A DNA stretch of 30,719 bases, from positions 1 to 30,719 of the IMG/VR virus record IMGVR_UViG_3300009149_000177. One strand, written 5' to 3'. This document shows positions 1 through 30,719 of this stretch, one piece after another. Positions within the stretch are counted from its first letter, which is position 1, and every line of letters begins with the position of its first letter. The notes beneath the pieces were generated by a model, which was not told the origin of the DNA, made no database searches, and was given only the letters and a program-made list of their open reading frames with translations. Source of the stretch: a virus. The translations under genes were made by a program, and so were the position numbers.

Positions 1-1
1 A

Positions 2-385
2 ATAACAACAAGGTCTTCGACAACATATACTAAAAATCGCACAACAACAAATACTAAATCTCGTACATATACCCCGACTTATAATAGACCTAGAACAACA
101 AATCAACAGGGATATAATCGTACAACAAACCAAAATCGAGTAAGTACAACCCCACGTACACAATCACGTACATATCAACGTACAACTCCAACCAGAAGCA
201 GTAGCTCTTATTCAAGACCTACTACACCAAGTAGAAGTTACAGTGCTCCGTCAAGAGCACCGTCAAGAGCACCGTCATATAGTAGAAGTAGCTCACCTTC
301 GAGAAGCAGTTATAGTGCCCCAAGGTCAAGTAGTTCATCAAGTAGGGGTAGTGCTACAAGAAGTTCTTCAAGTAGTAGAAGGTAA
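2..385 (+). CDS. Ser/Arg/Thr-rich low-complexity protein, C-terminus (partial)
   Basis: An open frame enters from the left edge and ends with TAA at 383-385; about 127 codons are visible and the start lies outside the window. The visible part is almost only Thr, Ser, Arg, Pro, Tyr, Asn and Gln. It begins Thr/Asn/Arg-rich and ends in runs of Ser with Arg, with the short repeat SRAP twice in tandem. It is strongly basic and has no hydrophobic core, so it should be disordered. Such tails bind nucleic acid or coat particle surfaces, but nothing here fixes a role. The gene meets the next one tail to tail with no base between the stop codons (385/386). Confidence 0.65.
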   Translation: MTTRSSTTYTKNRTTTNTKSRTYTPTYNRPRTTNQQGYNRTTNQNRVSTTPRTQSRTYQRTTPTRSSSSYSRPTTPSRSYSAPSRAPSRAPSYSRSSSPSRSSYSAPRSSSSSSRGSATRSSSSSRR

Positions 386-808
386 TTATATCCTAAGATA
401 TGGATTCATTAATATTGGACTATGTTCGATATTCCAGACTTTAAAATAAGTATCAAACAATGACTTGATATTTGCACTCCCATAGGGATTCATTGAATGC
501 ACAATGATTACCTTTGGGAGTTCTTCTTTATTATCCATGCAGTAATCAATAAGCCATTTGGCGCAGTGATAACCTGTTTTTTCAAGATTTTCATCGGTGT
601 AATCAAATTCTTGTTTCTTATAATGAACGTCCATGAGGTCATGGTCGAAAGCAATGACTTCTGGTACACCTTTTAGTTGAATCAATGAAATAAAGGCATA
701 GTAATTCCTGACGATAATCCATTCGGGTTCGAGAAAAATCGGAAGTTCCATGTAACTATATGCAGTTGCAGGTCTCCTGACATCATCAAGGAATAGTTTA
801 TAGCTCAT
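386..808 (-). CDS. Cyclic-phosphate-processing receiver-like (cREC) domain protein
   Basis: A 140-residue protein with the pattern of the cREC family: LFLDDVRRP near the N-terminus, AFDHDL in the middle, a TGYHCAKWLIDYC helix, and VHSMNPYGSANI near the C-terminus. That family is a receiver-fold offshoot proposed, from comparative genomics, to act on 2',3'-cyclic phosphate ends of RNA. The conserved Asp and His residues are present. The start at 808 is chosen because ATGAGCTATAA overlaps the stop of the upstream small gene, implying translational coupling; an in-frame ATG at 841 would add 11 residues. It is the last gene of a three-gene minus-strand operon. A tRNA island lies a few hundred bases away, so a tRNA-repair role is conceivable but is inference. 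Confidence 0.72.
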   Translation of the reverse strand: MSYKLFLDDVRRPATAYSYMELPIFLEPEWIIVRNYYAFISLIQLKGVPEVIAFDHDLMDVHYKKQEFDYTDENLEKTGYHCAKWLIDYCMDNKEELPKVIIVHSMNPYGSANIKSLFDTYFKVWNIEHSPILMNPYLRI

Positions 809-953
809 CGCTTTGCCTTTTATCAATATCGGCTTTACCAAGCCTTCTACGCTTCTTTGAGGTGAATCTTTTTAACCATGCAGCACCTGCGTGTGCTCTC
901 CATTCTCCGTTAATATAGGAGTTTTCTTTACTACCAACTCTTGTCTTAGCCAT
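798..953 (-). CDS. Small basic protein, 51 residues
   Basis: A 51-residue frame from ATG at 953 to TAA at 798-800. It begins MAKTRVGSKENSY, has an aromatic/Ala stretch (GEWRAHAGAAWLKRF), then a very basic segment (TSKKRRRLGK). It overlaps the 3' end of the upstream gene by 8 bases and the start of the cREC gene by 11, a gapless arrangement typical of real co-translated phage genes. The basic tail suggests nucleic-acid or ribosome contact. I do not recognise a family. Confidence 0.6.
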   Translation of the reverse strand: MAKTRVGSKENSYINGEWRAHAGAAWLKRFTSKKRRRLGKADIDKRQSDEL

Positions 954-1185
954 TTCTTAATTCCTTTTTTACATTATTCCAGTTTCTTATCCCCTCTAAG
1001 TCTTTGACATTTATCGTGAATCTCGGAATTGTCCCACCTTCAACCTTTTCCATAATAACGATGCTCACATCATTCTGTAACTGGTCCGGGTCGTACATGG
1101 TTGGAGTAATAATTGGTTCCAACTCGTCAATTTCTAAGGATTTAATATACCCCTTGATTCCTATTAATAGTTCTTCTGCGTTCAT
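946..1185 (-). CDS. Hypothetical protein, 79 residues
   Basis: First gene of the minus-strand operon, starting 18 bases downstream of a promoter-like ACTATTTATT. The protein is acidic at its N-terminus (MNAEELLIGIKGYIKSLEIDELEPI), then has an alternating hydrophobic segment (NDVSIVIMEKVEGG, RFTINVKDL) suggesting beta strands, and ends in a basic tail. No signal peptide or membrane segment. No family recognised. Its stop overlaps the next gene's start. Confidence 0.6.
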   Translation of the reverse strand: MNAEELLIGIKGYIKSLEIDELEPIITPTMYDPDQLQNDVSIVIMEKVEGGTIPRFTINVKDLEGIRNWNNVKKELRNG

Positions 1186-1203
1186 ATTATTGTTTTAGGT
1201 CAA

Positions 1204-1213
1204 AATAAATAGT
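1204..1213 (-). promoter_or_regulatory. Phage promoter motif (ACTATTTATT) for the cREC operon
   Basis: Reads ACTATTTATT on the minus strand, 18 bases before the ATG at 1185. It is divergent from the motif at 1269. A host-like TATCTTTG (Bacteroidota -7 type, TAnnTTTG) lies just upstream at 1222-1229, without a clear -33 element. Confidence 0.55.
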
Positions 1214-1268
1214 AACCATTACAAAGATAATATTTATTTTCAGATATCCATCATTCGACAATAAAAAT

Positions 1269-1278
1269 AGTATTTATA
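1269..1278 (+). promoter_or_regulatory. Phage promoter motif (AGTATTTATA) for the receiver gene
   Basis: Exact AGTATTTATA ending 13 bases before the ATG at 1292; the intervening bases are only A, T and C and hold no SD. Confidence 0.65.
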
Positions 1279-1291
1279 ATAAATATCTATT

Positions 1292-1849
1292 ATGAAATTT
1301 AGAAAGATACTTATTGCCGAAGATGACGAAACTAATTACCAGTTAATTCAACAGATATTCGAAAAAACCGGAGCGGAATTGTTGTGGGCAAAAAATGGTA
1401 AAGAAGCCGTGGAACTTTATTCTAAGAACCAAGATATTGATTTGATATTAATGGATATTAAGATGCCAATAATGGGTGGTGAGATGGCTGCAACTAAAAT
1501 AAAAGAAATAAACCCAGATGTTCCAATTATTGGTGTTTCTTCATATGATAAGTATGCATTGGATATTTCATCTGGTCTCGATGCATATGTACAAAAACCG
1601 TTCCTTCCCAATCAATTAGTTAGTGTTATTGAAGGACATATGGAAAACTTAGTTGGTGAATTATTGAAACGAGAAGAAGATAGAGTTAAACAATTGGTTG
1701 ATAACGAGAAAGAAGCTCTTGAAGTATTAAGCGGTGTAGCAGAATTACTTGAATTAACTGATTATGTCAATAAAACAGAATCAATAAAGGTGATGATTAA
1801 ACTTGATGAAATCAAAGATATTTTAAATAAAAAAGGTGAAAGTAGTTAA
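1292..1849 (+). CDS. Response-regulator receiver protein with C-terminal helical module
   Basis: A 185-residue protein. Residues 1-120 form a complete CheY-like receiver: acidic pair D11-D12 (LIAEDDE), phosphoacceptor D55 (LILMDIKMP), Ser at 83-84 (GVSS) and K102 (YVQKP). All catalytic positions are present, so it should accept phosphate. There is no DNA-binding output domain. Instead residues ~122-185 are a charged helical tail (LKREEDR ... EKEALEVLSGVAELLEL) closely matching the C-terminus of the membrane-anchored protein at 26013. The gene is monocistronic with its own promoter motif and diverges from the cREC operon. Receiver function is well supported; the tail's job is unknown, most simply an interaction or oligomerisation module. 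Confidence 0.85.
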   Translation: MKFRKILIAEDDETNYQLIQQIFEKTGAELLWAKNGKEAVELYSKNQDIDLILMDIKMPIMGGEMAATKIKEINPDVPIIGVSSYDKYALDISSGLDAYVQKPFLPNQLVSVIEGHMENLVGELLKREEDRVKQLVDNEKEALEVLSGVAELLELTDYVNKTESIKVMIKLDEIKDILNKKGESS

Positions 1850-1857
1850 TATTAAAA

Positions 1858-2028
1858 ATGCGAAATTGTGAAAAATGTGGACAAGATGAATGGTGGTATG
1901 GAAAAAGAATGGCACTTATTCTCGACCATATTAATGGTGACAACTCCGACCATAGGATAGTGAATCTTAGAATTGTTTGTCCTAACTGCAACGCAACATT
2001 ACCAACACATTGTCGTAAAAATTGTTGA
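1858..2028 (+). CDS. Minimal HNH endonuclease domain (likely remnant)
   Basis: A 56-residue frame starting 9 bases after the receiver gene's stop. It consists only of the catalytic HNH module: CEKCGQDEWW, LILDHINGDN, NLRIVCPNCN, i.e. two Cys pairs and the DH...N...N core. The N-terminal DNA-recognition part seen in the related genes at 3012 and 4156 is missing, and there is no promoter motif in front. The frame ends inside the 3' end of the minus-strand tRNA at 2025-2098. The catalytic residues are intact, so it could still be active, but it looks like the 3' remnant of a homing endonuclease left beside a tRNA. Confidence 0.55.
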   Translation: MRNCEKCGQDEWWYGKRMALILDHINGDNSDHRIVNLRIVCPNCNATLPTHCRKNC

Positions 2029-2098
2029 CCCGACAGGACTCGAACCTGTAATCTTCTCAGTCAAAGTGAGACGTGTTAACCAATTACACTACGGGTCA
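2025..2098 (-). tRNA. tRNA-Gln (anticodon TTG)
   Basis: Cloverleaf on the minus strand: acceptor TGACCCG/CGGGTCA, D stem GTGT/ACAC, anticodon stem TCTCA/TGAGA with loop CTTTGAC (anticodon TTG), T arm ACAGG-TTCGAGT-CCTGT. Discriminator A; CCA is not encoded. The 3' end overlaps the last bases of the HNH remnant on the other strand. Confidence 0.85.
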
Positions 2099-2185
2099 AT
2101 GGCGGGATTTTTGGTCTAATTCTTTGGCGACCTTGGAACTACTAAACCTCGATACAAACAAATCCCAATAAACCTTCTCGTTCAT
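2096..2185 (-). CDS. Possible tiny ORF between tRNAs (29 residues)
   Basis: ATG at 2185 to TGA at 2096-2098, filling the gap between two tRNA genes. The peptide starts MNEKVYWDLFVSRF and continues with SSSKVAKELDQ, which has the flavour of a helix-turn-helix end. No promoter or SD is visible and its stop lies in the first bases of the next tRNA, so it may be chance or a remnant. Confidence 0.25.
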   Translation of the reverse strand: MNEKVYWDLFVSRFSSSKVAKELDQKSRH

Positions 2186-2195
2186 ACCGAACCAA

Positions 2196-2280
2196 TGGTT
2201 GACCTGAAGGGACTCGAACCCTTAAACCTCTCGGTGTCGCCTTCAAAGGGCGATGCATTAGCCAATTCTGCCACAGGTCA
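2196..2280 (-). tRNA. tRNA with TTG anticodon and long (class II-like) variable arm
   Basis: Acceptor TGACCTG/CAGGTCA, D stem GCA/TGC, anticodon stem TCGCC/GGCGA with loop CTTTGAA (TTG by position, i.e. Gln), T arm AAGGG-TTCGAGT-CCCTT, discriminator A followed by an encoded CCA. The region between anticodon and T stems is 13 nt and can form ACC-GAGA-GGT. A long variable arm is normal for Leu/Ser/Tyr, not Gln, so the amino-acid identity is uncertain. Confidence 0.75.
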
Positions 2281-2336
2281 ATATATACTTGACGATAAGT
2301 GCCGAAAAACAACACATTCACCAAAAAATATATTTG

Positions 2337-2409
2337 TTGTCTCGAAGGGACTTGAACCCCTACTCTTCTCCTTCAGAGGGAGTTGTGTTGCCAATTACAC
2401 TACGAGACA
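2337..2409 (-). tRNA. tRNA-Gln (anticodon CTG)
   Basis: Acceptor TGTCTCG/CGAGACA, D stem GTGT/ACAC, anticodon arm CTCC-CTCTGAA-GGAG (anticodon CTG; outermost pair is A-A), T arm AGGGG-TTCAAGT-CCCTT, discriminator A, no encoded CCA. Confidence 0.78.
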
Positions 2410-2486
2410 ATATTAGGGCGGGTGCTCTCGGACGTTACACCTCTTACCTACTCCCATCGGGAGGACAGTGACCCTACTTTACTTTA

Positions 2487-2523
2487 TCATGATAATCTAA
2501 AGTATTACTTCAGATTATCATGA
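2487..2523. repeat. 12-bp perfect inverted repeat
   Basis: TCATGATAATCT at 2487-2498 and AGATTATCATGA at 2512-2523, with a 13-base spacer. It lies just after the end of the broken HNH gene on the minus strand. No T run follows on either strand, so it is not a standard terminator; it may be a processing hairpin or protein-binding site. The 70 bases to its left (2416-2486) hold a 5-bp hairpin CTCCC-ATC-GGGAG and no gene I can support. Confidence 0.6.
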
Positions 2524-2529
2524 ATTAGG

Positions 2530-3012
2530 TTACCCCTTTTTCATGTTTTTCCCACCATGTGTTGGTAGTGTTGCGTTACAATTTGGACACAAAATTCTGA
2601 GATTCTTAAAACGGTGGTCATTACTAATACCATTTTTATGGTCAAGAATCAAACTAATTTTTTCTCCGCACCACCATTCGTCTTATCCACGTTTTTCACA
2701 AATTCGTTTTTTTAATCCTTCGTCATACAATCGATTTTTTAAATGATTAGTGCTCGTATATGTTGAATTCTCCACCATTATTTCAGATAATGGTCTTCGT
2801 TTCAATCTACCCAATTTTTTGTTTACTCTTATCATTTTCTCTTTATTAGTTTCAAAATGACTAATATCAATATCATAGAGTTTAACATATTTTTTTATTG
2901 TACTTCTACTATTACCATGAGTAGACATTCCCAAACCAATTAAAATTTCCGAATAACTTTTCGATTTTTTTACTATGGGTTCAAAATTTTCTTTCTTATA
3001 TTTATTTTTCAT
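2530..3012 (-). pseudogene. HNH homing endonuclease, broken by one in-frame TAA
   Basis: The frame opens at ATG 3012 and reads 109 codons, meets TAA at 2683-2685, and then continues open in the same frame to TAA at 2530-2532 (161 codons in all). The N-terminal part has the recognition pattern shared with the gene at 4156 (KKSKSYSEILIGLGM ... IDISHF). After the stop comes a full HNH core: DEWWCGEKI, LILDHKNG, NLRILCPNCN. The intact relative at 1858 reads CEKCGQDEWW where this gene reads CEKRG*DEWW, so a CAA codon became TAA and one zinc-ligand Cys became Arg. No Met follows for a restart. It still has a promoter motif 17 bases upstream, suggesting recent decay. Confidence 0.82.
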
Positions 3013-3029
3013 TTGTTAATAACGTTTGT

Positions 3030-3039
3030 AATAAATACG
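3030..3039 (-). promoter_or_regulatory. Phage promoter motif (CGTATTTATT) before the broken HNH gene
   Basis: Reads CGTATTTATT on the minus strand, 17 bases before the ATG at 3012. Confidence 0.5.
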
Positions 3040-3057
3040 AACCTAATTTAAAAAAAG

Positions 3058-3132
3058 GGTGGAATGGGGGATTCGAACCCCTCACCGACAGTTTCACGGA
3101 CTGTAATGCTAACCAGTTACACCAAAACCACC
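3058..3132 (-). tRNA. tRNA-His (anticodon GTG), unusual
   Basis: The 5' end GGTGG and 3' end CCACC give the extra G(-1):C73 pair diagnostic of tRNA-His. Anticodon arm ACAGT-CCGTGAA-ACTGT carries GTG. T loop TTCGAAT is normal. Oddities: position 33 is C instead of the near-universal U, and the acceptor stem has two internal T-T mismatches. A run of seven T follows the 3' end, which may aid termination. Confidence 0.72.
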
Positions 3133-3218
3133 ATATATCAAAGAACTATTTACCTGTCGAGCGTTCCCTCTCGAATTCAGATGGTTACTTAATGTAAAGT
3201 ATTACACCACCGTTTTTG

Positions 3219-3293
3219 TCTGAGTGGCAGGATTCGAACCTGCGGACCGATGCTTCCAAGGCATCGTAGTATAGCCATCTGCAATACACCCAG
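3219..3293 (-). tRNA. tRNA-Pro-like (anticodon TGG)
   Basis: Acceptor CTGGGTG/CACTCAG (one G-T), anticodon stem GATGC/GCATC with loop CTTGGAA, T arm GCAGG-TTCGAAT-CCTGC, discriminator A. Anticodon TGG by position. Base 37 is A rather than the G normal for proline tRNAs. Confidence 0.7.
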
Positions 3294-3302
3294 ATAATTT
3301 TG

Positions 3303-3375
3303 TCAACAGGACAGGAATCGAACCTGTACTCAAGTGACCCATGTCACCCGGCTTTCTCCATCTGCCTACCTGTTG
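3303..3375 (-). tRNA. tRNA with abnormal anticodon arm, isotype undetermined
   Basis: Acceptor CAACAGG/CCTGTTG, D arm GGC...GCC and T arm ACAGG-TTCGATT-CCTGT are all good. The anticodon arm is not: GGGTG/CACTT leaves an 8-nt loop (ACATGGGT), and that loop can zip further to GTGAC-ATGG-GTCAC with only four unpaired bases. No placement gives a 7-nt loop with U33. It could be a frameshift-type or non-decoding tRNA, or a decayed gene. Confidence 0.6.
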
Positions 3376-3413
3376 TATGGTATGCTTTCGATACTCTCGT
3401 CTCGATGACGAGC

Positions 3414-3495
3414 AGATTAGGTTGCACCAACCTGTACGTCCTTTAAATCTATGTGGGTTTGCAACCCGCACATAAACCAACTCAGATAACCATCT
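3414..3495 (-). ncRNA. Degenerate tRNA-like element (tRNA-Cys GCA-like)
   Basis: Between two tRNAs the minus strand reads a D-arm-like GGTTATCTGAGTTGGTTTA, then an anticodon-like arm GCGGG-TTGCAAA-CCCAC (anticodon GCA, Cys; one C-A mismatch), then a hairpin AGGT-TGGTGCA-ACCT where the T arm should be. The T loop lacks the TTCRA consensus and the acceptor halves pair only partly. A further hairpin CTCGTC-ATCGA-GACGAG follows at 3396-3412, and GTATGC (3380-3385)/GCATAC (3502-3507) could close the whole block. Either a decayed tRNA-Cys or a structured RNA built from one. Confidence 0.45.
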
Positions 3496-3510
3496 CTACT
3501 GGCATACTTG

Positions 3511-3587
3511 TCGAGTAGGCAGGATTCGAACCTGCGAGTTCTCCACATCCCAAATGTGGCGGGGTGACCTGACTCCCCAACTACTCG
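3511..3587 (-). tRNA. tRNA-Pro (anticodon TGG)
   Basis: Acceptor CGAGTAG/CTACTCG, D stem GGGG/CCCC, anticodon arm CCACA-TTTGGGA-TGTGG (anticodon TGG with G37, as expected for Pro), T arm GCAGG-TTCGAAT-CCTGC, discriminator A. Its 5' seven bases overlap the stop end of the HNH gene upstream. Confidence 0.88.
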
Positions 3588-4156
3588 ATATTATTATCTT
3601 CTTTAAATTTTTTCACATAGTTATCGACAATTAATCTAATTTTCCACCTGAATCTACTATGCCAATATTTATGGTGTGTTGGACATAGAGGAACAAAATT
3701 TTCTGGTTTATTATTTTTATTATTGCCATCATAATGATGTACTTCAACAATTAATTTTTCATCACAACAAACACATTTTTTTTCGTGATGACGAAAACAA
3801 ATTATTCTGTGTGATGATAATCCATTTAATTTATCATCATTTTTATAATTTGGGTTATCATCCCCTGTCCTGAAGAACGTATTAGCACATGAATGAGAAC
3901 AAACAGTTTTCTCTTTACGATGCCCCAATTTTGTTGTGAACCATTTTCCACACACGGGACATTCTTTATCGATAATCACATATTTTCTCATTTTCGATTT
4001 ACCTCTATCGAAATGACTGACATCAATATTGTTTTCAGTAATTATTTCATTTACCTTTCTAAGTCCAGTCCCATTAATGGGAAAACCAAATCCCCTACAA
4101 ACATCACTTTTGCTTTTAGATTTCTTTACGATAACGTTTATTTCACTAATATCCAT
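3581..4156 (-). CDS. Free-standing HNH homing endonuclease
   Basis: A 191-residue protein. N-terminal ~55 residues: a helix-rich recognition segment (KKSKSKSDVCRGFGF ... NNIDVSHF) shared with the broken gene at 3012. Residues ~65-90: a zinc-ribbon-like CPVCGKWF ... CSHSCAN. Residues ~128-165: the HNH core CVCCDEKLIVEVHHYDGN ... NFVPLCPTHH. The gene starts 13 bases after an exact AGTATTTATA, so it is expressed from the phage's own promoter type, and its TAG stop lies inside the 5' end of tRNA-Pro, which the transcript would continue into. Such enzymes spread between phages by cutting near their own locus. Confidence 0.85.
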   Translation of the reverse strand: MDISEINVIVKKSKSKSDVCRGFGFPINGTGLRKVNEIITENNIDVSHFDRGKSKMRKYVIIDKECPVCGKWFTTKLGHRKEKTVCSHSCANTFFRTGDDNPNYKNDDKLNGLSSHRIICFRHHEKKCVCCDEKLIVEVHHYDGNNKNNKPENFVPLCPTHHKYWHSRFRWKIRLIVDNYVKKFKEDNNIE

Positions 4157-4169
4157 AATAACTTTTTAT

Positions 4170-4179
4170 TATAAATACT
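4170..4179 (-). promoter_or_regulatory. Phage promoter motif (AGTATTTATA) for HNH gene and tRNAs
   Basis: Exact AGTATTTATA on the minus strand, 13 bases before the ATG at 4156. The same transcript would run through the downstream tRNAs. Confidence 0.65.
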
Positions 4180-4210
4180 AATTAAATCGTAAAATCAATA
4201 CTTCAAAGAA

Positions 4211-4250
4211 CTTCGGGTTTCGCATACTACCAACTGCGCTACACCCCGAA
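4211..4250 (-). pseudogene. 40-nt tRNA remnant (acceptor stem plus D arm)
   Basis: Minus strand reads TTCGGGG, then GTAGCGCAGTTGGTAG (a textbook tRNA D arm), then after a few bases CCCGAAG. Acceptor halves still pair (TTCGGG/CCCGAA), but anticodon and T arms are missing. TCAAAGAAC occurs on both sides (4203 and 4254) and again at 3138, suggesting deletion or insertion between short repeats. Confidence 0.6.
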
Positions 4251-4263
4251 TACATCAAAGAAC

Positions 4264-4398
4264 CTACTTACTGTTTTCAAGCGTTGCAATTCTGCCTTCA
4301 ACTTTCTTTGCTTTTGCAGGATTGTCTTTATATTGCACTAATTGCATATACAAATTCTTCAATCTTTTTTCCTTACTTTTTTCAGTACCTTTTCCCAT
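4264..4398 (-). CDS. Small basic protein, 44 residues
   Basis: ATG at 4398 to TAG at 4264-4266. The peptide begins MGKGTEKSKEKRLKNLYM and is Lys/Glu-rich and helical throughout, ending RIATLENSK. No family recognised. It lies immediately downstream of the terminator at 4421-4449 and has no AGTATTTATA motif of its own, so it may depend on readthrough. Confidence 0.45.
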   Translation of the reverse strand: MGKGTEKSKEKRLKNLYMQLVQYKDNPAKAKKVEGRIATLENSK

Positions 4399-4420
4399 AA
4401 TTTCTAAACTTTTTAATAAT

Positions 4421-4449
4421 AAAAAAACCCCATCCTTGCGAATGGGGTT
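4421..4449 (-). terminator. Intrinsic terminator
   Basis: On the minus strand AACCCCAT and ATGGGGTT form an 8-bp stem with an 8-base loop, followed by TTTTTTT. It closes the short transcription unit that starts at the motif at 4614. Confidence 0.8.
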
Positions 4450-4482
4450 CCTGTTTAACCTAAAACTTCTCTTCTCGAAAAA

Positions 4483-4557
4483 TTAAGTGTAGTTTCCCCA
4501 TTCAGTCATCACTGGATGCTGTTGCGGTTGGGGTACTATGTTCACTAAATTTTTCAT
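4483..4557 (-). CDS. Candidate 24-residue peptide in a short transcript
   Basis: ATG at 4557 to TAA at 4483-4485. The peptide starts MKNLVNIVPQPQQH and ends EWGNYT: no charge clusters, no membrane segment. It is the only frame of note in a unit with its own promoter motif (4614-4623), a possible 5' hairpin ATGCA-AATATA-TGCAT (4592-4607) and its own terminator. It may be a real micropeptide, or the transcript may act as RNA. Confidence 0.4.
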   Translation of the reverse strand: MKNLVNIVPQPQQHPVMTEWGNYT

Positions 4558-4613
4558 CTTTCAATAATACTAACTATTAATCTTAAACTCTATGCAAATA
4601 TATGCATTAAAAT

Positions 4614-4623
4614 TATAAATACA
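4614..4623 (-). promoter_or_regulatory. Phage promoter motif (TGTATTTATA) for short transcript
   Basis: TGTATTTATA on the minus strand, 56 bases before the peptide ATG at 4557, an unusually long leader for this genome. Confidence 0.5.
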
Positions 4624-4666
4624 AACATTTTACGAAAAAAAACGAAAAAAGTTGCAAAATATGTTA

Positions 4667-4705
4667 TAAAAAATGATTGCACCACAAATAAATCGCAGTG
4701 CAATC
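4667..4705 (-). terminator. Intrinsic terminator of candidate ncRNA
   Basis: On the minus strand GATTGCAC (4705-4698) pairs with GTGCAATC (4682-4675), 8 bp with a 15-base loop, followed by ATTTTTTAT. Confidence 0.65.
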
Positions 4706-4825
4706 ACCAAATTCAAATTTTCGTCAAGTCTCAAATTTTACATAACCACTGTCTGGCGATAAAATTTGAAAACCATTCCTGATTTACTCAGACCTAACTT
4801 AATATAAATTATTAAGCAATGACTT
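4667..4825 (-). ncRNA. Candidate structured small RNA
   Basis: Bounded by an exact AGTATTTATA (4831-4840) and the terminator at 4667-4705, about 150 nt with no ORF over 12 codons. It contains CAAATTTTA (4768-4760), TAAAATTTG (4740-4732) and a third AAAATTTG (4721-4714). The first can pair perfectly over 9 bp with the second, or over 8 bp with the third, so the RNA could switch between two folds. The first hairpin's loop holds CCA...TGG, which can pair again. Start point is inferred from the motif. Confidence 0.5.
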
Positions 4826-4830
4826 TCAAA

Positions 4831-4840
4831 TATAAATACT
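4831..4840 (-). promoter_or_regulatory. Phage promoter motif (AGTATTTATA) for candidate ncRNA
   Basis: Exact motif on the minus strand with no coding start nearby; divergent from the motif at 4914. Confidence 0.55.
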
Positions 4841-4913
4841 AAGTGAATATGTTTTATGTAAGGGTATGGTCATTTTTTTTGTAAGAATAAATAAAATTTT
4901 TATGATATTTTAC

Positions 4914-4923
4914 AGTATTTATT
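4914..4923 (+). promoter_or_regulatory. Phage promoter motif (AGTATTTATT)
   Basis: Ends 14 bases before the ATG at 4938. A closer ATG at 4928 reads only four sense codons before TGA, so 4938 is the gene start. Confidence 0.6.
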
Positions 4924-4937
4924 TAAAATGACCCCAA

Positions 4938-5543
4938 ATGATTGAGACAGATTTTATCAAAATAATAAACGAAGAAATCTCAAGTTTTGATTTTTTAAGT
5001 AATGACGAGCTTCTTAAGGAACAAGAGGTGACTGATTTACTACAAAACCCAGACCTACAAAAGCAATTTATTTGTGACGCACTTTTAGGTAAAAATGATA
5101 AGGTCCGAATCAAAGAAATCTCCGATTCTTATATCCGAGGAAATTGGGACGAAACCGATACCGAGAATGCCGATAGAATAACCTTGATATATAGTGTTGA
5201 TATCGAATATCGTTACGACATGCAAAAAGAACCACTCGAATTTAATCTATATTTCAATAGTGATAAGGTTGATATTGGTGTTGATGGTTGGACTGACCAC
5301 GGTGACTATAATAACGCACCGGAGGGTGAGTCGTGGTACGATGTCTTTGAATGGAACGATATTGATGTGACTCTTCAGACTATTGAAGGTGATGAAATCG
5401 ATTTTGTGGCATTCAACCAAGCTCCCCCACGAATCCAAACCTTATTTATGAGACATTATCTTGAGGGATTTATTGAAAACGAAACGCTGGAAATTAGAAC
5501 TACTGACAAAAAAGATAATATTCTAAACACACAGTATTGCTAA
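4938..5543 (+). CDS. Hypothetical acidic protein, 201 residues
   Basis: First gene of a two-gene plus-strand unit. The N-terminal 45 residues are helical and acidic (IINEEISSFDFL, DELLKEQEVTDLL). The middle (residues ~65-110) alternates hydrophobic and polar residues as in a beta sheet (ITLIYSVDIEYRY, EFNLYFNSDKVDIGV). The C-terminal part is acidic with DVTLQTIEGDEIDFVAF. No membrane segment and no known motif. INE near residue 11 resembles a prohead-protease site but is not proof of one. No family recognised. Confidence 0.65.
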   Translation: MIETDFIKIINEEISSFDFLSNDELLKEQEVTDLLQNPDLQKQFICDALLGKNDKVRIKEISDSYIRGNWDETDTENADRITLIYSVDIEYRYDMQKEPLEFNLYFNSDKVDIGVDGWTDHGDYNNAPEGESWYDVFEWNDIDVTLQTIEGDEIDFVAFNQAPPRIQTLFMRHYLEGFIENETLEIRTTDKKDNILNTQYC

Positions 5544-5544
5544 A

Positions 5545-6006
5545 ATGACAGAAGAAAAACAAATAGTGCTCAACAAGATAGATACTCTTCTACATAAAAG
5601 AAGAAGAGAACTAATCGAAGAACTTCCAAGTGTTCATGATGTAGATGATGGAATTGTTATTCGTTTCTTTACTAAATGGGATAATTGTGAAGATGATGAT
5701 AAAATCAAATACAAGAAATTGGAAAGTGAGAATGCTGATGAGAGCGTGGTATTCTTTTATATACCCAAAGGTTCGTCATTTGAGATGAAACAACGCTATT
5801 ATGTTGGCTGCATGACATGTTTAAATGGAAGAATTGATATTACAGCAAACGGTAAAACCAAACTCCTTGAAAGTTATTCGAAAATATGTGTAGATTCCGA
5901 TGAGGTTAGTGGAGAAGCATATGAGAATACGTATTTATTTATCACCAGCGAAAAAAAAAATTGGACCCCAAAGGTTCATGATTACGTGAATAAACTCGCT
6001 AATTAA
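5545..6006 (+). CDS. Hypothetical protein, possibly cupin-like, 153 residues
   Basis: Starts two bases after the upstream stop, so the two are co-translated. After a charged N-terminal helix (LHKRRRELIEELP) comes a strand-rich segment: SVVFFYIPKGSSFEMKQ, CMTCLNGRIDITANG, KTKLLESYSKICV, YENTYLFITSEK. The order resembles the beta-roll of small cupins, but the metal-binding His pattern is not seen. It ends at 6006 directly against the minus-strand gene ending at 6007. Function unknown. Confidence 0.6.
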   Translation: MTEEKQIVLNKIDTLLHKRRRELIEELPSVHDVDDGIVIRFFTKWDNCEDDDKIKYKKLESENADESVVFFYIPKGSSFEMKQRYYVGCMTCLNGRIDITANGKTKLLESYSKICVDSDEVSGEAYENTYLFITSEKKNWTPKVHDYVNKLAN

Positions 6007-6210
6007 TCACCATTTCTTTGCTCGACATTTGGACTTAGGACTCCTGACTTTTGCTGGCATGTAACACCCACATAAGTCACAATAATTTCTATTCGATAAG
6101 AACTCACATCCAACACAAATTTCCATTCTTTCTTTAGCGAGTTCTTCCACATCTGGATTAGTGAAGACATAATTCTTCCACCCCTTGAAAATTTCTGAAA
6201 CCCTGCTCAT
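6007..6210 (-). CDS. Small zinc-ribbon phage protein, 67 residues
   Basis: Two Cys pairs, ICVGC and YCDLCGCYM, and a further Cys near the end (SKCRAKKW) suggest a bound zinc. The pattern CxxC ... CxxCGCxM-AKVRSP ... C...KW recurs in short phage proteins of unknown function. The start at 6210 is chosen because its ATGA overlaps the upstream stop (6207-6209); an ATG at 6225 would add five residues. Third gene of the fibre operon, directly after the ART-like gene. Confidence 0.7.
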   Translation of the reverse strand: MSRVSEIFKGWKNYVFTNPDVEELAKERMEICVGCEFLSNRNYCDLCGCYMPAKVRSPKSKCRAKKW

Positions 6211-6851
6211 ATAACATACCCCCACTCAAAAATATCATTTCCGTCAGTATATAATGTTTTTGCCGGAACTGTTTTACTTACTATTTTATAACGTCCACCT
6301 AGATTACTTTCACCATGTAGTTTGGCGTAATTTCTGTCAATAGTAACCCAATCACCACTACCGATACCAAGACCTTTTTCTGTTTCTGATTGAAGATTAT
6401 CGATTTGGGTCTTTATGTCATTTAAAATCAATTCTTGTTGTTCGTCATAACTATGGTCATCGATACTATACTTATCCTGTAAATCATAAACGATTTGATT
6501 TTTCATTGGAAACATATTCCACTGCTGATAATAGTTATAGATATCCAATAATGGTTTGAGTTTTGATTTCAAATCAAAATTTACATCAGGAACGGCACGA
6601 TAAATTTTAATTGGTTTATTCGGTCTACCTTTTGCTGATTGAATTATTGAAATCGCCTGATTATCCCGATAATCTCGATAATGTCCATACATTCTCACCG
6701 CATCATAACCATAAAAATCATCATCATAGACATCACTTAAGTCATACATTGAATTACTACCTTCGGGAACAGGGGCTGTATGTTCCCCACGATAATCGCT
6801 TTCATATAGCAGTAGCTTGATTTCAGATTTTATAATATCCAGTACATTCAT
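6207..6851 (-). CDS. Candidate ADP-ribosyltransferase-fold protein with N-terminal prohead-cleavage-like site
   Basis: A 214-residue protein. Three spaced motifs fit the R-S-E layout of ADP-ribosyltransferases: IKIYRAVP (R85), GDWVTIDRNYAKLHG (T170) and DGNDIFEWGYV (E209 near the end). The block from GDWVT to EWGYV resembles phage proteins that I believe are ART-like, though I cannot run a profile search. The first 17 residues are a short amphipathic helix ending in LLLYE|SDY, an LxE|S site as cut by T4 gp21. T4 Alt is a head-packaged ADP-ribosyltransferase cut in that way, so an injected effector is a testable idea. It follows the fibre gene with a TAATG stop/start overlap. Confidence 0.55.
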   Translation of the reverse strand: MNVLDIIKSEIKLLLYESDYRGEHTAPVPEGSNSMYDLSDVYDDDFYGYDAVRMYGHYRDYRDNQAISIIQSAKGRPNKPIKIYRAVPDVNFDLKSKLKPLLDIYNYYQQWNMFPMKNQIVYDLQDKYSIDDHSYDEQQELILNDIKTQIDNLQSETEKGLGIGSGDWVTIDRNYAKLHGESNLGGRYKIVSKTVPAKTLYTDGNDIFEWGYVI

Positions 6852-8914
6852 TATCTATAAATTATTCTACCCCCTTTACTCACAACGATGTTGGGATTCT
6901 TTTCCTTTTCAATTAATGCGTTGTGTAGTACTTCTGGTCCAGTAAATGCCCTGTCATAGATTCTAAGTTTTTGAATACCACCATCAAAACTTGAATCGAA
7001 ATTATTACCAATAGTAAGGTCTGATTTTCTTTCGTCTTGAACCAAGATGTCAGCAGCATTATATACGAAATCGTTAATAAACAATGTACCACCAGTATTA
7101 AGTACGCCCGTTGTTTCGATTAATAAACCCATGTATACGAAGTTCTGTCCGGTATTATTGGGTGTTCTGAATATGCTGGTCATTGGTAGCCATCTCATTT
7201 CACCACTCACATAACCAGTTCCATTTGCGCTTTCTGTGGGACCGATATAACCGACTTTTTGTATACCACTTCTGGTTACAGGATATCCGGTTTCACCGTA
7301 ATATTTAATTCCATCAACAACCCATTCATATTCTTGTCTATCTGGGAACGGATGCAAACCATTCCTTTCAATTTCATGAAGATATGCATTACTTAATGGC
7401 ACAACATATTCGGTGTCATCAACCACATCGATATCAACCGCCTCACTATACATTAGAATTGAGACTTTATTCGTATAATCCGGGTTAAAGAAGCCATCAT
7501 TAAACAATGACAGTGTTGCGACATAGTCACGATTTGATAACATTGAAATCGGTTGGTTGAACTTTAGAAAATAGGAATTACCAGTAGCCCCTGTTGCACC
7601 TGTGGCTCCGGTATATTCAACACGTAATACTGTCATTGGATGTTCAACACCGGGTTCACATGGGTCTTCATATGTAAAAGTTGTTGTGTCGGCACTCAAT
7701 AACAAGCCATCTTGATGGGTTGCACCAGTACCTCCGGTTGGTGGAATATAGCAGTCCGTTGGAATTGGGTCATATTCGACTAAGAGCTTAGAGTCAACAT
7801 AATTCTGACTCTGACCATTATATATAATATAGGTCTGATAGTCGTAATGCCACGATTCTTTTAAACCAAAACTACCACCACCCCAACTTATTGAATATGG
7901 AACACCTTCCTGTTTCTCCTTATCATTTGAAAATGATTTGAAATAGAACTCAGGGAATTCTTTAATCGTCCAGACCGCACGACCATTAACATAGAATATT
8001 AATTTACCCAAGCGTTGTTCGGCACATTCCAATAGTCTTGGGGCAATAACAGGGGCATCTGGAGCAAATACCATTGTAATTATCGTAAACCCGGTTTGGT
8101 TTAATATTGTTGGAGAACTATTGGTGACGATTAAACCTTCATTATTAATATACTTGTAAGCCAATCTCTTATCCTGAGTTAGTTCGAATGCTATTGCGTT
8201 ATTCTTGATATTATCAAGAGGCGGTACTTCACTATAAACGGTTCTATACATGTTCTCTTCTGGCATACTGAACCCAGAATTAATTACTTCATGTGGTTCA
8301 AGAGCGTCTAAGTAATTATCAAAACTTGTTGTTACACCAGTGGTTGTAGTACCAGTCATAGTCTCACCACTGAAGTATGGATTATATTTATCTTCTGCAC
8401 GTGCACTCATCATATAGAATATACCAGATGAACCTGAGTAAATATTTAAAATAGTTTCGATTGTGATTCCGTAATTATATCTTGCCGGAAACAATTCATA
8501 ATTAAAACCCTCTAATTTGAAGAATCCCTGAAGATATCCACCATCTAGTTCGAAATAGTTTCCACTAGTACCTGTTGTGATTCCGGTAATTGGGAGTAGT
8601 TCTGTTGTGACTGTAACCCCGCTTGTTTCACCAGCAATAGGATTTTCGACTTCATTATAACCAACGGGGTACATTGAGAATAACGTGTCATCTGAAGTTA
8701 TTGTGATTCCACTCCACATCTTATTGGTTCTGCCATTATCGAACCCAGTTAAACCGAAATCAAGTAGATTAATATTATCTGAAACCGCACCTGACCATTT
8801 GGTCATGCTGAAGGAGGTTAACCCCGTATTCAAGTCCCATGATTTGAGGCTAGTTAGGTCAATATGTATTGCCAAATTACTGGTTATGATATCATTTAAG
8901 CATTCTAAATTCAT
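6851..8914 (-). CDS. Tail fibre/adhesin with LamG-like C-terminal domain
   Basis: About 687 residues, rich in Gly, Thr, Ser and Asn with many short strands, as in receptor-binding or decoration proteins. The C-terminal ~100 residues resemble a laminin-G/concanavalin-type lectin fold (GTLFINDFVYN ... FDGGIQKLRIYDRAFTGPEV). A short collagen-like GATGATGATG lies near residue 430. I start it at ATG 8914, 18 bases after the promoter motif, because the longer frame from 8950 uses TTG and would run through the promoter; an ATG at 8935 lies inside the motif. First gene of a three-gene operon with the ART-like and zinc-ribbon genes. Carbohydrate binding on the host surface is likely but inferred. Confidence 0.7.
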   Translation of the reverse strand: MNLECLNDIITSNLAIHIDLTSLKSWDLNTGLTSFSMTKWSGAVSDNINLLDFGLTGFDNGRTNKMWSGITITSDDTLFSMYPVGYNEVENPIAGETSGVTVTTELLPITGITTGTSGNYFELDGGYLQGFFKLEGFNYELFPARYNYGITIETILNIYSGSSGIFYMMSARAEDKYNPYFSGETMTGTTTTGVTTSFDNYLDALEPHEVINSGFSMPEENMYRTVYSEVPPLDNIKNNAIAFELTQDKRLAYKYINNEGLIVTNSSPTILNQTGFTIITMVFAPDAPVIAPRLLECAEQRLGKLIFYVNGRAVWTIKEFPEFYFKSFSNDKEKQEGVPYSISWGGGSFGLKESWHYDYQTYIIYNGQSQNYVDSKLLVEYDPIPTDCYIPPTGGTGATHQDGLLLSADTTTFTYEDPCEPGVEHPMTVLRVEYTGATGATGATGNSYFLKFNQPISMLSNRDYVATLSLFNDGFFNPDYTNKVSILMYSEAVDIDVVDDTEYVVPLSNAYLHEIERNGLHPFPDRQEYEWVVDGIKYYGETGYPVTRSGIQKVGYIGPTESANGTGYVSGEMRWLPMTSIFRTPNNTGQNFVYMGLLIETTGVLNTGGTLFINDFVYNAADILVQDERKSDLTIGNNFDSSFDGGIQKLRIYDRAFTGPEVLHNALIEKEKNPNIVVSKGGRIIYR

Positions 8915-8932
8915 TTCGTAGAGGAATTTAAT

Positions 8933-8942
8933 CATAAATACT
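8933..8942 (-). promoter_or_regulatory. Phage promoter motif (AGTATTTATG) for the fibre operon
   Basis: AGTATTTATG on the minus strand, 18 bases before the chosen ATG at 8914. Confidence 0.55.
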
Positions 8943-8963
8943 GAACTCAATTGAATATCGCTG

Positions 8964-8973
8964 AGTATTTATA
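8964..8973 (+). promoter_or_regulatory. Distal phage promoter motif (AGTATTTATA)
   Basis: Exact motif 68 bases before the ATG at 9042; a second copy lies closer at 9017, so the gene may have tandem promoters. Confidence 0.45.
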
Positions 8974-9016
8974 AAAAATAACAATAATCTTTTTAGTGCG
9001 CTAACTGGATTGACTT

Positions 9017-9026
9017 AGTATTTATA
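9017..9026 (+). promoter_or_regulatory. Proximal phage promoter motif (AGTATTTATA)
   Basis: Exact motif ending 15 bases before the ATG at 9042. Confidence 0.62.
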
Positions 9027-9041
9027 TAAAAATTCATAATT

Positions 9042-9521
9042 ATGAAATATGACAAACAAAGACTTTTCGAAGTCACAGCTAGACTCGATAAGACATTTAA
9101 ACCCAAATTAAACGAAGAATTAGAAGTTCTTGGAATGGATGCGGAAGAAGTTCCTGCTGAAGAACCAGCAATGGATGTTGATGGTGCGGAAGAACCCGTT
9201 GAGCAATCACCAGAAGAGAAACTTGCTGAATTAACTGCAAAGATTGATAGCCTTTATGCTATGGTTCATGGTGATGAAGAAGGTGAAGAATCAGCAGAAG
9301 CAGAGGAAGAGGAAATCGAAGGAGAAGGTGGTGAAGAAGTTTCTATGGATGTAGAAAATCTTCAAGAATGGAATTTCGACAAGAAAAAAGATGCGGAACA
9401 TAAGGAAAAAGCTGAAGATAAGGAAGAAGATGAGAAAGAGGAAATGGATGAAGAAATCGAAGCTCCAGCAAAACCTAAAATTCCTGTTCAAGCAGTAGCG
9501 AAAGTTGGTGGAGCAAAATAA
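9042..9521 (+). CDS. Highly acidic protein, probable prohead-core/internal protein
   Basis: A 159-residue protein with a basic first ~25 residues ending in KPKLNE|ELEVLG, then a long Glu/Ala/Asp-rich stretch (AEEVPAEEPAMDVD, EEIEGEGGEE, EDKEEDEKEEMDEE) and a short C-terminus PKIPVQAVAKVGG. A short leader ending in LxE followed by acidic low complexity recalls T4 core and internal proteins cut by gp21. Tandem promoter motifs suggest strong expression. It begins the run of head-associated genes leading to terminase. Identity with any one T4 gene is not claimed. Confidence 0.55.
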   Translation: MKYDKQRLFEVTARLDKTFKPKLNEELEVLGMDAEEVPAEEPAMDVDGAEEPVEQSPEEKLAELTAKIDSLYAMVHGDEEGEESAEAEEEEIEGEGGEEVSMDVENLQEWNFDKKKDAEHKEKAEDKEEDEKEEMDEEIEAPAKPKIPVQAVAKVGGAK

Positions 9522-9545
9522 TTTGATTCTCATTTAATAATTGGT

Positions 9546-10382
9546 ATGGGCGAGGTGAAAAAGAATCCACGTTTTTGGTCAAGTAAGTATTGGAGGCGCA
9601 ATGATGTTTCAGATACCCTGAAAGAGGTTATTGAACCCGATGTTGTGGATGTGTCGTCAATTCAAATGCATGACACACTGAATCCGCTTGTCTGGGAAAC
9701 TGATGATAAAATCAAACCCGATATTAGAAAAATCCTATTATTAAATGCCAAGAGATTCATTGAGTTTGCTGGAATTGAAGACCTTAACTTTAAGGACGTT
9801 ATTTTAACTGGTAGTATCGCCAATTTTAATTACAACGAGAATTCCGATATGGATGTTCATATCGTATTGGACTTTAACCAGATTTCTGAGAACAAAGAGT
9901 TTGTGGGTGATTATTTTAAGTTAAAAAAAGCACTCTGGGCAGAGAGATTACCGATTCAAGTAAAGGGGCACGATGTTGAGATGTATTTCCAAGACAGTGC
10001 CGAACCTCATCATTCATCTGGAACATATTCGCTGGTTAAAGACGAGTGGATTAGGAAACCAACCAAAAAAATAGTTAACATCGATACTGCTAACGTTCAA
10101 TTAAAGTCAGCCGATTTAATGAATGCTATTGAAGATTTGGAAACCAATCAAAACGCAGATGATTTTCTGAGAAAGCACGAAGCACTCAAAGACAAAATAA
10201 AGAAACTCAGACAAAGCGGACTCGATAAGAGTGGTGAATTTTCGTCAGAGAACATCGCCTTTAAAGTATTGAGAAATACCGGGTATCTTGAGAAACTCAT
10301 GAAAATGAAGAATAATTATCTCACCAAAGAACTTAGTTTGAACGAATTTCTTAATGAGGACATACAAAAAATTGAGGCATGA
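9546..10382 (+). CDS. Minimal nucleotidyltransferase-fold protein
   Basis: A 278-residue protein. Residues ~85-110 read VILTGSIANFNYNENSDMDVHIVLDF: the GS of the pol-beta-type nucleotidyltransferase loop and the catalytic DxD (D101, D103). A third acidic residue may come from HDVEMYF further on. The C-terminal 100 residues are helical, ending ELSLNEFLNEDIQ with two LNE tripeptides. Substrate unknown: related folds transfer nucleotides to tRNA, small molecules or proteins. Starts 25 bases after the acidic gene with no promoter motif between, so probably co-transcribed; it overlaps the next gene by an ATGA. Confidence 0.72.
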   Translation: MGEVKKNPRFWSSKYWRRNDVSDTLKEVIEPDVVDVSSIQMHDTLNPLVWETDDKIKPDIRKILLLNAKRFIEFAGIEDLNFKDVILTGSIANFNYNENSDMDVHIVLDFNQISENKEFVGDYFKLKKALWAERLPIQVKGHDVEMYFQDSAEPHHSSGTYSLVKDEWIRKPTKKIVNIDTANVQLKSADLMNAIEDLETNQNADDFLRKHEALKDKIKKLRQSGLDKSGEFSSENIAFKVLRNTGYLEKLMKMKNNYLTKELSLNEFLNEDIQKIEA

Positions 10383-10627
10383 GAAGGATTATCGTAACAA
10401 AGCAACAATTAAACGAATACATCGAGCGTAAGAAAGCCGAGAAAGTGTTCTATGAAATAGTTGCGGACCTACATTCGAATCGAAAGAATCTTAATGAAAG
10501 CGTTTCGATTATCGGTGCGAACCAATCTGTTATTGATAATTATAAGAGAAAAAATTTGATAACACCAAGGGTAAATGAAATGCTTATTAAATACGGTGTG
10601 GTTAATGAAAAGAAGGAAATAATATAG
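10379..10627 (+). CDS. Hypothetical protein, 82 residues
   Basis: Begins at the ATG overlapping the nucleotidyltransferase stop (ATGA), so translationally coupled. It starts with a basic helix (MRRIIVTKQQLNEYIERKKAEK) and contains NRKNLNESVSIIG, an LNE|S site, and ends VVNEKKEII. No domain recognised. Coupling suggests it works with the nucleotidyltransferase. Confidence 0.6.
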   Translation: MRRIIVTKQQLNEYIERKKAEKVFYEIVADLHSNRKNLNESVSIIGANQSVIDNYKRKNLITPRVNEMLIKYGVVNEKKEII

Positions 10628-10653
10628 GTATTGCATTTTTTTGGTCTTAATTA

Positions 10654-10663
10654 AGTATTTATA
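10654..10663 (+). promoter_or_regulatory. Phage promoter motif (AGTATTTATA)
   Basis: Exact motif 41 bases before the ATG at 10705, longer than usual; an ATG at 10669 is followed at once by TAA. Confidence 0.55.
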
Positions 10664-10704
10664 AAAAAATGTAACCAATAATTAGCACATAAAAATTTAG
10701 TCAA

Positions 10705-13239
10705 ATGAAGAAAAAATATACATCAGAGGACTCGTATTACGCCAGAATGAACAACCTAGCTGGGGTAAAGAAAACTCAAGTAAATGAATCAGGCACTCGT
10801 AACATGGGTACTTTAATTGATATTGAAAGAGCAGCAAATGGTGTTGCATACGGTATTGTTAAAGAACAGCATAAGTACTACATCAAAAAAGGTGGACTTA
10901 ATGAAAACCTAGATGCTGCGGATTTCGCATATATTGGTGGACTCGGAAACGTTACTGATTATGAATATAGTAAATTAGCTGAAGCCAGAAAGAATAGAAA
11001 CATGATGCTTAAAACCATCAATGAGGGTCTTGAGGTGAAACCAATGAAAAGTGTTGGAAAGAAAACCATGATTATTGAAGGTAAAGCCGAACAAGAAATT
11101 GAAAAGGCTGATAGTAAGTTAGGTGATTTGGATGCTGCAACAGATGCTGCTGCTGCCCCACCACCTGCTCCCGAAATTCCTGCTGATGATGGTGCTGCTG
11201 AAATGGATGCTGGACTTGAAGCTATGGGTGATGCTGAAGCTGATGCTGGTGGTGCTGAATTAGATGCTGGTATTGAAGCTACTGCTGATGGTGACCCTGA
11301 ATTAGGTGATGCTGAAATGGGTGCTGGCGATGCTGAAATTGCTGGTGGTGATGCTGAAATGGGTGCTGACCCATTGGGTGATGAAGTTCCTGCTGATGAT
11401 GGTATGGGTTCTGATAGTGGTGAAGAGGTTGCAGTTGAAGACCCGGAAACTGAAATGGAAAGAGAAATCGTAAAAATGCTTGGCAAGGTTACAAACAATA
11501 TTAGAAAAACAGAATTGACTGATTCTCAGGTCAAGTCATATGTTAATACATTTCTTTCAGCATTTAAGGATAAATTTCCTGATATCGATATCGAAGATAG
11601 AAAAGAAATGGCTGAAAAAATTACAAAAGTTGTCCCACCTGAAGATATCGAAGACTTGGAACAAAGTGTTGAAGATGCTGAAGGTATGGATGCCGAGATT
11701 ACGGCTACAGAACCCGAAGAAGAGGTTGCAGAACAACAATGCGCAGAATGTGGTGGATTTGCTCAATATGCAGAATCACGTGGTTACAATGCCGATTCTA
11801 TTAAAGAATGTGGTGAAGAAGAAATGACTAATATGGTTAGCGGTTACGCAAACGCACATGGCGAAGGTCAGAATGATGGTGACTTTAAAGCAGTAGCTTT
11901 ATTTATTACTCCAGAAATTCTTGAAAAATTAAGGGGCGAATATGGACACGATGAGTATGCTAATCAAGTTGAGCCATTTTCAATGGAAATGAATGAGTGT
12001 AGTGCTGAAATGAAAGAACAACAAATCGATGAACTTTTCGGTGGACTCAAGCATTTAGGTCAGAAAGCAGGTCAGGGTATTAAACAAGGTGTACAACAAG
12101 CTGGACAAGCAGTTAAACAAGCTGGACAAAATGTTGCTCAAGGCGTACAGCAAGCTGCTACGAATGTTAAACAAACATATCATGCTGGTGAAAAAAATGC
12201 TGCACTTGGTAAACTCGAAAAAGTTGCTGCTGAATTAGGTCAGAAAATTGCTGCTGTTAATAAGCATGCTGAGAAATCAGGAGAAGAACCAATTAATGTT
12301 AAAAGTATTCTAAGCACAATTAGTAATCAAGTTGCTGGTGCTGCTGGTACTGCTGACCTCAGTAAATTCAGAGCTAATGAAGAAGAAGGAATTCCGGTTG
12401 ATAGCGTAGAAGTTATGCCTCCAATGGAAGAAGAAGTTGATATTAAAGTTAGTGAGAAAAAAGGTAAGCCATTGAGTGCTGAAAAGGCTCCTGAAGTCGA
12501 AATGAAAGAAAGTGAAGAAAAAGAAGGTGAGGACATTGAAATTGAAGACCTCGATGTTAGTGCTGAAGAAGCTCCGGTTGAAGACGCACCAGAAGATGAT
12601 GATGACAATGTACTAGACTTAACTAAGCCCAGACAACAACCTAATGCTGAATTTGGTGTCGGTTTCGACCCAATGGGTGGTGGAGTTGTGAAGCCAGAAA
12701 GTGCTGAAATAACAACTGTTGAAGTAACCAAAGACAGCGTTAAAGTCGAAATGAATGAAAGTGAAGTCAAACTCAGAAAGTATATCCGTAACAGACTTGA
12801 AGAAAAAGCTGGTTTGAAAAAGCCAAGTCTTAATGAGAGTAAGAAATCAGATACTCTGAAGAAACTTGATAGAACCATTGACAAGCAATTCGAATTATAC
12901 GAGTCGGTTGCAATTGAAGAAGTTTTTGGTTGGAGTTTGAAAGAGAAGTTTCAGAAGCTAGACCCCAATGATGCAAAAGGTGTTGGTCAACTTTTCTACA
13001 AAGCATTTCAGGCAATATTAAATAATCCACAAATGGGTACGATTTTCAATGCTGCCAAGAAAACTTCAACTCCTGAAAGATATGCGATTCTACAACAATA
13101 TGTTGAAGCTGGTGGTGGTACATTAAGACTTGGACCCAATGGTATTCAATTTGCATCTCCTGATGTTAAGAACGCTGCGACTAAGAGTCAATTTAGTCAG
13201 GGTGGAACACAAGGCAAAACCCAACTGGGTGGAATCTAA
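10705..13239 (+). CDS. Large acidic, repeat-containing structural/core protein, 844 residues
   Basis: Residues 1-130 are mixed and carry several xNE/xIE tripeptides (TQVNE|SG, GGLNE|NL, KTINE|GL, MIIE|GK). Residues ~140-245 are an Ala/Asp/Glu/Gly repeat (AEMGAGDAEIAGGDAEMGAD type). A Cys-rich patch (CAECGGFAQ ... ECGEEEM) lies near 345-375. Residues ~450-490 are Gln/Ala/Lys-rich (QAGQAVKQAGQNVAQG). Further acidic stretches precede SLNE|SKK and a globular C-terminus (FGWSLKEKFQKLDP ... GGGTLRLGPNG). The composition fits an internal head or core protein processed by the prohead protease; no homologue is named. It has its own promoter motif and a strong terminator. Confidence 0.6.
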   Translation: MKKKYTSEDSYYARMNNLAGVKKTQVNESGTRNMGTLIDIERAANGVAYGIVKEQHKYYIKKGGLNENLDAADFAYIGGLGNVTDYEYSKLAEARKNRNMMLKTINEGLEVKPMKSVGKKTMIIEGKAEQEIEKADSKLGDLDAATDAAAAPPPAPEIPADDGAAEMDAGLEAMGDAEADAGGAELDAGIEATADGDPELGDAEMGAGDAEIAGGDAEMGADPLGDEVPADDGMGSDSGEEVAVEDPETEMEREIVKMLGKVTNNIRKTELTDSQVKSYVNTFLSAFKDKFPDIDIEDRKEMAEKITKVVPPEDIEDLEQSVEDAEGMDAEITATEPEEEVAEQQCAECGGFAQYAESRGYNADSIKECGEEEMTNMVSGYANAHGEGQNDGDFKAVALFITPEILEKLRGEYGHDEYANQVEPFSMEMNECSAEMKEQQIDELFGGLKHLGQKAGQGIKQGVQQAGQAVKQAGQNVAQGVQQAATNVKQTYHAGEKNAALGKLEKVAAELGQKIAAVNKHAEKSGEEPINVKSILSTISNQVAGAAGTADLSKFRANEEEGIPVDSVEVMPPMEEEVDIKVSEKKGKPLSAEKAPEVEMKESEEKEGEDIEIEDLDVSAEEAPVEDAPEDDDDNVLDLTKPRQQPNAEFGVGFDPMGGGVVKPESAEITTVEVTKDSVKVEMNESEVKLRKYIRNRLEEKAGLKKPSLNESKKSDTLKKLDRTIDKQFELYESVAIEEVFGWSLKEKFQKLDPNDAKGVGQLFYKAFQAILNNPQMGTIFNAAKKTSTPERYAILQQYVEAGGGTLRLGPNGIQFASPDVKNAATKSQFSQGGTQGKTQLGGI

Positions 13240-13271
13240 TATAGAAGTACCATAATAAATATTTTTGAAAG

Positions 13272-13296
13272 AACCCGAAGAAATTCGGGTTTTTTT
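13272..13296 (+). terminator. Intrinsic terminator after the 844-residue gene
   Basis: AACCCGAA and TTCGGGTT form an 8-bp stem with a GAAA loop (13272-13291), followed by five more T. Confidence 0.85.
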
Positions 13297-13330
13297 GTAA
13301 CAATTAATTACCTTTGTCGTATAAGAAGCT

Positions 13331-13750
13331 ATGATACACAGAAAATTTAATAAACTAAAATTCAAGAGAAGCTACGTTGGTGGTTCCAAGCAGCGTGAAC
13401 TTGAAATCTTTGCCGAGGTTCAAGGAACTAAGGAAGATAATTCTGAGGTTAATTGGCTTGAATACCGCAGAGTGTTCACGCAATATAGTGATGATGTTCT
13501 TAACATTATATTGAGTTGGAAGCTCGTAATGACTAAGTTGAGTATTGGTTTTCTAATACTTACTGCTCTTGCGTTGTTAATCAACCCCGTCTTGGCAGTA
13601 ATCGGATTATTACTATCCGTGGCATCTCGTTTAACTGCTCAATATTTTAAAAAGAAGGAAAGTAAGAGTATGTCAATGTATGATTATTCTCTGAACATCA
13701 TATTGTCTGCAATAAAAACTGAAGCCGGACTCCATTTTAGTAAGAATTAA
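13331..13750 (+). CDS. Membrane protein with hydrophobic hairpin, 139 residues
   Basis: A basic N-terminus (MIHRKFNKLKFKRSYVGG), a soluble charged segment, then a hydrophobic stretch at residues ~70-99 (LSIGFLILTALALLI-NP-VLAVIGLLLSVASR). The central Asn-Pro suggests either one long helix or a re-entrant hairpin, followed by a basic QYFKKKESK. It could be a holin-like or other inner-membrane protein; no diagnostic motif. It has no AGTATTTATA; instead TACCTTTG (13309-13316), a host-type TAnnTTTG, sits 14 bases before its ATG, so it may use host RNA polymerase, a weak inference from one site. Confidence 0.6.
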   Translation: MIHRKFNKLKFKRSYVGGSKQRELEIFAEVQGTKEDNSEVNWLEYRRVFTQYSDDVLNIILSWKLVMTKLSIGFLILTALALLINPVLAVIGLLLSVASRLTAQYFKKKESKSMSMYDYSLNIILSAIKTEAGLHFSKN

Positions 13751-13760
13751 TCCGGTTCTC

Positions 13761-13770
13761 AGTATTTATA
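13761..13770 (+). promoter_or_regulatory. Phage promoter motif (AGTATTTATA)
   Basis: Exact motif ending 13 bases before the ATG at 13784; an ATG at 13779 reads only seven sense codons. Confidence 0.65.
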
Positions 13771-13783
13771 GTAAAACAATGTT

Positions 13784-14257
13784 ATGGATGAGGATAAACT
13801 AAAATTGATATACATCTTAAAGATTGGATATAACGCAAGGGATGAGGGGCTTTATGAATTTATTTTCTCCCTAGACCCAACAAATATTGATGTCATGGGT
13901 TGGATGTGGGATACAAGTCCTGCCTGTGATAATGCCGAACCCCCTGAAAGTGAATATATTGATGCACTTTATAGTCTAAAAACCAGCAGTCTGAACTTTT
14001 TCTGTTTACATGAAGCCGTTGATAGGGACTATATGCACGGTTATCACACAATTCATGCTCTTGCTTATGAACTAGAACAAGAACCGGATGGTACTTACAG
14101 TGATTATGATAAGATGTTTGAAAGCGAAAAGGATGATTTACCATTACTAGTATTCCATTACGGTATGTCGCTGGCGAAGGTTAAGGATTTATTTAGTTCA
14201 AGGAGTATTATTTTAAAAGATAAAGAATTTGTTGAGACCTCTTCGATAGAGTTCTAG
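13784..14257 (+). CDS. Hypothetical acidic protein, 157 residues
   Basis: A soluble acidic protein. N-terminal segment LIYILKIGYNARDEGLYEFIF, a Trp-rich MGWMWDTSPACDNAEPPE, then HEAVDRDYMHGYHTIHALAYELEQEPDG and a C-terminal DDLPLLVFHYGMSLAKVKDLF. It resembles no family I can name. It is transcribed alone, directly before the structured RNA region, and a promoter motif for that region overlaps its last codons. Confidence 0.62.
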   Translation: MDEDKLKLIYILKIGYNARDEGLYEFIFSLDPTNIDVMGWMWDTSPACDNAEPPESEYIDALYSLKTSSLNFFCLHEAVDRDYMHGYHTIHALAYELEQEPDGTYSDYDKMFESEKDDLPLLVFHYGMSLAKVKDLFSSRSIILKDKEFVETSSIEF

Positions 14258-14265
14258 TATTTATA
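14256..14265 (+). promoter_or_regulatory. Phage promoter motif (AGTATTTATA) for the structured RNA
   Basis: Exact motif overlapping the last base pair of the previous stop codon. No coding start follows until 14449, and another motif lies at 14425, so this one appears to serve the RNA between them. Confidence 0.6.
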
Positions 14266-14270
14266 ATCGC

Positions 14271-14412
14271 CTATCTCACCAGATTAGGGAGAAAAGATTT
14301 CGAGGCACGATAGTTCAAGATAATTACCGTGCCTTGCGTTTAAGTTCATCGCACCATTTGGGTGAAGGAAATCGGAGCACGTTACATCAAGATATGTAGC
14401 GTGCTTTGCTAT
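14271..14412 (+). ncRNA. Tandem duplicated two-hairpin RNA upstream of terminase
   Basis: Two ~72-nt units. Each has a small hairpin opened by CACC (14277 and 14352; the second is CACC-ATTTG-GGTG) and then a long hairpin. Hairpin A (14304-14333): GGCACG-A-TAGTT, loop CAAGAT, AATTA-C-CGTGCC. Hairpin B (14376-14405): AGCACG-T-TACAT, loop CAAGAT, ATGTA-G-CGTGCT. The six-base loops are identical while stem bases change in pairs (outer G-C to A-T; inner G-T to C-G and T-A to A-T). Both are followed by TTGC. Compensatory change with a fixed loop is strong evidence for selected RNA structure and a loop-binding partner. Unit B ends in GCTATTTTT, which may terminate. No ORF. Confidence 0.75.
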
Positions 14413-14424
14413 TTTTAGGTCGAT

Positions 14425-14434
14425 AGTATTTATT
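14425..14434 (+). promoter_or_regulatory. Phage promoter motif (AGTATTTATT) for terminase
   Basis: Ends 14 bases before the ATG at 14449. Confidence 0.62.
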
Positions 14435-14448
14435 ATAAATATTTTAGA

Positions 14449-16548
14449 ATGAATCTTGACCTCGACTTAAATAGTGATTTGGAGAAGAAACCTCAGAAAT
14501 TGAAAATCGAGAAATCGAAAACTGAAGAGAGTTTCCCCGAACACGTACCAGCAGTTCCTTTTGATATGTTAAAGGAGCGACAAAAAGAGGAAGCACGAAA
14601 ACTTGCAAAAAAACTCCGAAAAGCCGGAAGTATTGAACCCGTTGTAATTACCGAAAGTGGTGTTGCTAAAAAAGTCAGTGATTTAACTATTCCAGAACAA
14701 GAAGAAGAATTTGTTAAATGTGCCAGAGACCCAATATACTTCATTGAAACTTATTTAACTGTCTTTGACCAGACTCAAGGTGAGGCGGGAATGATTGTTC
14801 CATTTAAACTTTTTACATTTCAAAAAAGATTGGTGAGAGCACTTAGGAAAAAAGAAAATCGTTTCGTTATTGCCAATAAATATCGTCAGGCAGGAGTTAG
14901 TACAACCACCTGTGCGTTTATCGCATGGTATGTGATGTTTAATAAGAACCGTCAAGCAGCTATTGTTGCGGATAAACTCGAAACCGCTAGGGATGAGTTA
15001 ATGAGTGATGTTGTTGATTTTATTGAGAGTTGTCCATCTTGGCTTAAACCCAAAACCGGAAAAGAATCTGAAGATAATCTTAAGGACACACAAAAGCTAA
15101 AGTATTACGATAATAATTCAAAACTTGGTGCATTTGCCTCAAAATCACTTCGTGGTATGACACCAACGCTGTTGTTCTGGGATGAAACCGCATGGGCAGA
15201 AAAGGGTGATAAGTTCTGGACCTCGGCACAGCCAACACTACAAACTGGTGGACGTGCGATTATGGTAAGCACACCAAATGGTCTCGACCCTGTTTTCTAT
15301 AAACACTTTCAAGGTGCAAGAGAACTTGATGAAAACGGTAAGTCAAAAAATAATTTCCATGCCGTTGAACTCTGGTGGTTTAATGACCCAAGGTACAATA
15401 AGGATTTGGTTTGGCTCAAAAACAAGGGAAAAACCAATGAGATTAGATTGGAAGATAACGGGAAAAGTGATGAGCAACGTATTGCATTGCAGAGTGATGG
15501 TTGGGAAGCCAGTAGTCCTTGGTTTGAAGACCAAGTTAAGAATGCTAATGGTGATATGCGTAAAATCGCACAGGAATTACTGTGCTCATTCCTTGGTTCT
15601 GGTGATAACTTCATTGCCGAAGAATTTTTGAAACGAATTGAGGACCATGAAATTCAGAGCGATTTTAATCAAGAATATCTCGATGGGAATATGTGGGTAT
15701 TTGAGGAAGCCCTGCCGGGTGAAGATTATATTATGTCACTCGATGCCTCACCGGGACACGGTGAAGACTTTTCTACATTGAATATGTTAAAGGTCAAGGA
15801 AATTATTGAAGAAAAGGTTGTGACTAAGAACGGTAAGTCAAAAAAGAAGAAAGTTAGACGAACCGAAGTCGTACAGGTTGCTGAATATTACGGAAAGGTT
15901 ACACCACAGATGCTTGCTGAAATTGCATACCAATACGGGAAGCGTTATAATGACGCATATGCCGTTGTTGATGTCACAGGTGGGTATGGGGTCCAAACTA
16001 TTGAGAAACTGCTGGAATACGGCTATGAGAACATCCATTATGCCGAAGTATCACACAAACCAACACGAGATAGGTTAAGTGGTTATATTAAACAAGGTCA
16101 TAAGACCCTAAGTGATGGTAAAGTTATAAATGTGGATTTGATTCCGGGGTTCTTTATCGGAAACAATCGTGCATCGGTTCTAACCGAGATGCAAAGAGCA
16201 ATCCATTTAGGTGATGTTAAGATTAAGTCATTGAGATTACTTAATGAATTAAAAACATTCGTTACTGTAGCTGGAAGTCGTGTTGCTGACCATAAGCGCA
16301 CCTTTCATGATGATAATATTATGGGATTGGCTACTGGACTCTATGTTTTGAATTTTGATATGGCAAAGTTCAAACAAAGTAAGGGTATTACAGAAAAAAT
16401 GCTCAAATCTATTCTTACAATAAATGATATTAAAGATATTGAGAGTAGACAAAAAATAAAGAGAAAGCCTATGTTTGGTGCAGGTAGCAGCAACCCAGAA
16501 AACCCTTATGGGGCAAATGACTGGTTATTTCAGGGCATAAAACAGTAA
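14449..16548 (+). CDS. Terminase large subunit (gp17-like)
   Basis: A 699-residue DNA-packaging motor. Residues 1-90 are a charged leader. The ATPase has Walker A KYRQAGVSTT (144-153; T4 gp17 has a similar SRQLGMTT) and Walker B LLFWDE (241-246), with the following AW as in T4. The RNase H-like nuclease has D432 (IMSLDASPGHGED), D508 (AVVDVTGG) and D621-D622 (HDDNIMG). All catalytic residues are present. It docks on the portal to cut and pump DNA into the prohead. Unlike many T4-like phages the terminase carries no intein; the portal does. Its small subunit is not recognised in this window. Confidence 0.95.
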   Translation: MNLDLDLNSDLEKKPQKLKIEKSKTEESFPEHVPAVPFDMLKERQKEEARKLAKKLRKAGSIEPVVITESGVAKKVSDLTIPEQEEEFVKCARDPIYFIETYLTVFDQTQGEAGMIVPFKLFTFQKRLVRALRKKENRFVIANKYRQAGVSTTTCAFIAWYVMFNKNRQAAIVADKLETARDELMSDVVDFIESCPSWLKPKTGKESEDNLKDTQKLKYYDNNSKLGAFASKSLRGMTPTLLFWDETAWAEKGDKFWTSAQPTLQTGGRAIMVSTPNGLDPVFYKHFQGARELDENGKSKNNFHAVELWWFNDPRYNKDLVWLKNKGKTNEIRLEDNGKSDEQRIALQSDGWEASSPWFEDQVKNANGDMRKIAQELLCSFLGSGDNFIAEEFLKRIEDHEIQSDFNQEYLDGNMWVFEEALPGEDYIMSLDASPGHGEDFSTLNMLKVKEIIEEKVVTKNGKSKKKKVRRTEVVQVAEYYGKVTPQMLAEIAYQYGKRYNDAYAVVDVTGGYGVQTIEKLLEYGYENIHYAEVSHKPTRDRLSGYIKQGHKTLSDGKVINVDLIPGFFIGNNRASVLTEMQRAIHLGDVKIKSLRLLNELKTFVTVAGSRVADHKRTFHDDNIMGLATGLYVLNFDMAKFKQSKGITEKMLKSILTINDIKDIESRQKIKRKPMFGAGSSNPENPYGANDWLFQGIKQ

Positions 16549-16562
16549 AACAAAACATAGAT

Positions 16563-16572
16563 TGTATTTATA
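16563..16572 (+). promoter_or_regulatory. Distal phage promoter motif (TGTATTTATA)
   Basis: TGTATTTATA 60 bases before the portal ATG; a better copy lies at 16599. Confidence 0.35.
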
Positions 16573-16598
16573 CTAAACCGACTTTTGCGAAATTTCGG

Positions 16599-16608
16599 AG
16601 TATTTATA
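16599..16608 (+). promoter_or_regulatory. Phage promoter motif (AGTATTTATA) for portal
   Basis: Exact motif ending 24 bases before the ATG at 16633. Confidence 0.6.
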
Positions 16609-16632
16609 AAAAACTATAATAAATTATAAAAA

Positions 16633-19600
16633 ATGGCTGGCGAAGAAAAGAAAAAAATGACGGTATATCAGGAATTGAATTCCTTGTTAAACCTTGATGG
16701 GTTTGGGTTTCAAGATGCATCGTCTGTTGCACCCGTGGCGACACCGGAAAAATCAAAAATTGTTATCAAGGGTGCTAGTCCTGAAGAGATTCATAGAAAA
16801 GGTCTGGAAATCGAACAAAAACGTGAACTTCAGAACAAATTCTTCCGTACCACCGATAGAGGATTCCAAAAAGCACTTCAATACGAAGCAGCCAGACTTC
16901 CAGCGTATATTGATTATGAGGGTATGGAATATTACCCAATTATTAGTAGTGCATTGGATTTATTTATGGAAGAAGCCACCACTATTGGACTAAACGGTAA
17001 AATGCTGAATATTTACAGTAATAAAGAAAGAATCAAATCATTATTAGAAGAATTTTTCTATGATATTGTTAACGTGAATGTTAACTTACCATTTTGGGTG
17101 AGAAACGTCTGTAAATATGGCGATAATTTCGTTTTACTCTATGGAGAGCGTAAAAAGGGTATAACCCACGTAAAACAGCTCGTAAACTACGAAATTGAGA
17201 GGTTTGAAAGGATTCAAAATGGCAAACCACTTGTAAGATTTAAGGAAAGAATGACTGGTGACGAGTTCAACGTGTTTGAAATCGCTCACTTCCGTTTACT
17301 TGGAGACGATAAGTATCTACCCTATGGAAGTTGTTTATTGTCAGATACTTATATAAAAACAAGGAATGGTGTTAAACAAATAAAGAATATTCAAAAAGAC
17401 GATATTATTATTGGTTTTGATATTAAAAAACAGGAAAAAATTGAAACTAAGGTATTGGATACTGTTTATAGTGGGAAAAAAAATGCATTTAAAATTTCCA
17501 CAAAACATAATTACATTGATTCATCAAAAGAACATAAATTTTTAATTTATGATAATGAAATTAGTGATTTTAGATATGAATTTGTTGAAAATTTAAAAAT
17601 TGGTGATAATTTAGTTACCAATAATAAGGACAATAATTCAACTAACATTAAAATAAATAAACAAGAAATTTTTACAACTGACCGTTTAGGTAGAGAATTC
17701 CATTATTATCAAAATATTGATAATATTCCTGATGAAATGACTGTTGAATTTGCGCAATTCATAGGATTTATGTTTGGGGATGGATGGATTTCACATAAAA
17801 AAGACGTGTCATTCGCATTAGGAGAATATGAAACCCAAAATTTAAAATATATTGATTTGTTAAAGAAATTTTCGGGGGTTAAACCAAGATTAATAAAACC
17901 TAGCATTAAAATAAATTACGAATACTCATACGTTACTGTTGGTTCTAAAATGTTTGCAACCATTATGAAAAATTTGGGTTTTTATGGTAAATTTAATGAA
18001 AAAAGAATACCTGATTGGGTTTTTAATTCGCCAAGAGAAATTAAAGAAGCATTTTTAGATGGTTTCGTTGATGCAGATGGTTCAATCTTTATTGATAAAT
18101 GGGATTGTGTTAGATATTCGATTGAATTGGGTAATTCGATGTTAATTAAAGATTTAAAATATTTAGTCCAATCGTTAGGGTATAAATCGGGTAAAATTGG
18201 AAGTAGGAAAAGAAATGATACAAAATATATTAAAGGAAGAAAAATTAATTCGAATACTTCATATTATTTTTATTTTTTTAAAACAACAAACAAACAAATA
18301 AAAAAATATGATATTCCAAATAGAATATCAGATGAATTTATTATTGAACCAATTATTTCAATTGAAAATATTGGTGTTCATGATGTATATGATATTCACG
18401 TGGATAATGAAAATCATAATTTCTTTGCTAATAATATTGTTGTACATAATTCTATCTTAAATAAGGTCCGTAGGGTATTCCGTCAGCTAGTAATGGCTGA
18501 AGATGCTATGCTTACCTACCGTATTATACGTGCTGGTGAGAAAAAAGTGTTCAAAATCGATGTTGGTAATATCGATGAGGACGATATCGAAGAATATATT
18601 TACAAAGTAGCAACTACGTTCAAGAAAACAGCGCAAGTTGCACCAAATGATGGTCAAATCGATTATAGATTTAACATTCTCGGTAATGACGAAGATTATT
18701 TCCTTCCGGTAAGGAATGCAAATACTCAAACAGGTATTGAAACCCTAGCGGGTGCAGCGAACCTTGACCAGATTCAAGACATTGAATACCTCAGAGACAA
18801 TCTATTTACTGGTCTTGGTGTTCCAAAGCCATTTTTGAGTTTCCAAGATAGTGCTGGTGGTGGAAAAAACATGGCACAATATGATATTAGGTTTGCCAAG
18901 AAAGTAAATCGTATCCAACAAGCAATAATTCAGGAATTAAATAAGATGGCAATGATTCATCTTTTCCTATTAGGTTATAGTGGTGAGGATTTAGGTGGTT
19001 TTACCCTAACTCTTACTAATCCGAGTACACAACAAGAATTATTGAAGTCTGAATTGATGCGAGATAAGGCTCAAACCTATACTGAATTAACACGTGCTGA
19101 AGGTGGGGTTGCTGCAATGTCACACACAAGTGCGAAACGCTTGATTTTCAACATGAGTGATAAAGAAATTGTTGATGACCTTAAACAACAGAAAATGGAG
19201 AAGGTCGTTATGCAAGAACTTGCAGATGCTCCTGTTACAATTAAGAAATCGGGTTTATTTATTGACATTGACGATAGGTTTGGAGAACCAATTGAAGACG
19301 TGGCTGCGATGAGTGGCGATACCGAAGGTGGTATGGGTCCAGAAGGTGGAATGCCACCTCCGGGTGGTGATATGGGTGCTCCACCTCCGGGCGGTGATAT
19401 GGGCGGTGCTCCACCAATGGGTGACTTAGGCGGTGCGCCTCTAGGTGGTGGTGCTGCACCTCCAATGATGGAAACTCGAATGAGTGAAGAAGAATACAAT
19501 AATCATATCGAAAAACTGGTTTATGGTAGTTCAAAAGAAACTGACATTAAGAAAGAAACTAGACAGAAAGAGATTATTCAGGAAAATAATGATAAAAATG

Positions 19601-19746
19601 AGAACCTGAATCAGAAGGCTTTGAATATGGTTAGTGAGATTGAGAGTTTATTGGAAGCCACAGAATCATTTAATAATCAACAAAAAAATGATGATGATAA
19701 AGACCTTGAAATCGAGGATATTGAGAACTTGGACTTAGATGATTAA
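16633..19746 (+). CDS. Portal protein (gp20-like) containing an intein
   Basis: A 1037-residue precursor. Residues 1-233 and 607-1037 are the portal exteins (664 residues after splicing; T4 gp20 has 524). Portal hallmarks: YYPIISSALDLFMEEA, LPFWVRNVCKYGDNFVLLYG, and after the intein SILNKVRRVFRQLVMAEDAMLTYRIIRA ... VFKIDVGN, close to the T4 gp20 core. Residues 234-606 are an intein. The C-terminal tail has a Gly/Pro/Met repeat (PPPGGDMG twice and variants, ~915-945) and then a Glu/Asp/Asn-rich end. The portal forms the dodecameric vertex through which DNA is pumped; the tail extension is longer than usual. Confidence 0.93.
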   Translation: MAGEEKKKMTVYQELNSLLNLDGFGFQDASSVAPVATPEKSKIVIKGASPEEIHRKGLEIEQKRELQNKFFRTTDRGFQKALQYEAARLPAYIDYEGMEYYPIISSALDLFMEEATTIGLNGKMLNIYSNKERIKSLLEEFFYDIVNVNVNLPFWVRNVCKYGDNFVLLYGERKKGITHVKQLVNYEIERFERIQNGKPLVRFKERMTGDEFNVFEIAHFRLLGDDKYLPYGSCLLSDTYIKTRNGVKQIKNIQKDDIIIGFDIKKQEKIETKVLDTVYSGKKNAFKISTKHNYIDSSKEHKFLIYDNEISDFRYEFVENLKIGDNLVTNNKDNNSTNIKINKQEIFTTDRLGREFHYYQNIDNIPDEMTVEFAQFIGFMFGDGWISHKKDVSFALGEYETQNLKYIDLLKKFSGVKPRLIKPSIKINYEYSYVTVGSKMFATIMKNLGFYGKFNEKRIPDWVFNSPREIKEAFLDGFVDADGSIFIDKWDCVRYSIELGNSMLIKDLKYLVQSLGYKSGKIGSRKRNDTKYIKGRKINSNTSYYFYFFKTTNKQIKKYDIPNRISDEFIIEPIISIENIGVHDVYDIHVDNENHNFFANNIVVHNSILNKVRRVFRQLVMAEDAMLTYRIIRAGEKKVFKIDVGNIDEDDIEEYIYKVATTFKKTAQVAPNDGQIDYRFNILGNDEDYFLPVRNANTQTGIETLAGAANLDQIQDIEYLRDNLFTGLGVPKPFLSFQDSAGGGKNMAQYDIRFAKKVNRIQQAIIQELNKMAMIHLFLLGYSGEDLGGFTLTLTNPSTQQELLKSELMRDKAQTYTELTRAEGGVAAMSHTSAKRLIFNMSDKEIVDDLKQQKMEKVVMQELADAPVTIKKSGLFIDIDDRFGEPIEDVAAMSGDTEGGMGPEGGMPPPGGDMGAPPPGGDMGGAPPMGDLGGAPLGGGAAPPMMETRMSEEEYNNHIEKLVYGSSKETDIKKETRQKEIIQENNDKNENLNQKALNMVSEIESLLEATESFNNQQKNDDDKDLEIEDIENLDLDD
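17332..18450 (+). mobile_element. Intein with LAGLIDADG homing endonuclease in the portal gene
   Basis: Encodes 373 residues, from Cys1 (CLLSDTYIKTRNGVKQI, just after YGS) to His-Asn (IVVHN) followed by Ser+1 of the extein. Splicing blocks are recognisable: block A at the N-terminus, a block-B-like KISTKHNYIDSSKEHKFL, and C-terminal VHDVYDIHVDNENHNFFANN. Between them are two LAGLIDADG helices, FIGFMFGDGW and FLDGFVDADGS, each with its acidic residue, so the endonuclease looks active. The stretch is visibly richer in A/T and AAA/AAT codons than the flanking portal sequence, consistent with separate ancestry. The insertion splits the conserved portal motif YG(S)-S-x-L. Confidence 0.93.
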
Positions 19747-19787
19747 TTGATTGGTGTTATTATTGTTAAGCGTTTATAATTAATTAC

Positions 19788-19797
19788 AGTATTTATA
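19788..19797 (+). promoter_or_regulatory. Phage promoter motif (AGTATTTATA)
   Basis: Exact motif ending 19 bases before the ATG at 19817. Confidence 0.6.
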
Positions 19798-19816
19798 TTA
19801 AATCGAATAGGACGGT

Positions 19817-20614
19817 ATGGAAAAAATTAACATAGGAATTGCTAATTTGATTATTTCTAACAAATTAAAGGAAGCGTACTTCAACGATAATTTAATTGAA
19901 GAATCAAGAAATATCACAACTGATTTTTTTGATGTTGTTAAGAATTCACCTGTTTTACAGTTGGAGTTTCAAGTTTTTAATAGCTTGGAAAACAAGCATA
20001 TTAGCAATGATTTCCTTATTAAAGAATATGTTGACAACAACATCAGACTATTTGAAACATATACCCGTGAAGAAATCCAAGCCGAACACAAGAAATTAAG
20101 TAACTTCCTTACCAAAAAAGTTATTCCAACAATAAATGAAGCCGACTACGATTTAGATAAAATCAATTTATATCAGGCAATGAGTACTCTCATTATGGAA
20201 TCATTACAAGTTGGTGGAGATGTGGATGTTGACGGAATTCACGAGGCGTTTTCAACCATTATAAACCACATCAAAACCCCAAAGAAGAATTTAATTGAGA
20301 GTGTTGATGTCGAACCCATTAATGAAGAAGTTCTTGAGATTGCTGTCAGAAAATATAATGAGAAGTATGCTGAACTTAATGAAGATGATAAAGATTTACT
20401 ACAGAAACTTATTAAATCATCTGAAACCGAAAAACAAACTCTTCTCGAAAGTATGAAAACTGAGAGTCTCACTATTTTAGAGGGCATGAATAACGATAAA
20501 CTCCAAGACGGTATTACTAAAGCCATCCAGAAAATCAAGGAAATGGTTTATGATGCCAAGAATGTTGACGACAATATTATCGGACTTCACGAACTCAAAA
20601 GAGAATTGCTTTAA
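19817..20614 (+). CDS. Helical protein, probable prohead-core or head-associated protein
   Basis: A 265-residue, largely alpha-helical acidic protein. Many (L/I)xE tripeptides: NLIE|ES, TINE|AD, NLIE|SV, PINE|EV, TLLE|SM, TILE|GM. The C-terminal third is a likely coiled coil (LLQKLIKSSETEKQTLLESMK). It lies immediately after the portal, where T4-like genomes place small core genes (67, 68) before the protease. That position and the LxE richness support a core role but do not prove it. Its last four bases overlap the end of the opposite-strand baseplate gene. Confidence 0.5.
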   Translation: MEKINIGIANLIISNKLKEAYFNDNLIEESRNITTDFFDVVKNSPVLQLEFQVFNSLENKHISNDFLIKEYVDNNIRLFETYTREEIQAEHKKLSNFLTKKVIPTINEADYDLDKINLYQAMSTLIMESLQVGGDVDVDGIHEAFSTIINHIKTPKKNLIESVDVEPINEEVLEIAVRKYNEKYAELNEDDKDLLQKLIKSSETEKQTLLESMKTESLTILEGMNNDKLQDGITKAIQKIKEMVYDAKNVDDNIIGLHELKRELL

Positions 20615-23600
20615 GTGTACTTTTTGATATAATTTTTTTTCATCGCATTTATATCCACATTACTTTTAACACCATTAACCATTCCAGTAGGTGAGAATTG
20701 CCATGCTGTCCAACCATCTTTCCATTCTTTTGGTACTGTTGGTTCGTTAGATTCTGGATTATTGGTAATAGTATCCATATATCTGGCAACCCAGAATGGA
20801 TATTTACTGAAATTATTTAAACCCCATTGATTAATAAGTCCGGTACGACAATAAATCATCACATCATATCCAGCATCTCCCATTGTATTAATGAATGATT
20901 CTGTATATTCATTAATGCTCTGATTAGTATTACTCCATTTATAATTATCACCAGTATTAAAACAATCTTCTTCTAGGTCCAATACAACGGGCAATTCGGG
21001 TTTTTTATCCAATGCATTTAAACGTATAATGAAATTTGTTGCATCATCATAACCATCTTGTACTGGGTCCGTTGTTCTCCCAAATCTAGCAAAGTGATAG
21101 TAACTGAGGTTAATTTTATTTTTTAGAGCATTACTAATACTGGTATTAATATCATAATCAGGTTCATCTCCACTATAATAAGTCATGCCTTCAGTAAGTT
21201 TCATAAACGCAAATGTAACTCCATCTGCTTTTACTTTTTTCCAATCAATAACTCCATTATGGTGAGATACGTCAATACCATACTCACTATCAAGTTGGTC
21301 TAGTCTTACCTTAGACATATTCTTCGCAGTTCGTCCCGTTGACAACGCTCTTGCCGTAAACTCACCTATTGACTGACTATCAAAATTCATAAGCGCAACC
21401 GGGTCTAACACTCTCGGCATGGGATATTTTAATAATTTGGTTCCACTGAAACTAGTTGTCATTTTATTTGCAGTGATGTTGTGTTCAACGCTCAAAATAA
21501 TATATGCACCATTAAATAATGGAATATTTTCGAGTTGGAAATACTGTGTTGGTTGAATCGTTGCGTTTCCGAATCCGGTAACAGTTGCTTTATATGACCT
21601 ATTTTCATATAAATTGTAGAGGTTTTGACCTTTAGGAACACCAGCATCCGGGTTATTATCGCCAGCAAGTCTCGATAGAATCTGGATACTTTCATTGGTT
21701 TCTGGATATTCCTTACTATCGATTTTCATATCAGTAAACATGGATTGGTTTTGTTCTCCAAATCTTACTCTAAATGCTCGGACTTCACTAAACGGGAAAT
21801 CATCGTTTGCTACTTGATTTTGGTTTTCAGTATATTGTGAAGCCGTGGTACTTTTTTCAAAACCTTTCACTCCGGGTTCCGTGATATCGATAATACCATC
21901 ATTCTGGAAACCGTTTCCAGACACTGATGGATAGCTTGAAGTCCCACCAATATACATGCAAACAAAATATGTTTTTTCTTCATCACTAATAGTCCCATCA
22001 TATATTTTAAAGCTGTCGGTCCAAGAAGTTTCGGATTCAAAACTCAAAAAATTCTGAAGTGGGAAAAATTCAAACCCATTTAATGATAATAACTGTGATA
22101 ATACTGTAAATAAACTAACATTTACGTCATCCATCATATTAATTAGGATTTCAGCATTAAGAATTGTCTCGCCAATTGGGTTCATGCCTCTATCGACAAA
22201 TGCAAATAAATCAATCATCCTTTTACCATCAGCATTAAAGGGATAACCCCCAATCCCTTTTGGTTTGGCAGTTCCTGTTAGCCATTTATCATTTATGTTT
22301 TTAAAACTATAGTATAATTGATTTATTACATCAGAATCCCCTTTGCTTCTTTTAAGTTCTTCCTCTTCCTCTTTCACTTCATTATTTCTTTCTACAACAA
22401 GTTGTCCGAGTTTTTGAAATAAAGCTGAGAAATAATTATCATTTATGGTCTTTGCAGCCTCTGCACTAAGCGTTCCAATACCATTTTCATTTATTGTTTT
22501 AAGTGAGGTATAACCACTGGTATTCGGAGTCGGTATTTGAAATGTTATTTGACTATAATTTAATAAGTTTTTCCTAACAATAAGATTTCTTAATACGTTT
22601 CCAAAATAAAGTGCTTTTGTCCCATCAATTTTATCTTCATTCTTTAGTTTATCATTCTCATCGAGAAAATAACGATATAAACTCGCTTTTATTTGAGCAT
22701 GTGTGGGGATATATCCGGGTGAATTGAAATTAATCCCAGCAGTACTGTTCTTTTTAACATCTTTATACATACCGAGAATACCATTCCTAATATTCTTATT
22801 ATATTTACCCATATATGCCGTGTAAGCAGTTTTCATTTCTTGTTTATCTTTTTCAGATAAATAATTTTCAACATCATGTAAATCAGCTAAAATATAGAAC
22901 CCACGATTAGGTAAATTACTACCGGGACCAGTCATGAAAAACGTTTTGATTTCATCAACCCAATCATTTTCAATGGCAGTAAGTAATGCACCTAAATACG
23001 GGGCATAATATGCAGGAACTTCAACGGCTGCTGGAGTGTCAAAAACAATTGAATTCAATGAGTTCGGATATTTATTGAATGGACTTGCGGTATATCCGAA
23101 ATTCGAAAGAATTAATAGCGAACTCATTTCACTACTTCCGGTTATGGTGTCAATAAGAGAAGTGTCATAACTACCTAGAATATCTGACCAATGTGTAGCA
23201 ATATCAAGACTTTGATTTAAAAGACTTTCATTCTTATTTCTGGCGTAAGTAAATGCACTATTACCCTGTTCGTATGCAATTTCTTGTCTCGCAGCATCAT
23301 CAAGCCCCTCACCGGGGAAGTTTGCGTTTCTACTCCCATCAACAAAATATTCTCTAGGACTAAGATATCTGGTGCGAAGTGGAATGCCATCAATGTCATT
23401 AGTCACATAACCCTTTCCGATTTTATCCCTGATATAGATTAAATTATCTTTAGTAAATTCAAAAAAATGTTCAGCAGGGTCGCCACCACTAAATATTTTT
23501 TTATTATCAGTATCACCAAAAAATGCATCAATTGGATTCGAACCTTTCTTCTCTGTAGTTTGAACATCAACATCACCATCAATCACGTAAACCCCCTCAA

Positions 23601-25917
23601 AATTTTCATTATTTTTATCTACATAGACTCTCCCATTAGTACTAATTGATGGGTTAATTAAGAAATATTTCGGGTCGTTTGTTGGAAAGTCATATATATT
23701 AGATGTGACTGATTGAGAGCCATTATTATATGTGAAACTAACGGTTTTAATATGGTCATAGAATTTCTCTAAATTAGAATTATATTGGTTTGCCATAGTT
23801 TGTACCGCACTTATGTTTTTCGGTGACACCAGTGCAGATGCTAAGTTAATTGCTTCGGCATTCGCATATAATTTCACATATGCCTCATTAACAATGACGT
23901 TTTGCTTATCTTTTCTTCTTTCATCTACTGGTTTTACGTAGAATGCTTCAGGTAGTGTGCCCTGAGTCAACATATAGAAACGTTTCATAAGTATTTGAAG
24001 CGTTTCACCTCTTATATCATCGCTGATGCCAAGATATGGACTTCTCGGAGTCGCCCCTCCAAGTGTTGAATCAAATGGAGATATTGGTATCCATTTATAT
24101 GTACCATCATCGGCTTGGTCATCTCTCAAATCATATTCTTGTCTTAACCTTCTTTGTTGCAGAAACGTATCGATGAAATCGTTAACGAGTTTCATTTCGG
24201 GGAATTGAACCTTTTTACTTAAATCAATAGGTGCAATTCGTTCTTCTCTACCATCTAGGTCTCGATTAACTATAAGGGGAAAAGAATATATTTCGGTGTC
24301 TGGATTTTCGGCATAACCACCATCACCTAAAATAATTTTTTTATTCGCATCGTTTTGGTGAGAATCGTATGCATCTTCAGATACAGTTCTTAATTTAGAA
24401 AAGAAGGTATCGACATCATCTAAAATAATCTTAAATATATTATATATCGAAGGAACCATCCCCAATTCTTCAGATACCATATTATTAATTGTAGTTGTTA
24501 TATTCATGGCAAGAGTATTTCTCTCCTTTTCTAATGCCACTTTTTGTTTGAATATCTTATAATAATATTTGCTAATATCTATCCCATAATAACTAACGTA
24601 TCCATCTGAGGAAGCCAATAATTGGGGATTTTGACTTATTTTTTTAGTGTCAACATTATAGCTATTGAGAAATTCTTTAGGGTCTTTAATATCATCATTT
24701 TCATATGTAATTGATGTTATTGAATCAACGCTACTTTTCAATAATTCTTTATAGGCAGTTAATGCATCATTAAAACCCTTATTGTTTTTAGTTTGGGGGT
24801 TTGCAAAATATTGTGGAGATGGTGCTGTATATGTTGGAGATGTCTCGGTATTATTACCTACTTTAATGCCAGTACCTGTAAGATAAGTAATAAAAAGTTT
24901 TTGACTTATCATACTTTTTTCACCGCTTGATTGTTCGGTTCCAATTACAGTATCAAATTCAGATATGGTATCGATTGAAGTTAGTTTTTCATCAGGGACC
25001 GAATTGATTTTCGGAAATATGTATTGAGTTGGTTCTCTCCAGACCAAATATGGTCTGCCCGGTACATTTAATGCTTCATTATCTATAAAATGATTTAAAA
25101 TCCCGTTAGGTCCATTAATCTCATTAATTTTTTCGAGGTCATCTAATACTTGTTCGTATCGTTTATTATCTTCATCGGATTCTAGTCTTTCAGAAACGGC
25201 TTTATATAAATTCTTTAGTTTTAAAATTAATTCATATGTATTTCTAGGTTCCTCATTAGGTGCTGGTATCATTGATTCCGCATCATCAATCAATGGTGCA
25301 TTTACTATGTACCTGAATAAAATATCAGACAATGGTGCAAATGTCATGGCAATAAAATTAGCATCAATGATAAAATTACCATTTGCTGAACTAAATTCTG
25401 ATGTATATTTAACAAGATGTAATCTATATGTTACTGGTTTACCATAATATCCTTTTACGGTTAGTGTGAATATTGGTGGAGGAAAATCAAATAATATCCT
25501 ATATGGAGAATCGGCTTGATTAAAAAATGCCAAACCTCTGAGGTCCACAAATTGAATGCTGACTTGAGGAATGAATGAGGAATTGATTACGATTTTAATA
25601 TTATTAATTCCAAAACCTTCGTAATGAGTATTGTTGCCAGTACTACCATCATAGTAGTTAGTCGTGAAGTTTAAATAATTTGGATTATCCCCTGTTTCAT
25701 CCTGATTATTTCCGATAAAATTTACTTTCTTGGATGATGTGGATTTTACATCGCTGTTTATAATAACTGTCCTACTCTTACTTTGTGCTGTTAACTCAGC
25801 AAATATGTACATGTCTTCGTAATCTGGAATTCCATTAACCACATCCGTGTTGATATTTACACTGTTAGGTTCTACCAACATTACATTACCATTAGTCTTA
25901 ATTATCTCTGGTCCCAT
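20611..25917 (-). CDS. Giant baseplate/tail protein with C-terminal GH25 muramidase
   Basis: A 1768-residue protein. The first ~230 residues are strand-rich (IKIVINSSFIPQVSIQFVDLRG, FPPPIFTLTVKGYYGKPVTYRLHLVKY), like a baseplate-hub or tail-tube-type domain. The centre has long helical and mixed segments. Residues ~1380-1500 (PIGETILNAEILINMMDDVNV onward) are again strand-rich and end in SVEHNITANKMTTSFSGTKLL, typical of phage tail hub proteins. Residues ~1546-1768 are a GH25 lysozyme: YGIDVSHHNG, FAFMKLTEG, SYYHFAR, LPVVLDLEED (catalytic Asp/Glu) and WTAWQFSPTG. It probably cuts peptidoglycan during infection. It sits alone on the minus strand inside the head cluster, with its own promoter motif. 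Confidence 0.85.
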   Translation of the reverse strand: MGPEIIKTNGNVMLVEPNSVNINTDVVNGIPDYEDMYIFAELTAQSKSRTVIINSDVKSTSSKKVNFIGNNQDETGDNPNYLNFTTNYYDGSTGNNTHYEGFGINNIKIVINSSFIPQVSIQFVDLRGLAFFNQADSPYRILFDFPPPIFTLTVKGYYGKPVTYRLHLVKYTSEFSSANGNFIIDANFIAMTFAPLSDILFRYIVNAPLIDDAESMIPAPNEEPRNTYELILKLKNLYKAVSERLESDEDNKRYEQVLDDLEKINEINGPNGILNHFIDNEALNVPGRPYLVWREPTQYIFPKINSVPDEKLTSIDTISEFDTVIGTEQSSGEKSMISQKLFITYLTGTGIKVGNNTETSPTYTAPSPQYFANPQTKNNKGFNDALTAYKELLKSSVDSITSITYENDDIKDPKEFLNSYNVDTKKISQNPQLLASSDGYVSYYGIDISKYYYKIFKQKVALEKERNTLAMNITTTINNMVSEELGMVPSIYNIFKIILDDVDTFFSKLRTVSEDAYDSHQNDANKKIILGDGGYAENPDTEIYSFPLIVNRDLDGREERIAPIDLSKKVQFPEMKLVNDFIDTFLQQRRLRQEYDLRDDQADDGTYKWIPISPFDSTLGGATPRSPYLGISDDIRGETLQILMKRFYMLTQGTLPEAFYVKPVDERRKDKQNVIVNEAYVKLYANAEAINLASALVSPKNISAVQTMANQYNSNLEKFYDHIKTVSFTYNNGSQSVTSNIYDFPTNDPKYFLINPSISTNGRVYVDKNNENFEGVYVIDGDVDVQTTEKKGSNPIDAFFGDTDNKKIFSGGDPAEHFFEFTKDNLIYIRDKIGKGYVTNDIDGIPLRTRYLSPREYFVDGSRNANFPGEGLDDAARQEIAYEQGNSAFTYARNKNESLLNQSLDIATHWSDILGSYDTSLIDTITGSSEMSSLLILSNFGYTASPFNKYPNSLNSIVFDTPAAVEVPAYYAPYLGALLTAIENDWVDEIKTFFMTGPGSNLPNRGFYILADLHDVENYLSEKDKQEMKTAYTAYMGKYNKNIRNGILGMYKDVKKNSTAGINFNSPGYIPTHAQIKASLYRYFLDENDKLKNEDKIDGTKALYFGNVLRNLIVRKNLLNYSQITFQIPTPNTSGYTSLKTINENGIGTLSAEAAKTINDNYFSALFQKLGQLVVERNNEVKEEEEELKRSKGDSDVINQLYYSFKNINDKWLTGTAKPKGIGGYPFNADGKRMIDLFAFVDRGMNPIGETILNAEILINMMDDVNVSLFTVLSQLLSLNGFEFFPLQNFLSFESETSWTDSFKIYDGTISDEEKTYFVCMYIGGTSSYPSVSGNGFQNDGIIDITEPGVKGFEKSTTASQYTENQNQVANDDFPFSEVRAFRVRFGEQNQSMFTDMKIDSKEYPETNESIQILSRLAGDNNPDAGVPKGQNLYNLYENRSYKATVTGFGNATIQPTQYFQLENIPLFNGAYIILSVEHNITANKMTTSFSGTKLLKYPMPRVLDPVALMNFDSQSIGEFTARALSTGRTAKNMSKVRLDQLDSEYGIDVSHHNGVIDWKKVKADGVTFAFMKLTEGMTYYSGDEPDYDINTSISNALKNKINLSYYHFARFGRTTDPVQDGYDDATNFIIRLNALDKKPELPVVLDLEEDCFNTGDNYKWSNTNQSINEYTESFINTMGDAGYDVMIYCRTGLINQWGLNNFSKYPFWVARYMDTITNNPESNEPTVPKEWKDGWTAWQFSPTGMVNGVKSNVDINAMKKNYIKKYT

Positions 25918-25932
25918 TCTTCGGAATTTTCA

Positions 25933-25942
25933 TATAAATACC
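25933..25942 (-). promoter_or_regulatory. Phage promoter motif (GGTATTTATA) for the baseplate gene
   Basis: GGTATTTATA on the minus strand, 15 bases before the ATG at 25917; divergent from the motif at 25990. Confidence 0.55.
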
Positions 25943-25989
25943 TCTTAATAAAAAATGTAAAGAACTATAGTACTCTTCGGTAGGTTCTG

Positions 25990-25999
25990 ACTATTTATT
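25990..25999 (+). promoter_or_regulatory. Phage promoter motif (ACTATTTATT)
   Basis: Ends 13 bases before the ATG at 26013. Confidence 0.55.
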
Positions 26000-26012
26000 A
26001 TAAAACTAAAAA

Positions 26013-26423
26013 ATGATATTTCTCGAAATAGCTAATCATACCCATCCCATTTGGCATAACGTATTCTTTTACCTGTTTGTCAGTGTTTTTATCCTAGCTA
26101 CTATGGGGATAATGACGATAGTGGGTGCTTTAAAGAGAAAAAACAAAAACTCAGAATTGATAGAGCATCAATATGTTGCAAGAATTGATAATATCCGAAA
26201 AGAAAATGAGGAGAAACTCGAAAATATTAGAGTTGAAATGCTTAAGCGTGAGGAAGAAAGAAGTCGTCAATGGATGGAAAGCGAGAAAGAAACTCTCCAT
26301 GTCTTAAATGGGGTCTCAAATCTTTTGGACCTTAATGATAGATTCGATAAGAGTAGATTAGATGATATCTCAGAAGTTGTGAATGAAATCAATAATAAGA
26401 TTGAAAATTTAAAACAGAAATAA
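26013..26423 (+). CDS. Membrane-anchored coiled-coil protein sharing a module with the receiver protein
   Basis: A 136-residue protein. A short lumenal N-terminus (MIFLEIANHTHPIWHN) is followed by one transmembrane helix at ~17-40 (VFFYLFVSVFILATMGIMTIVG), then basic KRKNKN, so the C-terminus should face the cytoplasm. Residues ~50-90 are a charged coiled coil. Residues ~75-136 (LKREEERSRQ ... EKETLHVLNGVSNLLDL) match the C-terminal tail of the receiver protein at 1292 almost position by position. It starts a plus-strand unit ahead of the prohead protease. A role in anchoring or signalling at the membrane is plausible; a T4-like prohead initiation anchor is another possibility. Neither is shown. 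Confidence 0.65.
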   Translation: MIFLEIANHTHPIWHNVFFYLFVSVFILATMGIMTIVGALKRKNKNSELIEHQYVARIDNIRKENEEKLENIRVEMLKREEERSRQWMESEKETLHVLNGVSNLLDLNDRFDKSRLDDISEVVNEINNKIENLKQK

Positions 26424-26431
26424 AATATCTC

Positions 26432-26581
26432 ATGACAAAGAAAATCGAAAAACTCAGAGAGATTAATGCTATTATAAACGAGAAATTAATAGAGTTGGAG
26501 ACCTTTATGTTTGTCGAGAAAATATATGAAGCCAAGGAAACCATACCAAAAGAAAGACCCCAAAGCGAATTATATAACTAA
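26432..26581 (+). CDS. Small helical protein, 49 residues
   Basis: ATG at 26432, eight bases after the previous stop, to TAA at 26579-26581. A single charged amphipathic helix: KKIEKLREINAIINEKLIEL, then FMFVEKIYEAKE and a polar end. It contains INE and LIE tripeptides. Probably co-transcribed with the membrane protein. No family recognised. Confidence 0.5.
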   Translation: MTKKIEKLREINAIINEKLIELETFMFVEKIYEAKETIPKERPQSELYN

Positions 26582-26594
26582 AACACCAATTAAA

Positions 26595-26604
26595 ACTATT
26601 TATA
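26595..26604 (+). promoter_or_regulatory. Phage promoter motif (ACTATTTATA) for the protease
   Basis: Ends 13 bases before the ATG at 26618. Confidence 0.6.
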
Positions 26605-26617
26605 AAAAACATTTGCG

Positions 26618-27334
26618 ATGTTAAAGAAACAATTAAGTAAGATATTAGAGGAAGGCGAAACGGGGTTCGGTATATTAATTGAGCACGATGCCGGATATTT
26701 GGGTTCTGATATTAATAAGGATATTCTTAATGAAGGTTTTGAACTTAAACCCAATGAACCAGTTCTAGTTAACTGTATTCTACAGAAATGGGGAGTTAAG
26801 AATAAGAACGGAAGAATCTACCCACAAGACGTTTTAGTTCCACAGGTTGAGGCTTATCAGGAACTGGTAATGTCGAACAGTGCGGTATCTGAAGCCGACC
26901 ATCCCGATTCGAGTATTATTTCCCTACAAAACATCTCACATATGATTACTAAGATGTGGTGGGGAAAAGGTGATAAGGAAAATATCTTATATGGTCAGTT
27001 AAAACTTATTGTATCTCCGGGTTATATCAAAATGGGTATAGTTTCGGTAATTGGTGACAAAATCGTTCTCTACCTCCAAAATAAAATCAAGCTCGGTATT
27101 TCAAGCCGTGGTGTTGGAACCCTGAAAGAAATTAATGGTGAGAATATGGTTCAGGATGATTTCGAACTAATTGGTTTTGACCTCGTGGCAACTCCAAGCA
27201 CACCCGGAGCATATCTTTTCCCTGAGAAACAGGGTGACATGAGTTTCGGTGAAGGTTATACTAAGAAAAACGGCATATACCTTAAAGAAGAAGACGATAA
27301 GAGAAAGAATGCAATCAATAAATTCTTGTTATAA
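26618..27334 (+). CDS. Prohead protease (gp21-like)
   Basis: A 238-residue serine protease of the T4 gp21 / herpes-assemblin type. Probable catalytic residues are H95 (SEADHP), S162 or S163 (KLGISSRGVG) and D188 (IGFDLVATPSTPGAY), in the expected order. The N-terminal region has DILNE|GFEL, a possible self-processing site. In T4 this enzyme is packed in the prohead, removes the scaffold and trims capsid and internal proteins at (L/I)xE. Its position before scaffold and capsid genes is the T4 order 21-22-23. Confidence 0.92.
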   Translation: MLKKQLSKILEEGETGFGILIEHDAGYLGSDINKDILNEGFELKPNEPVLVNCILQKWGVKNKNGRIYPQDVLVPQVEAYQELVMSNSAVSEADHPDSSIISLQNISHMITKMWWGKGDKENILYGQLKLIVSPGYIKMGIVSVIGDKIVLYLQNKIKLGISSRGVGTLKEINGENMVQDDFELIGFDLVATPSTPGAYLFPEKQGDMSFGEGYTKKNGIYLKEEDDKRKNAINKFLL

Positions 27335-27420
27335 AAACGCATAATATAATTATAAAAAATTGGATATGCAAGAAAATTGGGTGAGATTTTATTAAAAATT
27401 ACACTTTTTCGTAATGAGAA

Positions 27421-27430
27421 TATATTTATA
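27421..27430 (+). promoter_or_regulatory. Phage promoter-like motif (TATATTTATA)
   Basis: TATTTATA core 35 bases before the ATG at 27466, preceded by A/T rather than AG. Confidence 0.4.
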
Positions 27431-27465
27431 TAAAAATTACAGTATTAGATACGACAATTTAAAAG

Positions 27466-29004
27466 ATGGGCGAAATGAACAAATCATCAGTAGTTAAAGA
27501 GGCTTTGGCTGAATTTAAGGAAATTCAAGAAGCTGCTGTGGCTAATGCGAAAGATGCTCTGGCGAAGAAAATGCCGGAAAATTTTAACGAAATTTTAAAA
27601 GAAGAATTAAATAAAAAAAATAATAAAGCTAAAGAGTCTTATAAAAAACTAGACGAGGCTAAAGAGTCTGAGAAATCAGATGAAGATGAATCAAACAAAG
27701 AAGAATCTGATATGAAGAATCAAAACAAAGAGACCAAAAAGGTTGTAAAAGAAGCTGAAGAAAATCAGCCATTTGATAAGAAGGCTCCAGAAGTGGGACC
27801 GGATGTTGTAAAAGAAGAACGTGAAAAAGATTTTATGGGTGACGTTGAAAGCGATACCCCTAATATCCACACACCTCTTCCAGAGGATGGTGATACTTTC
27901 ACTGAAAAAATCACTACCAAGCAAGATACTCTTGCAAATAAAACAACGGTCAAAGAGGAATTTGATATGACAGGTATGGATGCAAACAGTGTAGGTTCTG
28001 CACTTGAAAATGCTGATGCTGAAGACGAAATCATCACTATGGATGAGATTGAAAGTAGCCTTAATGAAATTGAGACTATCAATACCAATCCCAAAAGTGG
28101 TCCTGATGACGGAATCGCATATGATAAATTAGTTAGTATGAGAAATCAGATTGACGAAATGATTCAGGGTATTGGCGAACAAAAAAATCAAGGCGGTAAG
28201 CAGAGTATCCCCGGACGTGAGAATGGCGGTCCTACTACAGCAATGATTGATGAAGAAGAAGTCGCAGAACAAAAAAATCATGGTGGAAAAGGCGCAAACA
28301 AAGTAAATGATGGCGGTCCTACTACAGCAATGATTGATGAGGAAGAAATCACTGATGCAGATGTTGAAGCCGTATTAGGTGGAGGTGCAGAAGAAATTGA
28401 TGAAAACTTACCTCATACCCAAACTCATGCAAACGCAAGAAAAACTGGTGCTCAAAACAATACCAACTATGGTAAAGCGGACAGACTACGTGATGCAGTA
28501 AAAAATGAGTCATCAATAAAGATTGGTAGTTTAATCCAAGAGAATAAGAATCTCACTAAGAAATTAAACGAAACCAAAAAGGAAAAGGAAGCTCAAACCA
28601 AATTAAATGAAGAGTTCCAATCTGCACTTGACAAGTATCGCAATCAATTGAGAGAAATGGCAACATTCAATACCAACTTAGCGCATGTAAATAACCTATT
28701 GGTAAATGAAGGATTGGCGTTAACCCAAGAAGATAAAATTAAAATTATCAACGAATTTAAAAAAGTTGATACCATCGAAGAATCACAGAAAAAGTATAAG
28801 AGTTTCCTTACAGAAATGAAGGCGAGTAAGCCTACTTTGACTGAAAGTATTGAAACCAAGGCGAGTTCCTCTATTGCGCCTTCGGCTTCGAAACAAGTTG
28901 ATGAAGCGAAAGAAGTAACTGCTTATAAAAACGATGAACACATCAATAAGATGAAAAGGTTAATCGAATATCATGAGACTAGAGGAAGTAAAAAAATAAT
29001 TTAA
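27466..29004 (+). CDS. Prohead scaffold/core protein (gp22-like by position)
   Basis: A 512-residue, very acidic, helix-rich protein between protease and capsid, the place of T4 gene 22. N-terminal ~70 residues are coiled coil (KEALAEFKEIQEAAVANAKD, KEELNKKNNKAKE). The middle is acidic and Gly-containing, with two ~29-residue tandem repeats (GGPTTAMIDEEE). The C-terminal half has a coiled coil at ~350-400 (IQENKNLTKKLNETKKEKE). Many LNE/LxE sites (SSLNE|IE, KKLNE|TK, TKLNE|EF) fit complete breakdown by the protease during maturation. Sequence likeness to gp22 itself is weak; the call rests on context and composition. An alternative start is ATG at 27475. Confidence 0.72.
   Translation: MGEMNKSSVVKEALAEFKEIQEAAVANAKDALAKKMPENFNEILKEELNKKNNKAKESYKKLDEAKESEKSDEDESNKEESDMKNQNKETKKVVKEAEENQPFDKKAPEVGPDVVKEEREKDFMGDVESDTPNIHTPLPEDGDTFTEKITTKQDTLANKTTVKEEFDMTGMDANSVGSALENADAEDEIITMDEIESSLNEIETINTNPKSGPDDGIAYDKLVSMRNQIDEMIQGIGEQKNQGGKQSIPGRENGGPTTAMIDEEEVAEQKNHGGKGANKVNDGGPTTAMIDEEEITDADVEAVLGGGAEEIDENLPHTQTHANARKTGAQNNTNYGKADRLRDAVKNESSIKIGSLIQENKNLTKKLNETKKEKEAQTKLNEEFQSALDKYRNQLREMATFNTNLAHVNNLLVNEGLALTQEDKIKIINEFKKVDTIEESQKKYKSFLTEMKASKPTLTESIETKASSSIAPSASKQVDEAKEVTAYKNDEHINKMKRLIEYHETRGSKKII
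28177..28341 (+). repeat. Tandem in-frame repeat in the scaffold gene
   Basis: Two copies of about 87-90 bp. Both contain GAACAAAAAAATCA (28177 and 28267) and a 30-base identical segment beginning TGGCGGTCCTACTACAGC (28224 and 28311). The protein repeat is EQKN-[QH]-GGK ... GGPTTAMIDEEE. Confidence 0.8.
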
Positions 29005-29030
29005 GTAAAAAATTTAAAAACATAAATAAA

Positions 29031-30719
29031 ATGGGATTTTTAACCGAAAGTGGAGATGTTGGAAACATTGGATTAAAGCAACTCCGTGAACAAAGAGAAG
29101 TAACAACCAACCGTTGGGAAAAGATTGGTTTGTTAGAAGGATTAGAAGGTAACGTAAAAGAAAACTGCGCTCAGTTATTTGAGAACCAGTTGTCACACAT
29201 GATTAATGAGTCTTCAGACTCATCAAACAGTGGACAGTTCGAAACCGTTGCTTTTCCAGTAATCCGAAGAGTATTTGCTAAATTGTTAGCAAACGACATC
29301 GTGTCTGTACAGGCACTGAACCTACCTATTGGTAAGTTATACTACATTAACCCTAAGACCAGTGTTAGAGTTGACTCTACTACTGCTCCTTGGGCAGAAC
29401 AAGCTCTTGGAGTACATACTTCACCTGACGGTGCGTATGGAAATGCTGCTGACAAAGCTGCAACCGCAAGAACTCAGTTCGAAGACCGTTCATTATATGA
29501 TGCATTCTATGCAACTCAGTATGGTGAAGAAGGAACTTCATTGTTTGACCGTTCAAAAGGCGACATCACCGTTGTAACTGGTGCAACTACTGCATCTACA
29601 TGGGTAAATGGTGTCGATAAATTTGTACAACTTGCAGTTGGTGGAATTTATTCTACTGAGCAAGGTAAATTAGTTGGACCTACTGGTGTTCCTATGGACA
29701 CTGAGAGTTTCCTTGCTGGTTTAAAAGTAACTTATGCTAATGATTTAGTTGCACCTGCACCTTATGCAAGCGAAGGTATTAGTGCTGGTGACAGCATTCC
29801 TTACAACGTAAAAGTACAGAAATACGGACAAGCAATTGTAAGCGAAGACGGTGTTCTCATTCTTCTTGCTGACCTACAGTATGCAGGAACCAATGGTTAC
29901 CAGCCAATGAGTGCTTCAACCACTGGTGGAACATGGACTGTTACATACAGAACATACAGCGACCTTGAGGAAGACTCAAGAATGGCTGAAGTTACCTTCC
30001 AATTAGACCAAGTTACTGTTTCTGTTGAAACACGTAAAATGCGTGCTATGTGGACTCCTGAATTGGCACAAGACGTGTCAGCATTCCATAACATTGATGC
30101 CGAAGCAGAATTAACTGCATTGTTATCAGAGCAAATGGCTGCTGAGATTGACCGTGAAATTCTCCGTGACCTTCGTAGAGGCGCAGCTTGGACTGCACGT
30201 TGGGACTATAATGGACTTCGTAAGCAAGGTAGTACTAACCAGTATTATGGCGTACAGAAGGACTGGAACCAAACATTGGTTACCAAAATCAACCAGATTT
30301 CAGCACAAATTCACAAGGCAACCCTCCGTGGTGGCGCATCTTGGGTAGTTGTTTCTCCTGAAGTATCTGCTGTATTTGATGACCTTGAGTATTTCCACGT
30401 ATCTAATGCTGCTCCAGAGCAGGATAAGTACAACATGGGTATCGAGAAAATCGGAACTCTTAGTGGACGTTACTTAGTGTATCGTGACCCTTATTCACCA
30501 GCTAACACTGTGCTTATTGGTCACAAAGGAACTAGCATCTTGGAAACAGGATACATCTACGCTCCTTATGTACCTATGCAGTTGACTCCTGTAATGTACA
30601 ATCCATTCGATTTCACTCCGATTCGTGGTATCATGACTCGTTATGCAAAGAAAATGGTATTGAACAGATACTATGGACGTATCTTCTGCGATGGTCTTCA
30701 GACCTTCGGAATTGGTGAC
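29031..30719 (+). CDS. Major capsid protein (gp23-like), 3' end outside the window
   Basis: ATG at 29031, 26 bases after the scaffold stop, open for 563 codons to the right edge (T4 gp23 has 521). Hallmarks: VSVQALNLPIGKLYYI (T4 has a similar VQPMNSPTG) and RKMRAMWTPELAQDVSAFH, then DAEAELTALLSEQMAAEIDREI, the most conserved part of the family. Residues 1-60 end in HMINE|SSD, an IxE|S site where the prohead protease probably removes the N-terminal peptide (T4 cuts after E65). Codon use is visibly richer in C/G-ending codons (ACC, CGT, GGT, AAC) than in neighbours, as expected for the most expressed gene. No promoter motif lies directly in front, so it may be transcribed from upstream. Confidence 0.95.
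   Translation, partial: MGFLTESGDVGNIGLKQLREQREVTTNRWEKIGLLEGLEGNVKENCAQLFENQLSHMINESSDSSNSGQFETVAFPVIRRVFAKLLANDIVSVQALNLPIGKLYYINPKTSVRVDSTTAPWAEQALGVHTSPDGAYGNAADKAATARTQFEDRSLYDAFYATQYGEEGTSLFDRSKGDITVVTGATTASTWVNGVDKFVQLAVGGIYSTEQGKLVGPTGVPMDTESFLAGLKVTYANDLVAPAPYASEGISAGDSIPYNVKVQKYGQAIVSEDGVLILLADLQYAGTNGYQPMSASTTGGTWTVTYRTYSDLEEDSRMAEVTFQLDQVTVSVETRKMRAMWTPELAQDVSAFHNIDAEAELTALLSEQMAAEIDREILRDLRRGAAWTARWDYNGLRKQGSTNQYYGVQKDWNQTLVTKINQISAQIHKATLRGGASWVVVSPEVSAVFDDLEYFHVSNAAPEQDKYNMGIEKIGTLSGRYLVYRDPYSPANTVLIGHKGTSILETGYIYAPYVPMQLTPVMYNPFDFTPIRGIMTRYAKKMVLNRYYGRIFCDGLQTFGIGD

Follow-up and report, generated by a model that had tools for sequence, protein, structure and literature searches.

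A predicted phage response regulator and a membrane protein of T4-like phages share a helical C-terminal module

Why should a phage encode a receiver protein whose C-terminal tail recurs on a membrane protein 24 kb away in the same genome? The question was raised by an initial annotation of the window, by which we mean the whole stretch of DNA analysed here, the complete IMG/VR record IMGVR_UViG_3300009149_000177 of 30,719 bases. The annotation proposed that a soluble, phospho-accepting protein and a membrane-anchored protein end in one homologous module, a shared oligomerisation helix, and that both form a two-part device in which phosphorylation controls recruitment to the membrane. The window comes from a T4-like phage, as Pfam identified a gp17-type terminase, gp20 portal, gp21 protease and gp23 capsid; the product coded between gp21 and gp23 is taken, from its place only, as a gp22-like scaffold. 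The portal gene (16633-19746) contains an intein with a LAGLIDADG part, and a tRNA cluster (Gln x3, His, Pro x2, one unassigned) with interspersed HNH-like ORFs is located at 2024-3587 on the minus strand. The following features, including the receiver (REC) protein and the single-membrane-helix (TM) protein, are referred to throughout:

386..841, minus strand: cREC gene (PF20274, E 1.3e-20; conserved flank), left-hand marker of the slot holding the REC-module gene
946..1185, minus strand: small conserved gene, left-hand neighbour of the REC-module gene
1292..1849, plus strand: REC-module protein, 185 aa, predicted soluble response regulator (PF00072, E 6e-22; five relatives of the same architecture; model pLDDT 91)
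1301..1630, plus strand: receiver domain, residues 4-113, with D11, D12, D55, S83/S84 and K102 (Pfam, invariant residues, Foldseek)
1643..1846, plus strand: helical module at the REC C terminus (alignment, shuffle, profile and residue-conservation evidence)
4938..5543, plus strand: conserved gene, right-hand marker of the REC-module slot
20611..25917, minus strand: large divergent gene, conserved neighbour left of the TM gene
26013..26423, plus strand: TM-module protein, 136 aa (57 homologous contigs; hydropathy, charge; model pLDDT 88)
26061..26129, plus strand: membrane helix, about residues 17-39 (hydropathy peak 2.3; positive charge on the C side)
26217..26417, plus strand: helical module of the TM protein (profile and conservation evidence)
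26618..27334, plus strand: gp21-like prohead protease (PF03420, E 3.2e-18), conserved neighbour right of the TM gene

A search of the genome against itself recovered the likeness between the two tails (E 9.8e-11, 43% identity). The gapless alignment over ~50 residues was confirmed, and the likeness was found to span a whole helical module of ~63 residues. Its alignment score lies 16 SD over plain shuffles and 11 SD over shuffles that keep the heptad phase. A profile built from the modules of 40 TM proteins, with no REC sequence included, retrieved the REC tail (E 1.5e-18) and matched no third protein among the window ORFs. In the opposite direction a REC-tail profile recovered the TM protein (E 5e-21), and hhalign comparison of the two profiles paired the modules at 99.7% (E 4e-26). 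Among the ORFs of the loci searched, the module profiles gave nothing above the inclusion threshold besides TM and REC-module proteins. Both tails are modelled as long charged helices, as would be expected if the likeness were that of a generic charged coiled coil, the outcome that the annotation itself had named as a possible refutation. However, given the excess over heptad-keeping shuffles and profile tests at E 1e-18 or better, neither heptad pattern nor composition accounts for the likeness, and we rejected this explanation as having next to no chance of being right. By these comparisons the likeness is real and specific, and the tails of the REC and TM proteins are genuinely homologous.

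The window REC tail is a diverged copy of the module and lacks the tryptophan that 40 TM proteins have without exception. Gene conversion between the REC and TM modules is unlikely because, among REC tails, the window's own scores lowest against the window's own TM protein. The TM protein and its module belong to no family in Pfam, PDB or PADLOC; NCBIfam gave nothing above cut-off and PHROGs weak matches only (best E 0.0084). No relatives of the module were found in the PDB, where one designed coiled coil scored E 0.65, and a search of defence-system families returned only weak REC-level matches. Kinship of the module to gp21, the scaffold or the 19817 product was discarded, as it came down to a 10-residue match at chance level.

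Sequence and modelled fold identify the 1292 product as a response regulator: it has the receiver profile and fold of PF00072 members, together with their acidic pocket, their phospho-accepting Asp and their S/T and Lys residues. In the AlphaFold model (mean pLDDT 91) a normal receiver is followed by a single helix from residue 106 to 184, in which alpha5 continues into the module, and Foldseek confirmed the REC fold with many receivers, EutV among the matches. The output module is unnamed and falls in no ANTAR or DNA-binding family; ANTAR (PF03861) gave no match in the protein, the tail of which is modelled as one long helix. The same architecture occurs in six contigs, namely the window, G001 (L003), G051 (L140), G045 (L137/L142), G050 (L167) and G049 (L203), and the other five proteins show 47-57% identity to that of the window. 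All six conserve D11, D55 and K102 and have either S or T as the switch residue; phosphorylation has therefore probably been retained as an option. A phage histidine kinase was not found in 16 phage records; three HATPase matches were rejected as candidates, being rIIA-like by eye. A phrase search of 5.4 million open papers found no phage- or virus-encoded response regulator, two-component system or histidine kinase.

All TM-module proteins have one N-terminal hydrophobic stretch as judged by hydropathy. Positive charge flanks it on the C side in 39 of 40 proteins, and its N side is near neutral or negative; from this charge pattern the module should be cytoplasmic, and the predicted topology is N out, C in the cytoplasm. 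The AlphaFold model (mean pLDDT 88, pTM 0.43) shows an unbroken helix from residue 17 to 110, running from the membrane stretch into the module, and a further helix from 113 to 135. Residues, hydropathy and profiles thus bear out the claim that one homologous module sits on a phospho-competent soluble receiver and on a protein with a single membrane helix, and both have a continuous helix in their models and an intact packing core, which fits a shared oligomerisation helix.

Scans of IMG/VR found the TM-module protein in 57 other contigs, counted by contig name, with G056 added later. A scan of a species-genome collection gave only one further contig, in a Bacteroidota MAG and with phage gene order, so that a host origin of the module was rejected; among the named phages of INPHARED the TM protein obtained a single weak match, covering 23% of the protein and located inside a terminase gene. 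In every TM-module contig that reaches far enough, the gene is flanked by the large divergent gene on one side and by the gp21-like protease on the other, with the scaffold and capsid genes after the protease. The large gene is taken by eye as a tail gene, and the C terminus of its product resembles, again by eye only, a GH25-type lysozyme. Two TM-module proteins (L006:10001-10765 and L007:10001-10768) carry a PAS domain C-terminal to the module, above both curated cut-offs in L007 and just under them in L006; these fusions form one sublineage, which we refer to as the sister lineage, and their PAS part had no match in the PDB by sequence. The L006 capsid gene (13373-15096) is split over two overlapping frames, likely due to a frameshift in the contig. 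Helical repeats are present at the C terminus of the TM-module proteins of L036, L039 and L040, with tandem repeats of ~10 residues in L036:10001-10684 and L040:9875-10444.

REC-module genes were found in one slot, beside the cREC gene or the small 946 gene and before a homologue of the 4938 gene; in G045 neither left flank gene is seen and another conserved gene stands there. The product of the cREC gene is a cyclic-phosphate processing receiver; the gene directly adjoins the REC gene and is kept in most relatives. Near the slot, a REC-SpoIIE phosphatase protein is encoded in G012, G062 and G063; such PP2C-type genes lie at L139:1492-2703 and, beside cREC, at L221:604-1854 (minus strand), and a gene for a repeat-rich helical protein adjoins the REC-SpoIIE gene. 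Short RECs without the module are present in the relatives G041, G046, G047, G060, G065 and G066. Similar short N-terminal helices (FIKIINEEI.. or RLFEVMGRLDKTFKP..) were noticed in the window 4938, 6207 and 9042 products and their homologues in L140 and L142; by eye they look like capsid-targeting peptides of packaged proteins. The 6207 product itself is ADP-ribosyltransferase-like by eye, with no Pfam match.

On the tree of the 4938 protein all six REC-module contigs fall in one 16-row group (91/93); presence and absence of the REC-module gene require three changes, which could be a single gain followed by loss on two occasions. On the module tree, which has few columns, a branch (99/95) separates the four REC tails then known from 40 TM tails. 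A single fusion or a single old split, and not repeated copying, therefore seems to be the origin of the REC modules. We saw no matched change between REC and TM modules within a phage. Both loci are visible in ~20 contigs (~16 distinct), and just two of these, the window and G045, have the REC-module gene; they are the only REC-module contigs reaching the TM locus, and TM-module is present in both. Many relatives of 150-350 kb carry TM-module but no module-bearing REC. Thus the part of the earlier interpretation concerning module homology and the anatomy of both proteins stands, but a standing two-part device does not: with 2 of ~20 contigs holding both genes, most relatives have TM-module only, which is largely the single-partner pattern that the annotation had set against its own proposal. 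The TM gene is not universal either. In G052, G057, G059 and G060 the head cluster contains none, tail-gene and protease frames being only ~60-190 bases apart, and no module match was found anywhere in G052, G057 and G060 (325-340 kb). The prohead proteases of these last three look interrupted by an intein-like insert.

Invariant in all 40 TM modules are R73, E80, Q86, W87, E89, S90, E91, E93, L95 and L98. In the REC modules (TM numbering) L98, G100, V101, L105, L123, E125, I126 and E91 are kept in 6/6 and E80, E89 and E93 in 5/6, W87 in 4/6, Q86 and S102 in 2/6 each, and R73 and R85 in none. REC modules retain the packing core and have lost part of the polar surface conserved in TM proteins; we infer that this pattern agrees more readily with an oligomer interface common to both proteins than with a common docking surface.

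Starting from the observed homology, anatomy, gene loci, phyletic pattern and residues, we tentatively favor, while holding it short of probable, that the 1292 gene encodes an accessory phage response regulator with a copy of the TM module as its output; the regulator would be switched by host phosphorylation and would join or antagonize the TM complex. With no histidine kinase found in the phage records, the source of the signal would have to be the host or acetyl phosphate, and D55 would most likely be phosphorylated by a host kinase or acetyl phosphate. Phosphorylation and dimerisation are expected of REC from its family; modification of D55 could change receiver dimerisation and in turn the pairing of the module helices. 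The switched protein might then mix into the TM-protein oligomer, or pull it apart, via the shared core of L98, G100, V101, L105, L123 and I126, and a host signal would thereby be coupled to whatever the TM protein does. That the two proteins touch, and in which direction the contact acts, is our guess; recruitment to the membrane under control of phosphorylation, as first proposed, is possible. In favor of this regulator we count the specific module homology, the run of alpha5 and of the membrane helix into the module, the core shared in 6/6, TM-module in both testable REC-module contigs, the retained phosphorylation residues, a second signalling domain, PAS, on the TM form of the sister lineage and the precedent of EutV (PMC3369931). 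Against it stand the rare co-occurrence, the separate module clades, the low score of the window REC tail against its own TM protein and the missing phage kinase.

The same clades, together with the loss of several TM-conserved polar residues, the distance of 24 kb between the genes and the occurrence of TM alone in most relatives, would also be explained by domain shuffling without contact: the REC gene may have taken the module as a ready-made dimerisation helix, and both proteins would self-assemble and work apart. The core is strictly kept in all six REC copies, however, and both testable REC-module contigs have TM-module, although the latter is a weak argument as TM is so common; we regard shuffling as rather unlikely. 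It is more doubtful still that the module docks a common third partner, one phage or host protein for which the phosphorylated REC form competes or which it redirects. The ten invariant, mostly polar or aromatic residues of the TM module exceed the needs of a coiled coil, and E91 as well as, in five of six copies, E80, E89 and E93 survive in REC. But R73 and R85 are lost throughout and Q86 and W87 in part, the module is unlike the neighboring head proteins, and candidates for such a partner were not found.

Finally, the TM protein might nucleate prohead assembly at the membrane, as a functional substitute for gp40 or in the place of gp67/gp68, with REC as a regulator of head assembly or a decoy; this, too, we consider improbable. 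In T4, prohead assembly begins at the membrane, to which the portal is bound, and is assisted by gp40 (PMC9958956). The TM gene has a fixed position beside the gp21, scaffold and capsid genes, which is the place of 67/68 in T4, and the gp40 profile (PF11113) matched nothing in 26 records (T4 positive control E 4e-30). On the other hand, the TM protein is unlike gp67, gp68 and gp22 of T4, against which its profile gave no significant match, and the four relatives without the TM gene also lack gp40. Replacement of gp40 by the TM protein was discarded, gp40 being absent with and without TM, so that the pattern is uninformative. Because the TM gene is missing in G052, G057, G059 and G060, a nucleator role cannot be essential across the whole group.

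The regulators described here have as output a phage-specific module and not a borrowed DNA-binding domain. The kinship of their tails with that of the TM protein suggests that, in a group of T4-like phages, a host signal may be wired to phage activity at the cell membrane. Should the module connect regulator and TM protein, the pair would offer a compact, experimentally tractable case of a host phospho-signal acting on a membrane complex of the phage. More broadly, though doubtfully, the phage could couple host two-component signalling to a membrane-bound complex of its own by giving a phospho-switch and a membrane anchor one common oligomerisation module, with PAS on the membrane partner as alternative input in the sister lineage; this would be a new way to read the host state, perhaps timing assembly or lysis. 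Even without a link to REC, the TM-module proteins, encoded next to the head genes at a constant position in 57 metagenomic phage contigs, represent an unnamed family and are worth assaying.

Compared with known systems, the TM gene holds the same place as the T4 genes for gp67/gp68, between gp20 and gp21, and the role proposed for its product resembles that of gp40, which acts in the membrane-bound start of the prohead; it differs in showing no likeness to gp67/gp68, in the absence of PF11113 and in being missing from some relatives. The neighboring cREC is named for a receiver fold, but it is a different family, described as linked to NAD+/ADP-ribose or cyclic-nucleotide processing and as never part of two-component signalling (PMC7824862). 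Single-domain CheY-like and hybrid-kinase receivers share receiver residues and fold with the 1292 protein, and LuxN and BarA are among the hybrid-kinase receivers that it matches in NCBIfam; the 1292 protein, in contrast, is phage-encoded, carries the extra module and comes with no kinase found in the phage records. Also close are response regulators whose coiled-coil output continues alpha5, such as EutV (REC, coiled coil and ANTAR), which dimerises via its coiled-coil part upon phosphorylation (PMC3369931): the 1292 protein has the same REC fold, a similar length and a helix continuing alpha5, whereas in place of an ANTAR match it has one long modelled helix, the module of which is homologous to a phage membrane protein.

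What the first reader, a model, noticed from the sequence alone, without database searches (positions are those of the whole stretch)
14271..14412. Tandem, covarying two-hairpin RNA with an invariant CAAGAT loop, directly upstream of terminase
Two ~72-nt units each fold into a small CACC hairpin plus a long hairpin. Between the copies the long stems change in compensating pairs (GGCACG/CGTGCC to AGCACG/CGTGCT; TAGTT/AATTA to TACAT/ATGTA), while the six-base loop CAAGAT and the 3' TTGC stay fixed. This is what selection on RNA structure with a loop-binding protein or RNA looks like. The unit has its own promoter motif at 14256 and precedes the terminase gene with its separate motif at 14425. 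Options: a terminase-regulating leader, a packaging-associated RNA (functional analogy to phi29 pRNA only), or a decoy for a host or phage RNA-binding protein.
Basis: partly seen in the sequence, partly recalled or inferred. Interest (0 to 1): 0.82.

Follow-up and report, generated by a model that had tools for sequence, protein, structure and literature searches.

The report
Phage copies of bacterial defence RNA
Two small folded RNAs encoded just before a giant phage's DNA-packaging gene are look-alikes of an unannotated RNA that sits beside a suspected bacterial anti-phage defence system, and the phage, which lacks the defence proteins, probably uses them as decoys to switch that defence off.

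Summary
Window 14269-14416 holds two RNA units (types A and B), each a short hairpin plus a long hairpin. Across 34 phage units, 19 of 23 pairs show compensating changes. Units occur in 52 of 78 related sources, nearly always between an unknown gene (P0002) and terL.

The link to terminase is only positional: two relatives carry the RNA elsewhere, and 14 have the terL junction without it.

The phage-only model also finds this RNA in Bacteroidota chromosomes. There it has its own promoter and points at a two-gene pair, DUF3800 + partner (PADLOC candidate defence system PDC-M04), ending 0-4 nt from the partner's stop codon. Phage types A and B match different protein subtypes; a third unit from the same phage slot matches another. 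Phage P1 rlfA-rlfB is the same system, with an unannotated RNA in the same place. None of 14 phage records tested encodes DUF3800 or the partner.

Best explanation: the phage units are RNA mimics (decoys or antitoxins) against PDC-M04, like pseudo-ToxI and Racr RNAs. RNA identity and genetic association are shown by sequence; expression, binding, inhibition and PDC-M04 defence activity are inferred. Rfam has no family for this RNA.

The parts
14256..14265 (+). late-promoter-like motif AGTATTTATA of unit A; TATTTAT starts 11 nt before the unit
   Evidence: Spacing of exactly 11 nt in all 18 distinct GCC-type (type A) units that have the motif, including one called '?' by the script; the motif occurs 13x in the window against 0.84 expected. 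Promoter activity is inferred.
14269..14343 (+). RNA unit A (type A); transcript start probably near 14269
   Evidence: cmsearch 79.7 bits (a training sequence of the model); matches the bacterial type A RNA beside PDC-M04
14270..14297 (+). unit A hairpin 1 (outer CCT/AGA, inner CTC/GAG, bulged A, CC/GG)
   Evidence: pair counts, helices 1 and 2
14301..14336 (+). unit A hairpin 2, 15-position stem with an A-C mismatch, loop CAAGAT 14316-14321
   Evidence: pair counts, helix 3; the A-C mismatch is in 13/13 phage A and 11/12 bacterial A units
14344..14416 (+). RNA unit B (type B)
   Evidence: cmsearch 77.5 bits (training sequence); bacterial type B counterparts beside PDC-M04 in G168, G511, G543
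14373..14416 (+). unit B hairpin 2 (loop CAAGAT 14388-14393) and T-rich tail; terminator-like 3' end
   Evidence: terminator scan, fold
14425..14433 (+). separate promoter-like motif of terL (context, not part of the RNA)
   Evidence: AGTATTTAT; GTATTTAT begins 9-10 nt after the RNA in 41 distinct units
13784..14257 (+). P0002, conserved upstream gene of unknown function (context)
   Evidence: upstream in 78 hits checked; no Pfam, PHROG or PADLOC match
14449..16548 (+). terminase large subunit (context)
   Evidence: phrog_2 E 3.1e-33; Terminase_6N

Best explanation
Units A and B are phage-encoded mimics of the RNA component of a bacterial candidate anti-phage system, PADLOC PDC-M04 (M04A = DUF3800 protein with an RNase H fold, M04B = unknown partner). 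In bacteria this RNA is transcribed from its own promoter toward the end of the M04A-M04B operon and presumably binds one of those proteins, as an antitoxin or cofactor. The phage makes the same fold from its own late-type promoter but has no M04 proteins. Its copies would bind the host M04 protein and keep it inactive. The types collected in one slot before terL (A, B and a third class) each match the RNA of a different M04 protein subtype, so one phage could counter several host variants. Shown by sequence: the RNA fold and its conservation, identity with the M04-associated RNA, RNA subtype tracking protein subtype, absence of M04 genes from the phage records tested, promoter-like motif at fixed spacing. 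Inferred: transcription, protein binding, inhibition, and that PDC-M04 defends at all.
For: (1) The phage-only model R1 finds bacterial RNAs at 81-92 bits. All 9 pattern hits in GTDB genomes are Bacteroidota or Chlorobiaceae. (2) Protein-first tests: the 4 strong PDC-M04B loci among 395 genomes all have the RNA 0-4 nt from the M04B stop, convergent; 10 of 10 complete M04AB pairs in inspected flanks have it, plus 3 more later. (3) Phage-only model R2, from a different unit in the same slot (L012, L068, L078), hits 6 of 10 distant M04 loci exactly at the M04B 3' end, E 3e-11 to 3e-6. (4) Type B RNAs sit with G168-type M04 proteins, type A with L222-type. (5) Both models find an RNA at the 3' end of P1 rlfB (E about 1e-5); rlfA is PDC-M04A (1e-95) and rlfB PDC-M04B (1e-51). 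(6) No PF12686 or PDLC04358 in 14 phage records, seven of them above 300 kb (positive control). (7) Unpaired bases agree 83% between phage A and bacterial RNA, paired bases 70%, as expected if protein contacts are kept while stems drift. (8) Patchy presence and changing position suit an anti-defence cassette. (9) Precedents: pseudo-ToxI (PMC3475682), Racr (PMC10651486).
Against: No transcript, binding or infection data. PDC-M04 is only a candidate defence system. Orphan copies also exist in some bacterial MAGs, so an orphan RNA need not be anti-defence; it could be a relic, or immunity of a genome to M04. The phages' hosts are not known directly; their nearest isolated relatives by terL include Flavobacterium phages at only 26% identity. 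The M04B fold could not be predicted well. The strong preference for the terL slot is not explained by a decoy role.
Confidence: 0.68

Rival explanations
1. The RNA came from an M04 locus but was recruited as a regulator of the phage's own genes (for example late transcription or 3' ends) and no longer concerns M04.
For: Long-term residence in one slot across phages whose terL differs by up to about 40%; in many loci unit B abuts the P0002 stop codon without a promoter motif.
Against: Unpaired recognition bases remain those of bacterial M04 RNA; several subtypes are kept side by side; relatives dispense with it at terL. Only 1-2 copies per 246-365 kb record, so not a general 3'-end signal.
Confidence: 0.14
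2. A cis-acting leader, attenuator or terminator that controls terL.
For: The RNA ends about 32 nt before the terL start in most loci; the long stem with a T-rich tail is terminator-like; one relative (L044) has a plain terminator-like hairpin there instead.
Against: terL has its own motif downstream of the RNA. The RNA is elsewhere in G006 and L180 and absent at terL in 14 relatives. Bacterial homologues lie in defence loci; no terL was found in their flanks.
Confidence: 0.08
3. A hitch-hiking relic: a self-sufficient RNA cassette transferred from M04 loci that has no present function in the phage.
For: Remnant and orphan copies exist in bacterial MAGs.
Against: Near-perfect pairing with many compensating changes across diverged phages shows continuing selection.
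Confidence: 0.05
4. A packaging RNA or pac-type element used by the terminase, like phi29 pRNA.
For: Position beside terL only.
Against: Absent at terL in 14 relatives and far from terL in G006; homologues in bacterial defence loci. G-U pairs on the + strand (for example 32 of 34 at columns 34-67) indicate RNA, not a DNA site.
Confidence: 0.01

Closest known systems
DUF3800 RNA motifs (Rfam DUF3800-I, -VIII, -IX and others)
   Same: Small structured RNAs associated with DUF3800 genes; in G168 a DUF3800-VIII match lies about 190 nt from this RNA, beside the same M04AB pair.
   Different: This RNA matches no Rfam family, even at E 10; the phage copies have no DUF3800 gene.
PADLOC PDC-M04 candidate system, including P1 rlfA-rlfB
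   Same: Bacterial and P1 loci carry the same kind of RNA at the M04B 3' end.
   Different: I found no mention of an RNA component for PDC-M04 (PADLOC models are proteins; no paper in the library names PDC-M04). The phage in the window has the RNA without the proteins.
Pseudo-ToxI of phage PhiTE (PMC3475682)
   Same: Phage RNA imitating the RNA partner of a host protein-RNA system, without the protein gene.
   Different: Different protein system and RNA fold; here several subtypes are collected and conserved across many phages; no inhibition shown yet.
Racr RNA anti-CRISPRs (PMC10651486)
   Same: Solitary viral copies of a host immune system's RNA.
   Different: Target is not CRISPR-Cas; no CRISPR repeat involved.

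Membership tests
DUF3800 RNA families of Rfam | Match to an Rfam DUF3800 covariance model | tested here: not met
   No match for window or bacterial copies; the neighbouring RNA in L274 does match DUF3800-VIII
DUF3800-associated RNAs in the wider sense | RNA adjacent to a DUF3800 gene | tested here: met
   Met for bacterial homologues and P1; not met for the phage copies themselves
PDC-M04 system | M04A and M04B genes beside the RNA in the window | tested here: not met
   No PF12686 or PDLC04358 in the window or 13 related phage records
RNA mimic of a host defence RNA (pseudo-ToxI / Racr kind) | Orphan viral RNA homologous to a host system's RNA | tested here: met
RNA mimic of a host defence RNA (pseudo-ToxI / Racr kind) | Expressed in infection and inhibits the host system | not testable with these tools
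   Needs RNA sequencing and infection assays
Type III toxin-antitoxin | RNA neutralises a protein toxin encoded beside it | not testable with these tools
   RNA plus nuclease-fold protein is present (M04A resembles RNase HII, Foldseek E 1.8e-5), but the RNA is convergent rather than upstream in the operon; toxicity unknown
Terminase leader RNA | Always upstream of terL | tested here: not met
   G006, L180, and 14 relatives without it
phi29 pRNA | Rfam match to any packaging RNA family, or fixed link to the packaging genes | tested here: not met
   No Rfam match; not always linked to terL

The most novel reading that the evidence does not exclude
PDC-M04 (including P1 rlfA-rlfB) is an RNA-protein immune system with a previously unannotated convergent RNA, and a clade of phages with genomes above 300 kb keeps an exchangeable array of decoy RNAs against its different subtypes in one slot before terL.
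Probability: 0.55. Interest if true: 0.9.

Novelty: new variant of a known kind. Interest (0 to 1): 0.84.

Why it matters
It gives a candidate defence system (PDC-M04) a missing RNA part, points to the same part in the classic laboratory phage P1, and suggests how phages evade it. RNA decoys are known against only a few systems (ToxIN, CRISPR-Cas); this would add an unrelated one, with several subtypes side by side. The P1 locus makes the question directly testable in E. coli.

Tried and rejected
Rfam at gathering and at permissive E-values: no family. Sequence search of 50,697 phage records with consensus units: nothing beyond short chance matches. Loop pairing with the terL start: the window's terL start ATGAATCTTGA contains ATCTTG, the complement of CAAGAT, but relatives with the same loop lack it (sequences), so rejected by inspection. 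HK022 put-type antiterminator and CsrA/RsmA sponge: considered from memory; the loop lacks a GGA core and copies lie at other sites; not tested further. Generic terminator: only 1-2 copies per large record. RNA belonging to type I restriction loci: M04AB is within or near hsd genes in many but not all loci (none found near L224, L281, L288), so the commoner partner is M04. M04B structure: mean pLDDT 57, no PDB match, not used. Literature on PDC-M04: none in the held library; the original DUF3800 motif paper (10.1093/nar/gkx699) was not held.

Full report
What is there. The window is a 30,719-base IMG/VR phage fragment. terL lies at 14449-16548 (phrog_2), a portal gene follows, and P0002 (13784-14257, no known family) precedes it. 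Between P0002 and terL are two RNA units: A 14269-14343 and B 14344-14416. Each has a short hairpin (outer 3-bp stem, small internal loop, 3-bp inner stem, bulged base, 2-bp cap) and a 15-position long stem with a 6-base loop, then a T-rich tail. Both fold much better than shuffles.

Conservation. terL searches in IMG/VR gave 77 relatives. I extracted 34 distinct units and aligned them by structure, with N filling in the loop and linker where type B is shorter. The pair counts are decisive: 97.2% of cells paired, 19 of 23 pairs with double-sided changes, covariation 0.576 against 0.232 shuffled and at most 0.144 slid. Caveats: the alignment was made to fit the structure, and units were chosen for long stems. 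The short hairpin was not used in the choice of units and also covaries (all three outer pairs and four of five inner pairs change on both sides). G-U pairs on the + strand place the RNA on that strand; type A has a constant A-C mismatch. The model R1 built from these units finds clear matches in 52 of 78 sources (many were training sequences). More loci came from pattern scans and a wider terL search.

Anatomy. Two subtypes recur. Type A begins GCCYATC, has a 6-base hairpin-1 loop, linker TTTCG and end GCGGTTTT. Type B begins GTTCATC, has a 4-base loop, linker ATCG and end GCTATTTT. They occur singly or in tandem, usually A-B, but B-A in L013, L028 and L037. In all 18 distinct GCC-type units with an upstream TATTTAT, the motif starts exactly 11 nt before the unit (17 called A by the script plus L010, called '?'); hybrids with a type B start have it at 13-15. 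This suggests transcription beginning at the first base of the RNA. Type B often abuts the P0002 stop codon without a motif. terL has its own motif after the RNA.

Not a terminase element. Of hits checked, 78 have a P0002 homologue upstream and 79 have terL downstream, so the slot is strongly preferred. But in G006 (325,854 bases) a type A lies at 284582 and a type B at 250078, both away from terL, whose own junction has no RNA. In L180 the RNA sits about 3 kb downstream of terL between convergent genes. Fourteen relatives have the P0002-terL junction with no RNA (loci listed plus the duplicate records L015 and L075). Records of 246-365 kb carry only one or two copies.

The bacterial homologue. 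A type A pattern scanned against 84,980 GTDB genomes hit 9 contigs: eight named Bacteroidota groups and one Chlorobiaceae MAG. R1 scores the 8 full copies at 81-92 bits; the ninth was cut by the locus end and scores 91.8 in the full contig. The bacterial RNAs begin just after a Bacteroidota-type promoter sequence (TAnnTTTG, recalled from general knowledge; sequences). Their 3' ends point at the end of a two-gene operon: DUF3800 (PF12686, E 2.6e-15; PADLOC PDC-M04A 3.7e-77) and PDC-M04B (1.3e-62). Several loci are inside or near type I restriction operons. Searching protein-first, the 4 strong PDC-M04B loci among 395 genomes all have the RNA 0-4 nt from the M04B stop. Ten of ten complete M04AB pairs in inspected flanks have it, and three more were found later.

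Subtypes match. Type B RNAs in G168, G511 and G543 lie beside M04 proteins closer to G168 than to the L222 type (M04B 45-57% against 36-37% for G511 and G543); type A in G580 lies beside L222-type proteins. A third unit in the same phage slot (L012, L068, L078) was modelled from those three phage sequences alone (R2). It hits 6 of 10 distant M04 loci, each exactly at the M04B 3' end, E 3.4e-11 to 3.1e-6. Thus one phage slot holds RNAs matching three M04 subtypes.

Phage P1. A protein search with M04A hit P1 rlfA. rlfA and rlfB are PDC-M04A and M04B (1e-95, 1.3e-51). Both phage-derived models find an RNA at NC_005856.1 52905-52976, minus strand, convergent at the rlfB 3' end (R1 E 1.4e-5, R2 E 1e-5). 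It has a sigma-70-like promoter just upstream and a terminator-like stem. It is not among the annotated features listed there. rlfA and rlfB are non-essential in P1 (PMC10695390), and RlfA has been noted as an RNase H fold (PMC3710099). My model of M04A agrees: RNase HII matches, E 1.8e-5. DUF3800 has been described as an RNase H fold associated with ncRNAs (PMC10910872).

Orphan in the phage. None of 14 phage records, seven of them above 300 kb (G001, G002, G004, G005, G006, G025, G026), has PF12686 or PDLC04358; PDLC04358 rang in 8 of 9 bacterial genomes as positive control. Completeness of these records is not certified, and a strongly diverged M04 protein could be missed.

Mechanism and limits. 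Between phage A units and bacterial RNAs the unpaired positions agree 83% and the paired ones 70%, as expected if a protein contact surface is kept while stems drift. With orphan status, patchy presence, several subtypes in one array and phage-type promoters, a decoy or antitoxin mimic is the most economical reading, with precedents in pseudo-ToxI (PMC3475682) and Racr (PMC10651486). Whether the bacterial RNA restrains or guides M04 is open; a decoy works in either case. Expression, binding, inhibition and the defence role of PDC-M04 are untested. Orphan copies in some bacterial MAGs are an unexplained counterpoint.

Noticed in passing
L298:2657-2728 (NC_005856.1 52905-52976, minus strand): Predicted unannotated RNA convergent with P1 rlfB, with promoter-like and terminator-like sequences; rlfA-rlfB match PDC-M04A/B.
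   Followed up: partly
L034:1758-1905 (also L035): A type B unit whose long stem seems to be kept but whose loop is replaced by about 100 nt of extra sequence, possibly an insertion element or intron; no Rfam match. Between the neighbouring type A unit and terL in L020, L034 and L035 lies about 600 nt of extra sequence.
   Followed up: partly
L223:4516-5807 and L273/L287: The RNA sits in type I restriction operons beside a DUF1016-like nuclease gene (name from memory, not tested) instead of M04AB.
   Followed up: no
L263, L266, L268-L270, L272, L276, L291-L293, L295: Orphan bacterial copies of the RNA without M04 genes found in the flanks read; L264, L265 and L275 have remnants of M04B.
   Followed up: partly
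L274:1763-1827: Rfam DUF3800-VIII RNA (47.8 bits, above cut-off) about 190 nt from the type B RNA beside M04AB in G168: two DUF3800-linked RNAs in one locus.
   Followed up: no
window 1269-19796, 13 sites: AGTATTTAT motif (13 found, 0.84 expected), mostly 20-50 nt upstream of start codons, resembling the T4 late promoter TATAAATA; likely the late promoter of this phage group.
   Followed up: partly
window 16633-19746: The portal gene seems to carry an intein (extra block of about 370 residues after 'LPYGSC', ending 'HNFFANNIVVHN'; absent in the L180 portal, which reads LPYGNSILNK there).
   Followed up: no
window 2024-3587: tRNA cluster on the minus strand: three Gln, one His, two Pro and one of unclear identity.
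   Followed up: no
window 13784-14257 (P0002): Gene of unknown function that precedes terL throughout the clade, including in relatives without the RNA.
   Followed up: no
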